A stretch of 64,000 nucleotides of DNA, taken from positions 1 through 64,000 of the forward strand of contig NZ_SUMB01000012.1 of assembly GCF_005048155.1 (NCBI RefSeq), given 5' to 3'. This DNA is from Streptomyces piniterrae. Its GTDB lineage: Bacteria > Actinomycetota > Actinomycetes > Streptomycetales > Streptomycetaceae. A program made the position numbers and the translations under genes. The notes under the pieces were generated by a model. The model was not told the origin of the DNA. It saw nothing but the letters and a program-made list of their open reading frames with translations, and made no database searches. Positions 1 through 64,000 of the stretch are shown here, one piece after another. Each line of letters begins with the position of its first letter. Position 1 is the first letter of the stretch.

Positions 1-126
1 CTGCCCGTCGGCGCCGTCGTCGCCGGCCTCGTCGCCTCCCTGCGCGCACAAGGCGACGGCGGCCTCGACCACTCCGCCCTCCTGCGCGGCGTGGAACGCC
101 TCTCCGGAACCACCACCGAAAGCTGA
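1..126 (+). CDS. C-terminal end of an NAD(P)-dependent 6-PGDH-like dehydrogenase (partial)
   Basis: The window opens inside a reading frame that gives 41 residues and stops with TGA at 124-126. The tail has a hydrophobic helix followed by LDHSALLRGVERLSG. This resembles the last helix of the beta-hydroxyacid dehydrogenase (HIBADH/GARLY) family, which commonly ends in a D-x-S-A-L/I pattern. The Rossmann domain and catalytic lysine would lie upstream, outside the window, so the substrate cannot be stated. A strong hairpin at 165-202 follows and probably ends the transcript. The family call rests on a short segment only. Confidence 0.45.
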   Translation: MPVGAVVAGLVASLRAQGDGGLDHSALLRGVERLSGTTTES

Positions 127-164
127 GCCGGCCCGCGGTCCCGCACCGCGACCGACCCGGATCA

Positions 165-202
165 CCGGCGCCGCGACTGCCGCACTGCAGTCGCGGCGCC
201 GG
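165..202 (+). terminator. Hairpin terminator after the partial dehydrogenase
   Basis: A perfect 15-bp G+C-rich stem (165-179 with 188-202) closes an 8-base loop 38 bases after the stop codon. There is no T-run, as is usual for high-G+C actinobacterial terminators. Confidence 0.7.
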
Positions 203-228
203 CTTGTTCGCGCTGACGACGAGCAGCC

Positions 229-269
229 GAGAACACTGTGACAGGAGAGAACACTGTGACGATCGTCAC
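229..269. promoter_or_regulatory. Repeat and palindrome cluster upstream of the monooxygenase
   Basis: The 14-mer GAGAACACTGTGAC occurs twice (229-242 and 247-260), 18 bases apart. The second copy runs into a perfect 14-bp palindrome GTGACGATCGTCAC (256-269). The cluster is about 270 bases before the chosen monooxygenase start. Its form suggests a repressor-binding region, but no regulator can be named. The rest of 127-538 shows no convincing gene. Confidence 0.4.
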
Positions 270-538
270 GATCTCTTCATGGAACGTCCATCCAATGTTT
301 ACCGTTCAATGGTGTGAGCGCCGATGAAGGCGCTCCCCGCAAGCCGCCCCGGCCAGTTCCCCCCGTCTGGCCGGGGCTTTCCTCTGCCCACAAAGCGCTC
401 GGACGGCTGCGTGCGGGCTACGCGCCGTACGCGCCCGGAGGCGAACGCCGGCAGTTTGAATCAGCAAGCCGATATGGCAAGTTGATACGGCACGTCAAGC
501 GAATAGCGCTGGAACACATGGCATTTGAGGGGGACTCA

Positions 539-2017
539 ATGCGCGAAGAAGCGCAGGTGGTCATCGCCGGGGGCGGCCCGGTCGGCATGCTGATGGCAGC
601 GGAATTGGCCGGGTACGGCGTCGACACCGTCGTACTCGAAACCAAGGGCACGACCGACCGGCATCCGAAGGCCGGGACACTGCACGCGCGCACCGTGCAG
701 TCCCTGGTCAGGCGCGGGTACTTGGACCACCCACCCCTTTCGTCCGGGACCGGGACCGTGGCCACCCCCTTTCACTTCGGTGGCTTTCCCGTGCTCACCA
801 TCACCACCCCGGCTGCCGAACCCACACCCCTTCTCAAGCGTTCCCAGGCCGATCTGGAAAGCGAATTCGAGACGCAGGCCAGGAAAAGAGGCGCCCGCGT
901 ACTGCGGGAATACGAGGTCACGGAGGTGGACCAGACCGAGGGGTATGCCGAGGCCGTGGCCGAAGGGCCCGACGGGGTCCGGCGCTTCCGGGCCGAATAC
1001 CTCGTCGGCGCGGACGGGGCCCGCAGCACCGTCCGCGAACGGCTCGGCTTCTCCGCCGACATACACCCGCCGACCGTCTCCGCGATGATGGGCGTCGTGC
1101 GCCCCACCGAGCCGGGCTCCGTTCCCCAGGGCTGGCAGCGCACGCCCCGCGGCTGGATCGTCGGCCGCGAGCAGCGGGACGGCCACCACCTCGTCCGTAC
1201 CCTCAACTACGCCGGCGCCCATCCCGACCGGCACTCCCCGCTGACCCGGCAGGAGCTGCAGGACGAGCTCTCGTGGATCGCCGGCAGGGACATTCCGCTC
1301 GCTGACGCGCAAAGCCTCAGCCGGTTCAGCGACTTCACCCGGCTCGTGCACCGCTACCGGCAGGGGCGCGTCTTCCTCGCGGGCGACGCCGCGCACGTCC
1401 ACTTCCCCATCGGCGGCCAGGGCCTGAGCACCGGACTGCTCGACGTCCTCAACCTCGCCTGGAAGCTGGCCCACGCGCTGCGCGGCACGGCGGGGGCCGG
1501 TCTGCTCGACACGTACGAGGACGAGCGCAGGCCCGCCGCGCAGCGGGTCGTCGACAACACCCGCGCCCAACTCGTCCTGATGCGGCCCGAGTCGGACCTC
1601 GACCCGCTGCGCGAACTCGTCGGCGAGCTGATCACCCTGGAACAGGGCAGCCACCTGGTCGGCGGCCTCATCAGTGCTCAGGACACCGTCCACCCGTCCC
1701 GCTCGGGCCGGGCGTCGGCCTGGGAGGGCCGGTTCCTCGACAACGTACCGCTGACCACGGACGACGAAGGGCCGACGGACGTGGTCGGGCTGCTGCGGGA
1801 CGGCCGCCCCACCCTGCTGCTCCTCGGCGCCGGACACGAGGCGACCGCGGCGGCGGCCGACGGCTGGTCGCACGTGGTGCGCACGGTACGCGCCGAGCCG
1901 CAGCCGTCCCTGCCGTACGACGCCCTGCTGGTGCGGCCCGACGGCTACGTTGCCTGGACCCCGGACGGCGACGACCTCGCGGACTCCCTGCGCACCTGGT
2001 TCGGCGACCCCCGCTGA
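539..2017 (+). CDS. FAD-dependent aromatic-type monooxygenase (PHBH/RdmE-like)
   Basis: The 492-aa product is a class A flavoprotein monooxygenase. These enzymes use NAD(P)H and O2 to hydroxylate aromatic or polyketide substrates. Residues 8-16 carry the FAD-binding GxGxxG region (IAGGGPVG). A DG motif (VGADGARS) lies near residue 155 and the second FAD motif (GDAAH) near residue 281, followed by a thioredoxin-like C-terminal domain. The frame stays open back to 314, but I start at ATG 539. A GAGGGGGA Shine-Dalgarno site lies just upstream and FAD-family proteins begin immediately before this beta strand. The gene stands alone behind a repeat-rich leader. Rifampicin-monooxygenase-like or secondary-metabolite tailoring roles are both possible; the substrate is unknown. 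Confidence 0.85.
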   Translation: MREEAQVVIAGGGPVGMLMAAELAGYGVDTVVLETKGTTDRHPKAGTLHARTVQSLVRRGYLDHPPLSSGTGTVATPFHFGGFPVLTITTPAAEPTPLLKRSQADLESEFETQARKRGARVLREYEVTEVDQTEGYAEAVAEGPDGVRRFRAEYLVGADGARSTVRERLGFSADIHPPTVSAMMGVVRPTEPGSVPQGWQRTPRGWIVGREQRDGHHLVRTLNYAGAHPDRHSPLTRQELQDELSWIAGRDIPLADAQSLSRFSDFTRLVHRYRQGRVFLAGDAAHVHFPIGGQGLSTGLLDVLNLAWKLAHALRGTAGAGLLDTYEDERRPAAQRVVDNTRAQLVLMRPESDLDPLRELVGELITLEQGSHLVGGLISAQDTVHPSRSGRASAWEGRFLDNVPLTTDDEGPTDVVGLLRDGRPTLLLLGAGHEATAAAADGWSHVVRTVRAEPQPSLPYDALLVRPDGYVAWTPDGDDLADSLRTWFGDPR

Positions 2018-2155
2018 CGTCGCGGGCCGCCGACCCAGGGCGAGGGCCGGGCGGACCAAGCCGAGGGGCGGGCGGCAGGGCCCCGCGCGGCGCCCGGTCG
2101 GGTGAGATCGGGCTGCCGAGGTGCGCGGCCGCGGCGCCCGGCGCACGCTGGATCC

Positions 2156-2383
2156 ATGAGCGAGCACCCGCCCGTCATCGTGCATCCGCCGACGCCGTCC
2201 GGCGGGCGCCGGGTGACCGTGCGCGGGCAGATCGTCGGCCTCGCCCACGGCCGTGGCGATGTCGCCGAGTTCCTGCGCCGCGCGGGAGTCGCCGGGCCGG
2301 CCGAGGACATCAGGCTCGACGACCCCCAGCTCGTCGAATGGCGCGGCGGCAACATGGACGACTGGCCGATGCCGTCCGCCTGA
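2156..2383 (+). CDS. 75-aa conserved hypothetical, paralogue of the gene at 39913
   Basis: This 75-aa acidic protein has no domain that I recognise. It begins MSEHPPVIVHPP and shares with the product at 39913-40140 the same length, an HPP motif near the N-terminus, a GxRRVTV strand, a V/L-AH motif near the middle and a D/E-W-rich C-terminus. This conservation supports it as a real gene despite its size. It directly abuts the alkA remnant at 2384, so it may once have been co-transcribed with it. No signal peptide or metal-binding pattern is visible. Confidence 0.65.
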   Translation: MSEHPPVIVHPPTPSGGRRVTVRGQIVGLAHGRGDVAEFLRRAGVAGPAEDIRLDDPQLVEWRGGNMDDWPMPSA

Positions 2384-2929
2384 GTGGCCGTACGGATCGC
2401 TCCGCGCCCGGAAGCTGTCGGTACGCCCCTCGTCGCCGTCCGCGCCGTACTCGGCCAGCAATTATCGCCGGCCGCCGGCCGCAAGCTCGGCAGCCTGCTG
2501 ATCGCCGCCTACGGGGAGCCGTGCCCAGGCCGGCCCGGCGCGCTCACCCATCTCTTTCCGTGCGTCGAGGATCTGGCCCAGACGTCGCTCACCAGACACG
2601 GCATGCCCGGATCGCGTCGCGCGACCGTTGCGCACGCTCAGCGCCGCGCTCGCCGACGGCACCGTCGCCCTGGCTTCCGGAACCGACCGTGACCAGGCGG
2701 AACGCACGCTTCTCGGACTGCGCGGCAGCGGCCCGTGGACGGCCGGCTACATCCGGACGCGGGCCCTCAGCGACCCCGGCGTCGACCCCGACGTCCTGCT
2801 GACGGGCGAGTGGCCGTCCTCGCGGGAATGCGCCGCGCCGGATCCTCGACGGCGCATGCGGACGCCTGGCGCCCCTGGCGCTCGTGCGCCGTCCACCACT
2901 TCTGGAATGCTCCCGACCAGAGCCCCTGA
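2384..2929 (+). pseudogene. alkA: Decayed alkA-type DNA-3-methyladenine glycosylase
   Basis: Three consecutive frame segments together resemble the C-terminal part of AlkA/Ada-AlkA glycosylases. The first has LVAVRAVLGQQLSPAA, AAYGEP, LTHLFP and GMPGSRRAT. A one-base insertion near 2626 (GACCGTTG where GACCTTG would keep frame) shifts into LRTLSAALADGTV and the intact helix-hairpin-helix LLGLRGSGPWTAGYI. The frame returns near 2800-2830 to ADAWRPWRSCAVHHFWN and a stop at 2929. The stretch that should hold the catalytic aspartate after the HhH is missing, as are the Ada and N-terminal AlkA domains. This is a non-functional relic. It follows the 75-aa gene with no gap. A sequencing error could explain one shift but not the missing parts. 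Confidence 0.75.
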
Positions 2930-3031
2930 GCCCCCTCAACTCACCTCAACACGACGAACCAGGACTCCATTACCCGCACGAGGTGTCGTGCGTGCCGCGC
3001 CTCTGCGCCTTTAGGGGCCGCGCGATTCGCC

Positions 3032-4015
3032 TCATGGGCGCTCGTCCAGCGCCGTGAGGGTGGACGCGAAGACCGGCTCTCCCCCCTGGAGGCCGGTGAC
3101 CTTGACCGTGGTGGTGTGGGGAATCGCCGATGGAACGCGGCGCGCTTCTATGACGCACGGGATGTCGTGCTCGGCGTAGCGCTGGAATTCGGTACGGAAG
3201 GCGTAGGGAACGAAGTTGTCGGGCGCGGTGATGACGCGGGCGGCCTGATGTGCCGCGTCGAGCAGCGCCATTCCCGGGATGTGATCGTTCGCCGGGTTCA
3301 CGACCGACGCATGGCCGGTCGCCAGGCGCAGCAGCCACCGATCGGGCTGGTCGGTGGGGGTGAGCAGCACCTCGTCGGGGTGGGTGCTGCCGGTCAGCCG
3401 GGGCGAGACGGGAGCCGGCAGAGGCCGATCGACATGGCGGGCCGACAGCCGCTCGCCGCGGATCCGGCGGTAGACGGCGGGTGCGGTGACGGTGACGCTG
3501 GAGTTGCCGGTCGCGACGATCCGTCCGTCCCTGCGGATGGTCATGTCGAAGCGGCTGCTGGTCATCGCGCCGGCCCGCATCCGCGTGTTGCTGCACCTGA
3601 CGTCGATGGTCAGCGCCGCGGGGCCGGTCCCAACGGTCAGCCGCTCAGGGTCTGTTGTGTAGACCAGGTCCGCGAGGATGAAGTGGTGGCCGAGTGGCAC
3701 GCCCAGCTCGGCGTGCGAGAGGAGCAGCCCGGCCTGGCGGATGGTCTCGCCGGCGAGCAGGGGGTGATGGCGGCCATGACTCGGGGTGAAGTACTGGTGG
3801 TCGTAGGGCCACTGGGCGGCCAGCGAGAAATGGTCGTCATCCAGCCGACTCCACGACATGATCAAGACGTCTTCCATAGCACGGCGATGTGCGAACTCCC
3901 GGGGTACGCCGGCGCTTTGGCCAGTTCGGAACGGGACGTGCTGGCTCGGCACCGGCTGGTGCGGGCCCGTGGCGCTGTGACGAACCGTTCCGCCGGCGTG
4001 CATGGTGTCGCTCAT
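3032..4015 (-). CDS. scbA: AfsA/ScbA-family gamma-butyrolactone biosynthesis protein
   Basis: The 327-aa product matches the AfsA family, which joins dihydroxyacetone phosphate to a beta-ketoacyl thioester to make the precursor of A-factor-type hormones. It has the two hot-dog-like repeats of the family: one around residues 60-170 (HPLLAGETIRQAGLLLSHAE, HHFILADLVY) and one around 220-325 (DHIPGMALLDAAHQAAR, PYAFRTEFQRYAEHDIPC). Start ATG 4015 is followed by another in-frame ATG 12 bases on. It diverges from the scbR-like gene, with the operator at 4058-4083 between them, the classical arrangement for autoregulated butyrolactone systems. A reductase (ScbC-like) is not seen nearby. The exact hormone cannot be predicted. 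Confidence 0.88.
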   Translation of the reverse strand: MSDTMHAGGTVRHSATGPHQPVPSQHVPFRTGQSAGVPREFAHRRAMEDVLIMSWSRLDDDHFSLAAQWPYDHQYFTPSHGRHHPLLAGETIRQAGLLLSHAELGVPLGHHFILADLVYTTDPERLTVGTGPAALTIDVRCSNTRMRAGAMTSSRFDMTIRRDGRIVATGNSSVTVTAPAVYRRIRGERLSARHVDRPLPAPVSPRLTGSTHPDEVLLTPTDQPDRWLLRLATGHASVVNPANDHIPGMALLDAAHQAARVITAPDNFVPYAFRTEFQRYAEHDIPCVIEARRVPSAIPHTTTVKVTGLQGGEPVFASTLTALDERP

Positions 4016-4057
4016 GGCTGCCCCCAGGCATATCTAGGATGAGGCTGAACGCTGTTA

Positions 4058-4083
4058 AGATACGTACCATCCGGTTTTATTTT
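4058..4083. promoter_or_regulatory. ARE-type operator for the butyrolactone receptor
   Basis: The sequence AGATACGTACCATCCGGTTT followed by TATTTT matches the autoregulatory element recognised by ArpA/ScbR proteins (A-x-A-T-AC-x-x-AC half, spacer, CGGTTT half). It lies in the divergent scbA-scbR intergenic region, 43 bases before the scbA start, where repression of both promoters is expected. Confidence 0.7.
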
Positions 4084-4186
4084 CAATGCCGGGGTGGCGA
4101 AGAGGGTAAGTGGCTGATCTTCAGGAGAGCTGAACTGTGACCAGCTGTTGCTGAAGTTGAAGATTCGGAAAGGCAGGAGGCGCTCT

Positions 4187-4849
4187 GTGGCGCAACAGGA
4201 CCGCGCGATCAGGACCCGGCGAGTGATCTTGGAGGCGGCCGCGTCGGTGTTCGACGAGCTCGGCTACGATCGCGCGACGATCGCCGGAGTCCTGGAACGC
4301 GCCGGCGTAACCAAGGGCGCCTTGTACTTCCACTTTGCTTCCAAGGAGCAGCTCGCCCTCGCCGTGCTCGAGCAGCAGGTGATCGATATCGCGGTGGACC
4401 CGCAGAAGATCAAACTGCAGGAGCTCGTGGACGCCGGACAGATCCTGTCGTTCCGGCTGCGCACTGATCCGCTCCAGCGTGGTGCGGCGCGCCTCTCGGT
4501 TGAGCAGGGCTCCGACCGCGTTGACCGCAACCAGTCGATGACGTCGTGGAGCGCGTTTGTCGAGGGTTTGCTGACCGAGGCGAGGGAGCGCGGCGAAGTC
4601 CTGGACAGTGTTGATGTGCGGGAGACCGCCGAGATGGTCTGCGGTGCTTTCGCCGGACTGCAGATAATGTCGAAGGTTCTTACCAACCACGCCGACCTCT
4701 GCGACCGGCTGGCCGTCTTCTTCCAGCACATCCTGCCCAGCATCGCGGTGCCCGCCCTCCTTGCCAGACTCGACCTGGACCCGGAGCGAGGTGCGAAACT
4801 CGACGCCGAAATCCAGGCGAGGGCCCTGGCCGGGGAAGAGGTGGCGTGA
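4187..4849 (+). CDS. scbR: TetR-family gamma-butyrolactone receptor (ScbR/ArpA-like)
   Basis: The 220-aa product starts VAQQDRAIRTRRVILEAAA, close to the N-terminus of ScbR, ArpA and FarA. Its helix-turn-helix at about residues 31-54 includes the family-typical TKGALYFHFASKEQLA. The C-terminal ligand domain contains tryptophan in the W-S-A-F context expected in the butyrolactone pocket. I choose GTG 4187, with GGCAGGAGG 6 bases upstream, over the in-frame ATG at 4148, because homologues start here. The protein should repress scbA and itself through the element at 4058-4083 and release DNA when hormone accumulates. ScbR2-like pseudo-receptors look similar; the adjacent synthase favours a true receptor. 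Confidence 0.88.
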   Translation: MAQQDRAIRTRRVILEAAASVFDELGYDRATIAGVLERAGVTKGALYFHFASKEQLALAVLEQQVIDIAVDPQKIKLQELVDAGQILSFRLRTDPLQRGAARLSVEQGSDRVDRNQSMTSWSAFVEGLLTEARERGEVLDSVDVRETAEMVCGAFAGLQIMSKVLTNHADLCDRLAVFFQHILPSIAVPALLARLDLDPERGAKLDAEIQARALAGEEVA

Positions 4850-4884
4850 GCCGCTCGCGAGAGCTGAGGGTGGGCTAGGAGCGC

Positions 4885-4910
4885 AAAAACCATACCGTAC
4901 GGTCGGTCTC
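4885..4910. promoter_or_regulatory. Possible second receptor operator downstream of scbR
   Basis: AAAACCATACCGTACGGTCG contains a perfect 10-bp palindrome ACCGTACGGT (4894-4903) and partly resembles an ARE. It precedes only a decayed gene. The 4850-5033 gap holds nothing else that I can recognise. Confidence 0.25.
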
Positions 4911-5033
4911 TTGGTCGGGTCTCGGCCAGCCGCGGACAGCGGCGGTCGGTCGCGGACCGGGACGGAGTGCAAGTCGGAGGCGTCGTGGGTGCGACGCGCC
5001 TCTTGTCGTGCGGGCGGGGTGCCTTGAAGCGGT

Positions 5034-5534
5034 ATGCGGAACGGGGGCGACACGCCGGCAGGGGTCCGGGGGCGCGTCCTGGACTCGGTGGGCGCGCCGG
5101 TGCCCCGTGCGAACGTCACCCTGACAGGCCGTCAGCGCCGCCAGGCCGGAGTCACGCTGGCAGACGACGACGGCCGCTATGCGCTCGTCGCCACCTCCGT
5201 CGGCTCGGAATTCCTCACCGGCGCGGCACCGGACCACGCCCCGCATGCGGCTTCGCCCTTTCCGCCTGGGAGTTACACCCTGGTCCTGAGTGCCTCCGGC
5301 CATCGGCCGCAGGCTCGGTCCGTGAGCTGCCCGGCGACGCCCGGGGACGGCAGAGCGTGCGTCTGGAACGGCCGCCACGGTCCGCGGCACCATACGAGGC
5401 GCCTATGGCCGGCGGCTCGGCGATGCCGCCGTGAGCCTCATCGACCGCCCCACGCAGCCCCGATATCCGTCGCAGAGGCTGTCACCGAGGTCCTCGACCT
5501 GGACCTGCCCCACCCGTCCGGTCCCACGGGCTGA
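5034..5534 (+). pseudogene. Remnant of a carboxypeptidase-regulatory-like repeat protein
   Basis: The first frame reads GVRGRVLDSVGAPVPRANVT, DDDGRYAL and PPGSYTLVLSASGHRPQA. These are the hallmarks of the beta-sandwich repeat (CarboxypepD_reg-like) found in Streptomyces MFS-transporter tails and surface proteins. Around 5375 a different frame continues the pattern (VRGTIRGAYGRRLGDAAVSL). The original frame resumes near 5490 with EVLDLDLPHP, like the end of such a repeat. At least two frame changes and the lack of any N-terminal domain show a broken relic. The identity of the parent gene is inferred. Confidence 0.6.
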
Positions 5535-5615
5535 CATCCGGCAGCGAGAGGATTTCGCTGTTTCGGTGCCGTCGAGGAGCCTCTGAGCGCAGTCTCTGCC
5601 TCGGAGGTGCCCACC

Positions 5616-6662
5616 ATGACCCAGCACAGCAACAACGTCAGCAGCAACAACGTCGGCAGCGACGACTTCAGTGGTAACCGCGTCAGCGGGAGCAACGCCG
5701 GCAGTGACAACCTCGACGTGGTGATCGTCGGAGGCGGCGCGGCCGGGCTCAACGCCGCCCTGGTGCTGGCCCGCGCGCGACGGAGGGTCGCGCTGTTGGA
5801 CAGCGGTGAGCCGCGCAACGCTCCCGCGGTTCATATGCACGGCTTTCTCTCCCGGGACGGGATGCCGCCCGCCGACCTCCGGGCCGCGGGTCGCGCCGAG
5901 ATCGAGCGATACGGCGGCGACCTCATCGACGGCCGGGTCGAAAGCGTCGAGCGCATCGAGCGCCTCGCCGGCACTGTGCGCGGCTTTGTCGTCCGGCTCG
6001 CCGGTGGCCGTGCCCTCCGGGCGCGCCGCATCGTGATGGCCACCGGGTTGCGCGATGAGCTGCCCGCCATCCCCGGCGTACGCGAGCGCTGGGGCAGGGA
6101 CGTCCTGCACTGCCCGTACTGCCATGGCTACGAGGTCGCCGACCAGCCGATCGGCGTCATCGCCGACCAGCCGCTCGCCCTTCATCAGGCGCTGCTGCTG
6201 CGGCAGTGGTCCCACGACGTCGTGTACTTCGCGCATGGCGCGGATGTCTCGGCGGACGCCCGCGAGCAGTTGGCGGCCCGCGGCATACGGGTCGTCGAGG
6301 GGCAGGTCGGCGGGCTGGTGGTCGGGGACGACGACCGGCTGGCCGGTGTCGGCATGGCGGACGGCCGCGTGGTCCCGCGTGCCGCGGTCTTCGTACCGCC
6401 GCGATTCATCCCCAACGACGCGCTGCTGACCGGTCTCGGCTGCGAGAAGGACGCGGCCGGTTTCGTGGTCACCGATGCGAGCGGTCGCACCAGCGTGCCC
6501 GGCGTCTGGGCGGCGGGCAATGTCGCGGACCCGCGCGCCCAGGTGATCACTGCGGCGGGGCAGGGCTCGGCCGCCGCGATCGCCCTCAACGGCGATCTCC
6601 TGGAGGAGGACGTCGACCGCGAGGTGCACGACCACCGGCGCGCCCTGGCGGTCTCACCGTAG
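5616..6662 (+). CDS. Thioredoxin-reductase-like NAD(P)/FAD oxidoreductase
   Basis: The 348-aa product has an FAD-binding motif (VIVGGGAAGLN, residues about 36-46) after a low-complexity Asn/Ser/Gly-rich leader of some 33 residues encoded by repetitive DNA. It carries a redox-active CPYC pair near residues 166-169 (HCPYCHGYE) and a C-terminal FAD motif (VWAAGNVADP). This is the layout of low-molecular-weight thioredoxin reductases and their relatives. Start ATG 5616 is preceded by CGGAGG at a good distance; GTG 5607 is the alternative. No thioredoxin gene is adjacent, so the partner is uncertain; holothin-type dithiol oxidases share this architecture. It ends at the hairpin 6686-6719. Confidence 0.82.
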   Translation: MTQHSNNVSSNNVGSDDFSGNRVSGSNAGSDNLDVVIVGGGAAGLNAALVLARARRRVALLDSGEPRNAPAVHMHGFLSRDGMPPADLRAAGRAEIERYGGDLIDGRVESVERIERLAGTVRGFVVRLAGGRALRARRIVMATGLRDELPAIPGVRERWGRDVLHCPYCHGYEVADQPIGVIADQPLALHQALLLRQWSHDVVYFAHGADVSADAREQLAARGIRVVEGQVGGLVVGDDDRLAGVGMADGRVVPRAAVFVPPRFIPNDALLTGLGCEKDAAGFVVTDASGRTSVPGVWAAGNVADPRAQVITAAGQGSAAAIALNGDLLEEDVDREVHDHRRALAVSP

Positions 6663-6685
6663 CGGGCGGCTCAGAGGGGAGGGAC

Positions 6686-6719
6686 GGGAGCCGGCCGGGG
6701 GCGAAGGGAGCCGGCTCCC
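6686..6719. terminator. Hairpin between convergent genes
   Basis: A perfect 10-bp inverted repeat GGGAGCCGGC / GCCGGCTCCC with a 14-base loop lies between two genes that converge. It can serve both directions. Confidence 0.6.
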
Positions 6720-6771
6720 CCCACCCCTGATGCTCCGTCACCCGTGGCAACTGCTCACCCCTGACAATTCC

Positions 6772-7305
6772 TCAGCCCTGATACTCCGTCAGGTCGATGC
6801 TGTGCACCGTCAGCGCATAGCCGTGCTCCGGGTGGGTCGTCTCCCGCTCGACGTCCATACCGAGCTTGCGCAGCACGTTCTCCGACGCCTCGTTGCCCAG
6901 CCGGTTGATGGCGATGACCCGGTCGAGGCCGCGGTCCTGCAACGCGAACTCCAGCACCGCCTGCGCGGCTTCGGAGGCGTAGCCCTGGCCCCAGTACTGG
7001 CGGCCGAGCCGCCAGCTGATCTCCACCTCGTGCTGGGCCTCCGGCAAGTCGGCGGGTACGGAGAGGCCCACGAACCCGGCCAGTTCGCCCGAGGCGAGGA
7101 GTTCGACGGCGAAGCGGCCGAAGCCCTCGTCGTCCCACTCCTCCTCCCACCCCTCGATGGCCTCCGCGGTCTGGTCCAGGTCGAGCACGGAGCCATCGCC
7201 GACCCAGCGCATCACCAGTGGGTCCGCGTTGATGTCCGCCATGGGGGCGAGGTCGTCGTCGTGCCAGCGGCGGAGGAGGAGACGGGGAGTGTGGATCTCG
7301 GTCAT
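6772..7305 (-). CDS. GNAT-family N-acetyltransferase (RimJ/RimL-like)
   Basis: The 177-aa protein begins MTEIHTPRLLLRRWHDDD, the usual opening of the RimJ/RimL branch. It shows the acetyl-CoA-binding region RLGRQYWGQGYASEAAQAVL (a Q/R-x-x-G-x-G/A variant) at about residues 100-120. The C-terminal NRLGNEASENVLRKLGM motif is typical of acetyltransferases acting on protein N-termini or small amines. ATG 7305 is preferred to the in-frame ATG at 7314 because it leaves room for an AGGA site. The gene is monocistronic and the substrate is unknown. Confidence 0.85.
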   Translation of the reverse strand: MTEIHTPRLLLRRWHDDDLAPMADINADPLVMRWVGDGSVLDLDQTAEAIEGWEEEWDDEGFGRFAVELLASGELAGFVGLSVPADLPEAQHEVEISWRLGRQYWGQGYASEAAQAVLEFALQDRGLDRVIAINRLGNEASENVLRKLGMDVERETTHPEHGYALTVHSIDLTEYQG

Positions 7306-7474
7306 GCCGCCCATCCTGTCGAATGCGGGGGAGCGGCGGTAATCGGGGTGGTGGCCGCGCCCTCACCCGTTGCACTTTCGTGGAGAGCGCTTGCACTTGT
7401 TCCCACAAGCCTTGCCGGCCGCCCCCGTGTGCTCAAGGATGTGCCCGCCATCGGCCATGACGGCAGGAGACACC

Positions 7475-8647
7475 GTGGAAGACGATCTCAACATCGGCGT
7501 CATCGGGCTCGGGCTGCGCCGCAACCTGGCCACCGCCGCCCACCGGCCCGGCCGCGGCTCCGCCGTCGTGGCCGTCGCCGACCTCGATCCCGAAGTCCGC
7601 CACCGGGAAGCCGAACGGTTCGGCGCGCGGCTCGCCACCGGCACCTACCAGCGCCTGCTGGAGGACGACACGATCGACGCGGTCCTCGTCGCCACGCCGG
7701 ACGACACGCACGAGGCGATCGCCTGCGACGCCCTGCGGGCGGGCAAGCCCGTCTACGTCGAAAAGCCGCTCGGCATCACCGCCGAGAGCTGCGACACCAT
7801 CCTGCGTACCGCGCACAAGACCGGCACCCGCCTGTACGTCGGCCACAACATGCGGCACATGGGCGTGGTCCGGCTGATGCACCGGCTCATCGCGCGTGGC
7901 GACATCGGCGAGCCGAGGATGGTGTGGGCCCGTCACTTCGTGTCGTACGGCGGCGACTACTACTTCAAGGACTGGCACGCGGACCGCCGCCGCACCACCG
8001 GTCTCCTGCTGCAGAAGGCCGCACACGACATCGACGTGATCCATCTGCTGGCCGGCGGCCACACCCGGCGTGTCAACGCCCTCGGCGACCTTCTCGTCTA
8101 CGGTGACCTGCCGCGCCGCGCCCCGGGCACCCCGCGCCCGGACGGCTGGTTGCGCGAGTTCGAGTGGCCGCCCACCGCCCGCCGCGAGCTGCACGACGTG
8201 GTGGACGTCGAGGACGCCTCCGTGATGAACATGCAGCTCGACAACGGGGTGATCGCCGCCTACCAGCAGTGCCACTTCACGCCCGACTACTGGCGCAACT
8301 ACACGGTGATCGGCACCGAAGGGCGGCTGGAGAACTTCGGTGACGGCCCCGGCGACACCGTCCGGGTGTGGAACACCGGCCCCTCCGGATACCGGCCGGA
8401 CGGCGACGCGAACCACCGGGTGCCGGGCGCGGCCGGTTCGCACGGCGGCAGCGACACACGGATCGTCGAGGAGTTCGTCCGGTTCGTACGCGAGGGCGGC
8501 GCCACGGACACCTCCCCGGTCTCGGCCCGGATGAGTGTGGCGGCGGGCGAGGCGGCCACCCGCTCGCTGCGCTCCGGCGGCCGCCCCTTCGACGTACCGC
8601 CGCTCGACGACGACCTGCGGGCGTACTTCGAGCGAGGACAGCGTTGA
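7475..8647 (+). CDS. Gfo/Idh/MocA-family oxidoreductase
   Basis: The 390-aa product has an N-terminal Rossmann fold (IGVIGLGLRRN, residues about 7-17), the family EKP motif (VYVEKPLG) that carries the catalytic lysine, and a C-terminal alpha/beta domain with KAAHDIDVIHLLAGG and a long substrate sheet. Such enzymes oxidise or reduce sugars, inositols or related polyols with NAD(P). GTG 7475 follows AGGAGA by a few bases; ATG 7457 would put the ribosome site inside the gene. No transporter or isomerase is adjacent, so the substrate cannot be inferred. Confidence 0.85.
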   Translation: MEDDLNIGVIGLGLRRNLATAAHRPGRGSAVVAVADLDPEVRHREAERFGARLATGTYQRLLEDDTIDAVLVATPDDTHEAIACDALRAGKPVYVEKPLGITAESCDTILRTAHKTGTRLYVGHNMRHMGVVRLMHRLIARGDIGEPRMVWARHFVSYGGDYYFKDWHADRRRTTGLLLQKAAHDIDVIHLLAGGHTRRVNALGDLLVYGDLPRRAPGTPRPDGWLREFEWPPTARRELHDVVDVEDASVMNMQLDNGVIAAYQQCHFTPDYWRNYTVIGTEGRLENFGDGPGDTVRVWNTGPSGYRPDGDANHRVPGAAGSHGGSDTRIVEEFVRFVREGGATDTSPVSARMSVAAGEAATRSLRSGGRPFDVPPLDDDLRAYFERGQR

Positions 8648-9204
8648 CCGCAGGCGTGTCGCATCTGACCGCGGGGATGTCGTGCCGATCGCGGTGTGTC
8701 GTAGCGATCGTGGCGGGTCGGTGCGACACGCCGGAGCGCCGTCGATGACCGGAACAAGTCCGCGCCGTATGGCGTGATCTCGGCCGTGTGTGGGGCCGCC
8801 ACCAACACCTTGGTTCACAACAGCACTGTGGTGCACAACAACACCATCCGCACCGACGTTCCCGACGGCCGGACATCGGCGCCCACCAGGGGCGGGGACG
8901 GCAGCCGCTGAGGCTGTTGGGGCTACTGGGGCGGATGGGCCGGACGGCCGAACCCCGTCGTGGTGCGTCCGGAACACCGGAAATTCTGCGATTCTGACGG
9001 CGCGCCCGGAGTACCGGCTGGTCAGGAAGGCGGCCCGCAGACGGCCGAGGCCACCCTCAGGCCCGGTGCCGCGGCTCGTTAGTAGTGCGTTAGCGCCCCG
9101 TTAGCGGACCAGCAGTGCCCTGGGTCACGCTGGAAGAGCAAACGGACGGACCGTGCGTACCCACGGAAGGAGTACGCACCACCCACCAGACGAGGGGGAG
9201 ACTC
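8648..9204. other. Gene-poor spacer with repeated TGTCG motifs
   Basis: No convincing gene lies here; the open frames lack homology-like features. Motifs TGTCG occur at 8657, 8678 and 8697. The last two are embedded in near-identical segments (TGTCGTGCCGATCGCGG and TGTCGTAGCGATCGTGG), and an inverted CGACA follows at 8724. The downstream half should contain the promoter of the lipoprotein gene. A GAGGGGGAG ribosome site ends the spacer. Confidence 0.3.
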
Positions 9205-9972
9205 ATGTCGCTCACCATCAAGACCCTTGGACAGCGCGGTCAGGGGGCACCTCCCAGCGTTAGCTGGGGGCGTGTCGCCGCCGGATCGCTGATCGCCGTC
9301 GCGGCGCTCACGCTCACCGCCTGCCAGGACGGACCGGGCAGTGCCTCCGGCCCCTCGTCGGCCAACGCCTCCGCCACGTCAGGGGAAGGCGGCAGCCACG
9401 GCCCGAAGTCGCCCGAGAGCAAGACCCACCCAAGCGGCGGCGGGGGGCCCGCCTCCGAAGGCGCCGGGCAGCCGTCCACGGGCGGGGCGAGGCCCAACGG
9501 CGGCAAGGCCAGCCCCAGTCGGCCGAGTTCCGCCGAGGCCAACACGTCACCGATGACGGCGTCGGACCGCTGTACGGCCGCCAATATGTCGCTGCGTCTG
9601 GGCCCGGAGGACATCGGTGCCGGCAACATCCGCTACCCGCTGGTGTTCACCAACAAGGGCAAGACGGCCTGTTCGCTGCGCGGCTTCCCCGGCGTGTCGC
9701 TGATCCAGCGTGACGGCTCGACCATCGGGAAGCCCGCCACCCGCGAGGGCGCGGCCGGCGGCGCCATCCGTCTGAAGCCCGGCCAGAGCGCGCACGCCGT
9801 ACTGCACACGGTCAATGACGGCGTCTCCGACACCCCGTGCTGGACCGCGTCCCAGCTCGTCTACGTCTACCCGCCCGGTTCGAAGGACGCGATGACCACC
9901 GGCAGCCGGGGACTTCGGGTGTGCGGCGGCCGGTTCACGGTGACGACGGTGGAGGCCGGCTCGCTGGGCTGA
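9205..9972 (+). CDS. DUF4232 secreted lipoprotein
   Basis: The 255-aa product has a basic N-terminus, a hydrophobic stretch and the lipobox LTLTAC. It should be diacylated on that cysteine and anchored outside the membrane. A Ser/Gly/Pro-rich linker (about residues 45-115) leads to a DUF4232 domain with four cysteines (DRCTAAN, TACSLRGFPG, TPCWTA, LRVCGG) likely to form two disulfides. The function of the domain is unknown. Residues about 13-22 are encoded by a short palindromic repeat (9242-9270), an odd insertion just before the signal peptide core. It ends 186 bases before the hydrogenase small subunit and may be unrelated to it. Confidence 0.85.
   Translation: MSLTIKTLGQRGQGAPPSVSWGRVAAGSLIAVAALTLTACQDGPGSASGPSSANASATSGEGGSHGPKSPESKTHPSGGGGPASEGAGQPSTGGARPNGGKASPSRPSSAEANTSPMTASDRCTAANMSLRLGPEDIGAGNIRYPLVFTNKGKTACSLRGFPGVSLIQRDGSTIGKPATREGAAGGAIRLKPGQSAHAVLHTVNDGVSDTPCWTASQLVYVYPPGSKDAMTTGSRGLRVCGGRFTVTTVEAGSLG
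9242..9270. repeat. Short palindromic repeat inside the lipoprotein N-terminus
   Basis: CCCAGC-GTTA-GCTGGG forms a 6-bp stem within a GGGGGCACCTCCCAGC context. It resembles the short G/C-rich palindromes scattered through Streptomyces genomes, and it is read through in frame. Confidence 0.5.
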
Positions 9973-10158
9973 CGTATGCGGGGCCGGCGGCGGGGGTTCG
10001 GGGCGGGCGCACCGCGGTGGTGCCCTGACCCCGCTGCCACAGTTCGTCACCGGTTCGGCCCTCGCTGACGGCGTCGGCCGTTCGTAAGGGTGCTACCAAG
10101 GGGAAACGAAAGCCGTGATGTGTGCCTTCGTTACATACCTCCCCGAGGAGACCTCCCT

Positions 10159-11250
10159 ATGGGTGCAGCACCGACGACCGAGACCGGCAGCCGGGGTGCC
10201 GCCGACGCGCCGTCAGCCGGGGACGAGTCCCCGATCCATGTCCTCTGGATCAATGCGGGCCTGAGCTGCGACGGCGACTCTGTCTCGCTCACCGCCGCGA
10301 GTCAGCCGAGCATCGAGGAGATCGCGACCAGCGCGCTGCCGGGGCTGCCCAAGGTCGCCATCCACTGGCCGCTGATCGACTTCGACAGCGGACCGGTACA
10401 GGGCGCGGACACGTTCATCGAGTGGTTCTTCAAAGGCGAACGCGGCGAGCTCGACCCGTTCGTGCTGGTCATCGAGGGGTCCATCCCCAACGAGGCGATC
10501 AAACCGGAAGGCTACTGGTGCGGTTTCGGGGACGATCCCGAGACCGGACAGCCGATCACCACCAGCGAGTGGATCGACCGCCTCGCCGACAAGGCGCTCG
10601 CCGTCGTCGCGATCGGCACCTGTGCCACGTACGGCGGCATCCACGCGATGGCCGGCAATCCGACCGGTGCGATGGGCGTGCCCGACTATCTGGGCTGGGA
10701 CTGGACGTCCAAGGCCGACATCCCCATCGTGTGTGTGCCCGGCTGCCCGATCAAGCCTGACAACTTCGCGGAGACCCTCACCTATCTGCTCTACCAAGCG
10801 GTGGGCGCGGCTCCGATGATCCCGCTCGATGACCAGCTGCGGCCGACCTGGCTGTTCGGGAGCACCGTGCACGAGGGCTGCGACCGGGCCGGCTTCTACG
10901 AACAGGGCCAGTTCGCGACCACCTACGACGCGCCCACCTGCTCGGTGAAGCTCGGATGCTGGGGTCCCGTGGTCAAATGCAATGTGCCCAAGCGGGGCTG
11001 GATGAACGGCATCGGCGGCTGTCCGAACGTCGGCGGTATCTGTATCGCCTGCACCATGCCCGGCTTCCCCGACAAGTTCATGCCGTTCATGGACGAGCCG
11101 CCCGGCGCGAAGGTCTCCGTCACCGCCAGCGCCACCTACGGCAAGGTCATCCGCCGGCTGCGGGGGATCACGGCGAGGACCGTGGACCACGAGCCCAAAT
11201 GGCGCCACCGCGGCGAGCAGCTGACGTCCGGTTATCCGTCCCCCTGGTGA
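10159..11250 (+). CDS. hhyS: Group 1h [NiFe]-hydrogenase small subunit
   Basis: The 363-aa protein carries the iron-sulfur clusters that take electrons from the NiFe site. After a short disordered N-terminus comes VLWINAGLSCDGDS. Cys37 and Asp40 occupy the usual CxxC position, matching the unusual 3-Cys/1-Asp proximal cluster known for the actinobacterial-type enzyme of Ralstonia. Further cluster ligands lie in IGTCATYGG, VPGCPIK and the C-terminal series STVHEGC, KLGCWGPVVKCN, GGCPNVGGICIACTMPGFPDK. There is no Tat signal and no C-terminal anchor, so a cytoplasmic enzyme is expected. ATG 10159 follows GAGGAG. It is the first gene of the locus, and group 1h enzymes are known to oxidise atmospheric hydrogen. 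Confidence 0.95.
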   Translation: MGAAPTTETGSRGAADAPSAGDESPIHVLWINAGLSCDGDSVSLTAASQPSIEEIATSALPGLPKVAIHWPLIDFDSGPVQGADTFIEWFFKGERGELDPFVLVIEGSIPNEAIKPEGYWCGFGDDPETGQPITTSEWIDRLADKALAVVAIGTCATYGGIHAMAGNPTGAMGVPDYLGWDWTSKADIPIVCVPGCPIKPDNFAETLTYLLYQAVGAAPMIPLDDQLRPTWLFGSTVHEGCDRAGFYEQGQFATTYDAPTCSVKLGCWGPVVKCNVPKRGWMNGIGGCPNVGGICIACTMPGFPDKFMPFMDEPPGAKVSVTASATYGKVIRRLRGITARTVDHEPKWRHRGEQLTSGYPSPW

Positions 11251-11296
11251 CCCACCCCACCCCCCACGCGCGCAATGAAGGGCAACGGCACACACG

Positions 11297-13078
11297 ATGG
11301 CACCGAAGACGAAGGCGGCCGGTGACGGCAGCGGTCTGACGGAGATGTCCTGGGATCCGATCACCCGGATCGTGGGCAGCCTCGGCATCCACACAAAGAT
11401 CGACTTCAAGCAGAAGCGGGTCGCGGAGTGCTACAGCACCTCCTCGGTCTTCCGCGGCTACAGCGTCTTCATGCGTGGCAAGGACCCGCGCGACGCACAC
11501 TTCATCACCAGCCGCATCTGCGGCATCTGCGGCGACAACCACGCCACCTGCTCGGTGTACGCGCAGAACATGGCGTACGGCGTGAAGCCCCCGCACCTGG
11601 GGGAGTGGATCATCAACCTCGGCGAGTCCGCCGAGTACATGTTCGACCACAACATCTTCCAGGAGAACCTGGTCGGGGTCGACTACTGCGAGAAGATGGT
11701 CCGCGAGACCAACCCCGGTGTCTGGGAACAGGCGCAGCGCACCGAAGCGCCGCACGCCGGCGACCACGGCTACCGCACCATCGCCGACATCATGACCGCC
11801 CTCAACCCCATCGAGGGCGAGTTCTACCGCGAGGCGCTCCAGGTCAGCCGCTACACGCGGGAGATGTTCTGTCTCATGGAGGGCCGCCATGTGCACCCCT
11901 CCACCCTCTACCCGGGCGGCGTCGGCACCGTCGCCAGCGTCCAGCTGTTCACCGACTACCTCACCCGGCTGATGCGCTACGTCGAGTTCATGAAGCGCGT
12001 CGTCCCGCTCCACGACGACCTCTTCGACTTCTTCTACGAGGCGCTGCCCGGCTACGAGGAGGTCGGCCGCCGGCGTGTCCTGCTCGGCTGCTGGGGTGCG
12101 CTCAACGACCCGGACCACTGCGACTTCACCTATCGCAACATGACGGACTGGGGGCGGAAGATGTTCGTCACCCCCGGCATCGTCGTCGACGGCGAACTGC
12201 TCACCAACGACCTCACCCAGATCAACCTCGGCATCCGGATCCTGCTCGGCAGCTCCTACTACGACGACTGGGAGGGCCAGGAGCAGTTCGTCAGCCACGA
12301 CCCGCTCGGCAACCCCGTCGACCCGCGCCACCCCTGGAACCAGCACACCATCCCCGCCCCGCAGAAGCGGGACTTCAACGACAAGTACAGCTGGGTGATG
12401 TCCCCGCGCTGGTTCGACGGCAAGGAGCACCTGGCCCTGGACACCGGCGGCGGCCCGATCGCCCGCCTGTGGTCCACCGCCCTGTCGGGACTCGTCGACA
12501 CGCCCTACGTCAAGGCCACCGGCCGGAGCGTCGTCATCGACCTGCCGCGCAGCATGACCAAGCCCGAGACCCGCTTCGAATGGCAGATCCCGAAGTGGAG
12601 CAACGCGCTGGAGCGCAACCGCGCCCGCACCTACTTCCAGGCGTACGCGGCCGCCATGGCGCTGCATTTCGCCGAGCAGGGACTCGAAGAGGTCCGCGCG
12701 GGACGCACCCAGACCTGGGAGAAGTTCGAGGTCCCGGACGAGTCCATCGGCTGCGGTTTCACCGAGGCGGTACGCGGCGTCCTCTCGCACCACATGGTCA
12801 TCAGGGACGGGAAGATCGCCAACTACCATCCGTACCCGCCGACGCCGTGGAACGCCTCCACCCGCGACTCCTACGGCACGCCGGGCCCGTACGAGGACGC
12901 GGTCCAGAACACCCCGATCTTCGAGGAGAACACCCCGGACAACTTCAAGGGCATCGACATCATGCGCACCGTCCGCAGCTTCGACCCCTGCCTGCCCTGC
13001 GGCGTCCACATGTACGTCGGCGGCAAATCCGTACAGAAGATGCATGTGCCCACCGGACTGAGCGGACTGGGCGGATGA
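11297..13078 (+). CDS. hhyL: Group 1h [NiFe]-hydrogenase large subunit
   Basis: The 593-aa catalytic subunit binds the NiFe(CN)2CO centre. The N-terminal ligand motif RICGICGDNHATC places Cys75 and Cys78. The C-terminal motif DPCLPCGVH places Cys565, Cys568 and His571. A 22-residue tail follows His571 and should be removed by the protease encoded at 16410 once nickel is inserted. These motifs (RICGICGxxH and DPCxxCxxH) and the missing signal peptide fit group 1h. It lies 46 bases after the small subunit. Its stop overlaps the next start (ATGA), indicating translational coupling to the accessory genes. Likely function: high-affinity H2 uptake during starvation or sporulation. Confidence 0.95.
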   Translation: MAPKTKAAGDGSGLTEMSWDPITRIVGSLGIHTKIDFKQKRVAECYSTSSVFRGYSVFMRGKDPRDAHFITSRICGICGDNHATCSVYAQNMAYGVKPPHLGEWIINLGESAEYMFDHNIFQENLVGVDYCEKMVRETNPGVWEQAQRTEAPHAGDHGYRTIADIMTALNPIEGEFYREALQVSRYTREMFCLMEGRHVHPSTLYPGGVGTVASVQLFTDYLTRLMRYVEFMKRVVPLHDDLFDFFYEALPGYEEVGRRRVLLGCWGALNDPDHCDFTYRNMTDWGRKMFVTPGIVVDGELLTNDLTQINLGIRILLGSSYYDDWEGQEQFVSHDPLGNPVDPRHPWNQHTIPAPQKRDFNDKYSWVMSPRWFDGKEHLALDTGGGPIARLWSTALSGLVDTPYVKATGRSVVIDLPRSMTKPETRFEWQIPKWSNALERNRARTYFQAYAAAMALHFAEQGLEEVRAGRTQTWEKFEVPDESIGCGFTEAVRGVLSHHMVIRDGKIANYHPYPPTPWNASTRDSYGTPGPYEDAVQNTPIFEENTPDNFKGIDIMRTVRSFDPCLPCGVHMYVGGKSVQKMHVPTGLSGLGG

Positions 13079-13644
13079 GCGCCCCGGTGGACACCGCCGC
13101 GCCGAACGCCGAGGCCACCGGCCGGCGTGTCGAGGACGTCCTGGACCGGCTCGGCGGGCGCGGCGACACCGAATCCGCCCTGGCCGCCGAGGAACTCGTC
13201 CGCGCCCTGATGGACTTCTACGGTGCGGGCCTCGGCCGGATCATGCGCCTCCTCGACCGCGGTACGGCCCACGCGGGCGACGACGGCCCGCGCGCGGCGC
13301 TCCTCGGCGACGAGCTGGTGGCGAGCCTGCTGCTCCTGCACGATCTGCATCCCGAGAACACCACGGCCCGCGTCGCCCGCGCCCTGGAGAGCATCCGGCG
13401 TCAGCACCCCGTGGAGATGACGGGGTTCGACGAGAAGTCCGGAGTGCTCCAACTGCGACCCTCCGGATCGGGCGGCTGCGGCTGTCCGAGCACGGCGCAG
13501 GCCGCCCAACAGGCCGTCGAGGCCGCCCTGTCCTGCTTCGCGCCCGAGGTCACCTCGGTGCGGATGGAGTCCGGGGGAGCGAAGTCCGAACCGGCGCTGC
13601 TGCAGATCTCCAGCCGCCCGCCGACCGCCGCCGGCCACCCGTGA
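13075..13644 (+). CDS. NifU-like domain protein of the hydrogenase operon
   Basis: The 189-aa product has an N-terminal helical half and a C-terminal half resembling the NifU C-terminal (Nfu) fold. The motif GGCGCPSTAQ, with Cys-x-Cys, replaces the usual CxxC. It could hold or deliver an iron-sulfur cluster to the small subunit; that role is inferred. It overlaps hhyL by 4 bases and the next gene by 4 bases, so it is part of one translational unit. Similar NifU-like genes accompany other actinobacterial group 1h hydrogenases. Confidence 0.75.
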   Translation: MSAPVDTAAPNAEATGRRVEDVLDRLGGRGDTESALAAEELVRALMDFYGAGLGRIMRLLDRGTAHAGDDGPRAALLGDELVASLLLLHDLHPENTTARVARALESIRRQHPVEMTGFDEKSGVLQLRPSGSGGCGCPSTAQAAQQAVEAALSCFAPEVTSVRMESGGAKSEPALLQISSRPPTAAGHP

Positions 13645-14342
13645 CGGGCCGTCAGACGGCGCCCGCGCGCACCGGACCTCCCCCAAGCTCTCGACTCAGC
13701 TCGACCAGGGAGGACCCCCATGCCGCCCCGCGCGGCCTGCGCCGATTCCGCACACCACGGCCACCGGCCCCCGAGCGCTGCGAACTCTGCGGCGCGGTAC
13801 TCACCGAACGCAACCACCGCCACCTCGTCGACACCGCCCAACGCACACTGACCTGCGCCTGCACCCCCTGCGCGCTGCTCTTCGACCAGCCCGGCGCCGG
13901 GCAGTACCGCACCGTCCCCGACCGCTGTCTCACCGACCCCCGCCACACCCTCGACGACGCGGCCTGGGACCTCCTCCAGATCCCCGTCGGCGTCGCCTTC
14001 TTCCTCCGCGACACCGCCCAGGACCGCCTGGTCGCGCTCTACCCCAGCCCGGCCGGCGCCACCGAGAGCGAACTCGACCCGGCGGCCTGGCAGTCCGTCC
14101 TCGGCGCCAGCCGCCTCGCCGGCCTCCTCGAACCCGACGTGGAAGCGCTGCTGCTGCGCCGTTCCGAGGGCCGTATCGACTGCTACCTGGTGCCCGTCGA
14201 CCTCTGCTACGAACTGGTCGGCCGGATGCGCCAGTTGTGGCAGGGGTTCGACGGCGGCGCCGAGGCCCGCGCCGCGCTCGCCGACTTCTTCGCCGGGATC
14301 GACCGGCGGGCCCGCGCGCCGAAGGAGGACGACCGGCCATGA
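13641..14342 (+). CDS. DUF5947 hydrogenase-associated protein
   Basis: The 233-aa product starts at a GTG that overlaps the previous stop. After about 48 variable residues it has a zinc-ribbon-like set of cysteines (ERCELCGAVL, then LTCACTPCALLF). The pattern CxxC-n-CxCxxC could bind zinc or iron. The rest is a mixed alpha/beta domain (VGVAFFLRD, YPSPAGATESEL, YLVPVDLCYELVG) of the DUF5947 family, known to me only from hydrogenase loci. Residues about 13-27 are encoded by a Streptomyces-type palindromic repeat (13676-13720), so the native N-terminus may be later. Function unknown; a maturation or electron-transfer role is suggested only by position. Confidence 0.75.
   Translation: MTGRQTAPARTGPPPSSRLSSTREDPHAAPRGLRRFRTPRPPAPERCELCGAVLTERNHRHLVDTAQRTLTCACTPCALLFDQPGAGQYRTVPDRCLTDPRHTLDDAAWDLLQIPVGVAFFLRDTAQDRLVALYPSPAGATESELDPAAWQSVLGASRLAGLLEPDVEALLLRRSEGRIDCYLVPVDLCYELVGRMRQLWQGFDGGAEARAALADFFAGIDRRARAPKEDDRP
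13676..13720. repeat. Streptomyces short palindromic repeat within the DUF5947 gene
   Basis: ACCTCCCCCAAGCTCTCGAC followed by a TCAGCTCGACC segment and GGGAGGACCCCCA matches the dispersed Streptomyces repeat of the form CCTCCCCCAAGCTCTCG...GGGGGxxCCCCCA. It lies in frame near the gene start. The copy at 21328-21367 is the opposite orientation of a related unit. Confidence 0.55.
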
Positions 14343-15001
14343 CCGAACTCTCCTTCACCTGCACCGGTGTACGCGCCGACCGCTACGCCGCCGGGCCCAC
14401 CCTCGTCTTCCGGCTGCGCATCACGGCCGCCGACGCCGCCCGGGTGCACGCCCTCGCGCTGCGCTGCCAGCTCCGCATCGAACCGGCCCGCCGCGGCTAT
14501 GCGCCCGAGGAGGCCGCGGCCCTCACCGACCTCTTCGGTGAACGCTCCCGCTGGGGCAGCACCCTCCATCCCCTCCAGTTCGCCGAGGTCTCGCTCGTCG
14601 TCCCCGGATTCACCGGCGAGACGGAGGTGGACCTCCCCGTCCCCTGCACCTACGACATGGAAGTCGCCGCAAGCCGCTACTTCCACGCGCTGCGCGACGG
14701 CGAGGTACCGCTGCTCCTGCTGTTCTCCGGCACCGTGTTCGCGGGCCCCGGCGGCTTCCGCGTCGCACCGGTGCCCTGGGACAAGGAGGCGCCCTTCCGC
14801 ATGCCGGTGGCCGTCTGGCGGGAGATGACCGAAACGCACTTCCCGGGCTGCGGCTGGGTCCGGCTGCCGCGCGAGACCCTCGACGCGCTGCTGGCCTTCC
14901 GCTCCCGGCGCGCGCTGCCGTCCTGGGAAGCCACCGTGGAGGAACTGCTGGCCGCCTCGGAACGCACTCCCATGGCCGTCGGCGAGAGGACCGCGCCATG
15001 A
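14339..15001 (+). CDS. DUF6084 hydrogenase-associated protein
   Basis: The 220-aa protein begins MTELSFTCTGVRADRYAAGP and is built mostly of beta strands (PTLVFRLRI, QLRIEPARRGY, AEVSLVVPGFTG, EVDLPVPCTYD). The segment PLLLLFSGTVF is followed by PWDKEAPFRMPVAVWREM. These features fit DUF6084, a family of unknown function seen with actinobacterial hydrogenases. It overlaps both neighbours by 4 bases. No transmembrane segment or metal motif stands out. Its strict linkage to hhyL suggests a structural or assembly role, but this is inference. Confidence 0.75.
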   Translation: MTELSFTCTGVRADRYAAGPTLVFRLRITAADAARVHALALRCQLRIEPARRGYAPEEAAALTDLFGERSRWGSTLHPLQFAEVSLVVPGFTGETEVDLPVPCTYDMEVAASRYFHALRDGEVPLLLLFSGTVFAGPGGFRVAPVPWDKEAPFRMPVAVWREMTETHFPGCGWVRLPRETLDALLAFRSRRALPSWEATVEELLAASERTPMAVGERTAP

Positions 15002-16413
15002 CCACCTCCGTCCTGCCCGACGAGATGGCAGCGCGGTTCGCCACCGCCCGGCAGGTGGCGGACGCCGTGCTGTTCGAGGGCTATGTGCTCTACCCGTACC
15101 GGGCGTCCGCGGCCAAGAACCGACTGCGCTGGCAGTTCGGAGTGCTGGTACCGCCCCGCTGGGGCGCGGAGAGCGCGGAGCACTCCTTCCAGCGCACCGA
15201 ATGCCTCATGGAGCCCAGATCGGGCGCCCGGCTCTCCGTCGAGCTGCGGTTTCTGCACGCCCAGCGGCGCACCGTCCAACGCCTCGGTCCCGACGGCGGG
15301 TTCGAGAACGTCGAGGAGCTCGAACTGCCCGACCGGGTGCTCGTCCCGTGGGACGAGGGGACCGAGGAGCGGGTCACGTTCGTCGCCGAGGTGGCGGAGC
15401 TGTGCGGCGACGGGGTCACCGTCCCGTTCTCCCGGCCCGCGCGGGAGGAGACCGAGCCGGTGCACGACACGGACGGCCGGCCCGTCGGCCGGCTGGTGCG
15501 CCGCCGCGAGGAGATCAACGGCCTGGTACGGCTGACCGCGAGCGAACTCGACGGCCCCTACGCGGCGATGCGGCTGACCGCCACCGTCGAGAACACCAGC
15601 ACCTGGACACCGGACGCCACCGCCGACCGGGACGCCGCGCTGCCCCGTGCCCTGGTCGCCGCGCACCTCCTCCTCGGGCTCGACACCGGCGCGTTCCTGT
15701 CCATGACCGACCCGCCCGAGTGGGCCAGGGGCGCCGTCGCGGGCTGCCGCAACGAGCACGCCTGGCCGGTCCTCGCCGGCGAGTCGGGCCGCGCCGATGT
15801 CCTGCTGTCCTCCCCGATCATCCTGGAGGACCACCCGGCCATCGCCCCCGAGAGCCCCGGCGCGCTCTACGACGCCCTGGAGATCGACGAGATCCTCGCC
15901 CTGCGCACCGCGGCCCTCACCGACCAGGAGAAGCGCGAGGCCCGCGGCACCGACCCGCGGGCCGCCGAGGTCATCGACCTCGCCGACTCGATGCCGCCCG
16001 AAGTGCTGGAGCGGCTGCACGGCGCGGTACGGGCGCTGCGCGAGGTCACCGGGCCGACCGCGCCGGCCGGTGCGGACGCCCCCGAAGTGCCCGGCTTCCG
16101 CCCGGAAACACCCTGGTGGGACCCCGAAAGCGACCGCAGCGTGGATCCCGTGCACGACCGCGTCACGGTGGACGGCCGGACGGTGGGCGCCGGCAGCCGG
16201 GTCCTGCTGCGGCCGGGCCGGCGCCGTACGGACGCCCAGGACCTCTTCCTCCAGGGGCGCAGCGCCCAGGTCGAGGCCGTACTGCACGACGTGGACGGCG
16301 GGGTGCACCTCGCGGTGACCGTGGAGGGCGATCCGGGCGCCGACATCCGGCGCGAACAGGGCCGGTTCCTGTACTTCCAACCCGACGAAGTCGCCCCCCT
16401 GGAGGACGTGTGA
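14998..16413 (+). CDS. 471-aa conserved protein of the hydrogenase operon
   Basis: I do not recognise a named family for this 471-aa protein. It contains VLFEGYVLYPYRASAAKNRL near the N-terminus, a phrase conserved in proteins beside group 1h hydrogenases. A beta-rich first half follows, then a helical part with PPEVLERLHGAVRALREVTG, and a C-terminal beta domain (VTVDGRTVGAGSRVLLRPGR) that ends in FLYFQPDEVAPLED. There is no signal peptide or cysteine cluster. ATGA/GTGA overlaps on both sides couple it to DUF6084 and to the maturation protease. A scaffold or assembly-factor role is possible but not shown by the sequence. Confidence 0.75.
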   Translation: MTTSVLPDEMAARFATARQVADAVLFEGYVLYPYRASAAKNRLRWQFGVLVPPRWGAESAEHSFQRTECLMEPRSGARLSVELRFLHAQRRTVQRLGPDGGFENVEELELPDRVLVPWDEGTEERVTFVAEVAELCGDGVTVPFSRPAREETEPVHDTDGRPVGRLVRRREEINGLVRLTASELDGPYAAMRLTATVENTSTWTPDATADRDAALPRALVAAHLLLGLDTGAFLSMTDPPEWARGAVAGCRNEHAWPVLAGESGRADVLLSSPIILEDHPAIAPESPGALYDALEIDEILALRTAALTDQEKREARGTDPRAAEVIDLADSMPPEVLERLHGAVRALREVTGPTAPAGADAPEVPGFRPETPWWDPESDRSVDPVHDRVTVDGRTVGAGSRVLLRPGRRRTDAQDLFLQGRSAQVEAVLHDVDGGVHLAVTVEGDPGADIRREQGRFLYFQPDEVAPLEDV

Positions 16414-17045
16414 GCACCGACGCCCCCCTAGCCGACCCCGGACGGCCCGCCGAACCGTACGACGAGCAGTGCGACGAGCGGCACGGCGAAGCGCCCGTCA
16501 GGCCGCCCGCCAGGACGCTGATCGCCGGTGTCGGCAATGTCTTCCTCGGCGACGACGGCTTCGGCGTCGAAGTCGTCCGCCGGCTCGCCGACCTGCCCGT
16601 GCCGCCCGGAACCGAGATCGTCGACGTCGGCGTACGCGGAGTGCACCTCGCGTACCAGATGCTCGACGGCTACCACACGGTGCTGCTGGTCGACGCCTCC
16701 GCGCGGGGCGGCGAACCGGGCACCGTGTACCTCCTCGACGCCACCGAGCCGGCCGCCCCCGCCTGCCCGCAGAGCCCCCCGCTCGACGGCCACCACATGA
16801 CCCCGGACACCGTGCTCGCCCTGCTCGACACGCTCAGCGCGGGCACCGGCGGCAGCCGCCCGGAGCGGGTACTGGTCGTCGGCTGCGAACCCGCCGATGT
16901 CGAGGAGGGCATCGGGCTGAGCGAGCCGGTCGGCGCCGCGGTCGACGAAGCCGTACGGATGATCCTGGAACTGCTCGAAGCGGCGCCGGCGCAGGGCGCC
17001 GACGCCCGGTCGCACACCACCGAGAGGAACCCCACATCATGCTGA
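16410..17045 (+). CDS. Hydrogenase maturation protease (HycI/HyaD family)
   Basis: The 211-aa product has the family core LIAGVGNVFLGDDGFGVEVV, in which the acidic residue after GN..LGDD-type sequences binds nickel in precursor large subunit. It continues with VDVGVRGVHLAYQMLDGY and LLVDASARGGEPGTVYLL, and carries His residues in DGHHMTPD. It should cleave the 22-residue tail of the large subunit after His571. Start GTG 16410 overlaps the previous stop. About 34 extra N-terminal residues precede the core, and the C-terminal end overlaps the 34-aa gene at 17039. This is the only candidate endopeptidase in the locus. Confidence 0.88.
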   Translation: MSTDAPLADPGRPAEPYDEQCDERHGEAPVRPPARTLIAGVGNVFLGDDGFGVEVVRRLADLPVPPGTEIVDVGVRGVHLAYQMLDGYHTVLLVDASARGGEPGTVYLLDATEPAAPACPQSPPLDGHHMTPDTVLALLDTLSAGTGGSRPERVLVVGCEPADVEEGIGLSEPVGAAVDEAVRMILELLEAAPAQGADARSHTTERNPTSC

Positions 17046-17143
17046 AACTCGCCCTGGGCGGGGCGGCCACCGCCGCCCTCGCCCTCACCCTCAAGTCCCT
17101 GCTGCCCGACCTGAGGCGCTACCTCCGTATGCGGGCCATGTGA
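17039..17143 (+). CDS. 34-aa DUF6893-type small protein
   Basis: MLKLALGGAATAALALTLKS is followed by LLPDLRRYLRMRAM. A single hydrophobic helix (about residues 4-20) precedes a basic, arginine-rich end. This matches the DUF6893 family of about 35-residue actinobacterial proteins. Its ATG lies inside the protease gene, overlapping by 7 bases, with GAGAGGAAC as a ribosome site. It could be a membrane-associated peptide of the hydrogenase complex; that is inference. Its size makes it easy to miss. Confidence 0.7.
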   Translation: MLKLALGGAATAALALTLKSLLPDLRRYLRMRAM

Positions 17144-17316
17144 CCGCTGGGAGGGGGCGACGCTGCACCGAACGGTGTACGCGGCGCCGCCGCCCCGGCG
17201 AGGCACCCCGGGTGCCCTACGGGCGCGCAGTCTAATGAACCCGTCCGACGAAGCGAGCGGCACCCGGTTCGGGAAACCGGGCGGTACCCGGCCAACCCCC
17301 ACCCGGACGGAGACCG

Positions 17317-17751
17317 ATGCACGAGATGTCCATCGCGCTGGCGGTCGTGGACCAGGTCGAACGCGCGGCCCCGCCCCCCGGGGCGACGGCGGTCAGCAGC
17401 GTCCGGCTCCAGGTCGGCGAACTGGCCGGAGTGGTCCCCGAAGCCCTGGCCTTCTCCTTCGAACTCGCCTGCGCGGGAACGCTGTTGGAGGGCGCCGAAC
17501 TCATCACCGAACCCGTCCCGGCCCGCGCCCGCTGCGGCCCCTGCGCCGACACCTGGCAGGTGGGCATGCCGCCACAGCTGAGCTGCCCGCGGTGCGGCGG
17601 TGCGACGGCGGAGCTGCTGTCCGGCCGTGAACTGCAGATCGCCAGCGTGTGCTGGCACGACAACCCGGCACCCGCACGCCGGTCTCCCAAGCCCGCAAAG
17701 CCCGCGACGAGACCCGCACCCACGCCCGTACCGAGCACCGAGGAGCGCTGA
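17317..17751 (+). CDS. hypA: Hydrogenase nickel chaperone HypA
   Basis: The 144-aa protein starts MHEMSIALAVV, with the nickel-binding MHE N-terminus. It has two CxxC pairs (RCGPCADTW and SCPRCGGA) that form the HypA zinc site. A proline/alanine-rich tail of about 25 residues extends beyond the usual length of about 115. HypA hands nickel to the large subunit together with HypB. The gene heads the hypABFCDE run, 174 bases after the 34-aa gene. That gap contains a small palindrome CACCGAACGGTG (17166-17177) and may hold a separate promoter. HypB begins 3 bases after its stop. Confidence 0.92.
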   Translation: MHEMSIALAVVDQVERAAPPPGATAVSSVRLQVGELAGVVPEALAFSFELACAGTLLEGAELITEPVPARARCGPCADTWQVGMPPQLSCPRCGGATAELLSGRELQIASVCWHDNPAPARRSPKPAKPATRPAPTPVPSTEER

Positions 17752-17754
17752 ACC

Positions 17755-18558
17755 ATGTGCCGCGTCGTCGACCTGCAACAGGCGGTCCTCGCCAAGAACG
17801 ACGCCTGCGCCCATGCGCTCCGCGAGGATCTGGCGGCCCGCGGCACCGCCGTCATCAACCTGCTGTCCAGTCCGGGCAGTGGCAAGACCGCCCTGCTGGA
17901 GCGGGAACTCACGCTCGCCCGGCGCCGGGGCGTGCCGGTGGCGGCGCTGACCGCCGACCTCGCCACCGAGAACGACGCGGTACGGCTCGCCCGCTCCGGT
18001 GCGCCCGTCAAGCAGGTCCTCACCGACGGACTGTGCCACCTCGAAGCGCACATGCTGGGCGGGCACCTCGACGGCTGGCTCCCGCCGGACACCCGGCTGC
18101 TGTTCGTCGAGAACGTGGGCAATCTCGTCTGCCCGGCCTCCTACGACCTGGGGGAGACACTGCGGATCGTGCTCGCCTCGGTGACCGAGGGGGAGGACAA
18201 ACCGCTGAAGTACCCGACCGCCTTCGGGCTGGCCCATCTGGTCGTGGTGACGAAGACCGATATCGCGGAGGCCGTCGGTTTCGACGCCGAGGCGTTCCGC
18301 GCCAACGTCGAACGGGTCAACCCCGGCGTGGAGATCGTCCGCACCTCGGCGCGCCGGGGCGAGGGGGACGGCGTCCTGCTGGACCGGGCACTGGCGGCCC
18401 GCGACGGCGCTCCGCGTCATGTCCCGGTCATGGCCAGGCAGTCCCACGACGGTCATGGTCACGGCGGCGACGCGGGCCATGGCCACGACGCGGACCACGG
18501 ACACGGCACCGGTCACAGCCACCCGCACCCCGGCACCGTGGCGTCGAGCAGCTCATGA
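17755..18558 (+). CDS. hypB: Hydrogenase nickel-insertion GTPase HypB with C-terminal His tail
   Basis: The 267-aa GTPase has a P-loop LLSSPGSGKTALLE (about residues 36-49), a metal-site region DGLCHLEAHML, a switch segment ENVGNLVCPASYDLGE and the guanine motif TKTD. These are all typical of HypB. It lacks the N-terminal CxxCGC nickel motif of the E. coli protein. Instead the last 40 residues are a histidine-rich tail (HDGHGHGGDAGHGHDADHGH and beyond) that could store nickel. His-rich regions usually lie at the N-terminus in HypB, so this placement is unusual. It overlaps hypF by 4 bases. Confidence 0.93.
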   Translation: MCRVVDLQQAVLAKNDACAHALREDLAARGTAVINLLSSPGSGKTALLERELTLARRRGVPVAALTADLATENDAVRLARSGAPVKQVLTDGLCHLEAHMLGGHLDGWLPPDTRLLFVENVGNLVCPASYDLGETLRIVLASVTEGEDKPLKYPTAFGLAHLVVVTKTDIAEAVGFDAEAFRANVERVNPGVEIVRTSARRGEGDGVLLDRALAARDGAPRHVPVMARQSHDGHGHGGDAGHGHDADHGHGTGHSHPHPGTVASSSS

Positions 18559-20978
18559 CCACCGGGCAGGTCGACACGGCCCCCGGTACCGGCACCGCCC
18601 CCGCTCCCGCGACGGCCGCCGCGCGTTGCCGGTTCACCGTGCGCGGGGTCGTCCAGGGCGTGGGATTCCGCCCGTTCGTGCATGCCCTGGCCACCGAACT
18701 GGGCCTGACCGGCCATGTCACCAACACCGCCGAGGGAGTCAGCGCCGAGGTCGAGGGCACGCCCGCGGCTCTGGCCCGCTTCCGCGCCCGGATCAGCGGG
18801 GACGCGCCACCGCTGGCCGTGGTGGAGGCCGTCGAGGCGCAGGACATCGCCGCCACGGGCGGCCGCGGCTTCACCATCCTGCCCTCCCGGGCCGACGGCC
18901 CGGCCCGCACCCTGGTCGCCCCGGATGCCGCCACCTGTGACGCCTGCCTGGCCGAGCTGACCGACCCGGCCGACCGCCGCCACCGGCACCCGTTCCTCAC
19001 CTGTACGCACTGCGGGCCGCGCTTCACCCTCGTCACCGGGCTGCCCTACGACCGCGCCCAGACGACCATGGCGCGCTTCCCGATGTGCCCCGACTGCGCC
19101 CGGGAGTACGCCGACCCGACCGACCGGCGGTTCCACGCCCAGCCCATCGCCTGCCACGACTGCGGCCCCCGGCTGCGCCTGCTCACCGCGGACCCGGCCG
19201 ACCGCACCCGCCCGCCGCGTCCGGTGACCGGCCCCGATCCCGTCGCCGAGACCCGCCGGCTGCTCGCCGCCGGAGCGATCGTGGCCGTCAAGGGCCTCGG
19301 CGGCTACCACCTCGTCTGCGACGCCTCCGACGACGCCGCTGTCGCTCTGCTGCGCCGCCGCAAGGGCCGCGGCGACAAACCCTTCGCTCTGATGGCCCGT
19401 CACCTCACTGATGTTCAGCACCTGGTGGACATCAGCCCCGAGGAACGTGCGCTGCTCACCGGTGCGGTACGGCCCATCGTCCTGCTGCGCCGTAAGCCGC
19501 ACCCCGCCCCGGCCCATGGAGCGCCGGAACCGTCCCCCGCCGTCGCCCCCGGCAGCCCCGACCTCGGCGTCATGCTCCCGTACACCCCGCTGCACCACCT
19601 GCTGCTCGGGCTGCCCGGAGACCCCCGTGGCCCCCGACTGCTCGTCATGACCAGCGGCAATGTCGCGGGCGAACCGATCGTCACCGATGACGACGAAGCC
19701 CTGCGGCGCCTGGCGCACCTGGCCGACGCGTGGCTCGCCCACGATCGCCGGATCCAGGTGCCGTGCGACGACTCCGTGGTCCGTATCTGCGACGGGGAGC
19801 CGCTGTTCGTGCGCAGGTCCCGCGGCTACGCCCCGTTCCCGGTCCCGCTCCCGGTGCCGGTACGGCCCGCACTCGCGGTCGGCGGCGACCTGAAGAACGT
19901 GCTCTGCCTGGCCGAAGGCCACCGCGCCTGGCTGTCCGCGCACATCGGCGACATGGACGACCTGGCCACCCAGACCGCCTTCGAGCGGGCCGAGGCACAT
20001 CTGGAGACGGTCACCGGAGTACGCCCCCGACTCCTCGCCGCCGACCGGCATCCCGGCTACCACTCCGGCCGGTGGGCGCAGCGCCACACGGACGGCAGAC
20101 CGCTCGTCCGGGTCCAGCACCACCATGCGCATATCGCCGCCGCCATGGCCGAACACGGCCTGGACGGCGCCCGCCCGGTCATCGGCGTCGCCTTCGACGG
20201 CACCGGATACGGGGACGACGGCGCAGTCTGGGGCGGTGAGATCCTGCTCGCCGACTACACCGGCTACCACCGCTTCGGCCAGCTCGCCTACGTCCCGCTG
20301 CCCGGCGGCGACACCACGGTCCGGCGCCCCTACCGGATGGCGCTCGCGCAGCTGCGCGCCGCCGGCCTCGACTGGGCCGACGACCTGCCCCCGACGGCGG
20401 CCTGCCGGCCGGACGAACAGCGGCTGCTGGCACGGCAGTTGGACCGCGGCCTGCACTGCGTCCCCACCTCCAGCATGGGCCGCCTCTTCGACGCCGTCTC
20501 CTCGCTCGCCGGGATCTGCCACCACGCCGGATACGAGGCGCAGGCCGCACTCGCCCTCGAAGCCGCGGCGCTCACCGCGGGCCCCGACCCCGGCCCCGGC
20601 TACACCTTCGCCCTGCGGTCCGCACCGCCCGCCACGGGGACCGCCGACCTCGTCGCCGACCCGGCCCCGGTGCTCGCCGCCATCGTGGCGGACCTCCGCA
20701 CGGGCACCGACCCGGCCCTGATCGCGGCCCGCTTCCACACCGCGGTCGCCGGCCTCGTCCGACGGCTCTGTGCCCGGGCCAGGGAGCGCACCGGCCTGCG
20801 CACCGTCGCCCTGACCGGCGGCGTCTTCGCCAACACCCTGCTGGCCCGGGACACCGCCCGCCTGCTGCGGGAGGACGGCCACACCGTGCTGCGCCACCGC
20901 CGGGTCCCGCCCAACGACGGGGGACTGGCGCTCGGCCAGATCGTGGTGGCGGCGCGCCGGGCGGGAGCCGCGCCCTGA
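18555..20978 (+). CDS. hypF: Carbamoyltransferase HypF
   Basis: The 807-aa product makes the thiocarbamate precursor of the CN ligands from carbamoyl phosphate. Domains in order are: acylphosphatase-like (VRGVVQGVGFRPFVHAL, about residues 30-110); two zinc fingers (CDACLAEL...CTHCGPRFT and CPDCAREY...CHDCGPRL); a YrdC-like nucleotide-binding domain (VKGLGGYHLVCDA, RRKGRGDKPFALM); and a Kae1/TobZ-like carbamoyltransferase domain (QHHHAHIAAAMAEH, GVAFDGTGYGDDG, LTGGVFANTLL). ATG 18555 overlaps the hypB stop. Length and all motifs are normal, so the protein should be functional and supply HypE. Confidence 0.95.
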   Translation: MTTGQVDTAPGTGTAPAPATAAARCRFTVRGVVQGVGFRPFVHALATELGLTGHVTNTAEGVSAEVEGTPAALARFRARISGDAPPLAVVEAVEAQDIAATGGRGFTILPSRADGPARTLVAPDAATCDACLAELTDPADRRHRHPFLTCTHCGPRFTLVTGLPYDRAQTTMARFPMCPDCAREYADPTDRRFHAQPIACHDCGPRLRLLTADPADRTRPPRPVTGPDPVAETRRLLAAGAIVAVKGLGGYHLVCDASDDAAVALLRRRKGRGDKPFALMARHLTDVQHLVDISPEERALLTGAVRPIVLLRRKPHPAPAHGAPEPSPAVAPGSPDLGVMLPYTPLHHLLLGLPGDPRGPRLLVMTSGNVAGEPIVTDDDEALRRLAHLADAWLAHDRRIQVPCDDSVVRICDGEPLFVRRSRGYAPFPVPLPVPVRPALAVGGDLKNVLCLAEGHRAWLSAHIGDMDDLATQTAFERAEAHLETVTGVRPRLLAADRHPGYHSGRWAQRHTDGRPLVRVQHHHAHIAAAMAEHGLDGARPVIGVAFDGTGYGDDGAVWGGEILLADYTGYHRFGQLAYVPLPGGDTTVRRPYRMALAQLRAAGLDWADDLPPTAACRPDEQRLLARQLDRGLHCVPTSSMGRLFDAVSSLAGICHHAGYEAQAALALEAAALTAGPDPGPGYTFALRSAPPATGTADLVADPAPVLAAIVADLRTGTDPALIAARFHTAVAGLVRRLCARARERTGLRTVALTGGVFANTLLARDTARLLREDGHTVLRHRRVPPNDGGLALGQIVVAARRAGAAP

Positions 20979-21040
20979 GCGACAGTGACGTCGGCCGGCA
21001 CGGCGAGGCGACGCAACGCACCCACGATGAGGAGAGGCCC

Positions 21041-21397
21041 ATGTGCCTGGCGGTACCCGGCAAGGTTCTGGAGATCGAGGAACGGGACGGCACCCGTATG
21101 GCCACCGTCGACTTCGGCGGCGTGGTCAAGGACGTCTGCCTGGAATACGTCCCCGACCTGGCGGTGGGCGAGTACGCGATCGTCCATGTGGGCTTCGCGC
21201 TGCAACGGCTGGACGAGGAATCGGCCCGGCAGACCCTCGCCCTCTTCGAGGAACTCGGCCTGCTCCAGGAGGAGTTCGGCGACCCCTGGGCGGCGGCCGC
21301 GGAGGCGAACGGCACACCGGAAGCCGATGGGGGTGCCCCCGCTCGAACGAAGTTGAGAGTGGGGGAGAGCGACGGAGCGCGGGAGGCGCGGCAGTGA
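21041..21397 (+). CDS. hypC: Hydrogenase assembly chaperone HypC
   Basis: The 118-aa protein begins [14 protein letters not shown]. The N-terminal cysteine (Cys2 after Met removal) binds the Fe(CN)2CO unit in complex with HypD. The core ends near residue 85 ([12 protein letters not shown]). The remaining 30 residues ([20 protein letters not shown]) are mostly encoded by a dispersed Streptomyces palindrome at 21328-21367, so the protein has gained a tail of no evident function. A GAGGAGAGG ribosome site precedes the ATG. HypD starts in the overlap GTGA. Confidence 0.92.
21328..21367. repeat. Streptomyces short palindromic repeat within hypC
   Basis: GATGGGGGTGCCCCCGCTCG followed by AACGAAGTTGAGAGTGGGGGAG matches the widespread Streptomyces intergenic repeat. 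CCCCCGCTC pairs with GAGAGTGGGGG around a short loop. It has landed in the 3' end of hypC and is translated. Confidence 0.65.
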
Positions 21398-22518
21398 AGT
21401 ACATCGACGAATTCCAGGACCCCGAGCTGGCCCGCCGCCTGCTCGACGACATCCGGGCGACGGTGACCCGGCCCTGGGCCCTGATGGAGGTCTGCGGCGG
21501 CCAGACCCACACCATCATCCGGCACGGCATCGACCAACTCCTCCCGGAACAGGTCGAGTTGATCCATGGCCCCGGCTGCCCGGTCTGTGTGACACCGCTC
21601 GAAGTCATCGACAAGGCCCTGGAGATCGCCGCCCGGCCCGACGTGATCTTCTGTTCCTTCGGCGACATGCTCCGCGTCCCCGGCAGCGACCGCGACCTGT
21701 TCCGGGTACGCAGCGAAGGCGGCGACGTACGCGTCGTCTACTCCCCGCTCGACGCGCTGAAGATCGCCCAGCAGAACCCGCACCGCGAGGTCGTGTTCTT
21801 CGGCATCGGCTTCGAAACCACCGCACCACCCAACGCCATGACGGTCTATCAGGCCCGCAGGCTGGGCATCCCCAACTTCAGCCTGCTGGTCTCGCACGTC
21901 CGCGTACCGCCGGCCATCGAGGCGATCATGAGCTCGCCGAGCTGCCGGGTGCAGGGGTTCCTCGCCGCCGGACACGTGTGCAGCGTGATGGGCACGGGGG
22001 AGTACCCCGCACTGGCCGAACGCTTCCAGGTCCCGATCGTCGTCACCGGCTTCGAACCGCTGGACATCCTGGAGGGCATCCGCCGCGCCGTCCGCCAGCT
22101 GGAACGCGGCGACCACACCGTGGACAACGCCTATCCGCGCGCCGTACGCGCCGAGGGCAACCCCGCGGCCCAGGCCATGCTCCAGGACGTCTTCGAGGTC
22201 ACCGACCGCTCCTGGCGCGGCATCGGCACCATCCCCGCCAGCGGCTGGCGGCTGTCCCCCCGCTACCGCGACTACGACGCCGAACACCGCTTCTCGGTGG
22301 ACGGCATCACCACCCGCGAGCCCGCCGCCTGCCGCAGCGGAGAAGTCCTCCAGGGACTCCTCAAGCCCCACGAGTGCGAGGCGTTCGGCACCACCTGCAC
22401 CCCGCGCACCCCGCTCGGCGCCACCATGGTCTCCAGCGAGGGCGCCTGCGCCGCCTACTACCTCTACCGCCGACTCGGCGTCACACCCACCCCGCTGGAG
22501 GCGAGCCCCGTTGCCTGA
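21394..22518 (+). CDS. hypD: Hydrogenase maturation iron-sulfur protein HypD
   Basis: The 374-aa product holds the scaffold on which Fe(CN)2CO is assembled with HypC. Conserved motifs are [17 protein letters not shown] (with the Cys of the active site), [10 protein letters not shown] (CxxC), [13 protein letters not shown], and the C-terminal [4Fe-4S] ligands in [28 protein letters not shown] and [10 protein letters not shown]. Start GTG 21394 overlaps hypC, with GGGAGG ahead of it. Length and motifs are normal. The end overlaps the hypE start by 8 bases. Confidence 0.95.
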
Positions 22519-23593
22519 CACCACCGTCCCATCCCCTGGCGCGCCCCTGGACATCTCCGGCTGGACCTGCCCCGCCCCGCTGCGCGACCAGCCCCGGGTG
22601 GTCATGGGACACGGCGGAGGCGGCGCGCTCTCCGCCGAACTCGTCCAGCAGATCTTCGCCCCCGCCTTCGGCGGCGAACTCCTCGCCCAGCTCGGAGACT
22701 CCGCGGCACTCTCCCTCGGCGGCGCGCGCCTCGCCTTCTCCACCGACTCCTTCGTCGTCCGGCCGCTGTTCTTCCCCGGCGGCAGCATCGGCGACCTCGC
22801 GGTCAACGGCACCGTGAACGACCTCGCCATGAGCGGCGCACGGGCCGCCTACCTCTCCTGCGGATTCATCCTGGAGGAGGGCGTCGAGATGCCGGTGGTC
22901 GCCGCGGTCGCCGAGGCGATGGGCGCGGCCGCGCGAACCGCCGGCGTCGAGGTGGCGACCGGCGACACCAAAGTGGTGGAGGCCGGCCACGGCGACGGCA
23001 TCTACATCAACACCGCGGGCATCGGCCTGATTCCGGACGGGGTCGATCTGCGCCCGCAGCGCGTGGCCCCCGGCGATGTGGTGCTCGTCAGCGGCCCCAT
23101 CGGCGTCCACGGCGTGGCGATCATGAGTGTGCGGGAGGGCCTGGAATTCGGCGTGGAGATCGAGAGCGACTGCGCGGCGCTCGGCGGCCTCGTCGAAACC
23201 CTGCTCGCCGTCACCCCCGACCTGCACGTACTGCGCGACCCCACCCGGGGTGGCCTCGCCGCCGCCCTCAACGAGATCGCGACCGCCTCCGGCACCGGCG
23301 TCGTCATCCAGGAACGTGCCGTCCCCGTCCCGCCCACCGTCGCCAACGCCTGCGCCATCCTCGGCCTGGACCCGATGTACGTCGCCAACGAGGGCAAACT
23401 CGTCGCCTTCGTGCCCCGCGACCACGCCGACGCCGTGCTGGACGCGATGCGCGCCCACCCCCTGGGCGCCGGGGCCGCGGCGATCGGCGAGGTCGTCGGG
23501 GACCACCCGGGGATGGTGGTGGCGCGCACTCCGCTCGGCGGCACCCGGGTGGTGGACCTGCCGATGGGAGAGCAACTGCCGCGGATCTGCTGA
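22511..23593 (+). CDS. hypE: Carbamoyl dehydratase HypE
   Basis: The 360-aa protein dehydrates the carbamoyl group on its C-terminal cysteine to a cyano group using ATP. It has the PurM/AIRS-like fold motifs [52 protein letters not shown] and [10 protein letters not shown]. The C-terminus ends in the required PRIC, with the terminal Cys. TTG 22511 is the earliest start, overlapping hypD by 8 bases. It is the last gene of the hydrogenase locus and converges with the acyl-CoA synthetase 40 bases away. Confidence 0.95.
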
Positions 23594-23633
23594 GGCCGCC
23601 TCCCACGGCGAGCAACCCCATGGTGCGCAGTGC

Positions 23634-25430
23634 TCATGAGGAATACAGCGCCTCGATCTCCTTCGCGTAGCGCTCCGCCACCGCCGCCCGTCGCACCTTC
23701 AGCGTCGGTGTGAGCTCCCCGGATTCGACCGCGAGATCCTCCGCCAGAATCGCGAAGGCGCGGATCCGGGCCGGGCGGGCCGCCCGCTCGTTGGCCGCAT
23801 CCACCGCCTCCTGCACCAGCGCGCGGACCGCCGGGTGGCGGGCCGGGACGTCGCCGAGCCGCGTGCCCGTGCGGGCGGCCCACGTCGCGATCTCCTCGGG
23901 GTCCAGGGTGATCAGCGCGACCGGGTACGGGCGGCGGTCACCGATCATCACCGCGCGGGAGACATAGCGCGACTGCTGGATGGCGAACTCCACCGTCGAC
24001 GGAGTGAGGTTCTTGCCGCTGGAGGTGATGATCAGCTCCTTCTTGCGGCCGGTGATGGACAGGAAACCGTCGGCGTCGAGCGCGCCCAGGTCGCCGGTGT
24101 GCAGCCAGCCGTCGGCGTCCAGCGCCTCCGCGTCCGCTGCCGGGTTCGCGTGGTAGCCGGCGAAGATGTTGGTGCCGCGGGCCAGCACCTCACCGTCCTC
24201 CGCGATCCGTACCTCGCAGCCCGCGACCGGCCGCCCCACCGTCCCGTACCGCACCGCGCCCGGATGGTTGAGCGAGATGACACCCGCCGACTCCGTCATG
24301 CCGTACCCCTCATGGACGGCGATACCGCAGGCCCGCAGAAAGTCCAGGGTCTGCGGGGCGATCGGCGCCGCGCCGGTCAGTGCCCACCTCAGCCGTCCCC
24401 CGAAAGCCGCCCGGACCAGCGAGAACAGCGTCCCGTCGGCGGCCCGCCAGCGCTCCAGCAGCTCCCCGCCCGGCTCCTCGCCGCGGTCTCGCAGCTCGGC
24501 GACCTCGACGCCGGTCCGTACTGCCGCCTCGAAGCGGTCCAGGCCGCCCTCCTGCGACTCGGCCAGCGAGCGGACCGTGGCATACACCTTCTCGAAGAGG
24601 CGGGGCACGGACGGCAGATGTGTCGGACGGGCCTCCGCCAGCTCGGCGACCACGTTCTCGATCTTCCCGCCGAAGTAGCAGAGCGTGCCGCCGAGCAGCA
24701 GCGCCTTCAACTCGATGAGCTGGGCGAGGAGATGGGCGAGCGGGAGATAGAGATAGGTGACATCGCCGGGGCCGCCCGCGATGAGGTGCGCGGTGCTGTC
24801 CTGCACGGCGGCGAAGTTGCCGTGGGTGAGCCGGCAGCCCTTGGGCGGGCCGGTGGTGCCCGAGGTGTAGACGATGGCCGCGAGATCGGCGCCGGTGACC
24901 GCCGCCGAGCGGGCCCGGAGTTCCGGCAGCGCGGCGGGGGAGGGGAGGGCGTCCAGCGCGAGGTACCCGTCCCCGGCCCCGTCCGCCTGCTCCGCCCCGT
25001 TCCCCGTCTCGGTCAGCAGGGCGATATGCCGCAGGGCGGGCAGCTCGGAGCGGATGCGCGCGACCCGGGCCGCCTGCTCCCGCCCCTCGCAGATGACGGC
25101 ACACGCGCCGGAGTCCGCCAGCACCCAGGCGAGTTCCCCGTCCCCCGCCGTCGGATAGACCGGCACCACGGCAGCGCCCGTCGCGAGCACCCCGAAGTGC
25201 GCATACGTCCACTCCGGGCGGGTCTCGGAGAGAATCGCCACCCGGTCGCCCGCCCGCACCCCCAGCCCGCCGATCAGCCCGCGCCCCACCGCCCTTACAG
25301 CGTCCCGGAGTTGGCCGTACGTGCGGTCGCCCCACCCCTCGCCCTCTCGGAAGCGCAACGCGGGAAGATCGTGGAACCGCTCCGCCGTCCATTCGGTGAA
25401 CACGGCGAGGGTGTCGGGCCTGTTGTGCAT
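23634..25430 (-). CDS. Long-chain acyl-CoA synthetase (AMP-forming)
   Basis: The 598-aa enzyme activates fatty acids with ATP and CoA. The P-loop-like motif YTSGTTGPPKG lies near residue 200. Further motifs are YLPLAHLLAQ, the A5 region GYGMTESAGVI, the GDLG...DGFLSITGRKKELIITSSGKN adenylation/hinge segment and the C-terminal LTPTLKVRRAAV lysine region. ATG 25430 follows GGGAGG; the frame opens 30 bases earlier without a ribosome site. It diverges from an AraC regulator that probably controls it. Its last 30 residues closely resemble the partial protein at 63689-64000, a paralogue. Confidence 0.9.
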   Translation of the reverse strand: MHNRPDTLAVFTEWTAERFHDLPALRFREGEGWGDRTYGQLRDAVRAVGRGLIGGLGVRAGDRVAILSETRPEWTYAHFGVLATGAAVVPVYPTAGDGELAWVLADSGACAVICEGREQAARVARIRSELPALRHIALLTETGNGAEQADGAGDGYLALDALPSPAALPELRARSAAVTGADLAAIVYTSGTTGPPKGCRLTHGNFAAVQDSTAHLIAGGPGDVTYLYLPLAHLLAQLIELKALLLGGTLCYFGGKIENVVAELAEARPTHLPSVPRLFEKVYATVRSLAESQEGGLDRFEAAVRTGVEVAELRDRGEEPGGELLERWRAADGTLFSLVRAAFGGRLRWALTGAAPIAPQTLDFLRACGIAVHEGYGMTESAGVISLNHPGAVRYGTVGRPVAGCEVRIAEDGEVLARGTNIFAGYHANPAADAEALDADGWLHTGDLGALDADGFLSITGRKKELIITSSGKNLTPSTVEFAIQQSRYVSRAVMIGDRRPYPVALITLDPEEIATWAARTGTRLGDVPARHPAVRALVQEAVDAANERAARPARIRAFAILAEDLAVESGELTPTLKVRRAAVAERYAKEIEALYSS

Positions 25431-25645
25431 CGTGCCTCCCGGAGAGCCAACGGCTGCCAAGAACTGTCACGGAATGCCAAGAACGGGGTGCGTTCGACGG
25501 ATCGCGGGCCGGCCCTGGAAGGCCTGTCGCCCGTACCCGCCCGTACTTGCCCGTACGACGCTAGAGACACACCCTGACCCCCGAGGATGACGAGAACCGT
25601 CACCCTCGCTGACCTCTTCGCTCACGGCGGCTACCGTGTCGGGGC

Positions 25646-26710
25646 ATGAATCGGCTGACGATCGCGATGCACCATGTGCGGGCCGCGCTGAGCGGTGCGC
25701 GGCGGCTCGGGATCGACACCGTGCCGCTGCTCCAGACCGCGCGGATCCCGCCGCTGCTGCTCGGCGACGACCGCGCGCGGGTCACCCCCGAGCAGTTCAC
25801 CCGCCTGGTCAAGGCCCTCCACCACGCCACCGACGACGAATTCCTGGGCCTCGGCCCCACACCCAGCCGCCGCGGCACGTTCGCGATGATGTGCCACGCC
25901 TGCCTCGGCTGCCAGGACCTGGGAGCGGCGCTCCACCGGGCGGCGCGCTTCTACGGACTGTTTCCCGGCGGCCCCGAGATGGCGCTCGACACCGTCGCCG
26001 CCGAGGACGGCTCCGACGAGGCGGTCTTCTCGGTGCGCAACGATCTGCGTCCGTACGACGAGGGGAACTTCCTCTCCGAGTGCATCCTGATCATCTGGCA
26101 CCGGCTCTCCAGCTGGCTGATCGGACGGCGCATCCCGCTGCGCTGGGCCCGCTTCGCCTACCCGGCGCCGGCCCACGCCCACGAGTACGACGTCCTCTTC
26201 GGCTGCCCGGTGCACTTCGGCGCGGAGCGCACCGCCGCAGGCTGGGACGCGCGCTGGCTGGCCGCGCCGGTCGTACGGGACGAGGCCGCGCTGACCGCGA
26301 TGCTGTGGCGGGCACCGGCGGATCTGTTGAGCCGGCGCGACTACGGCACGACCGTCGCCGAGCAGGTGCGGCGCGCCCTCGTGCAGGCGCTGCGGGCGGA
26401 GCCGCCGGCGCGGCTGCCGGAGGTGGCCGAGGTCGCGGCCCGGCTGGCGGTGAGCCCGGCGACGCTACGGCGCCGGCTGCAGGCCGAGGGCACCTCGTAC
26501 CAGCGGCTGAAGGACACGGTACGCCGGGACGCGGCGATCTCCTCGCTGGCCGCGGGGCAGGAGCCGATCGCCGAACTGGCGGCGCGGATCGGCTTCTCCG
26601 AGGACACCGCCTTCCACCGGGCCTTCCGCCGCTGGACGGGGACGACGCCGGGCGCGTACCGGCTGACCGGGAACGGCGTCGACGACCGCCATGAGCCGTC
26701 GGGCCGATGA
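25646..26710 (+). CDS. AraC-family regulator, likely of lipid metabolism
   Basis: The 354-aa protein has an N-terminal ligand domain of the ArmA-type AraC subgroup (LGIDTVPLLQTARIPPLLLG, CLGCQDLGAALHRAARFYGL), often found in fatty-acid or long-chain-substrate regulators. The C-terminal double helix-turn-helix (about residues 255-340) includes VAARLAVSPATLRRRLQAEG and IAELAARIGFSEDTAFHRAF. It is divergent from the acyl-CoA synthetase across 215 bases and lies upstream of a lipase, so lipid sensing is a reasonable inference. Its last codons lie in a 16-bp tandem repeat (26701-26748). Confidence 0.88.
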   Translation: MNRLTIAMHHVRAALSGARRLGIDTVPLLQTARIPPLLLGDDRARVTPEQFTRLVKALHHATDDEFLGLGPTPSRRGTFAMMCHACLGCQDLGAALHRAARFYGLFPGGPEMALDTVAAEDGSDEAVFSVRNDLRPYDEGNFLSECILIIWHRLSSWLIGRRIPLRWARFAYPAPAHAHEYDVLFGCPVHFGAERTAAGWDARWLAAPVVRDEAALTAMLWRAPADLLSRRDYGTTVAEQVRRALVQALRAEPPARLPEVAEVAARLAVSPATLRRRLQAEGTSYQRLKDTVRRDAAISSLAAGQEPIAELAARIGFSEDTAFHRAFRRWTGTTPGAYRLTGNGVDDRHEPSGR

Positions 26711-26748
26711 GACCGCGGGCCGATGAGACCGCGGGGCAATGAGACACC
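26701..26748. repeat. 16-bp tandem repeat over the AraC gene stop codon
   Basis: GGGCCGATGAGACCGC is present twice exactly (26701-26716, 26717-26732) and once degenerate (26733-26748). The first copy contains the TGA stop at 26708, and each copy repeats a GATGAGA stop context. Confidence 0.75.
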
Positions 26749-26785
26749 GGGTCAACAAAGCTGAGCGTCCCGGTCAGCCCCTTCC

Positions 26786-26806
26786 TTACTCGCGAGTCAC
26801 TACGGT
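26786..26806 (+). promoter_or_regulatory. Operator-like palindrome and -10 region before the lipase
   Basis: TTACTCGCGAGTCACTACGG holds the perfect palindrome ACTCGCGAGT (26788-26797). A TACGGT -10-like box (26801-26806) follows, 43 bases before the lipase ATG. The layout suits TetR-type repression of the lipase promoter. Confidence 0.45.
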
Positions 26807-26848
26807 CGCCCCAACCACCCCAGCACATGCGTCAGTTGGGAGAGCCGC

Positions 26849-28027
26849 ATGCACCGTCGCTCCGCCGCAATCACCGCACTCACCGCCGTCGCCGCCCTGT
26901 CCCTGTCGCTCGGCCTCACCCGCGCGGGCGCCGCGCCGGCCGGGCCGACCGCGCACGGCAGCCCCGGCGACATCGTGACGTCCGCCCCGACGTCCTTCCA
27001 CCCGCTCCCGGGCCAGCCCACCAACACCCGCGCCTGGCACATCACCTACCGCTCCACCACCGCCAAAGGCACCCCCAACACCGTCTCCGGAACGGTCATC
27101 GTCCCCAAGGACGGCAAGCGGGGACCGCGCCCCCTGATCACCTACGCCGTCGGAACGGTCGGCCTCGGCGACTCCTGCGCGCCCTCGGCCGGCTTCCCCA
27201 AGGGCACGACGATGGAAGCCAACCTCATCCAGCAGCTCACCAACCGCGGCTGGGCGGTCGCGGTCACCGACTACGAAGGGCTGGGCACCCCCGGAGACCA
27301 CACCTACACCGTGGGACGCGCCGAGGGGCAGGCCGTCCTGGACGCCGCCCGCGCCGCGCAGCGGCTGCCCGAAGCCGCCGCGGCCGGCGTCACCGAGGAC
27401 TCCCCGGTCGGCATCATGGGCTACTCCCAGGGCGGCCAGGCCAGCAGCTGGGCTGCCGAGCTGCACGCGGCGTACGCCCCCGAGCTCAAGGTCAAGGGCA
27501 CCGCGACCGGCGGCGTCCCCGCCGACCTGCTGAAGACCGCCGACTTCAACAACGGCAACGCGGGCGCGGGCCTGATCCTGATGGCCGCCATCGGCCAGAA
27601 CGCGGCCTTCCCCGAACTGGACCTGGACAAGTACCTCAACGACAAGGGCCGCCGCTTCGTCGGATTCATGAAGACGAACTGCGTGGCCATCGACGGCGTC
27701 GCGGGAGCCTTCCAGAAGATCTCCGACGTCACGGTCAGGAACCCGCTCCACGAGGCGGACTGGCAGCAGCAGCTGCGCGCCTCCCACCTCGGCACCCGCA
27801 AGCCCGACGCGCCGGTGTACCTCTACCACGGGACCGCCGACGAACTGATCCCCTACTCGGTCGGCAAGCAGCTGCGCGCCGACTGGTGCGGCATCGGCGC
27901 CGACGTCCGGTGGACCTCGCTCCCGCTCGGTGAACACGTCGCCGGCGCGATAGCGGGCTCCGTGCCGGCAGCCAACTGGCTCGCCGACCGTTTCGCCGAA
28001 AAGCCGGCGAACGGAAACTGCGGCTGA
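26849..28027 (+). CDS. Secreted alpha/beta-hydrolase lipase (LIP family)
   Basis: The 392-aa protein has a Sec-type signal peptide (MHRRSAAITALTAVAALSLS, cleavage probably after AGA near residue 29). The mature part resembles secretory triacylglycerol lipases: nucleophile elbow GYSQGG with Ser193, Asp near residue 331 in HGTADELIPYS, and His near residue 362 in LGEHVAG. Cysteines at 110, about 275 and near the end may form disulfides. It is probably extracellular and acts on acylglycerols, fitting the nearby acyl-CoA synthetase. The stop codon starts a tandem duplication (28025-28109), and a strong hairpin follows. Confidence 0.9.
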   Translation: MHRRSAAITALTAVAALSLSLGLTRAGAAPAGPTAHGSPGDIVTSAPTSFHPLPGQPTNTRAWHITYRSTTAKGTPNTVSGTVIVPKDGKRGPRPLITYAVGTVGLGDSCAPSAGFPKGTTMEANLIQQLTNRGWAVAVTDYEGLGTPGDHTYTVGRAEGQAVLDAARAAQRLPEAAAAGVTEDSPVGIMGYSQGGQASSWAAELHAAYAPELKVKGTATGGVPADLLKTADFNNGNAGAGLILMAAIGQNAAFPELDLDKYLNDKGRRFVGFMKTNCVAIDGVAGAFQKISDVTVRNPLHEADWQQQLRASHLGTRKPDAPVYLYHGTADELIPYSVGKQLRADWCGIGADVRWTSLPLGEHVAGAIAGSVPAANWLADRFAEKPANGNCG

Positions 28028-28109
28028 ACCGACAGCACTGACCGCGCGACCCGAAGGGACTGAGCCGACAGCACGGACCGCGCGACCGAAGGGACCGAAC
28101 CGACCGCAC
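28025..28109. repeat. 35/36-bp tandem duplication starting at the lipase stop
   Basis: The unit TGAACCGACAGCACTGACCG plus 16 further bases (28025-28060) is repeated with a few changes (28061-28095), then partly (28096-28109). The first unit begins with the stop codon itself. Confidence 0.75.
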
Positions 28110-28123
28110 ACCGCGCACAGGCC

Positions 28124-28166
28124 GGAGCCCCGGGCCGCCTCGACCGACGAGGTGACCCGGGGCTCC
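28124..28166 (+). terminator. Lipase terminator hairpin
   Basis: A perfect 11-bp stem GGAGCCCCGGG / CCCGGGGCTCC (28124-28134 with 28156-28166) closes a 21-base loop downstream of the lipase. Confidence 0.65.
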
Positions 28167-28287
28167 GCGCACGCCAAACGGGGCCATTCGGGTTCGATCG
28201 AGGGTCCAGTCGGGCGAAAACGCGGCGCGCCGCGCATGGCGTACCCGTCTCGGGGTCTACATCTCCATGTCCCCCTGAGGTTGGAGT

Positions 28288-29499
28288 ATGCCCGTGAGCC
28301 CTGACACCAAGGTCTGGCAGTGCCCCTTCGCCCACACCAACGCCCTGGAATTCGACCCGCTGCTACAGCGGCTGCTGGACGAGGCGCCCATCGCCCGTAT
28401 CCGCATGCCGCACGGCGAGGGCGAAGCATGGCTGGTGACCAGGTACGACGACGTCCGGTTCGTCACCACGGACCGCCGGTTCAGCCGTGCCGCGGGCATC
28501 GGACGTGACCTACCCCGGATGACACCCGCCCCGATCGCCCAGGTGGAGGCGATCAATCTCATGGACCCACCGGAACACAACCGGCTGCGCCGCCTCGTGG
28601 CCAAGGGCTTCACCAACCGCCAGGTGGAGCAGTTGCGCGCCACCACCCAGAGAATCGTGGACGGCTTCTTCGACGAGATGACCGAGCACGGCGCCCCCGC
28701 CGACCTCATCCAGTTCCTCTCCTCGCGGCTGCCCCTCACCACCATCTGTGAGCTGCTGGACATCCCGCCGAACGACCGTCGGCAGTTGCGCGGCTGGGCC
28801 ATGGACATGATGGCGATCGGCGTACCGGACCGCGAAGCGGCCGACGAGGCCAAGAAACAGCTCCGCGCCTACTTCACCGATCTCACCGCCCGGCGGCGGC
28901 GCGATCCGGGCGAGGACCTGCTGAGCAGCCTGGCCACCGCCAGGGACGGCGACGAGCTCCTCGACCCGCAGGAGCTGGCCGTCCTGGGCATGGTGCTGCT
29001 CGTCACGGGCCACGACACCACCACCTACCAGCTCAGCAACATCACCTACACGCTGCTGACGCACCCGGAACAGCTCGCCAAGCTGCGCACCGACCCCGAA
29101 CTGCTCCCCACCGCTCTCGAAGAGCTGCTGCGCTACATCCCCTTCCGGCAGGGCGTGGGCATCGCCCGGGTGGCCACCGAGGACGTCGAGATCGACGGCG
29201 TGACCGTCCGGGAGGGAGACGTGATCCACGTTTCCTACCTCGCCGCCAACCGCGACCCCCAGATGTGGGAGCGGCCCGGCGAACTGGACCTCGAACGCGG
29301 CAGCCCGCACCACATGACGTTCGGCTACGGCACCCATCACTGCCTCGGCTCCCACCTGGCCCGGATGGAACTCCAGGTCGCCATCGGCACGCTCCTCGAC
29401 CGCTTCCCGCGGCTGCGCCTCGCCGTACCCGAGGACGAGATCGACTGGAACACCGGCTCGATCTGGCGCTATCCGCTGGCCCTGCCTGTTGCCTGGTGA
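28288..29499 (+). CDS. Cytochrome P450, CYP158-like
   Basis: The 403-aa enzyme has the I-helix oxygen-binding segment VTGHDTTT (about residues 238-245), the K-helix E-x-x-R (ALEELLRY) and the haem loop FGYGTHHCLG with Cys352. Overall sequence and the partner gene resemble CYP158A2 of S. coelicolor, which couples flaviolin molecules made downstream of RppA. The rppA-like gene begins 52 bases later, so an operon is likely. Expected role: oxidative C-C coupling of flaviolin to dimers or trimers, red-brown pigments thought to protect against UV. ATG 28288 has GGTTGGAG upstream. Confidence 0.9.
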   Translation: MPVSPDTKVWQCPFAHTNALEFDPLLQRLLDEAPIARIRMPHGEGEAWLVTRYDDVRFVTTDRRFSRAAGIGRDLPRMTPAPIAQVEAINLMDPPEHNRLRRLVAKGFTNRQVEQLRATTQRIVDGFFDEMTEHGAPADLIQFLSSRLPLTTICELLDIPPNDRRQLRGWAMDMMAIGVPDREAADEAKKQLRAYFTDLTARRRRDPGEDLLSSLATARDGDELLDPQELAVLGMVLLVTGHDTTTYQLSNITYTLLTHPEQLAKLRTDPELLPTALEELLRYIPFRQGVGIARVATEDVEIDGVTVREGDVIHVSYLAANRDPQMWERPGELDLERGSPHHMTFGYGTHHCLGSHLARMELQVAIGTLLDRFPRLRLAVPEDEIDWNTGSIWRYPLALPVAW

Positions 29500-29551
29500 G
29501 GCCTGCGCATCCGACGACGTACGCCGACTGGACCCTTGGAGGGAACCAGCC

Positions 29552-30712
29552 ATGACAACGTTGTGCAGACCGGCCATCGCCGTGCCCGAACACATCATCA
29601 CCCTCGAAGAGACGCTGGAACTCGCTCGCTCGCTGCATGGGCAACACCAGCAACTCGGCCTGGTTCTGCGGCTCATCGAGAACACCGGAGTGCGCACCCG
29701 CCATCTCGTCCAGCCCATCGACGCGACGCTGCGCCACCCCGGCTTCGAGAAACGCAACGCCCTCTACACCGCGGAGGCCAAGGAGCGGGTGCCGGACGTG
29801 GTGCGCAGAGCGCTGGCACACGGCGAAGTCACCGCCGAGGAGATCGATCTGCTGATCTACGTCTCCTGCACCGGCTTCATGATGCCGTCGATGACCGCAT
29901 GGATGATCAACGAGCTGGGCTTCCGCACCGACACCCGGCAACTGCCGATCGCCCAGCTCGGCTGCGCCGCGGGCGGCGCCGCGATCAACCGGGCGCATGA
30001 CTTCTGCCGCGCCTACCCCGAGGCCAATGTGCTCATCGTGGCCTGCGAGTTCTGTTCGCTGTGCTACCAGCCCACCGACCTGGGCGTGGGATCGCTGCTG
30101 TCCAACGGGCTGTTCGGCGATGCGATAGCCGCGGCCGTGGTGCGCGGCAAGGGCGGCAGCGGCATATGGCTGGAGCGCAACGGCTCCCATCTGGTGCCGG
30201 ACACCGAGGACTGGATCTCCTACGCGGTCCGCGACACCGGCTTCCACTTCCTTCTGGACAAACGCGTGCCCGGCACGATGGAAATGCTCGCCCCGGCCCT
30301 GCGCACACTCGCCGAACAGCACCGCTGGGACGTCACGGACCTGGACTTCTACATCGTGCACGCCGGCGGGCCGCGCATCCTCGACGACCTCTCCCGGTTC
30401 CTGTCCCTCCCACCGGAGACCTTCCGGTTCAGCCGGGCGACGCTCACCGAAAACGGCAATATCGCCAGTGCGGTGGTCTTCGACGCGCTGAACCGGCTCT
30501 TCGAGGAGGGCAAGATCTCCGCCCCGGGCACCGGCCTGATCGCCGGGTTCGGCCCGGGGATCACCGCGGAGATGGTGCTCGGCCGCTGGACCGCGCCCCC
30601 GCAGGAGCACGGTGCACCGCCCGACGCCGCCCGCTTCGCCCCCGTCGGCAGGACATCCACCGAACCCGTGGGCAAACCCACCGACCGACCGGCGGCCGCA
30701 CCCGCCCGGTGA
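29552..30712 (+). CDS. rppA: Type III polyketide synthase, 1,3,6,8-tetrahydroxynaphthalene synthase
   Basis: The 386-aa chalcone-synthase-like enzyme condenses five malonyl-CoA. The catalytic triad is in the reference positions: Cys138 (IAQLGCAAGG), His270 (FYIVHAGG) and Asn303 (LTENGN). Cys106 (YVSCTGF), which shapes starter selection in bacterial THN synthases, is also present. A proline/alanine-rich C-terminal tail of about 35 residues extends past the fold. ATG 29552 has GGAGGG upstream. It forms an operon with the P450 and ends at a 16-bp hairpin. Product THN oxidises spontaneously to flaviolin. Confidence 0.94.
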   Translation: MTTLCRPAIAVPEHIITLEETLELARSLHGQHQQLGLVLRLIENTGVRTRHLVQPIDATLRHPGFEKRNALYTAEAKERVPDVVRRALAHGEVTAEEIDLLIYVSCTGFMMPSMTAWMINELGFRTDTRQLPIAQLGCAAGGAAINRAHDFCRAYPEANVLIVACEFCSLCYQPTDLGVGSLLSNGLFGDAIAAAVVRGKGGSGIWLERNGSHLVPDTEDWISYAVRDTGFHFLLDKRVPGTMEMLAPALRTLAEQHRWDVTDLDFYIVHAGGPRILDDLSRFLSLPPETFRFSRATLTENGNIASAVVFDALNRLFEEGKISAPGTGLIAGFGPGITAEMVLGRWTAPPQEHGAPPDAARFAPVGRTSTEPVGKPTDRPAAAPAR

Positions 30713-30751
30713 GACACCCCGGCGCCCCGGGGAGCGACCGCGTATCCCTCT

Positions 30752-30789
30752 GGCCGGTGGCGCGTGGCACAGACCACGCGCCACCGGCC
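30752..30789 (+). terminator. rppA terminator hairpin
   Basis: A perfect 16-bp stem GGCCGGTGGCGCGTGG / CCACGCGCCACCGGCC with a 6-base loop lies 39 bases after the rppA stop. Confidence 0.85.
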
Positions 30790-30820
30790 GCGTCCGTGAC
30801 CCGACTTGCGCGGTCGGATC

Positions 30821-30938
30821 ACCCGGAGACGCAGTCACGCGGAGACGGATCACCGGGGACGGCTCACCCGGAGACATCTCACTGGAGACGGCTCGCCCGG
30901 AGACGTCTCGCCTGAGACGGCTCACCCGGAGACGGATC
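30821..30938. repeat. Minisatellite of eight 14-16-bp units
   Basis: Eight consecutive units of the form ACCCGGAGACGGCTC vary at a few positions. They are followed by two copies of GCGGG(C/A)ATATCGCC. The array sits between two terminator-like hairpins in the rppA-peroxidase intergenic region and is probably non-coding. Confidence 0.8.
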
Positions 30939-31004
30939 ATCCGGCGGGCATATCGCCAGCGGGAATATCGCCCAGCGCCCCCGCGTTGTGGCCTGCAAGG
31001 GGCC

Positions 31005-31052
31005 TTCGCGTCCCCTAGGGGATCTGTTCGAACAACCCCTAGGGGACGCGAA
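31005..31052. terminator. 17-bp perfect hairpin between convergent genes
   Basis: TTCGCGTCCCCTAGGGG (31005-31021) pairs perfectly with CCCCTAGGGGACGCGAA (31036-31052). The 14-base loop contains the palindrome GTTCGAAC. It lies 16 bases past the peroxidase stop (minus strand), so it probably terminates that gene. Confidence 0.7.
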
Positions 31053-31068
31053 CCCCCGCCGCCTCAGG

Positions 31069-32325
31069 TCACCGCTTCCGCAGCAGCGACCTCCCGAGAT
31101 AGTCGTGCTCGTCCTCCACCCCGGGCAGTACGTAGAAATAGCCGCCGCCGAACGGTGTGACGAATTCGGACAGCGGCTCGTCCTCCAGCCGCCGCTGCAC
31201 GGTGGCGAACTGCCGCTCCACGTCCTGCTGGTAGGCGCAGAACACCAGCCCCAGGTTCATCCGCCCCTCTTCGTCGAACCCGTTGTCGAAGTTGTAACTC
31301 CGCCGGTAGAGGCGGGAGTTGTCGGTCTCTTGGGTGCGCGGGTTGGCGAGGCGGATATGCGCGTTGAGCGGGATCTTCTCCCCGTGCGGGTCGTTGCTGA
31401 AGTCCGGCGTGTCCGATTCCTTCGTGCCGCTCAGGGGCGCCCCGCTCGACTTGTGCCGCCCGAAGATCTTCTCCTGGTCGGAGATCGGGAGCTGGTCCCA
31501 CTTCTCGACGTCGAACCGGATCAGCCGCACCACCTGATAGCAGCCGCCCAGCGCCCACTTCGGCTCCCCGCACGGCGGCGTCACCCACATCAGCCGGTCC
31601 ATCTCCTCGGACGAGCCGGTGTCCGGGTTCTGGAGCCCGTCCTTGAAGCCGAGGAAGACCCGTCCCGGCCCCGAGGGCCGCGACGGATTGATGTAAGCGT
31701 TCCGTCGCCAGCGCGGCCGGAGCATGCCGTCGGTCGTCCGCGCCAGGTCGCGGACGACATGCACCACGGCGTCCGGATAGTTCGCGCAGATCTGCAGCGA
31801 CAGGTCGCCGTGGCAGAGCGAAGGAGTCAGCCGGTCGTTGGGGAACTGCGGCATCGCCTTCAGGTGCCGGGGCCGGTGCGCGGAGAGGTCGAAGCGGTCG
31901 TCGAAGAGCGACGCCCCCACGCCCAGCGTGATGGTGAGCAGGTCGGTGGTGGGCCCGTCCTCCTGGTGCCTGGACTTGGCCACGCCGCTCACCATCTTGC
32001 GGGACCGCGACGTGATCTCCTTGAACAGCTCCTTGAGCTCCTTGCGGTCCTCCGCCAGTACATCGAACGAGAGGAAGGAGGCGTGGCGCTGCTGCTTCGT
32101 CACGACGCCGGCCTGATGCTCCCCGTGGAAGGGGACCCGCTTGGGCCGGACCTTTCCGTCGTCCCGCCTTCTGTCGCCGCTCGTTTCCGGCTGAGCGGCG
32201 TACGCGTCCCCGCCGACCCCACCCGCGGCCGCCACCCCCGCGATGCCCGCCGCGCACCTGAGGAATCCCCTGCGCCCTGCGTCCCCCGTGAGATCTCGGC
32301 TCCCGCCGGTCCGATCACGTGTCAT
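31069..32325 (-). CDS. efeB: Tat-exported Dyp-type peroxidase (EfeB-like)
   Basis: The 418-aa haem peroxidase has a twin-arginine signal (GDAGRRGFLRCAAGIAG, about residues 13-30) and a hydrophobic stretch ending near AYAAQ, so it should be exported folded. The Dyp family motif GFKDG (about 226-230, distal Asp229) and the C-terminal haem-pocket segments NPRTQETDNSRLYRR and GLVFCAYQQD identify it as EfeB/YcdB type. EfeB usually works with the ferrous transporter EfeUO, but neither is here, so it may act as a stand-alone peroxidase or deferrochelatase. ATG 32325 is chosen because the Tat motif then sits at the normal distance. The upstream region carries a 15-base direct repeat. Confidence 0.9.
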   Translation of the reverse strand: MTRDRTGGSRDLTGDAGRRGFLRCAAGIAGVAAAGGVGGDAYAAQPETSGDRRRDDGKVRPKRVPFHGEHQAGVVTKQQRHASFLSFDVLAEDRKELKELFKEITSRSRKMVSGVAKSRHQEDGPTTDLLTITLGVGASLFDDRFDLSAHRPRHLKAMPQFPNDRLTPSLCHGDLSLQICANYPDAVVHVVRDLARTTDGMLRPRWRRNAYINPSRPSGPGRVFLGFKDGLQNPDTGSSEEMDRLMWVTPPCGEPKWALGGCYQVVRLIRFDVEKWDQLPISDQEKIFGRHKSSGAPLSGTKESDTPDFSNDPHGEKIPLNAHIRLANPRTQETDNSRLYRRSYNFDNGFDEEGRMNLGLVFCAYQQDVERQFATVQRRLEDEPLSEFVTPFGGGYFYVLPGVEDEHDYLGRSLLRKR

Positions 32326-32363
32326 CGTCCTGCCATCCCTAGCTGTGTCATCCGGTAGCCGTT

Positions 32364-32398
32364 CGTCGCACATACCTGGGCTGCGTCGCACATACCTG
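32364..32398 (-). promoter_or_regulatory. Direct repeat upstream of the peroxidase
   Basis: CGTCGCACATACCTG occurs at 32364-32378 and 32384-32398, spaced 20 bases (two helical turns), 39-73 bases before the start codon. This suggests two side-by-side regulator sites. The rest of 32326-32671 holds no recognised gene; TACGTACGTA lies near 32410. Confidence 0.45.
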
Positions 32399-32671
32399 AG
32401 GGATGGTTTACGTACGTACGGCATTGGCCGGGGCCGACACGGCGCCCCGCGGCCCGATGTCACGCGTGAGTGCGCCGAGAGGTCCGCCGATCGGCCCCGG
32501 GCCCCGCCACGGATGGCCCAGGCGGACCCGGCAGCACGCGACACCGCCCGGCCGCGCTCCTATCGTCGGCCCTGTGGCCTGCGCGAACACCGGCGAGGCC
32601 GCCCGTCCTGAGCCCCCGTCACCCTCCCCGCGAGGACCCGCCCCCGCCCGACAAGCCCATGGACCCCACAC

Positions 32672-32896
32672 ATGAGCACCTCCGCCTCTCCCGACCCGCC
32701 GGGTGTCCCGCTGCGTATCGACCGGGGCAGCGCCGAGCCCGAGGAACTCGCCGCGCTCACCGTCATCCTGTGCGCCGCGCACCTCTTCCGGGCAAGCGCC
32801 GCCACCGACCACCGCCGCAAGCATCGCGCCGTGCACGACATGAGGGGCCACCCGGTCCGCACCGCATGTTGGTCCGGCTGCTGGAGCTGCGCCTGA
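32672..32896 (+). CDS. Acyl-CoA carboxylase epsilon-subunit-like protein, probably degenerate
   Basis: The 74-aa product contains RIDRGSAEPEELAALTVILC, the signature of actinobacterial acyl-CoA carboxylase epsilon subunits (AccE/PccE), which stabilise the beta subunit. The usual C-terminal W...PRSW end is absent; here it runs HPVRTACWSGCWSCA. No beta-subunit gene is adjacent, though epsilon genes normally follow one. It may be a displaced and decaying copy. Confidence 0.55.
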   Translation: MSTSASPDPPGVPLRIDRGSAEPEELAALTVILCAAHLFRASAATDHRRKHRAVHDMRGHPVRTACWSGCWSCA

Positions 32897-32908
32897 GCGG
32901 GGCGGTCC

Positions 32909-32942
32909 GCTTGCCTTCATCAAGCGCTTGCCTTCATCAAGC
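32909..32942. promoter_or_regulatory. Two tandem 17-bp palindromic units
   Basis: GCTTGCCTTCATCAAGC occurs twice end to end. Each unit is itself an inverted repeat (GCTTG / CAAGC around CCTTCAT). The position, 130 bases before the phosphatase gene, suggests paired operator sites. Confidence 0.45.
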
Positions 32943-33071
32943 GAAAGGCAAACCGCGGAAATATGATGAATGCGGAAAAGGGCCGGATGCCCAGGTCAGG
33001 AGGCCAGGACGGAATGCCGCGCGGAGCGTACCCCGCAGTGGCCCATGAACCGATGCACTTTGGAGCGGTCC

Positions 33072-33905
33072 ATGCTTCGGCGTCGTCCCCCGCGGTCGGC
33101 GAGCGCAGACGACCTGCTGTCCACGCTCGGGCGGTTGACCGCTCAAGCGAGGGAAGGAGCTGAGCTCCAGCAGGCACGGGTGGAACTCGCCGAGGCGTTG
33201 CAGCGCGAGATGCTTCCCGCGACCCTGCCGGAAGCGCCCGGACTGCGGGCCGCCGCGACCTACGCACCCGCCCGGCACGGTCTGGACATCGGCGGCGACT
33301 GGTTCGACGGCTTCCCGCTGGCGGACGGCTCGCTCGCGTACTGCATCGGCGATGTCCAGGGCCACGACGTCGAGGCGGCCGCCTTCATGGGGCAGATCCG
33401 GCTCGCCCTGCGCGCCGTGGCCACCGGCGCCGCCGACCCGGGCGAGGTGCTCAGCAGGGCCAACGACCTGCTCCTCTCCGTGGACTGCGGCCTCTTCGCG
33501 ACCTGTACGTTCCTCCGCTTCGACCCGGTCACCTGGGAGCTGACCAGCGCCCGCGCCGGCCACGTACCCGGGCTCTGGGCCACCGCCGACGGCCGGTTCG
33601 GCCTCGCCGAGGACGCCGGCGGCCTGCCGCTGGGCATCATGCCGGCGGAGTCGTACCCGGTGACCCGCCGCAGGCTCACCAAGGCCGGGGTGTTCGTGCT
33701 GCTCACCGACGGGGTGGTCGAAGGCCCGTCGTTCCCGATCGAGGTGGGCCTGGCGAAGGTGGCCCGGCTGGTCAGTGACACCGTCGGCGCAGAACCGGCC
33801 GACGTGGCCGCCGGGGTGATGAGCGTCGCCGAGTTCACCGGCCACCAGGACGACGCCGCGGTGATCGTGCTGTGCCACGACGCCGCGGAGGACAGGCACG
33901 GGTGA
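33072..33905 (+). CDS. PP2C-type serine phosphatase (RsbU/SpoIIE)
   Basis: The 277-aa protein is almost only a SpoIIE phosphatase domain. It has an N-terminal linker helix (LLSTLGRLTAQAREGAELQQ) and LQREMLPATLP, then metal-binding motifs GGDWFDGF, IGDVQGHDVEAA, LLTDGVVEG and the final QDDAAVIVL. Such enzymes dephosphorylate anti-sigma-factor antagonists. No sensor domain is fused; the MASE1 membrane protein encoded 55 bases downstream may supply the signal. ATG 33072 is the likely start, though the frame is open from 32970. Confidence 0.85.
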   Translation: MLRRRPPRSASADDLLSTLGRLTAQAREGAELQQARVELAEALQREMLPATLPEAPGLRAAATYAPARHGLDIGGDWFDGFPLADGSLAYCIGDVQGHDVEAAAFMGQIRLALRAVATGAADPGEVLSRANDLLLSVDCGLFATCTFLRFDPVTWELTSARAGHVPGLWATADGRFGLAEDAGGLPLGIMPAESYPVTRRRLTKAGVFVLLTDGVVEGPSFPIEVGLAKVARLVSDTVGAEPADVAAGVMSVAEFTGHQDDAAVIVLCHDAAEDRHG

Positions 33906-33960
33906 AGCGCGGACGCGGGCGCGCGTGTCGTGAACGGCACCGGGACATCGGCGTTGTCTG

Positions 33961-34959
33961 ATGGCTGATGTGGTGCGCACCGAGGAGTTCCGGCGTCTCG
34001 CTACAGCAGGGCTCACGATCCTCGCCTTCGCCGCCGTCTACTTCGCGTCCGCACGGGTCGGCCTGCTGCAGCACGTGGTGATCGGGGGTGCGGTGGTCAC
34101 GCCTCTGTGGCCGCCGACCGGCATCGCGCTGAGCTGCCTGTTCCTCGTGGGCTTCTGGACCTGGCCGGGAATCGTCGTCGGCACGCTCCTGGTCATCGCC
34201 TCGCTCAGCCCGGTCGACCCCGGCGCCCTGGGGATCATGGCGGGGAACACCCTCGCGCCGGTGCTCTCCTACCTGATGCTGCGCCGGGTCGGCTTCCGCG
34301 TCGAGATGGACCGGCTGCGCGACGGTGTGGCGCTGGTGGCCCTCGGCGCCTTCGGCGGAATGCTGATCAGCGCCACGGTGGCCAGCTGCACCCTGTGGAT
34401 CACCGGCCACCTGCCGCCGGGCGGTTTCTGGCCGACCTGGGCGGCGTGGTGGGTGGGCGACGCGATGGGCGTGCTGGTGGTCGCCCCGCTGCTGCTCGCG
34501 CTCCGTACGGTGCGGTGGCCGCAGGACGTCCGTCCCTCCCGGTGGTTGGAGGCGGCGGCGCTGGCGGCCGCCTGTGTCGTGGTCTCGCTGCTGGTGACCA
34601 GGAGCGAGCTTTCCGTGCTGTTCCTGGTCTTTCCGCTGATCGTGTGGGCGGCACTGCGCTTCCAGCTCATCGGCGCGGCGCCCTGTGTGCTGGTGCTGTC
34701 CCTCTTCGCGATCACCGCGGCGACCGAGCAGAGCGGGCCGTTCGGAGGCCAGTCCCTCCTCTCCGCCATGGTCAACCTCCAGGCCCTGAACGGGTCCGCG
34801 GCACTGACCGCGCTGCTGCTGTCGGCCATCGTCACCGAGCAGAACACCATCCGGCGGCGGATCGAGCAGGCGTGCCTGGAACTGGCCGAGGTGGTGGACC
34901 GCCTCGCGCCGGGGGAGAGCCGGCGCCGCTGGCCGCCCGAGGAGGGCGAGGCGCGGTGA
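33961..34959 (+). CDS. MASE1-domain integral membrane protein
   Basis: The 332-aa product has about eight hydrophobic helices and the MASE1 hallmark TPLWPPTGIALSCLFLVGF near residue 47, with PGGFWPTWAAWWVGDAMGVL further on. MASE1 is usually the sensory membrane part of kinases, cyclases or phosphatases. Here it stands alone, ending in a short cytoplasmic coiled tail (EQNTIRRRIEQACLELAEVV). It directly follows a free SpoIIE phosphatase, so the pair may act as a split sensor. The ligand is unknown. Confidence 0.82.
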   Translation: MADVVRTEEFRRLATAGLTILAFAAVYFASARVGLLQHVVIGGAVVTPLWPPTGIALSCLFLVGFWTWPGIVVGTLLVIASLSPVDPGALGIMAGNTLAPVLSYLMLRRVGFRVEMDRLRDGVALVALGAFGGMLISATVASCTLWITGHLPPGGFWPTWAAWWVGDAMGVLVVAPLLLALRTVRWPQDVRPSRWLEAAALAAACVVVSLLVTRSELSVLFLVFPLIVWAALRFQLIGAAPCVLVLSLFAITAATEQSGPFGGQSLLSAMVNLQALNGSAALTALLLSAIVTEQNTIRRRIEQACLELAEVVDRLAPGESRRRWPPEEGEAR

Positions 34960-34976
34960 TGCGGCGGTGCGCGCCG

Positions 34977-36038
34977 TCAGCCGCCGAGCAGTTCTCCCAG
35001 GTCGTAGCCGACCGGCTCCTCCAGCTGGGCGTAGGTGCAGCTCTCCGGTGACCGGTCCGGGCGCCAGTGGCGGAACTGGGCCGTATGACGGAATCTGCTG
35101 CCCTCCATGTGGTCGTAGGCGACCTCGCACACCCACTCCGGGCGCAGCGGCACCCACGACAGGTCCTTGCCGCCGCTCCACCGGCTGGGCCCCCCGGGCA
35201 TCCGCTGCGACGCGTGTGCCGCCTCGTCGGTCCAGTCGCCCCAGGGGTGGTCCGAGACATCGTCCATCCGCAGCGGCTCCAGTTCCTCGACGAGCTTGCG
35301 CCGCTTCGCCATGGGGAACGAGGCGCACACCCCGACATGCTGGAGTTGCCCGGCACTGTCGTGCAGCCCGAGGAGCAGGGATCCGACGACCGGTCCGCTC
35401 TTGTGCAGCCGGTAGCCCGCGACGACACAGTCCGCCGTGCGAGCGTGCTTGATCTTGAACATCGCCCGGTCGCCGAGCCGGTAGGGCAGATCCAGTGGCT
35501 TGGCGACCACGCCGTCCAGGCCCGCCCCCTCGAACTGTGTGAACCAGGTCCGGGCCAGCTCCTGATCGGTGGTGGCGGGCGCGGTGTAAACCGGGGCCCG
35601 GGCCGCGCGGAGCGCCTCCACCAGCGCTTCCCGCCGGGCCGACTGCGGCGCGTCCATCAGCGATTCGGAGCCGAGGGCCAGCAGATCGAAGGCGATCAGC
35701 GAGGCGGGCGTCCGCTCGGCGAGCATCCGGACCCGGGAGTCCGCCGGATGAATGCGTTCCAGCAGCTCCTCGAAGTGCAGCCGCCCGTCATGGGCGATGA
35801 CGATCTCGCCGTCGACGACGCACCGCGGCGGCAGCTGGGCGCGCGCGGCGGCGACCACCTCGGGAAAGTAGCGGGTGAGGGACTTCGTCGTACGGCTGCC
35901 GATCTCGATGTCCTCGCCGTCCCGGAAGACGATCACCCGGAACCCGTCCCACTTGGCCTCGTACTGCATGCCCGCGGGGATGTCGGTCACCAGCTTGGCG
36001 AGCATGGGGGAGACCGGTGGCATGACAGGCAGATCCAT
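34977..36038 (-). CDS. ATP-dependent DNA ligase (LigC type)
   Basis: The 353-aa ligase has the nucleotidyltransferase motif EAKWDGFR with Lys29 as the AMP-accepting residue. Other motifs are SRTTKSLTRYFPE, VDGEIVI, GLDGVVAKPL and FKIKHARTADCVV, followed by an OB-fold domain (VGSLLLGLHD, WVPLRPEWVCEVAYDH). Length and the lack of a DNA-binding domain match LigC of actinobacteria. It diverges from a LigD-like primase-polymerase (134 bases apart). Mycobacterial LigC works with Prim-PolC in gap repair, so the same pairing is likely here. Confidence 0.9.
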   Translation of the reverse strand: MDLPVMPPVSPMLAKLVTDIPAGMQYEAKWDGFRVIVFRDGEDIEIGSRTTKSLTRYFPEVVAAARAQLPPRCVVDGEIVIAHDGRLHFEELLERIHPADSRVRMLAERTPASLIAFDLLALGSESLMDAPQSARREALVEALRAARAPVYTAPATTDQELARTWFTQFEGAGLDGVVAKPLDLPYRLGDRAMFKIKHARTADCVVAGYRLHKSGPVVGSLLLGLHDSAGQLQHVGVCASFPMAKRRKLVEELEPLRMDDVSDHPWGDWTDEAAHASQRMPGGPSRWSGGKDLSWVPLRPEWVCEVAYDHMEGSRFRHTAQFRHWRPDRSPESCTYAQLEEPVGYDLGELLGG

Positions 36039-36172
36039 GCTCCCGATCCTGCGCGCTCGCGGCGCTTCGCGCGCGCCAGGGGCTTGGTGTGCCCGGGGTT
36101 CGAAGACCCCGAGGGTCCGCCCCTGTCGCTCCCCGCCGCGCGCCGGAGCCCCACCGAACCTAGCGTGGACGC

Positions 36173-37183
36173 ATGGCCGCAGGAGCTGTCGAGCTGGACG
36201 TCGCCGGGCGCACGGTGCGGGTGTCGCATCCGGACAAGACGTACTACCCGGAGCGCGGATTCACCAAGCTGGACGTCGCCGAGTACTACCTCGCCGTGGC
36301 GGACGGGGTGCTGCGTGGTCTGCGGGACCGGCCCACCACCATGCAGCGCTTTCCCGACGGGGTGGAGGGCGAGTTCTTCTATCAGAAGCGCGCGCCGAAG
36401 GGGCTGCCGGACTGGCTGCCCACCGCCCGTATCGCCTTCCCCAGCGGACGTTTCGCCGACGAGATATGCCCCACCGAACCGGCCGCGGTCATCTGGGCGG
36501 CCAACCTCGGCTGTCTGACCTTCCACCCCTGGCCGGTCCGGCGGGGCGATACCGAACACCCCGACGAACTGCGGATCGACCTCGACCCGCAGCCCGGCAC
36601 GGATTTCGCCGACGCCGTCACGGTCGCGCAGGCGCTGCGCGAGCTGCTGGCCGAGCACGGGCTGAGCGGCTGGCCCAAGACGTCCGGCGGCCGCGGGGTG
36701 CACATCTACGTCCCGATCCGGCCCCAATGGACGTTCACCGAGGTCAGACGGGCCGCGATCGCGCTGGCCAGGGCCATGGAACGCCGGATGCCGGAGCTGG
36801 TGACCTCGGCCTGGTGGAAGGAGGAGCGCGGCGCCAAGGTCTTTGTGGACTACAACCAGATGGCCCGGGACCGGACCATCGCCTCGGCCTACTCGCTGCG
36901 CGCCCGGCCCCGTGCCACCGTCTCCACCCCGCTGCGCTGGGAGGAGCTGTCCGACGCCGCGCCCGAGGACTTCGACCTGCGCACCGTCCCGCCGCGGTTC
37001 GCCGAACTCGGCGATGTGCACGCGGACATGGGCGAGCACGCCTTCGGTCTGGAATCCGTCCTCGAACTCGCCGACCGGCAGGCGGCGGACGAAGGACTGG
37101 GCGATCTGCCGTACCCGCCCGACCATCCGAAGATGCCGGGGGAGCCGTCCAGGGTCCAGCCGAGCCGGGCCCGCAAACGCTGA
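36173..37183 (+). CDS. LigD-type primase-polymerase (PrimPol)
   Basis: The 336-aa protein is an archaeo-eukaryotic primase-like polymerase. The metal-binding pair is in ELRIDLDPQPG (Asp136, Asp138). Other motifs are KTSGGRGVHIYVPI, which binds the nucleotide triphosphate, and VFVDYNQMARDRTIASAYSL. It is a stand-alone domain without ligase or nuclease modules, like Prim-PolC. It would fill short gaps, often with ribonucleotides, for the ligase encoded divergently. No Ku gene is present in the window. Start ATG 36173 is close to the divergent promoter region. Confidence 0.9.
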   Translation: MAAGAVELDVAGRTVRVSHPDKTYYPERGFTKLDVAEYYLAVADGVLRGLRDRPTTMQRFPDGVEGEFFYQKRAPKGLPDWLPTARIAFPSGRFADEICPTEPAAVIWAANLGCLTFHPWPVRRGDTEHPDELRIDLDPQPGTDFADAVTVAQALRELLAEHGLSGWPKTSGGRGVHIYVPIRPQWTFTEVRRAAIALARAMERRMPELVTSAWWKEERGAKVFVDYNQMARDRTIASAYSLRARPRATVSTPLRWEELSDAAPEDFDLRTVPPRFAELGDVHADMGEHAFGLESVLELADRQAADEGLGDLPYPPDHPKMPGEPSRVQPSRARKR

Positions 37184-37372
37184 GCGGCACGGCCAGACGA
37201 ACGCCGCGGGCGCCCGGCAGGGCGCGGCGGCGGCCGCTCGGAGGCCGCATACTGACCGCAGGGCCGGCCGCGCGGCCGCGCCCGTACCGCCTGGTCAAGG
37301 GACCGGCCCGGACCGGCCGCCGGCATGCGGCGCACCGGACCAGGGCGCCGACGTCGAGGCAGGCAGCTTGCC

Positions 37373-38596
37373 GTGAGCGAACCCCGGATCGACTACGCGG
37401 CGGTCTTCCAGGACCTGCCGGGAGCCGTGCTGCTGCTCACCCCGCAGTTCGTGATCGTCGACGTCAACGAGGCGCTCCTGCGGGTTTCCGGGCGCGAGCG
37501 GGAGCATCTGGTCGGCCGCTATCTCATCGACGTCTTCCCCGACAATCCCGGCGATCCGGAGGCGACCGGCTCCCGCAACCTCCTCGCCTCCCTCCGGCGG
37601 GTGGTGTCCACCGGCACGACCGACACCATGGCGCTCCAGCGTTACGACGTGGAGCCGCCCGGCCGGCCGGGCGTGTTCGAGGAGCGCTACTGGAGCCCGG
37701 TCAACGCCCCCGTGCTCGGCCCCGACGGGAAGGTGCAGCTGGTCATCCACCGGGTCGAGGAGGTCACCGAGCTCATCAGGGCGCGCCGCGAGGCCGGCGG
37801 CAACCGCGAGCGGCTGGAGGCCGAGCTCTACACCCGGGCCCAGGAGCTCCAGGCGGTCAACGAACGGCTGCGCGCCGCCCATGCCAGGGAACGTCAGGTG
37901 GCGCTGGCCCTCCAGGACGCGATGCTGCCCGCGCCCCGGCCCGTGGGGCACCACCGGGCGGCGGTCCGCTACCAGCCCGCCGTCGGGGCGCTGAACGTCT
38001 GCGGTGACTGGTACGCACTGGACGACCTGCCCGGGGACCGGATGGCGGTGGCCGTCGGCGACGTCGTCGGGCATGGGCTGGCGGCCGCCTGCGTCATGGG
38101 CCAGCTCCGCAGTGCGCTGAGCGCCGCGACCCTCGTCGTCGGTGGGCCCGCCCGAGCGCTGGAAGTGCTCGGCCGGTACGCCGGCTCCGTGGACGGCGCC
38201 GAATCCACCACCGCCGTGCAGGTGGTCATCGACTGGGCCGCGCACACCCTCACCTACAGCAGCGCCGGCCATCCGCCGCCGGCCCTGCTGCGCCCGGGTG
38301 GCAGCGTGGAGTTCCTGGACCGGGCGACCGACCCGCCGCTGGGCGCCCGGCCCGATCATGTGGCCCGGCCCGAGGCGCACACCCCGTTCACCGACGGCAC
38401 CGTCCTGGTCCTCTACACGGACGGGCTGATCGAACGCCGCCGCGAGGACATCGACGTCGGGCTGGCCCGCCTCGCGGATTCCCTCACCCGGCACCAGGGC
38501 GCCGCGCCCGAAGCGCTCGCCGATGCGCTGCTGTCGGAGCTGATCCCGCCCGGCGGCGCCACCGATGACACGGCGCTGGTCATCATCCGCCTCTGA
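37373..38596 (+). CDS. PAS-SpoIIE phosphatase
   Basis: The 407-aa product has an N-terminal PAS domain (DYAAVFQDLPGAVLLLTPQF, VNEALLRVSGREREHLVGRY), a coiled linker (AELYTRAQELQAVNERLRAA) and a SpoIIE phosphatase domain (LQDAMLPAP, VCGDWYALDDL, VGDVVGHGLAAACVMGQLRS, SSAGHPPPALL, LYTDGLIERR, DDTALVII). In the first metal motif GG-D-W-F/Y-D the second aspartate is replaced by alanine (GDWYAL), which may alter activity. GTG 37373 is preferred to ATG 37325 because the PAS domain starts right after. Likely role: redox- or ligand-sensitive control of a sigma-factor antagonist. Confidence 0.85.
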   Translation: MSEPRIDYAAVFQDLPGAVLLLTPQFVIVDVNEALLRVSGREREHLVGRYLIDVFPDNPGDPEATGSRNLLASLRRVVSTGTTDTMALQRYDVEPPGRPGVFEERYWSPVNAPVLGPDGKVQLVIHRVEEVTELIRARREAGGNRERLEAELYTRAQELQAVNERLRAAHARERQVALALQDAMLPAPRPVGHHRAAVRYQPAVGALNVCGDWYALDDLPGDRMAVAVGDVVGHGLAAACVMGQLRSALSAATLVVGGPARALEVLGRYAGSVDGAESTTAVQVVIDWAAHTLTYSSAGHPPPALLRPGGSVEFLDRATDPPLGARPDHVARPEAHTPFTDGTVLVLYTDGLIERRREDIDVGLARLADSLTRHQGAAPEALADALLSELIPPGGATDDTALVIIRL

Positions 38597-38781
38597 CCAG
38601 CGGAATCTCCGGTTCGGCGGCGGGCTGCGGAACGGCACGGGCGGGCGTCCCTGTCCTGCGCGGCTGCTGCGGTCGGAGCAATATCAGCACGGAAGAGCGA
38701 ATATCCCTATTGGCTGCAAAATGCCCTGGTTTCCGCGGTATCGATCCCATGTCCGATCCCTGCCAACCAGGAGAGAACGCA

Positions 38782-39084
38782 ATGCGCAAGATCATAGGAC
38801 GTTCGCTGGCCACCGTGGCGCTTGCCGCCGTCGCCATCGTCCCGCTCGGCGGCGCGGCCCAGGCCGCACCCGTCGCGCCGACGGCCAAGGTCGTCGTGGC
38901 CGACGACGGCCACGGCCGTCATGGCCATGGTCACGGTCACGGTCACGGCCGTCACCACCGTCACCACGGCCACTGGGGCCACGGCGGCTGGGGTCACGGT
39001 CACGGTCACGGCTGGGGCTGGGGCGGCGGTGGATGGGGCTGGGGCTGGCCCTTCGGCTGGGGCGGTGGCCTTTTCGGCTTCTAA
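38782..39084 (+). CDS. Small exported His/Gly/Trp-rich protein
   Basis: The 100-aa product has a clear signal peptide (MRKIIGRSLATVALAAVAIV, ending AQAA near residue 28) and a mature part made mainly of His, Gly and Trp. A run of HGHGHGHGHGRHHRHHGHW passes into GWGWGGGGWGWGWPFGWGGG. The DNA is repetitive GGTCAC units. The His-rich half should bind Ni, Zn or Cu; the Trp/Gly half may self-associate or contact the wall. I know no named family. ATG 38782 follows AGGAGA. It is monocistronic. Confidence 0.8.
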   Translation: MRKIIGRSLATVALAAVAIVPLGGAAQAAPVAPTAKVVVADDGHGRHGHGHGHGHGRHHRHHGHWGHGGWGHGHGHGWGWGGGGWGWGWPFGWGGGLFGF

Positions 39085-39231
39085 CAGCCAGTAGTTGAGA
39101 CGGGCCGCCGCGGCGCACCATCCGCGGCGGCCCGTCGTCGCTTGCCCGGACTGCTGCTGGCCGGCCCGCTGGCCGTCCGGCGTGCTGCTTGCCCGGCGTG
39201 CTGGTTGTCCGGCCTGCCTCTGGGGGACGTG

Positions 39232-39864
39232 ATGTGCTGGAGCGCGACGGCGGACCTGGCGGCGGGCGCCGGAATCGCCGCCGTCGGAGTGGCCTGCCTC
39301 GTACGACTGCGCCGCGTATCCGATCTGCCGCTGGCCGCGCTGCCGCTGCTCCTCGGGATCCACCAGATCATCGAGTCCGCCGTCTGGCGTACCGGCGGCG
39401 GCACCGGTCCGGCCACCACGGCCTGGGCGGTCGTCGCCCTGCCCCTGCTCGCCGTATGGGTGCCCCTGGGCGTGCTCCTCGCGGCCCCACCGGCCGCCCG
39501 GCGCCGGCTGCTGATCCCCGCCGCCGCGGGTCTCGCCACCGCGGCGGCCCTCGCGTACGGCCTGGCCGACCGCCCCGCGACGGCCGAAATCCGGGGCCAC
39601 ACCGTCGGTTACCTGCTTGCGCTGCCGTACGCGCCGCCGCTCGTCGCCGGCTATCTCGCCGCCACCGTCGGAGCCCTGCTGCTCGGCGGCGATCCGCTGC
39701 TCCGGCTGCTGGGCGGCCTGGTCGGCGCGGGGGCGGTGATCTGCGCATCGCTGTGGCGGCTGGAGTTCCTCTCCACCTGGTGCGCCTTCGCCGCGGTGGC
39801 CGCGCTGCTGATGTTCGGCTGGGTGGGACGGAACCGGGCGGCCGGGTGGGCCGACGCGGCGTGA
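39232..39864 (+). CDS. DUF6629 membrane protein
   Basis: The 210-aa protein begins MCWSATADLAAGAGIAAVGV, the characteristic start of the DUF6629 family, with about seven transmembrane helices. Conserved-looking residues include IHQIIESAVW in helix two and a histidine in RGHTVGYLLALPY. The function of the family is unknown to me; the E/H residues in the membrane hint at a haem or metal site, which is a guess. GGGGGACG precedes the ATG. The 75-aa gene follows after 48 bases, in the same direction. Confidence 0.8.
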   Translation: MCWSATADLAAGAGIAAVGVACLVRLRRVSDLPLAALPLLLGIHQIIESAVWRTGGGTGPATTAWAVVALPLLAVWVPLGVLLAAPPAARRRLLIPAAAGLATAAALAYGLADRPATAEIRGHTVGYLLALPYAPPLVAGYLAATVGALLLGGDPLLRLLGGLVGAGAVICASLWRLEFLSTWCAFAAVAALLMFGWVGRNRAAGWADAA

Positions 39865-39912
39865 AGCGGCCCGCGATATGCGCCCCGTCGTTCCCGGCCG
39901 CAACCTGGGGGA

Positions 39913-40140
39913 ATGGACGAGAAGCCACCACGGGTGACCGTGCACCCGCCGGACCCGGACGGGGCGCGGCGCGTGACGGTCGGCGACCGGACCCTGGGAG
40001 TCGCCCACCGGATCGAGGACCTGGTGAAGTTCCTGCGGCACACCCGGCTGACGGAGCATGTGCCGCTGGACGAGGTGGAGGTCGAGGAGACCGACCTCAT
40101 CGACTGGCTCGGCGGCGGGCCGGAGGAGTGGGGAGACTAG
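39913..40140 (+). CDS. 75-aa conserved hypothetical, paralogue of the gene at 2156
   Basis: This 75-aa protein (MDEKPPRVTVHPPDPDGARR at the start) parallels the product of 2156-2383 over its whole length: HPP, GxRRVTV, a central AH, then an L-R/K-F-L-R helix and an acidic Trp-containing end. Same size and no gaps indicate gene duplication. It has no recognised domain; its strongly acidic C-terminal third (EVEVEETDLIDW) suggests a protein-binding role. It follows the DUF6629 gene and is succeeded by a small hairpin. Confidence 0.65.
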   Translation: MDEKPPRVTVHPPDPDGARRVTVGDRTLGVAHRIEDLVKFLRHTRLTEHVPLDEVEVEETDLIDWLGGGPEEWGD

Positions 40141-40175
40141 GGCCGGTCCGAGGCGGGGCTTGTCGTCCGCGGTCT

Positions 40176-40194
40176 CGGCGATCAGGGATCGCCG
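40176..40194 (+). terminator. Small hairpin after the 75-aa gene
   Basis: CGGCGATC-AGG-GATCGCCG is a perfect 8-bp stem 36 bases after the stop. The remaining spacer to 40487 shows no gene; it includes the leader of the next phosphatase with GGCGGAAGGA at its end. Confidence 0.5.
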
Positions 40195-40487
40195 ATCAGA
40201 GCCCCTCCCTCCGCTCTTCCCTCTGCTCGCCCATCGCCTTCACAGCGCGGGCGCGCTGCGTCGTACCGCCCTCGCTCCGTCATATGGCGTGACGGCTGGC
40301 GCCCGTCGTGAAATCCTTCATTTTTCAAGCTCCCGCCCCGGGAATTGATCTCCTGGGGATCCGGCTCTCCCTGCGGGCCCGTCCCGTCTGGAGAGATGAT
40401 GGAGGGCAGCTGAAGCACGGCGAGAGACGGCCGGTGCACGGAAGCACCACGGCTGCCGGTCCAGGTGGCCGGCGGAAGGAGTGCTGG

Positions 40488-42572
40488 ATGGGTGCGACCG
40501 ACGCGTTCCCGGACGACGTCGCCGCGGTCGGGGCGGGCCCCTCCGAGCCTGGCGGCCTGCTGGACGTGTTGGGCGTCGCCGCGGTGATGCTCGACGCGCG
40601 CGGGCGGATCACGCTGTGGAGCCCGCAGGCCGAGGAACTGTTCGGCTGGACCGCCGAGGAGGCGCTGGGCCAGTCCGCCGCGCACCTGCTCGTGGCACCG
40701 GAGAACCTGGAGCTGATTTTCCAGCTGTTCGCCCAGGTGATGGCGAGCGGCAAGAGCTGGGCCGGGGTCTTTCCCGTCGTGCACAAGGACGGCAGCACCC
40801 GTCTGGTGGAGTTCCGCAATATGCGGCTCCAGGACGAGCACGGCGACTCCTTCGCCCTGGGCATCGCCACCGACCAGGCGGTTCTGCGCCGGGTGGAGCG
40901 GGATCTGGCGCTGTCGGTGCGGCTGGTGGCCCAGTCGCCGATCGGGCTCGCCGTCCTCGACACCGACCTGCGCTTCGTCATGGTCAACCCGGCGCTGGAA
41001 CGCATCAACGACATGCCCGCCGAACAGCACATCGGCCGCCATGTCGCCGACGCCCTGCAGTTCCTGGACACCGAGACCATCGTGGCCACGATGCGCGACG
41101 TCCTCGCCAGCGGAACGCCGCGGCTCGCCCAGTTCACCGTCGGCCGCACCGCCGACGACCCCCACACCGATCACGCCTGGTCGGTGTCGTACTACCGTCT
41201 GGAGGACGCCAACGCCCGGGTCCTGGGCCTGGCGACCTCCGTCGTCGACGTCACCGAGCAGCACCGGGCCGCCACCGAAGCCGCCCGTGCCCGCCGGCGC
41301 CTCGCCGTCATCGCCGACGCCTCCGCGACTGTCGGCACCACTCTCGACGTCGACCAGACGGCCCACGAACTCGCCGACGTGATCGTGCCCGAGCTGGCCG
41401 ACCTGGCCGCGGTGGATGTGCTCGACGCCGTCCTGGAGGGCCGGCGTCCCGCTCCCCGCGTCCCCGGCGGACCGGCCCGCTTCCGGGCGCTGGCCGTCTC
41501 CGCCGCCTACGCCACCGACGCCGTGCGCGCCGCCGACCCCACCGGGCAGATCGCCTCGTACGACGCCGACCGGCTGATCACCCGGTGTGTGACCGACGCC
41601 CGCCCGGTCCTGGTGGCCCATGTGACCGACAAGGACCTGCCGCGTATCGCCGCCGATCCGGACGGTGCCGCGCTGCTCGGGCGGGCCGGACTGCACTCCT
41701 ATCTGGCGGTGCCGCTGATCGCCCGCGGTGAGGTCCTCGGTGCCCTGTCGCTGTACCGCGTACGCAATCCGCTGCCGTTCGACGAGGACGATGTCGCGCT
41801 CGCCGTCGAGCTGGCCGCCCGCGCCGCGGTGTGCATCGACAACGCCCGCTCGTACCAGAGCGAACGCCGCACCGCCCTGACCCTCCAGCGCCACCTGATG
41901 AACCACCGGCCGCGCCAGCCCACCGGCATGGAGATCGCCTACCGCTACCAGCCCGCGCTGGCGGCCAGCGAGGTCGGCGGCGACTGGTTCGACGCCATCC
42001 CGGTGGCCGGTGACAAGACTGCCCTGGTGGTGGGCGACGTCATGGGCAGCGGCATCAACGCGGCCGCCACCATGGGCCAGCTGCGCACCACCACCCGCGC
42101 CCTGGCCGAACTCGACCTGGATCCCGACGAGGTCCTCCGGCACCTCGACCACATCGCCGCGGGCCTCGACCCGGCCTTCGCCACCTGCCTGTACGCGGTG
42201 TACGACCCGCACCGCGAGGAGTGCCGGATCGCCGTCGCCGGCCATATGCCGCCCGTCGTCGTCCGGCCGGGCAAGGCTCCCGAACTGCTCGATCTGCCCA
42301 CCGGCGCGCCCCTCGGGGTCGGCGGCGTGCGCTTCGAGCAGACCACGGTGCCGCTGCGCGACGGCGACCAGCTGGTGCTCTACACCGACGGGCTGATCGA
42401 GACCCGCGACCAGCCCATCGACACCCGCCTGGACTCCCTGCTCAGCCTGCTCGCCGAGCCCGAGAGGCCGCTGGAGGAGCTCTGCGACCGGCTCCTGAGC
42501 GCGCTGCGCTCACCGCACGGCCACGACGATGTTGCGCTGCTCATCGCCCGGGTCAGCGCCGACGACGCCTGA
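40488..42572 (+). CDS. PAS-PAS-GAF-SpoIIE phosphatase
   Basis: The 694-aa protein combines two PAS domains (about residues 25-140, starting VMLDARGRITLWSPQAEELF, and 150-260, LDTDLRFVMVNPALERIND), a GAF domain (about 275-450, LHSYLAVPLIARGEVLGALS) and a C-terminal SpoIIE phosphatase (LQRHLM, GGDWFDAIPV, VGDVMGSGINAAATMGQLRT, LYTDGLIETRD, HDDVALLI). Unlike the protein at 45265 it has no HATPase kinase domain at the end. ATG 40488 has GGAAGGA 7 bases ahead. It should dephosphorylate an antagonist protein in response to signals sensed by PAS/GAF. No antagonist gene is next to it. Confidence 0.9.
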   Translation: MGATDAFPDDVAAVGAGPSEPGGLLDVLGVAAVMLDARGRITLWSPQAEELFGWTAEEALGQSAAHLLVAPENLELIFQLFAQVMASGKSWAGVFPVVHKDGSTRLVEFRNMRLQDEHGDSFALGIATDQAVLRRVERDLALSVRLVAQSPIGLAVLDTDLRFVMVNPALERINDMPAEQHIGRHVADALQFLDTETIVATMRDVLASGTPRLAQFTVGRTADDPHTDHAWSVSYYRLEDANARVLGLATSVVDVTEQHRAATEAARARRRLAVIADASATVGTTLDVDQTAHELADVIVPELADLAAVDVLDAVLEGRRPAPRVPGGPARFRALAVSAAYATDAVRAADPTGQIASYDADRLITRCVTDARPVLVAHVTDKDLPRIAADPDGAALLGRAGLHSYLAVPLIARGEVLGALSLYRVRNPLPFDEDDVALAVELAARAAVCIDNARSYQSERRTALTLQRHLMNHRPRQPTGMEIAYRYQPALAASEVGGDWFDAIPVAGDKTALVVGDVMGSGINAAATMGQLRTTTRALAELDLDPDEVLRHLDHIAAGLDPAFATCLYAVYDPHREECRIAVAGHMPPVVVRPGKAPELLDLPTGAPLGVGGVRFEQTTVPLRDGDQLVLYTDGLIETRDQPIDTRLDSLLSLLAEPERPLEELCDRLLSALRSPHGHDDVALLIARVSADDA

Positions 42573-42774
42573 CCGGACTCCGGGCCCGACCTGAGCCGCT
42601 GATCCACTGATCCGGTGCCGGTGGAGTGACCGTTTTCCGTGTCGGCCGACGGAAGAATCCGCACCTCTCGCGAGACCGCGAAATCCGCGTAATCGCTGGC
42701 CACGATGAGATGGATAGCGCCAAGCATCGTCCATCTCGCGACGGATTTCGTTGTCTCAAAGTGTTGACGGGTTC

Positions 42775-42803
42775 TTGACGGGGGTCTTGGGCGGGGGTTG
42801 TAT
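42775..42803 (+). promoter_or_regulatory. Putative promoter for the amino-acid permease
   Basis: TTGACG (42775-42780) is 17 bases from TTGTAT (42798-42803), a good SigA-type pair that would give a leader of about 105 bases. A second TTGACG lies at 42764. The rest of 42573-42914 shows nothing else convincing. Confidence 0.45.
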
Positions 42804-42914
42804 TCGGTCACCGAAGCGGCGCCGAACGTCCATCGGTCTGCACCGCCTTACGGCATTCACCTCGAAGGTGCCCCCTTCCTGCCCGCCAGCACCGATGGGA
42901 CATGGATAACTGAT

Positions 42915-44369
42915 ATGCCCGACACGACCGTTACCTCCGCAGCTCCTGAGCGGGAGACCCGCAGCGCGACGGAGGGGGACGCCCCCAAACTCACGCGTTC
43001 GATCGGTGTCGTCGGAGGAACGCTGCTCACGCTGTCCTGCCTGACCCCGGCATCGTCCCTGTTCGTGATCGTGCCGGACTCGTTCGCCAGCCTGGGCACC
43101 GGAACGGCGCTCACCATCGCGGTGGCGGCCCTGCTCTGTATCGGCGTCGCCTTCACCTACTCGGAACTCGGCACGCTCATACCGAGCTCCGGCGGCGAAT
43201 ACGCCATGGTCGGCACGCTCATGGGACGGCTCGCCGGATGGCTGGTCTTCATCCTCTCGCTGATCGTCGTCATGATCGTCCCGCCGATCATCGCCCTCGG
43301 CACCGCCGACTATCTGACCCCGATCCTGCAACTCGACCCGCAGTACACCGCCGCCGCGGTCATGCTGCTGGCCACCGCCATGGGCCTGCTCGACCTGCGT
43401 GCCAACGCCTGGATCACCGGCATCTTCCTGGTGCTTGAGGTTGTGGCCTGCGCCGTCGTCACCTTCCTCGGCTTCAGCCACACCAACCGGTCCGCCTCCG
43501 TGCTCGTCCACCCCGTGATGGACGCCGGGCACGGCCACACCACGGCCATCACCGCCGGGCTGATCGTGACCGGACTGGCCACCGCGCTCTTCATCCTCCA
43601 GGGCTTCTCGACGGCCGTGTACCTCGCCGAGGAGATGGACAACCCGCGCCGCAACGTCTCCCGCACCGTGCTGTGGACGCTGGGCATCGGCGCCGCCGTC
43701 GTCCTCGTCCCGGTGATCGCGATCACCCTCGGCGCACCGGACCTGGCGACGCTCGGCGCCGGTGACGTCGCCGGCATGGTCCAGGCGTGGAGCAACTCCG
43801 CCGTCGGCACCTTCGTCAGCCTCTGCATCGCCCTGGCGATCATCAACGCCGCGATCGTCATGGTGATCCAGAACTCCCGCGTGCTCTTCGCCTCGGCACG
43901 CGACGCCGCCTGGCCGACCCCCGTCAACCGCGTCCTGTCCCATGTCGGCCGGCGCTTCGGCTCCCCCTGGGCGGCCACCCTGGCCGTCGGCGTCCCCGGC
44001 GCGGTGCTGTGCTTCGTCAACCTCGACACGCTCAGCGAGGTCACCGGCGTCGCCGTCGCCGCGATGTACGTCTTCGTCGCGCTGGGTGCGCTGGTCTCGC
44101 GCCGCGGGGCCCACAAGCACCGCCTGGCCTGGCGGATGCCGCTGTGGCCGGCGGTCCCGGCGCTGCTCGTCGTGGCGCTGGCCTGGGTGCTCTCCCAGCA
44201 GAGCACCAAGAGCCTGGTCATCACCGGCGTCATCGTCGCGGTGGCCGCCGGGTACTGGGCGGGCTACCTCCGCCCCCGGCAGCAGACGCACTGGGTGATC
44301 TCGGTTCCCGAGGACGAGCAGGCCCCCGAGGCCGAGCCCGCCGCCGAGGTGGCGACGGCTTCCGCCTGA
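42915..44369 (+). CDS. APC-family amino-acid permease
   Basis: The 484-aa protein has about twelve membrane helices. The APC hallmark in helix one appears as GVVGGTLLTLSCLTPASSLF, followed by TYSELGTLIPSSGGEYAMVG and the FSTAVYLAEEMDNPRRNVSR loop after helix six. The N-terminus is a short polar segment; the C-terminus ends in an acidic tail (PEDEQAPEAEPAAEVATASA). The substrate is probably an amino acid or amine taken up with protons, but cannot be specified. ATG 42915 gives the normal family N-terminus. A 20-bp stem terminator follows. Confidence 0.88.
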   Translation: MPDTTVTSAAPERETRSATEGDAPKLTRSIGVVGGTLLTLSCLTPASSLFVIVPDSFASLGTGTALTIAVAALLCIGVAFTYSELGTLIPSSGGEYAMVGTLMGRLAGWLVFILSLIVVMIVPPIIALGTADYLTPILQLDPQYTAAAVMLLATAMGLLDLRANAWITGIFLVLEVVACAVVTFLGFSHTNRSASVLVHPVMDAGHGHTTAITAGLIVTGLATALFILQGFSTAVYLAEEMDNPRRNVSRTVLWTLGIGAAVVLVPVIAITLGAPDLATLGAGDVAGMVQAWSNSAVGTFVSLCIALAIINAAIVMVIQNSRVLFASARDAAWPTPVNRVLSHVGRRFGSPWAATLAVGVPGAVLCFVNLDTLSEVTGVAVAAMYVFVALGALVSRRGAHKHRLAWRMPLWPAVPALLVVALAWVLSQQSTKSLVITGVIVAVAAGYWAGYLRPRQQTHWVISVPEDEQAPEAEPAAEVATASA

Positions 44370-44384
44370 CGCCCGCCGGAACGC

Positions 44385-44429
44385 AACGGCACGGGGCCCG
44401 TCTCATCGAGAGACGGGCCCCGTGCCGTT
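44385..44429. terminator. Strong bidirectional terminator
   Basis: A perfect 20-bp stem (44385-44404 with 44410-44429) closes the 5-base loop ATCGA. It lies between the permease (plus strand) and the minus-strand gene ending at 44448. Confidence 0.88.
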
Positions 44430-44447
44430 GCATGTCGCGCGTCCCGA

Positions 44448-44810
44448 CTACTCGGCGGCAGGCCGGGACAGCGCGAGAGCGTCCAGCAGCAGGCAGACAT
44501 GGTCGACGGCGTCCCGTCCGTCGCGGCTGTCGGCGGCCTGCGGCGCGTCCAGGAGACCGGCGGTCCCGTGCAGCAGCCGGAGCAGGTCCGCGTTCGCGCC
44601 GGACACCGACGCCGCGGGGGAGAGAGCGGACCGTATCTGCTCGGCCGAGAGCGGCCGGCCCGTTTCCAGGAAGTCGAACAGCGCCACGGCGGCACGCCGG
44701 TCGGCACCGTTCGGCGTCCATACCCCGAGCGCGTGCTGGTCGATGAGCGCGGCCGCCTGGGCGCGGATCTCCTCGGGGCGGATCTCATCCGATACGTGCA
44801 TCACGTGCAT
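44448..44810 (-). CDS. Hypothetical 120-aa helical protein
   Basis: I do not recognise this 120-aa protein. It is predominantly helical and acidic (SDEIRPEEIRAQAAALIDQH, ADLLRLLHGTAGLLDAPQ, VDHVCLLLDALAL), with no signal peptide or membrane segment. The start may be ATG 44810 or ATG 44801; neither has a clear ribosome site. Its convergent position with the permease and shared terminator support it as a real gene. Confidence 0.55.
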   Translation of the reverse strand: MHVMHVSDEIRPEEIRAQAAALIDQHALGVWTPNGADRRAAVALFDFLETGRPLSAEQIRSALSPAASVSGANADLLRLLHGTAGLLDAPQAADSRDGRDAVDHVCLLLDALALSRPAAE

Positions 44811-45264
44811 CCCACGAACGTCTCATATCGGCTCGTCGGCCCGCTGGCCCCCATCCGCCGCCCCGCCGCCGCCCCCGCGCCGCCTCCGATCCGCCGCCGC
44901 AACGGCCTGACCAGGAACATTGAGCCGGAGGCCGCATTCCCTCGATCAGCTGCCGTCCGTCATCACGGCTTTTAAACCTGTGGCAAGAGTTACACGCGCC
45001 CATGCCCGCATCACCGGCCCCGAATAGCCTGAATACGTCGCAGGCTGTACGTATGGGACACGCCATGGCGGCGCAGTCAGGAACGACGCGACGGCACCGA
45101 CCCCGCACACGGCCACAGAACCTACCCGCGGGTCTGTCCGCCCTCTGGTGTCCTGGCCAGGACTACGGGACCATCGAACCGTAGATCGACCTGGGTTCCC
45201 GGCGGCCGCCGCGCTCCGCATCGTGCGGCTCGCCCACCGTATGCGGGAGGTGTAGAAAGAGGAC
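44811..45264. other. Spacer without recognised gene
   Basis: No frame here has convincing coding character. It must hold the divergent promoters of the 120-aa gene and of the large sensor phosphatase, whose ribosome site GAAAGAGG lies at the right-hand end. No clear repeat was noticed. Confidence 0.3.
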
Positions 45265-47955
45265 ATGGCCGGACGCTACGGCCGCCCGCGTTCGGTTCTG
45301 AGGATGCGAACTGTCGCAGGTCAGGTCTTTCTCCTGCAGGTGGCGATCGTGGTCCTGCTCGTCGCCGCCGCGATGACCGCGCTCGTGCTGCAGTCCCGGA
45401 CCGACGCGGAACGCGAGGCCACCAACAGATCGGTCGCCGTGGCCGAGACGTTCGCCAACGCCCCCGGCATGGAGCGGGCTCTCAAGAGCCCGCACCCGAC
45501 CGTGATCCTGCAGCCGCTGGCCGAAGCCGCCCGCAAACGCTCCGGGGTCGACTTCATCGTCGTGATGAACACCGAGGGCATCCGCTACACCCACCCCAAG
45601 CCCGACCGCATCGGCAAGAAGTTCGTCGGCAACACCGCCCCCGCACTGGCCGGCGGAATCGTCACCGAGAAGATCGTCGGCACCATCGGACCCCTGGTCC
45701 AGGCCGTCGTCCCCGTCTTCGACAACAAAGGCCACGTCATCGGGCTGGTCTCCGCCGGTATCACCATCGCCCGGGTGAGCGGCGTCGTCGACGACCAGTT
45801 CCCGCTGCTGTTCGGCGCCGCCGCCGGAGTGCTGCTCCTCACCACCGGCGGAACCGCGGTGGTCAGCAGAAGGCTGCGCCGCCAGACCCACGGCCTCGGC
45901 CCCGCCGAGATGACCCGGATGTACGAGCATCACGACGCGGTTCTGCACGCCGTACGCGAGGGCGTGATCATCGTCGGCGACGACCAGCGGCTGCTGCTCG
46001 CCAACGACGAGGCGCGCAGGCTGCTCGACCTCCCGGCCGACGTGGAAGGACGCCCCGTCGCCGACCTCGGGCTCGACCCGGTGACCGCCCGGCTGCTGAT
46101 CTCCGGGCGGATGGTCACCGACGAGGTGCACCCGGTCGGCGAACGGCTGCTCGCCGTCAACCAGCGGTCGACCGATCGGGACGGCGGGCCGCCCGGCAGC
46201 GTCACCACGCTCCGGGACACCACCGAGCTGCAGGCCGTCACCGGCCGCGCCACAGTGGCGCGCGGCCGGCTGAAGCTGCTGTACGACGCCGGTACGGAGA
46301 TCGGCACCACCCTCGACGTGGTGCGCACCTGCGAGGAACTCGCCCAGTTCGCCGCTGCCCGCTTCGCCGACATCGTCTCCGTCGACCTGTCCGAGGCGGT
46401 GCTGCGTGGTGAGGAACCGACCACCGCGGGTATCGAGATGCGGCGCACAGCCGTCGCCGGAGACCAGGAACACCTCGCCCTCTACCCGCTCGGAAAACTG
46501 ATCCGCTTCGAGCCGTCCACCGCCGTGGGCTCCGGAATCGCCGAGGGCCAAGCGGTCCTGGAGACGGATCTGGCGGCGTTCTCCGGCTGGCAGCGGCAGG
46601 ATCCCCAGCGGGCCAGGCGGCTGGTCGCGGACGGCCTGCACTCCATGATCGCGGTGCCGCTGCGCGCCCGCGGCGTCATTCTCGGCGTCGCGATCTTCTG
46701 GCGCTCCGCTGCCACCCCCGAGCCCTTCGAGGAGGAGGACCTCTCCCTCGCCGAGGAGCTGGTCGCCCGCGCCGCGGTCAGCGTCGACAACGCCCGCCGC
46801 TACACGCGCGAGCACACCATGGCCGTCACCCTGCAGCGCAGCCTGCTGCCGCGCGGCCTGCCGGCGCAGAACGCCGTCGAAGCCGCGTACCGCTATCTGC
46901 CCGCGCAGGCCGGGCTCGGCGGGCTCGGCGGCGTCGGCGGGGACTGGTTCGACATCATCCCGTTGCCCGGGGCCCGCGTGGCACTCGTGGTCGGCGATGT
47001 CGTCGGCCACGGCCTGCACGCCGCCGCCACCATGGGACGGCTGCGCACCGCAGTCCACAACTTCGCCAACCTGGACCTGCCGCCCGACGAGCTGCTGTGG
47101 CACCTCGACGAGCTGGTCACCCGCATGGACCAGGACGAGGCCGCCGGCGGCACCGAGGGTGGCGTCACCGGCGCCACCTGCCTCTACGCCATCTACGATC
47201 CGGCGTCCGGGCACTGCACCATGGCGCGCGCCGGCCACATCCAGCCGGTGCTGCAGCTGCCGGACGGCACCGCGGATTTCATCGACGTGCCCGGCGGCCC
47301 GCCCCTCGGGCTGGGCGGTCTGCCCTTCGAGACCTGGGACATGAGCCTGCCCGAGGACAGCCGTCTGGTGCTCTACACGGACGGCCTGGTCGAAGACCGG
47401 GACCGGGACATCGACGAGGGCATGGCCCTGCTGATCCGCACACTGGCCGGACACACCGACCGGACACCCGACGAGACCTGCGAGGAGGCGCTCGGCGCAC
47501 TGCTGCCCGAGCGCCCGGCCGACGACATCGCCCTGCTCGTCGCCCGCACCCGCGTCCTGGACAGCACCCATGTCGCCGACTGGGACGTACCGCCCGACCC
47601 GTCGTCCGTCGCCCACATACGAGCCGCGGCGGTCGCCAAGCTCGGCGAGTGGGACCTGGCCGACGAGGCGTTCACCACCGAGCTCATCCTCAGCGAACTG
47701 GTCACCAACGCCATCCGCTACGCCACCGGCCCCATCCGCGTACGCCTGATCCGCGACCGCTCGCTGATCTGCGAGGTCTCCGACCGCAGCAGTACGTCAC
47801 CGCACCTGAGGCAGGCCGCCACGACGGACGAGGGCGGCCGGGGCCTGTTCCTGGTCGCGCAGCTGGCGGAGCGCTGGGGGACGCGGTACATGGCCGGCGG
47901 CAAGGTGATCTGGACGGAGCAGTCCTTGGCGGGGGAGGGCGCGTTCGGCGCGTAG
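45265..47955 (+). CDS. Membrane sensor with PAS, GAF, SpoIIE phosphatase and HATPase domains
   Basis: The 896-aa protein has a transmembrane helix (VFLLQVAIVVLLVAAAMTAL), an extracellular CitA/DcuS-like sensor (RSGVDFIVVMNTEGIRYTHP, about residues 60-180) and a second helix near 190. Inside follow PAS (VLHAVREGVIIVGDDQRLLL), GAF (about 335-510), SpoIIE phosphatase (LQRSLLPRGLP, GGDWFDIIPL, VGDVVGHGLHAAATMGRLRT, LYTDGLVEDRD, DDIALLVA) and a C-terminal HATPase/anti-sigma kinase domain (LSELVTNAIRYA, GGRGLFLVAQLAERWG). It unites phosphatase and switch-kinase activity and may sense an external carboxylate. Start ATG 45265 follows GAAAGAGG. Confidence 0.92.
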   Translation: MAGRYGRPRSVLRMRTVAGQVFLLQVAIVVLLVAAAMTALVLQSRTDAEREATNRSVAVAETFANAPGMERALKSPHPTVILQPLAEAARKRSGVDFIVVMNTEGIRYTHPKPDRIGKKFVGNTAPALAGGIVTEKIVGTIGPLVQAVVPVFDNKGHVIGLVSAGITIARVSGVVDDQFPLLFGAAAGVLLLTTGGTAVVSRRLRRQTHGLGPAEMTRMYEHHDAVLHAVREGVIIVGDDQRLLLANDEARRLLDLPADVEGRPVADLGLDPVTARLLISGRMVTDEVHPVGERLLAVNQRSTDRDGGPPGSVTTLRDTTELQAVTGRATVARGRLKLLYDAGTEIGTTLDVVRTCEELAQFAAARFADIVSVDLSEAVLRGEEPTTAGIEMRRTAVAGDQEHLALYPLGKLIRFEPSTAVGSGIAEGQAVLETDLAAFSGWQRQDPQRARRLVADGLHSMIAVPLRARGVILGVAIFWRSAATPEPFEEEDLSLAEELVARAAVSVDNARRYTREHTMAVTLQRSLLPRGLPAQNAVEAAYRYLPAQAGLGGLGGVGGDWFDIIPLPGARVALVVGDVVGHGLHAAATMGRLRTAVHNFANLDLPPDELLWHLDELVTRMDQDEAAGGTEGGVTGATCLYAIYDPASGHCTMARAGHIQPVLQLPDGTADFIDVPGGPPLGLGGLPFETWDMSLPEDSRLVLYTDGLVEDRDRDIDEGMALLIRTLAGHTDRTPDETCEEALGALLPERPADDIALLVARTRVLDSTHVADWDVPPDPSSVAHIRAAAVAKLGEWDLADEAFTTELILSELVTNAIRYATGPIRVRLIRDRSLICEVSDRSSTSPHLRQAATTDEGGRGLFLVAQLAERWGTRYMAGGKVIWTEQSLAGEGAFGA

Positions 47956-47982
47956 GCCGGCGCCCCGGGCCCGGCGGGACGC

Positions 47983-48696
47983 TCAGCGGTGCTCGGGGTT
48001 GTCGGCGTCCGAGCGGCAGCCGGCGTCCCACGCGGTGCGCTGGTTGCCGTGCGCCGGGATGCCGCCCGCCTGCTTGAGCATGGCCGCGATATGCATCAGG
48101 TTCCAGGTCATGAAGGCCGTGTTGCGGTTGGTGAAGTCGTTCTCCGGACCACCCGAGCCCGGGTCCAGGTACGACGGCCCGGGTCCGGCCTCGCCGATCC
48201 AGCCGGCGTCGGCCTGCGGCGGGATGGTGTACCCGAGGTGCTGCAGGCTGTAGAGCACGTTCATCGAGCAGTGCTTGATGCCGTCCTCGTTACCGGTGAT
48301 GAGACAGCCGCCCGCCCTGCCGTAATAGGCGTACTGGCCACGGTCGTTGAGGATGCTGGAGCAGGCGTAGAGCCGCTCGATGACCTGCTTCATCACGGAA
48401 CTGTTGTCGCCCAGCCAGATCGGGCCGCAGAGCACGAGAATGTCCGCGGCCCGCACCTTCGCGTACAGCTCCGGCCAGGCGTCGGACGCCCAGCCGTGCT
48501 CCGTCATGTCGGGCCAGACCCCGGTGGCGATGTCGTGGTCGATGGCGCGGATGAGCTCGGTGCCGACTCCGTTGCCCTCCATGAGGCCCCGGCTCTTGTC
48601 GATGAGCCCCTCGGTGTTGCTGGTTTCGGGGGAGCGCTTGAGCGTGCAGTTGATGAACAGGGCGCTGAGGTCGTCGTAACGGAAGGCGGCGGCCAT
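47983..48696 (-). CDS. Flavodoxin-like NAD(P)H-dependent FMN reductase
   Basis: The 237-aa protein resembles flavodoxin-like reductases. LSALFINCTLKRSPETSNTE near the N-terminus would bind FMN phosphate, and VRAADILVLCGPIWLGDNSS matches the conserved hydrophobic strand and substrate loop. ITGNEDGIKHCSMNVLYSLQ follows. It lacks a signal peptide. Likely a quinone or small-molecule reductase. It is followed 39 bases upstream of the next minus-strand gene end, so it could be co-transcribed with the glycosyltransferase at 48736. Confidence 0.8.
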   Translation of the reverse strand: MAAAFRYDDLSALFINCTLKRSPETSNTEGLIDKSRGLMEGNGVGTELIRAIDHDIATGVWPDMTEHGWASDAWPELYAKVRAADILVLCGPIWLGDNSSVMKQVIERLYACSSILNDRGQYAYYGRAGGCLITGNEDGIKHCSMNVLYSLQHLGYTIPPQADAGWIGEAGPGPSYLDPGSGGPENDFTNRNTAFMTWNLMHIAAMLKQAGGIPAHGNQRTAWDAGCRSDADNPEHR

Positions 48697-48735
48697 CGGG
48701 AACTCCTTGGGGCGATGTGGGCGGTGGCCCCGGCC

Positions 48736-50247
48736 TCAGGGCGCGCCCGATGGGTGGGAGCGGCGCGGCAGATACACCCGGTGAGGTTCGCCGCCGTGCG
48801 TATGCGGCAGGGGAACGGATCGCCAGTCACGCGCGAAACCGGGCGGCCGGTTGCGGCCGGCCACGATGACGGCGGTCGGCATCCGGCGTATGCCCGCCTG
48901 GAAGACTTCGGGGGTACTGCTGGCGTCGTGCCCCCCGGTCTGGCGCGAGGCGCACCCGGCGTAGAACGCGATCGGGACGGCCCGGTCACCGCTGACCACG
49001 CACGGCGGGCGCACACCGAGCCGGTGCAGTGCGCCGGCCATCTCTGTGTAGCGCGCGGTCGTGATGCGGCTGTTGGCCGTCACCCGGCTCAGGATCTGGT
49101 ACTGGACGCCAACGTGGCCCACCACGGCCAGGGTTACCACGACCGCGCTGACCAGCCGCAACGCGCGGCGTACGCCGGTGAGCAGATGGACGATGCAGTC
49201 GGCCACGGGCACGGCGAGCAGCGCGTAGGCGGGGAGGAGGAACCGGGGCGCGGCGTAGTCGATCAGAAAGAGATACGGCACGGCCAGCGACATCGCGGTC
49301 ATGGCCGTGAGGAGGACGGTGCCGCCCCGGTGCCTGCGGTGTGCCACCGCGATGCCGCCGAAGACGAGAACGGGCACCGCGGCCCACCACGCCGCGGTGG
49401 CCGGGACCCGCCACGGATTCCCGCACGGCCGGCACAGCGTGCGCCCCGCCAGCGCCCTCGCCTGGTCGTCGACGGCTATGTGCCAGCCCAGTCCGCCCTG
49501 GATCTCACTGGCCCGGTGCAGCCGGGCGAGCAGGCCCCCGTGGTGCGCGTACGCCTCGACGATCCACGGCGCACCACCGACCAGCAGCCCGGCCACCAGC
49601 ACGGCGAACACCGCGGGACGGCGCCAGCGCGGCACCAGGACGACCGCGAGCAGCAACGGCAGCGTCAGCCAGACGCCGTCGGCGGGGCGCAGCGCGGCGA
49701 CCAGGGCCACGGCGACGCCCACCCCGGCCACCGCCGCCCGGTCGCCGGCCCCATGGACGGCGCGCACGAAGCAGCCGACGGCGGCCAGGGCTCCCAGGGC
49801 GCACCAGAGGTTCGGCATCGCCGCCGGGCCGTAGAACACGGTGGGCCACAGTCCGGCGAACAACGCGCCCGACCAGGCGAGAACCGGTGTGGGAAGCACC
49901 TTCCGCCAGATCCACAAGGCGACGAAGAGGGCCGCCGCGGACAACACGGCGAGATAGATCCGCAGTGCGGTCGTGGAGCTGGTGAGGGCGACCACCGGTG
50001 CGACCAGGTAGGAGATGCCGCGGGCGCGGGGTGCGCTGAAGAACGCCGGGGGCGTGTGGCCGCCGACCTGGCTGACGTAGATCGTCTCGTCCCAGCTGAG
50101 ACCGGACCCCGGTACGACGACGACCAGCTGGACGACCGCGAAGGCGAGGGCGATCGCCGTCACCCATGGCAGGGGGCCGGACGCCCGCCAGTGGGGCTGC
50201 ACGAAGGCGGCCGCAGGCAGTGGTCTCAGCTCCAGGCGTTCTCGCAT
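48736..50247 (-). CDS. GT-C-fold integral membrane glycosyltransferase
   Basis: The 503-aa protein has about ten to twelve membrane helices and, in the first outer loop, the acidic motif GSGLSWDETIYVSQVGGHTP typical of GT39/ArnT/PMT-like transferases that use polyprenyl-phosphate sugars. The C-terminal 100 residues form a soluble outer domain (PPCVVSGDRAVPIAFYAGCA, PTAVIVAGRNRPPGFARDW). It probably modifies cell-envelope glycans or proteins. ATG 50247 has GAGGAG at the right distance on the minus strand. Confidence 0.82.
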   Translation of the reverse strand: MRERLELRPLPAAAFVQPHWRASGPLPWVTAIALAFAVVQLVVVVPGSGLSWDETIYVSQVGGHTPPAFFSAPRARGISYLVAPVVALTSSTTALRIYLAVLSAAALFVALWIWRKVLPTPVLAWSGALFAGLWPTVFYGPAAMPNLWCALGALAAVGCFVRAVHGAGDRAAVAGVGVAVALVAALRPADGVWLTLPLLLAVVLVPRWRRPAVFAVLVAGLLVGGAPWIVEAYAHHGGLLARLHRASEIQGGLGWHIAVDDQARALAGRTLCRPCGNPWRVPATAAWWAAVPVLVFGGIAVAHRRHRGGTVLLTAMTAMSLAVPYLFLIDYAAPRFLLPAYALLAVPVADCIVHLLTGVRRALRLVSAVVVTLAVVGHVGVQYQILSRVTANSRITTARYTEMAGALHRLGVRPPCVVSGDRAVPIAFYAGCASRQTGGHDASSTPEVFQAGIRRMPTAVIVAGRNRPPGFARDWRSVPLPHTHGGEPHRVYLPRRSHPSGAP

Positions 50248-50524
50248 GACCGCTCCTCGCCGGGCCCCGAAATGGTCAGAACATGACGCAGGCCACGCTG
50301 CCGGAACCCGCCGGGGCGGTCCATCGAGGGGGTGCCATTGGGAGTACCCGCCGCCGCTCCCACCGCGCCCCCTTTCCCCGTCCCGATCCCTGCCCCTGTC
50401 CGCCGCGTTACGGAAATATGGCGTGCGCTGCGCGACCCCGCCCGGTGCGCTGTGAGCCGGGAGCAACCCGCCCCTTACCGGCGGGAAACCGCGCCGGGCA
50501 TGGCGGTTCGTATCGTCATCTGGC

Positions 50525-52480
50525 GTGACGCGCACCCAACGACGCCTTTTGCCGCATCCGCTCACGTTCCCCGGCTGGCACAGCATCCGCGGCCGGATGG
50601 CCATCGTGCTCGCCGTCCCCACCTGTCTGCTGCTGGTCGTGACCGGCCTCGGCGTCGCCGACCGGGCCGCCGACTGGTCCGCCGGGCGCGAGACCGCCGA
50701 CCGGGTCGAGCTGGTCCTCAAGGCCCAGGACCTGGTGCGCGAGCTCCAGCGCGAGCGCGGCCTCACCAACGGGCTGCTCGGCGGCGCCACGGCATACCGC
50801 GACGACGTCGCCGCCCAGCGCGCACGCACCGACGCCGCCCGTACCGGCTTCGACGCTCTGCTCGGCGCGGACGGCGCGGAATCGGACGCCGCTGCCGCTC
50901 TGGAAGCCGCGCTGACCCCGGTCACCGCGCTGGCCGTCGAACGCCGTCAGGTGGACGCCGGCTCCGCTCAGCGCATCCCGACCCTGGCCGCGTACACCAA
51001 GGCGATCAACGGGCTGATCGACGCCGCGGCCGCCGAACCCGCGGGCGGCGACCACGCCCTCGCCGATGCGCTCGGCACCCTGCAAGCCCTCGCCCGTGTC
51101 ACCGAGGCGGTCGCCCTGGAACGCGGCTCCCTCAACGGGGTCTTCGCGGCCGGCCGCTTCAAGGGACACGAGTTCCTCGACTTCACCGAAGTACGGGCCG
51201 ACCGGCTCGCCTTCCTGCGCCAGTACACCCAACTCGCCACCCCGGCCCAGCAGTCCGCGCTGGGCGCCGCCTTCGCCACCCCCGAAGCCCGGCGCGCGAC
51301 CCAGTACGAGAAGCAGGCCGAGCGCGGCGCCGACGGCAGCCGGCTCACCGTGGACCCCCGCGGCTGGTGGTCGTCGATGACCGCACTCGTCGACCAACTC
51401 CACGATGTGCAAAGGGAGATCGGCAGCGACGTACGGCTCCGCGCGGACCGTGCCGGGGATGCGGCCACCGGCCAGCTGGGCGGCTTCATCGGCCTCGGCG
51501 TGCTGATTCTCGCCGTCGCCACCGCGCTCGCCGTGCTCTCCTCCCGCTCCATCACCCGGCCCCTCGTGGCACTCGCCGACGAGGCCGACTCGGTGGCCCG
51601 TGCCGGTCTGCCCGCCGCGGTGGCCCGGATCCAGGAGGCCGACCCGGGCGACGAACTCGGCCCAGGGCCCGGAACATCCCGCCGGATCCCGGACGGCGCC
51701 CGCGAGTTCACCCGCCTGGCCACCGCCCTGCACAACGTCGAGAACACCGCGATCGGCCTGGCGGCCGAGCAGGCCGTACTCCGCCGCAACAGCACCGAGT
51801 CGCTCGCCAGCCTCGGCCGCCGCAACCAGGCGCTGCTCTCCCGCCAGCTCGGCCTGATCACCACCCTGGAGAGCCAGGAGATCGACCCGGACGCGCTCGG
51901 CGAGCTCTTCGAACTGGACCACCTGGCCACCCGTATGCGCCGCAACGCCGAATCGCTGCTCGTGCTGGCGGGGGAGGAGCTGTCGCCGCGCACCTGGCCG
52001 GGCCTGGTGACGGCCGCCGAGGTGGTGCAGTCGGCGATCGCCGAGGTCGAGCAGTACCAGCGGGTCGCCGTGGTCGACGTCCAGGAGGGTCGGATCCGCG
52101 GCCAGGCCGTCGCCGAACTCTCCCATCTGCTCGCCGAACTCATCGAGAACGCGCTGGTCTTCTCGCCGCCCTCGCGCCCGGTCGAGATCTACGGCTGGCG
52201 CGACGGCGGCGAGTACTGCCTGGCCGTCGTGGACCGCGGCTCCGGCATGACCGCGGAGGAACTGGCCCGCTCCAACGCCCGGCTCGCGGGCCGCGAGCCC
52301 TTCCTGGTCGCTCCCACCCTCGGCCACTACGTCGTCGGCACCCTGGCAACCCGGCTCGGCGCCCAGGTCGAACTCTGCCCCACCCAGGGGCCGGACGAGA
52401 CCGCCGGGGTCACCGCGTATGTCGCCCTGCCGACCAGCCTCGTCCACGCTCCGGAGGCACAGCCGGCGACGGTCGGCTGA
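50525..52480 (+). CDS. Sensor histidine-kinase-like protein with NIT domain
   Basis: The 651-aa product has a first helix (MAIVLAVPTCLLLVVTGLGV), a NIT-type extracellular sensor (about residues 60-300; RGLTNGLLGGATAYRDDVAA, VALERGSLNGVF), a second helix (GFIGLGVLILAVATALAVLS), a HAMP linker and a HATPase domain (AELIENALVFSPP, VDRGSGMTAEEL, TLGHYVVGTLATRLGA). The dimerisation segment is NQALLSRQLGLITTLESQEI, where the usual phospho-accepting His is absent, as in CvnA-type conservon kinases. The roadblock, DUF742 and GTPase partners of conservons are not adjacent. GTG 50525 is the start. Confidence 0.87.
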   Translation: MTRTQRRLLPHPLTFPGWHSIRGRMAIVLAVPTCLLLVVTGLGVADRAADWSAGRETADRVELVLKAQDLVRELQRERGLTNGLLGGATAYRDDVAAQRARTDAARTGFDALLGADGAESDAAAALEAALTPVTALAVERRQVDAGSAQRIPTLAAYTKAINGLIDAAAAEPAGGDHALADALGTLQALARVTEAVALERGSLNGVFAAGRFKGHEFLDFTEVRADRLAFLRQYTQLATPAQQSALGAAFATPEARRATQYEKQAERGADGSRLTVDPRGWWSSMTALVDQLHDVQREIGSDVRLRADRAGDAATGQLGGFIGLGVLILAVATALAVLSSRSITRPLVALADEADSVARAGLPAAVARIQEADPGDELGPGPGTSRRIPDGAREFTRLATALHNVENTAIGLAAEQAVLRRNSTESLASLGRRNQALLSRQLGLITTLESQEIDPDALGELFELDHLATRMRRNAESLLVLAGEELSPRTWPGLVTAAEVVQSAIAEVEQYQRVAVVDVQEGRIRGQAVAELSHLLAELIENALVFSPPSRPVEIYGWRDGGEYCLAVVDRGSGMTAEELARSNARLAGREPFLVAPTLGHYVVGTLATRLGAQVELCPTQGPDETAGVTAYVALPTSLVHAPEAQPATVG

Positions 52481-52584
52481 CGACGGCCATGTCCGCTGCC
52501 GCCTTGCTCTGATCGGTCGCAACTCCCTCACCAGCAAGGGCTTTTGACCCCCGATCGGATATTTGAGTGCGGAACCGCCGGCGT

Positions 52585-52985
52585 GTGGTGGGTGGGCGGT
52601 GTGGTGCGGGTGTGGCGGCCATTGGTGTTGTTGGGTGATTGTCGGGTTGTGGGTGGATGGGTGCGTTCGTGGTGTTTGGTGGGTGGCTGGGTTTCGTGTG
52701 GGGGGTGGGGGGTGTTGTGTGGGTATGGAGCCGAGAGAGTTGTGGGGTCGTCATGCGGTTTTGGCGGAGGCGTTTTGTGTGGGGGATGAGCGGGTGAGGG
52801 AGGCGCAGGCGCGGTTGGATGAGGCGCAGGCGGATCGGTTGCGGGTGTTGGCGGCTTTTGCGGTGACGGTGGGGAGTACGGGGGCGGTTGCTGATTTGTT
52901 TGGGTTGAGTGAGCGTGAGGTGCGGGTGGCGCGTCGGACGGTGGGGAAGGAGGACGCGCGGGCGGTGGCGGATGATCTGTTGGCC
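52585..52985. other. G/T-rich strand-asymmetric tract
   Basis: From about 52585 to 52985 the plus strand is composed almost wholly of G and T, with many GGG runs (for example GTGTGGGGGGTGGGGGGTG). Codons in the first third of the gene at 52725 end in T and G much more than in its second half, where usage returns to the local norm. Confidence 0.6.
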
Positions 52986-53561
52986 GCCGCGACGGCCTCC
53001 GCGTCCGTAGAGACGTCCGCCGACGAGGAGGAGACCGGCGAGCCGGAGTGCGTGGCGGAGGCGGCGTCGGCGGCACCCGGGGCATCGGGCGGCGCTTCTG
53101 TCGGCGCGGGCGAACCGCAGGGGGTGTCCGCCGCGGTGGACGCGGTCCTGGTGGGGAGTTGGCAGACGGGCGTGGATCTGCGGGAGCTGGCCGCGGAGTT
53201 GGGTCTCGACCTGACACGGCTGGTGACGCGTGCGCAGCAGTTGTCGGCTCAGGGACGGTTGCCCTCCGGTCCGGTGCAGGAGGGGTACGGGGGGCGTCAC
53301 CGGCGGAGCACCCACGAGACGCATGAGGCGGAGTGCTCCATCCCCGCCCAGCAGCCGGGGAGTTGGGGCGCGGTGTCGTCGGCGCAGACCGTGCCCTCGG
53401 CCTGGTATCCCACGGCGGAGTCCATGGCGGAAATGACGGCGATGCCGACGGACTGGGATCAGGCGCTGGCCGCATGGGGGCACTTCGCGCCTCCCTACGA
53501 GGAGCCGGTACCGGCCCCCGTCGCGGCGCAGCCCTGGGCGCAGTACCACCTCAGTTCCTGA
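52725..53561 (+). CDS. Possible DNA-binding protein with two HTH-like segments
   Basis: The 278-aa product has an N-terminal helical part (LWGRHAVLAEAFCVGDERVR, EAQARLDEAQADRLRVLAAF). An HTH-like stretch TGAVADLFGLSEREVRVARR (about residues 58-77) follows, then an acidic alanine/glycine linker. A second HTH-like stretch VDLRELAAELGLDLTRLVTR leads into a long Pro/Ala/Gln-rich tail with AECSIPAQQPGSWGAVSSAQ. I do not recognise a named family; similar Streptomyces proteins are annotated only as helix-turn-helix. ATG 52725 is chosen since the frame upstream encodes Trp/Cys-rich low-complexity sequence. Codon usage changes sharply within the gene. Confidence 0.6.
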   Translation: MEPRELWGRHAVLAEAFCVGDERVREAQARLDEAQADRLRVLAAFAVTVGSTGAVADLFGLSEREVRVARRTVGKEDARAVADDLLAAATASASVETSADEEETGEPECVAEAASAAPGASGGASVGAGEPQGVSAAVDAVLVGSWQTGVDLRELAAELGLDLTRLVTRAQQLSAQGRLPSGPVQEGYGGRHRRSTHETHEAECSIPAQQPGSWGAVSSAQTVPSAWYPTAESMAEMTAMPTDWDQALAAWGHFAPPYEEPVPAPVAAQPWAQYHLSS

Positions 53562-53620
53562 CGGTGTCACCTCAGTTCCGACGGAGGACAGGGGAGGCCG
53601 GCCGCACGCCGTGCGGACCC

Positions 53621-54511
53621 TCACCCACCGGTGAGCAGGTCGACCGTGCCCGCCAGGCCCTCGTCGCCATGGCCCTGTGCCACCCGGCGGCGCATCAGTT
53701 CCATGTAGGGAGTGAGCAGCCGAGGGTCGACGGACTGTTCCGCCGCCGTGGCCAGGAGCGCGTCGTTGCCCGCCGCCATCATGGCGAGGTTGGAGGTGAC
53801 GCCCTCGGTGTAGTCGCCGCTCACCAGTTGGGCGGCCATGCCATGGGTCATGCCGGCCATGGCGCCGAGCCAGTCCGCGAGCAGGGCGGCGAACCCCGCC
53901 TCGTCGAGGTCCCGTTCCGGGCGCACCAGTGCGAAGGCGTGGGCGATGCCGGCGAACATGCCGGTCATCGCACTCAGCAGGGCGATGTCGTGCAGCGCCG
54001 CATGACCGTGGTCCTCACCGACGAACTTCACCCCGGTGGCAGCTTCCAGCACCTCGCGGTGGCGTTCGAACAGGACGCGGTCACCGCTGTAGAAGGTGTA
54101 GCCGCCGGTCTCCGGTCGGCCGATCATCGGGGGAACGGCCATGATCCCGCCGTCCAGGAAACGAGCCCCGCGCTCCTCGACCCAGCGGGCGCGCCGCCGG
54201 GCCTGGGCGGGGGTGGCCGTGGTCAGGTTGACCACGGCCCTGCCCTTCAGGTCCGTGCCGTCCAACGCCTCACCCACGGAGGCATCGTCCAGCAGGCACA
54301 GGACGACGGGGCCGGTGGCCGAGGCGACCGCCTCGGCCGGGGTGGCAGCCGCTCGGGCTCCCTCGCCCACCAGCGGTGCGGCCTTCTCCGGTGTGCGGTT
54401 CCAGACGGTCAGCGGATGTCCCGCGGCGAGCCAGGCGCGGGCGAGAGCGGTGCCCATGGCGCCGAGACCGAGGAGGGTGACGGGGGACTTGGATGTGGTG
54501 GTGATGTCCAT
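53621..54511 (-). CDS. NAD(P)-dependent dehydrogenase, imine-reductase/6-PGDH-like
   Basis: The 296-aa protein has a Rossmann motif VTLLGLGAMGTALARAWLAA (about residues 11-30), NRTPEKAAPL with the arginine that favours NADP, and LDGGIMAVPPMIG where hydroxyacid dehydrogenases have G-x-G-G. The catalytic Lys (G-x-x-x-x-K) is replaced in the helical domain by a D (ALHDIALL). That pattern points to the imine reductase branch rather than hydroxyisobutyrate dehydrogenase. It is a single gene with a divergent promoter region shared with no plus-strand gene. ATG 54511 is preferred to the longer frame. Confidence 0.82.
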   Translation of the reverse strand: MDITTTSKSPVTLLGLGAMGTALARAWLAAGHPLTVWNRTPEKAAPLVGEGARAAATPAEAVASATGPVVLCLLDDASVGEALDGTDLKGRAVVNLTTATPAQARRRARWVEERGARFLDGGIMAVPPMIGRPETGGYTFYSGDRVLFERHREVLEAATGVKFVGEDHGHAALHDIALLSAMTGMFAGIAHAFALVRPERDLDEAGFAALLADWLGAMAGMTHGMAAQLVSGDYTEGVTSNLAMMAAGNDALLATAAEQSVDPRLLTPYMELMRRRVAQGHGDEGLAGTVDLLTGG

Positions 54512-54697
54512 GCCGACCAGGCTCGTATGCCCACGCACCATGATCAAGTACGCACTTTTTTGTGCGTTGGTTACCTTGAGCATCGTCTCCCGGGAGGATG
54601 CGTCGCCTTACAACACCCCGACAACACCCTGATCGCGCCCGGCAGTTACCCGGGCTGACCACCGCCGGCCAGCCCCGGTCGACCAGTGAGCCGCCGT

Positions 54698-56110
54698 CTA
54701 CGCGCCCCCGTACACCGCACCCCGCGCGTCCGCGTACGCCGCGCGGATGCGGCGGCCGGCCGAGTGGTCGGCGGAGACGGGAACGTGCCGGGCCGCCGAG
54801 GCGACCGGCCACTGGGGCGGTTCCGGGGTGCCGGCCAGCGCCCAGGCGGCCTGGCGGGCCGCGCCGAGCGCGACGTACTCATCGGGCTCCGGCACGGTGA
54901 CCGGAGTGCCGAAGATCTCGGCGGCGATCTCGCCGACCACCGGAGCCTTGGCCGCGCCGCCGATGATCAGGACGCGTCGGGCGCTGATGCCCTGCGCCCG
55001 CAGCTCGTCGAGCGCGTCCGCCATATTGCACAGCATGCCTTCCACCGCGGCCCGTGCGAGCTGCGGCGGATGCATATTGGTCTTGCGCATCCCCATCAGA
55101 CTGCCGGCGGCCTCCGGCAGGTTGGGCGTCCGCTCACCGCCCAGATACGGCAGGAACACCAGGCCGCCGGCGCCGGGCTCGGACTCGCGCGCGAGCCGGT
55201 CGATATCGGCGAGTCCGGTGCCGAGCAGGCGTGCCGTGGAGCTGAGGACGCGGGCGGCGTTCAGGGTGCACACCAGCGGCAGAAAGCGGCCGGTGGCGTC
55301 GGCGAATCCGGCGACGGCCCCGGTGGCGTCGCCCACCGGGTGCTCGGACAGTGCGAAGGCCGTGCCGCTGGTGCCCAGCGAGATGACCACGTCGCCCGGC
55401 TCGATGCCGAGACCGAGTGCGGCGCCCATGTTGTCACCGGTCCCGGCGGCCACCAGGACCCCGTCCGGGGTGCGGCCCGCGGCCTCGTACGGGCCCAGGA
55501 CGCGCGGCAGTTCGGGGGTGCGGCCACCGAAGGCGAGGGACAGCAGGTCATGGCGGTAGGCGCCGTCGGCCGGTGACCAGTAGCCGGTACCGGAGGCGTC
55601 TCCCCGGTCGGTGACCGGTTCGGCACCGGCCGCCGAACCACCGCACAGCCTCCAGGTCAGCCAGTCGTGCGGCAGCAGCACCCGGTCGGTGCGGTCCGCG
55701 ACGGCGGGCTCGTGCTCGGCCAGCCAGCGCAACTTGCTGACCGTGATGGCCGCGACCGGGACGGTGCCGACGGCCCGCGCCCACTTCTCCGCACCGCCGA
55801 GTTCGGTGACGAGGTCGGCGGCGGCCTGCGCCGAGCGGGTGTCGTTCCACAGCAGGGCGTCGCGGACCGGCTGCCCGGCCGCGTCGAGTGCCACCAGGCC
55901 GTGCTGCTGGCCGGCGACCGAGATCGCGTCGACATGCTCCAGCAGGCCGGCGCCCGCTTCGAGGAGCGCACGCCACCAGGACTCGGGGTCGACTTCGGTG
56001 CCGTCGGGGTGGGCCGCCCGGCCCTGGTGCAGGACCTTCCCGGTGGCGGCGTCGCAGACGACGACCTTGCAGGACTGGGTCGAGGAGTCCACTCCGGCAA
56101 CTGTCGGCAT
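54698..56110 (-). CDS. xylB: Xylulokinase
   Basis: The 470-aa FGGY kinase phosphorylates D-xylulose. N-terminal ATPase motif: VAGVDSSTQSCKVVVCD. Substrate-binding signatures follow: ISVAGQQHGLVALD (Q-Q-H-G is typical of xylulokinase) and LLWNDTRS, then GTGDNMGAALGLGIEPGDVV and ISLGTSGTAFAL. In the second half come FLPYLGGERTPN and IIGGAAKAPVV. Length is normal. It is the last gene of the minus-strand polyol operon, 61 bases after the dehydrogenase gene. Product xylulose 5-phosphate enters the pentose phosphate pathway. Confidence 0.93.
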   Translation of the reverse strand: MPTVAGVDSSTQSCKVVVCDAATGKVLHQGRAAHPDGTEVDPESWWRALLEAGAGLLEHVDAISVAGQQHGLVALDAAGQPVRDALLWNDTRSAQAAADLVTELGGAEKWARAVGTVPVAAITVSKLRWLAEHEPAVADRTDRVLLPHDWLTWRLCGGSAAGAEPVTDRGDASGTGYWSPADGAYRHDLLSLAFGGRTPELPRVLGPYEAAGRTPDGVLVAAGTGDNMGAALGLGIEPGDVVISLGTSGTAFALSEHPVGDATGAVAGFADATGRFLPLVCTLNAARVLSSTARLLGTGLADIDRLARESEPGAGGLVFLPYLGGERTPNLPEAAGSLMGMRKTNMHPPQLARAAVEGMLCNMADALDELRAQGISARRVLIIGGAAKAPVVGEIAAEIFGTPVTVPEPDEYVALGAARQAAWALAGTPEPPQWPVASAARHVPVSADHSAGRRIRAAYADARGAVYGGA

Positions 56111-56171
56111 GAGGGTTTTCGCTTCCGTACGACGGGACGGGGGAGGGGAGTGGGGGGAGGGAGCGCCGGTC

Positions 56172-57170
56172 TCAGCCGGCGGGGCGGATCTGGATCTTGC
56201 GGCCGGAGCCGTCACGGAACGCCTGCAGCGCGGCGGGGAACTCGTCCAGTCCGAAGCTGTGCGTGATCATGGTGTCGGCGTCGATGACGCCCTTCGCCAT
56301 CAGGTCCACCGCACGGCCGAAACTGTGCAGGACGGCCATCGAACCGACGATGGTGATCTCGTCGTTGTAGACGCTGAACGGGGAGAAGGACGCCTTCGCG
56401 GCCGAGGGGGCGACGCCGAACTGCTGGAAGGTTCCGCCGCGGCGCACCCGGGTCAGTCCGTCCTCGATGACCGGGATGACGCCGGTGCAGTCGATCACGG
56501 TCTCCCAGCCCTGCGGCCGGTCCAGGGCGTCGGCGTCCGCGCCGGTGGCGTCCGCGCCGAGCCGCTCGGCGATCCGCAGCCGGTCCTTGTTGATGTCGAC
56601 GACGGACAGCGAAGCGGCGCCCGCCGCCTTGGCGAGCTGAAGCATCATCAGGCCCATGGTGCCCGCGCCGTAGATCAGGTAGTGGTCACCGAGGCGGCGC
56701 GGCAGCACGTCGAAGCCGCGTACGGCGCAGGACAGCGGCTCGATCAGGGTGCCCTGGACGACGTCCACGCTCTCCGGCAGCCGGTAGCAGTTGGCGGCCG
56801 GCACCTTGACGTACTCGGCCATCGCCCCGTCCACGGTGTCGCCGATCGCCCCCCACCGCTCGCACAGGTTGCCGTGCCCGATGGAGCAGTAGTGGCAGGC
56901 GCCGCAGAACAGCGACGGGTCGACCGCGACCTGCTCCCCGGTGCGCAGGCCGGTCACTCCCGCACCGAGCGCGACGATCTCGCCGGTGAACTCATGACCG
57001 GGAATGATCGGGTACGGCGTGGGCGCGAACTCGCCCTGGACGATGTGCACATCGGTGCCGCAGATCCCCACCGCGGCGGGGGCGACGACGACCTCGCCGG
57101 GCCCCGGGGTGGGGTCGGGGACGGTGGTGACCCCGTAGTGCTCGGGGGTTTCGATGACGACGGCACGCAT
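56172..57170 (-). CDS. Zinc-dependent polyol dehydrogenase (MDR family)
   Basis: The 332-aa enzyme has catalytic zinc ligands Cys37 (GICGTDVHIV) and His59-Glu60 (IIPGHEFTGE), structural zinc cysteines 89, 92, 95 and 103 (FCGACHYCSIGHGNLC), and the NAD motif YGAGTMGLMMLQLAKAAGA. These fit sorbitol/xylitol/arabinitol dehydrogenases. Placed between a DeoR regulator and a xylulokinase, it most likely oxidises a pentitol (D-arabinitol or xylitol) to D-xylulose. No ribosome site is clear before ATG 57170. The regulator ends 119 bases upstream, so they may share a transcript. Confidence 0.9.
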   Translation of the reverse strand: MRAVVIETPEHYGVTTVPDPTPGPGEVVVAPAAVGICGTDVHIVQGEFAPTPYPIIPGHEFTGEIVALGAGVTGLRTGEQVAVDPSLFCGACHYCSIGHGNLCERWGAIGDTVDGAMAEYVKVPAANCYRLPESVDVVQGTLIEPLSCAVRGFDVLPRRLGDHYLIYGAGTMGLMMLQLAKAAGAASLSVVDINKDRLRIAERLGADATGADADALDRPQGWETVIDCTGVIPVIEDGLTRVRRGGTFQQFGVAPSAAKASFSPFSVYNDEITIVGSMAVLHSFGRAVDLMAKGVIDADTMITHSFGLDEFPAALQAFRDGSGRKIQIRPAG

Positions 57171-57289
57171 GGAGAGGGGCCTTTCGGGGGGCCGGGGGGA
57201 AGCCGGGGGTTTCTGGGGGGAAGCGGTTGTCTGGGGGAGAGCGGGATCGGTGCGCCTGGGAGAGCGGGCCGGGAACCTTGCCGGGTGGC

Positions 57290-58081
57290 TCAGCTCTCCG
57301 GTTCGACGGCGCGGATCTCGACGCCGAGGTCGCGGACGGACCGGAGTTCCTCCTCGGGCGTCGCGGTGTCCGTGACCAGCAGGTCGTAGCCGCTGACATC
57401 GCCGTACGCGTAGGTGGCCGTACGGCCGAACTTGCTGTGGTCGACGGCGAGCACGGCACGATCGGCAGCCTGCAGATAGGCCTCCTTGTTGTCCGCGTAC
57501 TCGCGCACCGGGTGGAAGAGCCGGCCGGCGCTGACCGATGTGGCGGTGACGAAGGCGACGTTGGCGCGGATGTGCTCCAGCTGGCGCCGGGTCTGCGGTC
57601 CCGCGCACGACTCGAAGTCCTCGTAGAACCGGTCGCCGAGGAGGGTGACCTCGGCGGGTGAGCCGGACAGGAGGTAGGTGATGCGCAGCGAGTTGGTGAT
57701 CACGCGTATCCCATCCATCCCGGCGATCCGGCGGGCGAGCGGGAAGAGCGTGGAACCGCAGTCGATCAGCACCGTGCTGCCCGGGGCTATCTCGTCCACG
57801 AGCGCGTCCGCGATGGCGGCCTTGGCCGGCATGTTGCTGTGCTCGCGGAAGCGCAGCGCGCTCTCCATCGTGACGTTGGAGAAGGACGTCGCGACCCCGC
57901 GGCCCTTGCGGATCAGCTGCCGCTCGTTGAGGTTGTCCAGGTCACGGTGCATGGTCATCACGCTGACGTGCAGCCGCTCGGCGAGGTCGGCGATACGGAC
58001 CTCGCCCTCTTCGGCGACCTGGCGCAGCACCGCCTGGCGGCGCTCCTCCACCTCGGCCTCGGAACCACGACTCGGTCTCAT
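57290..58081 (-). CDS. DeoR-family transcriptional regulator
   Basis: The 263-aa protein has the DeoR N-terminal HTH (VRIADLAERLHVSVMTMHRD, about residues 25-50) and a C-terminal sugar-phosphate-sensing domain (DALVDEIAPGSTVLIDCGST, RVITNSLRITYLL, VDHSKFGRTATYAYGDVS). It is adjacent to polyol catabolic genes and diverges from the transporter. Expected role: repressor released by a phosphorylated intermediate such as xylulose 5-phosphate. ATG 58081 is supported by the family start; the longer frame from 58165 overlaps the promoter. Confidence 0.9.
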   Translation of the reverse strand: MRPSRGSEAEVEERRQAVLRQVAEEGEVRIADLAERLHVSVMTMHRDLDNLNERQLIRKGRGVATSFSNVTMESALRFREHSNMPAKAAIADALVDEIAPGSTVLIDCGSTLFPLARRIAGMDGIRVITNSLRITYLLSGSPAEVTLLGDRFYEDFESCAGPQTRRQLEHIRANVAFVTATSVSAGRLFHPVREYADNKEAYLQAADRAVLAVDHSKFGRTATYAYGDVSGYDLLVTDTATPEEELRSVRDLGVEIRAVEPES

Positions 58082-58143
58082 CGCTGGTCGCCCCCGCTCT
58101 TTTCCTTCGTTCTTCGAACCGCTCTCCTCGCACCATAGAACAT

Positions 58144-58158
58144 CACACACTTTCTGTG
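58144..58158. promoter_or_regulatory. Candidate DeoR operator
   Basis: CACACACTTTCTGTG in the divergent regulator-transporter region contains CACA/TGTG arms 7 bases apart. An A/T-rich ATTGAAATTTATTGA segment lies just downstream and is unusual in this genome. It is a plausible control site for the polyol genes. Confidence 0.35.
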
Positions 58159-58242
58159 AAGCCATTGAAATTTATTGAGAAGCTGTTCAGGGTGGTGACC
58201 ACTCTCGGGCATCCGCCCGGCCTGTCAGGAGGTCCCACCGCC

Positions 58243-59571
58243 GTGCTGTCCCCGTCCCACTCCACCTACGCCGGAATACCCCGAGCTCTCCTCTGGGGCT
58301 ACGTCGGCGTGCTGCTGTTCATGATCGGCGACGGTGTGGAGACCAGCTATCTCCCCACGTACTTCAAGACCGACCTCGGCTTCGCCGAAGCGAGCGTCGG
58401 CATCGTCTTCACGCTCTACGGCATCACCGCCGCCGTCGGCGCCTTCCTGGCCGGCGGGCTGTCCGACCTGTGGGGGCCGCGCAAGGTGATGATGGCCGGT
58501 GCCGCCTGCTGGGTGGTCTGCCACGCGCTGATGCTCGCGGTCGCCATTCCGGCCCACTCGTACCCGCTGATCCTGCTCACCTACGGCCTGCGCGGCTTCG
58601 GCTATCCGCTGTTCGCCTACGGGTTCATGGTCTGGATCATGGCCGGCGCCCCGGAACGGCAACTCGGCAAGGCGCTGGGCTGGTTCTGGTTCTGCTTCAC
58701 CATGGGCTACCCGGTCCTCGGCTCCGCCCTGGTCTCCCTCCTCAAGCCCGTGATCGGCTTCTACGACACGCTGTGGATCTCGCTCGCGATGATCGTCGCG
58801 GGTGCCCTGGTCGTTCTGGTCCTGTTGCGCGAACGCTCCGGTTTCCAGGGCCTGTCCAAGGGGTCGGAGCGCACCAGCCTGGTGCGCACGCTCACCGGCT
58901 GCTTCACCGTCATGTTCGCCAAGCCGCGGGTGGGCATGGGCGCCGTCGTCCGGCTCATCAACACCACCTCGCAGTTCGGAGTGTGGGTCTTCGTCCCGCT
59001 GTACCTCGTCGACCGGGTGGGCTTCTCCGCCGAGGAGTGGGCGTCGCTGCTCATCGTGATGATGGTCAGCAATCTCGCCTGCGTCGTCACCTTCGGCGCC
59101 GTCGGCGACAAATGGAGCCGACGCAAGACGGTCGCCTGGCTCGGCGGCGTGGTTTCCGCAGTGGCCTGCCTGGCGCTGTACTACGTGCCCGCGACCGTGG
59201 GCCACGACTACCTGCTCGTCGCGATCGCCGCGGGAGCGCTGGGCGTCGGCATGGCCGGATACGTCCCGCTGCCCCCGCTCATGACCACCCAGGCCCCGGA
59301 ACGCAAGGGCCAGGTCATGTCCGCGTACACCCTGGGCGCCGGCGCCAGCATGGCCTTCGGCCCGCTCATCGGCACGGTGTTCATCGGGTCGCTCGGCATC
59401 CAGGGGGTCATGTGGATCTACGCGGCGCTGCATCTGCTGAGCACGGTCCTCGTGCTGTTCATGAAGGCGCCCACGGCGACGCCTGTCGACGGACCCGAAC
59501 CCGAACCCGAGACGGAGGGGGAGGAGCGGGAGCCGCGGGCGGTGGCGGTGATGTCCGGGGCGGGCGGCTGA
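58243..59571 (+). CDS. MFS polyol permease (DalT/RbtT-like)
   Basis: The 442-aa transporter has twelve predicted helices. Signatures are MIGDGVETSYLPTYFKTDLG in helix one/two, GGLSDLWGPRKVMM in the conserved loop 2-3 and the central loop LLRERSGFQGLSKGSERTS. These resemble the polyol permease family (ribitol/arabinitol carriers). It diverges from the DeoR regulator of the polyol operon. GTG 58243 has AGGAGGT 9 bases ahead, so the longer frame from 58156 is rejected. An acidic tail ends the protein. Likely substrate: a pentitol. Confidence 0.88.
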   Translation: MLSPSHSTYAGIPRALLWGYVGVLLFMIGDGVETSYLPTYFKTDLGFAEASVGIVFTLYGITAAVGAFLAGGLSDLWGPRKVMMAGAACWVVCHALMLAVAIPAHSYPLILLTYGLRGFGYPLFAYGFMVWIMAGAPERQLGKALGWFWFCFTMGYPVLGSALVSLLKPVIGFYDTLWISLAMIVAGALVVLVLLRERSGFQGLSKGSERTSLVRTLTGCFTVMFAKPRVGMGAVVRLINTTSQFGVWVFVPLYLVDRVGFSAEEWASLLIVMMVSNLACVVTFGAVGDKWSRRKTVAWLGGVVSAVACLALYYVPATVGHDYLLVAIAAGALGVGMAGYVPLPPLMTTQAPERKGQVMSAYTLGAGASMAFGPLIGTVFIGSLGIQGVMWIYAALHLLSTVLVLFMKAPTATPVDGPEPEPETEGEEREPRAVAVMSGAGG

Positions 59572-59659
59572 GCGGGCGCGCTGCCTGACGTACCGTCAAC
59601 TGGCGGGAAGTGTCTATGAGTTCCCGTCGGTGTCCGTTCCCCGGGGCGGACCGCCGCCA

Positions 59660-59716
59660 CTCGGCCCGGCCGCTCGGCCCCCCGTCCCGGAGGCGGGGCC
59701 GAGCGGACGGGCCGAG
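59660..59716 (+). terminator. 22-bp hairpin between permease and ridA-like gene
   Basis: The arms 59660-59681 and 59695-59716 pair over 22 positions with one mismatch around a 13-base loop. It lies 89 bases after the permease stop and 41 before the next start, so it could be a terminator or a leader structure. TGACG-TAC-CGTCA (59586-59598), just after the permease stop, is a small palindrome. Confidence 0.6.
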
Positions 59717-59756
59717 ACTGGCATCGTTCCGGTCGCCGTGCGGTGAGGGAGGTGCC

Positions 59757-60254
59757 ATGCCGGCCGAGGCACGGCTTGCCGAGCTGGGGCTGACCCTGCC
59801 CGCGGAGCTTCAGCGACCGCCGGGTCTTGAGCTCCCCTTCGCATGGGTGCGCGTCCGCCGGGACCGGGCGTTCGTGGCCGGTCATGGTGCCCTCACCCCG
59901 GACGGCAAGCCCGCCGGGCCGTTCGGGAAGGTTCCCGGCGAGGTGCCGCTCGAAGCCGCACAGGAGTCGGCTCGGCTCGCCACGCTGGCCGTCCTCGCCA
60001 GCCTGCGACGGGCCCTCGGCAGCCTCGATGCCGTGACGGCCTGGCTCACGGTGACCGGCTTCGTCAACGCCGAGCCCGGCTATCCGCAGACGACGCTCGT
60101 CATGAACGCCTGCTCGGACCTGATCCTGGATGTCCACGGGCCGCAGGCCGGCGGTCACGCCCGCACCGCCGTCGGAGTCACCGCCCTGCCCCTCGATCTG
60201 CCCGTGATCATCGCCACGGAAGTCGAGACGGCGCCGCCAACTCCCCGCCCGTAA
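59757..60254 (+). CDS. RidA/YjgF-family protein
   Basis: The 165-aa product contains GHGALTPDGKPAGPFGKVPG, ESARLATLAVLASLRRALGS and VNAEPGYPQTTLVMNACSDL, typical of RidA-like enamine/imine deaminases. Here the branch carrying the catalytic Arg as in canonical RidA (ARTAVGVTALPLD) has R in HARTAVG. RidA proteins hydrolyse reactive enamines; this larger 155-165-aa subgroup is less studied. ATG 59757 follows GAGGGAGG. It is monocistronic. Confidence 0.87.
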   Translation: MPAEARLAELGLTLPAELQRPPGLELPFAWVRVRRDRAFVAGHGALTPDGKPAGPFGKVPGEVPLEAAQESARLATLAVLASLRRALGSLDAVTAWLTVTGFVNAEPGYPQTTLVMNACSDLILDVHGPQAGGHARTAVGVTALPLDLPVIIATEVETAPPTPRP

Positions 60255-60416
60255 CGGCCGGGCCTGCACCGATCGGCCACCGCAGCCCGCGCGGCGGCTC
60301 TCCGGCACGCCCGGCGCCCTGTCCTTTCCCGCCGGGTTTGGCGCAGCCGCCCCCGTGTACGTAAAGTTCCGCCGGAGCTTGAATAGAACAGACGATCCCA
60401 CGAAAGCGGCACGGCG

Positions 60417-61907
60417 ATGACGGTGACAGAGAACGGCCGGGCCGATGGCGCGGGAATCGACCCCGGCGCGGACGTCGAAGGCATCGACGCCGAGCGGATG
60501 GCGGTCTGTCTGAGCGTCCTCGAAGAACTCGACGCGCTGCCGCTCGACCACCCAGACGCGATCACCATACGGCGCGCCACCGCCGGCATCTTCCGTACGG
60601 TCAAGCAGCGCCGCCGCAAGGAGCGCCGGGCGGCCAAGACGGCCAACGACCGGGCGGTGACCGAAGCCACCGCCACCGGAGCCGCCGACCGGATCGACGA
60701 CGAGACCCTGGGCCTGTCCCTCACCAGCTCGGTGACCACGGAGATCGCCGGGATTCTGCAGCGGCCCAGGTCCTGCTACGTCTGCAAGAGCCGGTACGTC
60801 GAGGTCGACGCCTTCTACCACCAGCTCTGCCAGCCCTGCGCCAAGGAGAACCGGGCGCGCCGCGACGCCCGTACGGACCTCACCGGACGGCGCGCGCTGC
60901 TGACCGGCGGCCGGGCGAAGATCGGCATGTATATCGCGCTGCGGCTGCTGCGCGACGGTGCGCACACCACCATCACCACCCGCTTCCCGAACGACGCGGT
61001 CCGCCGCTTCAAGGCGATGCCGGACAGCGCGGAGTGGCTGCACCGACTCAAGATCGTCGGGATCGATCTGCGCGACCCGGCGCAGGTGATCGCGCTCGCC
61101 GACTCCGTCAGCGCCGAAGGCCCCCTCGACATCCTGATCAACAACGCCGCGCAGACCGTCCGCCGGTCGCCCGAGGCGTACGGACAGCTGATCGCGGCCG
61201 AGTCCGCGCCGCTGCCCGCCGGAGAGCTGCCGGCGTCCCTGGTCATCGGCCACTACGGCAGCGGCGCGCCCGCCGCCCTCCCCGCCGCCGCGCCCGCCGG
61301 GCAGTCCGCGCTGACCGCCGAGAACCTCACGGCCCTCGCCCTGACCAGCGGCTCGGCCTCGCCCGCCCGTATCGAGGCGGGCACCGCGATCGACGCCGGC
61401 GGGCTGGTGCCCGACCTGCACTCGACCAACAGCTGGATCCAGAAGGTGGACGAGGTCGACCCGGTCGAGCTCCTGGAAGTCCAGCTGTGCAATATGACCG
61501 CGCCGTTCCTGCTGGTGAGCCGGCTGCGCCCGGCGATGGCCGCGGCGCCCGCGCGCCGTAAGTACGTGGTGAACGTGTCCGCGATGGAAGGCCAGTTCAG
61601 CCGCGGCTACAAGGGCGCGGGACACCCGCACACCAACATGGCCAAGGCCGCGCTCAATATGCTCACCCGCACCAGCGCCCGCGAGATGCTGGAGACCGAC
61701 GGCATCCTGATGACCGCCGTCGACACCGGCTGGATCACCGACGAGCGCCCGCACCCCGACAAGATGCGGCTGGCCGAGGAGGGCTTCCACGCCCCGCTCG
61801 ACCTGGTCGACGGCGCGGCCCGGGTGTACGACCCGATCGTCCGGGGTGAGCTCGGTGAGGACCTGTTCGGCTGCTTCCTCAAGGATTACGTGCCTGCGGC
61901 CTGGTGA
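60417..61907 (+). CDS. SDR oxidoreductase with N-terminal Cys4 module
   Basis: The 496-aa protein has a helical N-terminal segment (about residues 25-80, with a basic KQRRRKERRAAK stretch), a four-cysteine zinc-ribbon-like site (Cys120, Cys123, Cys138, Cys141) and then an SDR domain (about 155-490). The Rossmann motif is LLTGGRAKIGMYIALRLL (TGGxxxIG) and the NNAG equivalent LINNAAQTVRRS. The catalytic Ser is in VNVSAMEG, but the Tyr of YxxxK is replaced by Thr (HTNMAK). An inserted region of about 90 residues lies in the middle. The substrate is unknown; the altered active site and the Cys4 module are notable. Confidence 0.78.
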   Translation: MTVTENGRADGAGIDPGADVEGIDAERMAVCLSVLEELDALPLDHPDAITIRRATAGIFRTVKQRRRKERRAAKTANDRAVTEATATGAADRIDDETLGLSLTSSVTTEIAGILQRPRSCYVCKSRYVEVDAFYHQLCQPCAKENRARRDARTDLTGRRALLTGGRAKIGMYIALRLLRDGAHTTITTRFPNDAVRRFKAMPDSAEWLHRLKIVGIDLRDPAQVIALADSVSAEGPLDILINNAAQTVRRSPEAYGQLIAAESAPLPAGELPASLVIGHYGSGAPAALPAAAPAGQSALTAENLTALALTSGSASPARIEAGTAIDAGGLVPDLHSTNSWIQKVDEVDPVELLEVQLCNMTAPFLLVSRLRPAMAAAPARRKYVVNVSAMEGQFSRGYKGAGHPHTNMAKAALNMLTRTSAREMLETDGILMTAVDTGWITDERPHPDKMRLAEEGFHAPLDLVDGAARVYDPIVRGELGEDLFGCFLKDYVPAAW

Positions 61908-62061
61908 CGGCCGGGTGGTCGCCGCCCCGTATCGCCCCCATAGCGTGCGCCGGTCCGCAACGCCCCGGCGCCGGTCCGCGCAGCCTGGCGCGGCGGCCAC
62001 CCTCGTGGGACCATTCGTAAGAAACCACAATAAGCGGACAATTCGCAATGAAGGGGGCGAA

Positions 62062-62508
62062 ATGACCGCGATCAAGGAAACCATCGACATCTCGCGCCGT
62101 CCCGAAGACGTCTTCTCCTATGTCACCGACCCCTCGCATCTCCCCGAGTGGCAGGAGAGCGTCGCCTCGGTGACCCCGGTGGGCGACGCCCCGCTCGAAG
62201 TGGGTTCACGGGTCGTGGTGACCCGGAAGATCGGCCACCGGGAATTCCCGATGACCGCGGAGGTCGCCGAGCTGGATCCGCCGCGGAGCTGGCGGATGCG
62301 CGGCGTGGACGGCCCCGTCCGCGGAGATGTGAAGGGCACCATCGAGCCGCTCGGTGACGGCGAGCGGTCGCGCGTGACCCTCTCCCTCGAATTCGAGACG
62401 CACGGCATCGGCAAGATGCTCGGTCCGCTCGTCGTTCGCCCGCATGCGCGCAAGGAGATGCCGCGGAACGAGCAGAAGCTGAAGGGGCTGCTCGAAGGGC
62501 ACGAGTAA
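62062..62508 (+). CDS. SRPBCC (polyketide cyclase/START-like) protein
   Basis: The 148-aa protein has the SRPBCC-fold pattern ETIDISRRPEDVFSYVTDPS and HLPEWQESVASVTPVGDAPL, then strands ending in VTLSLEFETHGIGKMLGPLV and the C-terminal helix MPRNEQKLKGLLE. Such proteins bind small hydrophobic ligands. No partner is evident. ATG 62062 follows AAGGGGG; the frame is open upstream but without homology-like content. Monocistronic. Confidence 0.85.
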   Translation: MTAIKETIDISRRPEDVFSYVTDPSHLPEWQESVASVTPVGDAPLEVGSRVVVTRKIGHREFPMTAEVAELDPPRSWRMRGVDGPVRGDVKGTIEPLGDGERSRVTLSLEFETHGIGKMLGPLVVRPHARKEMPRNEQKLKGLLEGHE

Positions 62509-62510
62509 CG

Positions 62511-62558
62511 GTCAGTGCACCCGGAGGACGCACACCCGTCAGTGCACCTGGAGGACGC
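62511..62558. repeat. 27-bp duplication of the exonuclease-like gene end
   Basis: GTCAGTGCACCYGGAGGACG occurs at 62511-62530 and 62538-62557 (Y is C in the first and T in the second). The second copy includes the minus-strand stop codon and last codons (LQVH) of the gene that ends at 62539, so the first copy is a duplicated gene end. Confidence 0.75.
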
Positions 62559-63570
62559 TCCAGACCCCGGCGTGGTCCGAGGGCCACAGCCCCGACGGCG
62601 TCAGGGCCCCCGGTGCCTCCCCCACCCGGTTCGTCGCCAGGACGGTGAGGGCGCCGCTGAAGAGCACGTAGTCGATGCGCTGGCCGAGGTTGGTCATCCC
62701 GTCACGCAGATCCGCCGGCCGGCAGCAGGTGAAGCCGGGCTCGGCGTCGTGCGCGGCGGTCCAGGCGTCGGTGAAGCCGGCCGCCAGGATGTCGTGGTGC
62801 GTGCGGGTGTCCGTTCTGCCGGGCAGCGCGCCGACGCCGTCGGCAGCCGAGTTGAGATCCGCCGCGAGCACCCGGGGAAGGGTGGTGTCGAGCGGCCCGT
62901 CGAGCAGTTCCCTGCCCTGGGCCATCTGGACGGCGGGGTCGACGGGCTCCAGGTGTGTGCCGACCACGCGGATGGTGTGGCCGTGCACGGTGACGTCGGC
63001 GGCGACCCAGCCCCGCGGCACGACGGTGCCGCTGAGCGGCCCGCTGGTGATCTGCACATGCGCCTCGTACCGGTCCGCCTGCGCATGGGCGACGGAGAAC
63101 TCCTCCTCGGGCAGGTCGGTGCGGGCCAGCAGCACATCGCGGTCGGTGAGCCTGATGTCCTGGAGGCCGCCGACGGCGGTACGCCGCGGCGCCTCGTAGT
63201 CGCCCCCGATCGCCGTGGCCACGGCCTCGTAGTGCTTGCCGCGGGCGGCCAGCCTGTCGAGCAGGATCTCCAGGAAGTCGAACTCGACATCGGTGGCGTT
63301 GGGGGTGTGGTCGAGATCGGCCGGCGTCCGGCTGCGCCACAGTGCGACCTCCTGCAGGCTGACCAGGTGCGGGTCGGCACCGGCGATCTCACCGGCCAGC
63401 GCCTCGGCGCGGGCGGGGAAGTCGGTGGCCTGCACGCTTCTGAACACCGTGTCCACGCCGGCGATGAGCTGATCGGCGTTGATGGCGTGGAAGACCGGCG
63501 AGAGATCGGCACCGATATAGACGTTGCGGGTCATGACCCTGAGCGAGGCCGGGGGGTGCGGGATCGGCAT
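62539..63570 (-). CDS. Endonuclease/exonuclease/phosphatase-family protein
   Basis: The 343-aa protein has EEP-fold motifs: VMTRNVYIGADL near the N-terminus, the metal-binding Glu in DPHLVSLQEVAL, VVGTHLEPVD, RVLAADLNSAADG and the final PSDHAGVWSVL (catalytic Asp/His). No signal peptide is visible. Substrate could be DNA, phosphoinositides or another phosphodiester. ATG 63570 is likely, since an AAGGGCTCG-like site precedes it. Its end lies in a 27-bp duplication. Confidence 0.88.
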   Translation of the reverse strand: MPIPHPPASLRVMTRNVYIGADLSPVFHAINADQLIAGVDTVFRSVQATDFPARAEALAGEIAGADPHLVSLQEVALWRSRTPADLDHTPNATDVEFDFLEILLDRLAARGKHYEAVATAIGGDYEAPRRTAVGGLQDIRLTDRDVLLARTDLPEEEFSVAHAQADRYEAHVQITSGPLSGTVVPRGWVAADVTVHGHTIRVVGTHLEPVDPAVQMAQGRELLDGPLDTTLPRVLAADLNSAADGVGALPGRTDTRTHHDILAAGFTDAWTAAHDAEPGFTCCRPADLRDGMTNLGQRIDYVLFSGALTVLATNRVGEAPGALTPSGLWPSDHAGVWSVLQVH

Positions 63571-63688
63571 GGCGAGCGAGCCCTTTCGGCTTGGTGCAGG
63601 TCAGGTGCAGGTCAGGGGCAGTTCGGCGGCATCTCACGGCAATGTATGGCAGCGGGCGGGGCGCGGCGAGCGCTGTGGGCCAGGCGGC

Positions 63689-64000
63689 CTACCGTCCTGA
63701 CCGCCGGCTGTTCCGATCGCCGAGAAGGCCACCACGCGGGCCACCGTGCAGGCCGCTGTGGAGCGCCTCCCCGTTGCGGGTCTCACCGCGGGAGCCGCCG
63801 TAGAGGGCTTCGATCTCGTCCGCGTACGCGGCGGCCACGGCATGCCGCCGCATCTTCAGCGAAGGAGTCAGCAGCCCGTTCTGCTGGGTGAACGCCCCGT
63901 CGACGAGGCGGAACGCGCGGATCGACTCGGCCTGCGAAGCGGCCTGGTTCGCATGCTCGACGGCCTGCTGGATATCCGCCAACAGCTCCGGATCCTCCCG
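63689..64000 (-). CDS. C-terminal end of an AMP-forming acyl-CoA synthetase (partial)
   Basis: The frame continues past the right-hand edge of the window. The visible 103 residues contain AVEHANQAASQAESIRAFRL, GLLTPSLKMRRHAVAAAYAD and EIEALYGG. This matches the last segment of the protein at 23634-25430, including the conserved LTPSLKxRR lysine. The gene therefore encodes a paralogous long-chain acyl-CoA synthetase. About 35 residues of basic, Gly-rich sequence extend beyond the usual end. Confidence 0.85.
   Translation of the reverse strand, partial: REDPELLADIQQAVEHANQAASQAESIRAFRLVDGAFTQQNGLLTPSLKMRRHAVAAAYADEIEALYGGSRGETRNGEALHSGLHGGPRGGLLGDRNSRRSGR

Follow-up and report, generated by a model that had tools for sequence, protein, structure and literature searches.

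What four SpoIIE-type phosphatases with different sensory domains might have in common, when their genes lie within 15 kb of one another, is the question raised by a 64,000-nucleotide stretch of the Streptomyces piniterrae genome (contig NZ_SUMB01000012.1, positions 1 to 64,000), referred to here as the window. A preliminary description of its sequence had suggested that the four might converge on a common antagonist encoded elsewhere. Profile searches found PF07228 (SpoIIE) in four genes within 33072-47955, all far over the Pfam cut-off (139.9-185.2 bits against a cut-off of 25), which bears out the reported cluster. The genes concerned are the following.

33072..33905, + strand: minimal SpoIIE/PP2C phosphatase, 277 aa (PF07228, 139.9 bits, its sole Pfam domain)
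33961..34959, + strand: stand-alone MASE1 membrane protein, 332 aa (PF05231, 150.9 bits against a curated cut-off of 29.8)
34977..36038, - strand: ATP-dependent DNA ligase (PF01068, PF04679), between phosphatase genes and outside the proposed unit
36173..37183, + strand: LigD primase-polymerase protein (PF21686), outside the proposed unit
37325..38596, + strand: PAS_4-SpoIIE phosphatase, 423 aa (Pfam)
40308..42572, + strand: PAS, PAS_4, GAF, SpoIIE phosphatase, up to 754 aa (Pfam; start uncertain, with an in-frame ATG at 40488)
45265..47955, + strand: sCache_3_2, GAF, SpoIIE, HATPase_c_2 protein, 896 aa (Pfam)

The four phosphatases

The minimal phosphatase does adjoin a MASE1 membrane gene, and the PAS and PAS-PAS-GAF forms have the domains first assigned to them. 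The fourth gene had been described as a CitA-like/PAS/GAF form with a kinase end, with which the sCache_3_2, GAF and HATPase_c_2 domains agree, but no PAS domain was reported by Pfam at E<=0.001. By its predicted domains this protein (45265-47955) is a phosphatase and an anti-sigma-type kinase domain on one chain. The GDW, GDV.G, TDG and DD motifs, which we take to carry the metal-binding aspartates, are kept in all four phosphatases as read from the translations, and G75-D76, D94, T212-D213-G214 and D260-D261 of the minimal phosphatase are the same in all of 63 sequences aligned. OsaC of S. coelicolor and Rv1364c of M. tuberculosis are described as multidomain SpoIIE phosphatases (PMC12143880). 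Rv1364c, like the 45265-47955 protein, has a phosphatase fused to an anti-sigma domain, whereas the latter differs from both OsaC and Rv1364c in its sCache sensor and in the absence of a STAS domain.

Unrelated genes separate the four phosphatases. Other neighbours in the window encode a P450, a type III polyketide synthase, a Dyp peroxidase and a DUF6629 protein, and further ones a NIT-HATPase sensor, an AraC-type regulator and a secretory lipase; other frames there gave no match.

Clustering and the wider phosphatase network

The genome carries 42 SpoIIE genes over the cut-off, and the clustering of four of them exceeds chance: when 42 genes were placed uniformly on 8.49 Mb, at least four fell within any one 14.6-kb stretch in 0.19% of 20,000 draws. 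Synteny was checked in 14 regions from close relatives, one of which (L204) was the wrong contig, with genes equated across regions by position and order. Thirteen of the 14 contain, in unchanged order, the minimal phosphatase-MASE1 pair, a SpoIIE gene where the PAS-PAS-GAF form lies here and a gene for a SpoIIE-HATPase protein, and five (L199-L203) have in between a SpoIIE gene at the position of the PAS-SpoIIE form. A recent origin of the four by tandem duplication is not supported, as in the SpoIIE tree the nearest neighbours of each lie elsewhere, on branches of which several are weakly supported. Matches to the PAS-SpoIIE form at E<=1e-60 occur in 17 of 41 relatives, other genera included, and MASE1 homologues in 12 of the 41, all of one genus; in genome G013 the PAS form and the pair lie far apart (7.79 and 1.48 Mb, against 8.35 Mb).

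It had also been noted that no sigma factor or antagonist stands beside the phosphatases. This is right for the neighbours scanned, but it is ordinary in this genome: across the whole of it none of the 42 SpoIIE genes has a STAS or sigma-70 region 3 place within 5 kb (a search that does not reach sigma factors of the ECF type, which are without region 3). A nearby antagonist or SigB-type factor overlooked in the preliminary description was also looked for, but none was found, either in this genome or in the relatives, in whose 115 loci our STAS and SigB-type profiles had no match.

Places over the cut-off in the genome number 42 for SpoIIE and 8 for STAS or 11 for STAS_2, and by these numbers the sharing of antagonists among SpoIIE phosphatases genome-wide is arithmetically plausible; a published imbalance of this kind is that of S. 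coelicolor, with 44 PP2C phosphatases, 17 RsbV and 45 RsbW homologues (PMC8346170). The suggestion that the cluster is a functional one, with all four phosphatases converging on one common antagonist, can draw on this excess of phosphatases over STAS proteins and on the synteny of the pair with two further SpoIIE genes, but nothing singles out these four. Against it are the different distributions of the PAS form and the pair, a fourth gene that is present in five of the 14 regions only, the lack of close kinship among the phosphatases and the unrelated genes in between, and it is considered highly improbable. In the explanation that we favour, with moderate confidence, each of the other three phosphatases would be a sensor in its own right within one general network, syntenic in close relatives, and the feature of the locus that calls for explanation is the pair.

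A conserved phosphatase-MASE1 gene pair

The preliminary description noted MASE1 beside the minimal phosphatase, but not a conserved unit of the two, and no paper in the collection searched contains both MASE1 and SpoIIE. On comparison of homologous loci, the two genes are well supported as a conserved pair. A SpoIIE gene lies directly upstream on the same strand, within 600 nt from domain to domain, of 171 of 187 distinct MASE1 homologues; the remainder comprise one with SpoIIE at 1240 nt, 13 without SpoIIE in the 1.5 to 4 kb of upstream sequence covered, and two at contig ends. A hidden SpoIIE was sought in loci L142 and L162, with a negative result. Among 80 named loci 76 are paired, two of the other four lying at a contig start, and the intergenic gaps of the 76 pairs, as estimated from start codons picked by script, are overlaps in 7, 33-128 nt in 63 and 145-344 nt in 6.

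Across 392 genomes of the genus, both genes were present in 224, MASE1 only in 18, the phosphatase only in 4 and neither in 146 (uncorrected for shared descent). Genome G016 is counted as MASE1-only although a partial minimal phosphatase is present, and several others counted as MASE1-only are genomes with GAF-type or solo loci. The position of the gene is known in three of the four phosphatase-only genomes, and all three have a split or shortened MASE1 sequence downstream. MASE1 and the minimal phosphatase occur in the same 12 genomes of the 41 relatives. Adjacency by itself promotes co-inheritance, and the adjacency counts are likewise uncorrected for shared descent.

Partner exchange and natural fusions

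In the SpoIIE tree the 172 SpoIIE partners of MASE1 divide into 155 of one minimal lineage and 17 of another, labelled GAF-type from a Pfam run on one of them (L033). Minimal and GAF-type partners as one clade were rejected (p-AU 6.5e-5, in a thinned set of 83 rows with a long-branch warning that touches the 17 GAF-type sequences), and the MASE1 proteins of the 17 GAF-type pairs, together with two solos, form one clade with a support of 1.0, requiring one change on the tree. On these phylogenies, one MASE1 clade exchanged its partner once, for an unrelated GAF-SpoIIE phosphatase. A pair in another family (L318) was considered as a third lineage and rejected; its phosphatase is placed in the minimal lineage because it is 70% identical to minimal-type partners.

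Natural fusions were sought in 40 loci, four of them from the window's genus, and were found as MASE1-GAF-SpoIIE in L326, L327 and L332 and as MASE1-SpoIIE in L337. Three were detected by our own MASE1 and SpoIIE profiles in one frame, and the MASE1 domain of L337 was seen with Pfam alone; the four are a lower bound, since Pfam was run on a minority of the remaining loci. They are no proof of direct coupling, because a GAF domain sits between MASE1 and SpoIIE in three of the four. No SpoIIE match was obtained at L312-L316, whose strong MASE1 proteins belong to another family and whose translations, by eye, resemble hybrid histidine kinases.

Predicted structures

The reading frame of the minimal phosphatase is open from 32970, and 33072 is an in-frame ATG that is favoured as the start, though not proven, because in homologues that are clearly full-length the alignment begins between residues 12 and 37 of the longer frame, and where it begins at residue 12, in one of them, it does so only through stop codons. 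The AlphaFold2 model (pLDDT 89.5) has an N-terminal helix (12-47) followed by the catalytic domain, and its nearest solved fold is that of Rv1364c (3ke6); a sensor domain is absent according to Pfam.

The AlphaFold2 model of the MASE1 protein (pLDDT 89.7) comprises an S-component-like part (12-184), more membrane helices and a helix at 266-315, after which 17 residues complete the 332 aa, with no fused C-terminal output domain. Its amphipathic tail is conserved at I301, C305, L308, V312 and L315 and is probably cytoplasmic, judging by homology to fused proteins and by charge counts, and there are many invariant residues outside the tail (e.g. W160, W164, D167 and N277). The 13 MASE1 homologues without an upstream SpoIIE still keep the tail, which may therefore serve other partners.

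The first part of the MASE1 model may have the six-helix fold of ECF S-components. With this predicted, mostly helical model as the query, VIA-align gave RibU (5kbw) with Z 14.2 (rmsd 3.2, 158 of 170 residues aligned), ThiT with 13.6 and BioY with 12.2, values to be read against the best Z of 14 that mostly helical models without a clear match typically reach. The top eight PDB matches are all ECF transporter parts, the first row outside them having Z 7.9, and Foldseek gave E 0.2 or worse. A solved MASE1 relative was also sought by sequence, which yielded just matches to bile-acid transporters at E 0.08-0.1 that were left unused. In S-components an AXXXA motif in helix 1 serves docking to EcfT. 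At 25/29 of MASE1 this motif is not conserved (alanine at both positions in 18 of 66 sequences), and some AXXXA within 8-35 is found in 45 of the 66, in a register that may differ from that of real S-components. MASE1 differs from ECF S-components in the extra helices and tail that follow.

Proposed mechanism and alternatives

The explanation that we favour, with moderate confidence, is that the minimal phosphatase and the MASE1 protein are separately encoded halves of a single membrane receptor phosphatase. We infer its mechanism, ligand and target in outline. The S-component-like part of MASE1 would detect a ligand or a membrane condition, and the last membrane helix would continue into the cytoplasm as a short amphipathic one (about 293-316) that touches the N-terminal helix of the phosphatase. 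This contact would order or dimerise the PP2C domain and thereby switch its activity, and the phosphatase would dephosphorylate at least one STAS anti-anti-sigma protein encoded elsewhere. Such a scheme would amount to a two-chain version of the RsbU coiled-coil linker mechanism.

In mean-field DCA of 155 pairs (Neff 67), contacts of the MASE1 tail with the N-terminal helix of the phosphatase were not enriched, with 3 among the top 100 inter-protein pairs against 2.8 expected; the top inter-protein pair is isolated and was left uninterpreted. This lack of an interface signal would suit an operon whose products act in the same pathway and never touch, MASE1 being a transporter-like or sensory protein in its own right and the phosphatase being otherwise controlled or constitutive; the resemblance of the MASE1 model to transport S-components points the same way, and adjacency and short gaps indicate co-expression at most. 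Such an arrangement is considered unlikely in view of the partner exchange to an unrelated phosphatase lineage, the natural MASE1/SpoIIE fusions and the conserved tail helix on a MASE1 protein without an output domain. That MASE1 merely holds the phosphatase at the membrane or keeps it stable there, without sensing, would fit a window phosphatase with no Pfam domain besides SpoIIE and a 155-member lineage termed minimal. It is decidedly unlikely, however, as a GAF-bearing phosphatase of the other lineage also pairs with MASE1 (L033) and the many invariant MASE1 residues outside the tail go beyond an anchor's need.

Relation to known systems and significance

A two-gene receptor phosphatase would have parallels among known systems. 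RsbU is a PPM phosphatase activated by a separate partner through a helical linker (PMC12143880), and activation of a PPM phosphatase by a separate partner is described for both RsbP-RsbQ and RsbU-RsbT of Bacillus subtilis (PMC12143880, PMC3183031). A partner-activated PPM phosphatase would be common to these systems and to the pair described here, where it is a proposal from genes and models, but RsbP and RsbU have their own N-terminal domain, whereas the minimal phosphatase is without a sensor domain. RsbQ and RsbT are soluble, unlike the proposed partner, which is a multi-helix membrane protein. In E. coli DgcE another protein, RdcA, is described as docking to the MASE1 domain (PMC6510439), and Salmonella YfgF is described as a MASE1 receptor (PMC3718329). 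In DgcE and YfgF, MASE1 is fused to GGDEF/EAL domains, whereas here the protein stops after a short helix and is proposed to have a phosphatase as its partner. The six-helix S-component fold has been linked to 5TMR receptors, SpoIIE fusions included (PMC11109136); neither 'MASE' nor PF05231 occurs in the main text of that paper.

SpoIIE-type phosphatases are numerous, with 42 here and a like number in S. coelicolor. In the pair, which 224 of the 392 genomes contain, both ends of the signal path are specified, MASE1 as the input and the phosphatase as the output. If the proposal holds, control through a coiled-coil linker would reach to PPM phosphatases whose sensor is a separate chain, and the S-component-like fold of the model may provide a structural lead to possible MASE1 ligands. 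A tentative generalisation, which we think possible though less likely than not, is that MASE1 domains in general are S-component-fold receptors for small (vitamin- or cofactor-like) molecules, which in Streptomyces and its relatives work as detached membrane receptors that dock to and switch a separate, exchangeable PP2C phosphatase via a split coiled coil; if this were true, there would be a two-protein ligand-to-phosphatase system alongside the histidine kinase two-component systems.

The SpoIIE cluster and its surroundings

Four SpoIIE-type phosphatase genes with different sensors had been claimed for this part of the window in the preliminary description, and all four are present between 33072 and 47955 on the + strand, with a MASE1 gene sitting between the first and the second.

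28288-32544, genes for a cytochrome P450, a type III polyketide synthase and a Dyp-type peroxidase, immediately upstream of the cluster
33072-33905 (+), minimal phosphatase, a 277-aa SpoIIE/PP2C protein
33961-34959 (+), MASE1 protein, 332 aa, forming with the preceding gene the pair discussed below
34977-36038 (-), DNA ligase
36173-37183 (+), LigD polymerase
37325-38596 (+), PAS form of SpoIIE phosphatase
38782-39084 (+), 100-aa ORF whose start resembles a signal peptide and whose rest is rich in Gly, His and Trp; no Pfam match
40308-42572 (+), PAS-PAS-GAF form of SpoIIE phosphatase
44448-44810 (-), 120-aa protein between two phosphatases; no Pfam match
45265-47955 (+), SpoIIE-HATPase protein
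50525-52480 (+), another sensory protein, carrying NIT and HATPase_c domains, shortly after the cluster

Interspersed in the cluster are unrelated genes for a DUF6629 protein, an amino-acid permease, a DNA ligase and a LigD primase-polymerase protein; the last two form a divergent pair, the arrangement of two-gene end-joining sets. A profile search of the genome (8.49 Mb, 27 contigs) found 42 SpoIIE places that pass the Pfam cut-off, plus a single weak one, and 0.19% of uniform draws gave four SpoIIE genes inside 14.6 kb. The window's contig (C4 of G000, the window's own genome; 312 kb) carries nine of the 42, and nine in such a stretch occurred in 0.37% of uniform draws.

It had also been remarked that no sigma factor or antagonist lies beside these phosphatases. 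This holds and is ordinary here, since none of the 42 SpoIIE genes in the genome has a STAS or sigma-70 region 3 place within 5 kb. The genome has eight STAS places and, above the cut-off, 11 STAS_2 and nine sigma-70 region 3 places; for S. coelicolor, PMC8346170 gives counts that reveal a like imbalance of phosphatases and antagonists.

Gene order was compared with that of close relatives, in 14 regions taken from genomes with named MASE1 loci. Within one clade the cluster is real: 13 of these regions keep the pair, a gene for a SpoIIE protein where the window has the PAS-PAS-GAF form, and a SpoIIE-HATPase gene in the same order, the remaining one (L204) being a non-matching contig; the PAS-SpoIIE position is also occupied in five of the 14. 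In more distant relatives the cluster dissolves: the PAS form occurs in 17 of 41 relatives as against 12 of 41 for the pair, and the genome sets differ. The 120-aa protein has a phmmer match in 13 of the 14 regions and is the product of a conserved unknown gene, and the 100-aa ORF is found in 11 of the 14.

The SpoIIE-MASE1 pair

A search of the 41 relatives with the MASE1 protein gave 15 places in 12 genomes, at 14 of which a SpoIIE gene lies directly upstream on the same strand, and in exactly the same 12 genomes the minimal phosphatase had matches of at least 56% identity, none of its other listed matches exceeding 45%. Among the best 80 named MASE1 loci of a larger collection there were 76 pairs; of the four others, L145 and L158 begin at a contig end, and L142 and L162 are solo (with no SpoIIE gene upstream) within 4 kb. 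A further 100 hand-picked places included 89 with a SpoIIE gene upstream within 2 kb, 88 of these at 516 nt or less. When pooled, 187 distinct MASE1 sequences comprised 171 paired, one distant, 13 solo and two at contig ends, all these samples having been drawn from better-scoring homologues. A further SpoIIE gene is convergent with and right after the MASE1 gene in five homologous loci from other genomes: L169, L176 and L191 (about 5015-5588 (-)), L189 (5016-5585 (-)) and L182 (2132-2674 (-)).

Most of the named homologues belong to Streptomyces. Across 392 genomes of this genus, at thresholds of 1e-60 and 1e-62 and with four borderline phosphatase matches set aside, 224 had both proteins, 18 MASE1 only, four the phosphatase only and 146 neither, counts that are uncorrected for descent. 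Three of the four phosphatase-only genomes gave a position, and all three have a split or shortened MASE1 sequence downstream (L352, L353 and L354, where it is divided between frames or shortened), which may reflect real decay or sequencing error.

Partner replacement, fusions and the conserved MASE1 tail speak for the pair being more than a shared neighbourhood. For 17 MASE1 homologues the paired SpoIIE phosphatase belongs to a different, GAF-type lineage. A single clade of both partner types was rejected (p-AU 6.5e-5) in a quick tree of 83 rows, comprising all 17 GAF-type partners, 25 of 155 minimal-type and 41 paralogues, with a long-branch warning near the 17. The MASE1 proteins of these pairs form one clade, including two solos, with support of 1.0; the upstream position has thus been kept by a phosphatase despite replacement. 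MASE1 and SpoIIE are joined in one protein in four genomes from another family of the same class, with a GAF domain between them in three. The tree shows five changes between solo and paired states, and the conserved C-terminal tail persists in solo MASE1 proteins, which speaks against exclusive pairing with SpoIIE.

A search limited to open-licence papers, and thus weak evidence, found none naming both MASE1 and SpoIIE, and the papers naming MASE1 and Streptomyces are apparently not about such a pair. The pair would be a novel form of partner-controlled PPM phosphatases.

Predicted contact and fold

In the model of the minimal phosphatase (63-row alignment, pLDDT 89.5) a predicted 36-residue helix precedes the PP2C domain, and we read its positions L16, L19, T23, A26, A30, Q33, V37, A40, Q44 and M47 as spaced by 3-4 residues, some being polar. 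According to section 18 of the RsbU work (PMC12143880), many predicted phosphatase dimers have unfavourable polar positions of this kind in their linkers. In the model of MASE1 (66 rows, pLDDT 89.7) there is a predicted final helix at 266-315, at the end of which I301, C305, L308, V312 and L315 follow a 4-3-4-3 spacing, and stand-alone MASE1 proteins have a conserved tail beyond the last membrane helix. The phosphatase N-terminal helix and the MASE1 tail helix would meet; a coevolution test of the two proteins, with 67 effective sequences, neither supported this contact nor could exclude it.

Structural comparison of the MASE1 model returned ECF transporter parts in the first eight rows (RibU in three entries, ThiT, BioY, a chain of a folate ECF complex, a CbiMQO chain and one further S-component) at Z 14.2 to 9.4. 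Seven of the eight align within residues 7-187, and the next row is an arabinosyltransferase at Z 7.9. Two points weigh against the match: the best Z is typically 14 even for largely helical models that have no clear counterpart, and Foldseek by itself gave no E below 0.2, though its probability was 0.99 for BioY and RibU. S-component-like receptors are known among 5TMR kinases, according to PMC11109136, the main text of which does not name MASE1, and no paper combining MASE1 and S-component was found among the literature matches listed. The S-component match derives from a model predicted for a single MASE1 branch; if valid for other branches, such a fold would be relevant to all MASE1 receptors.
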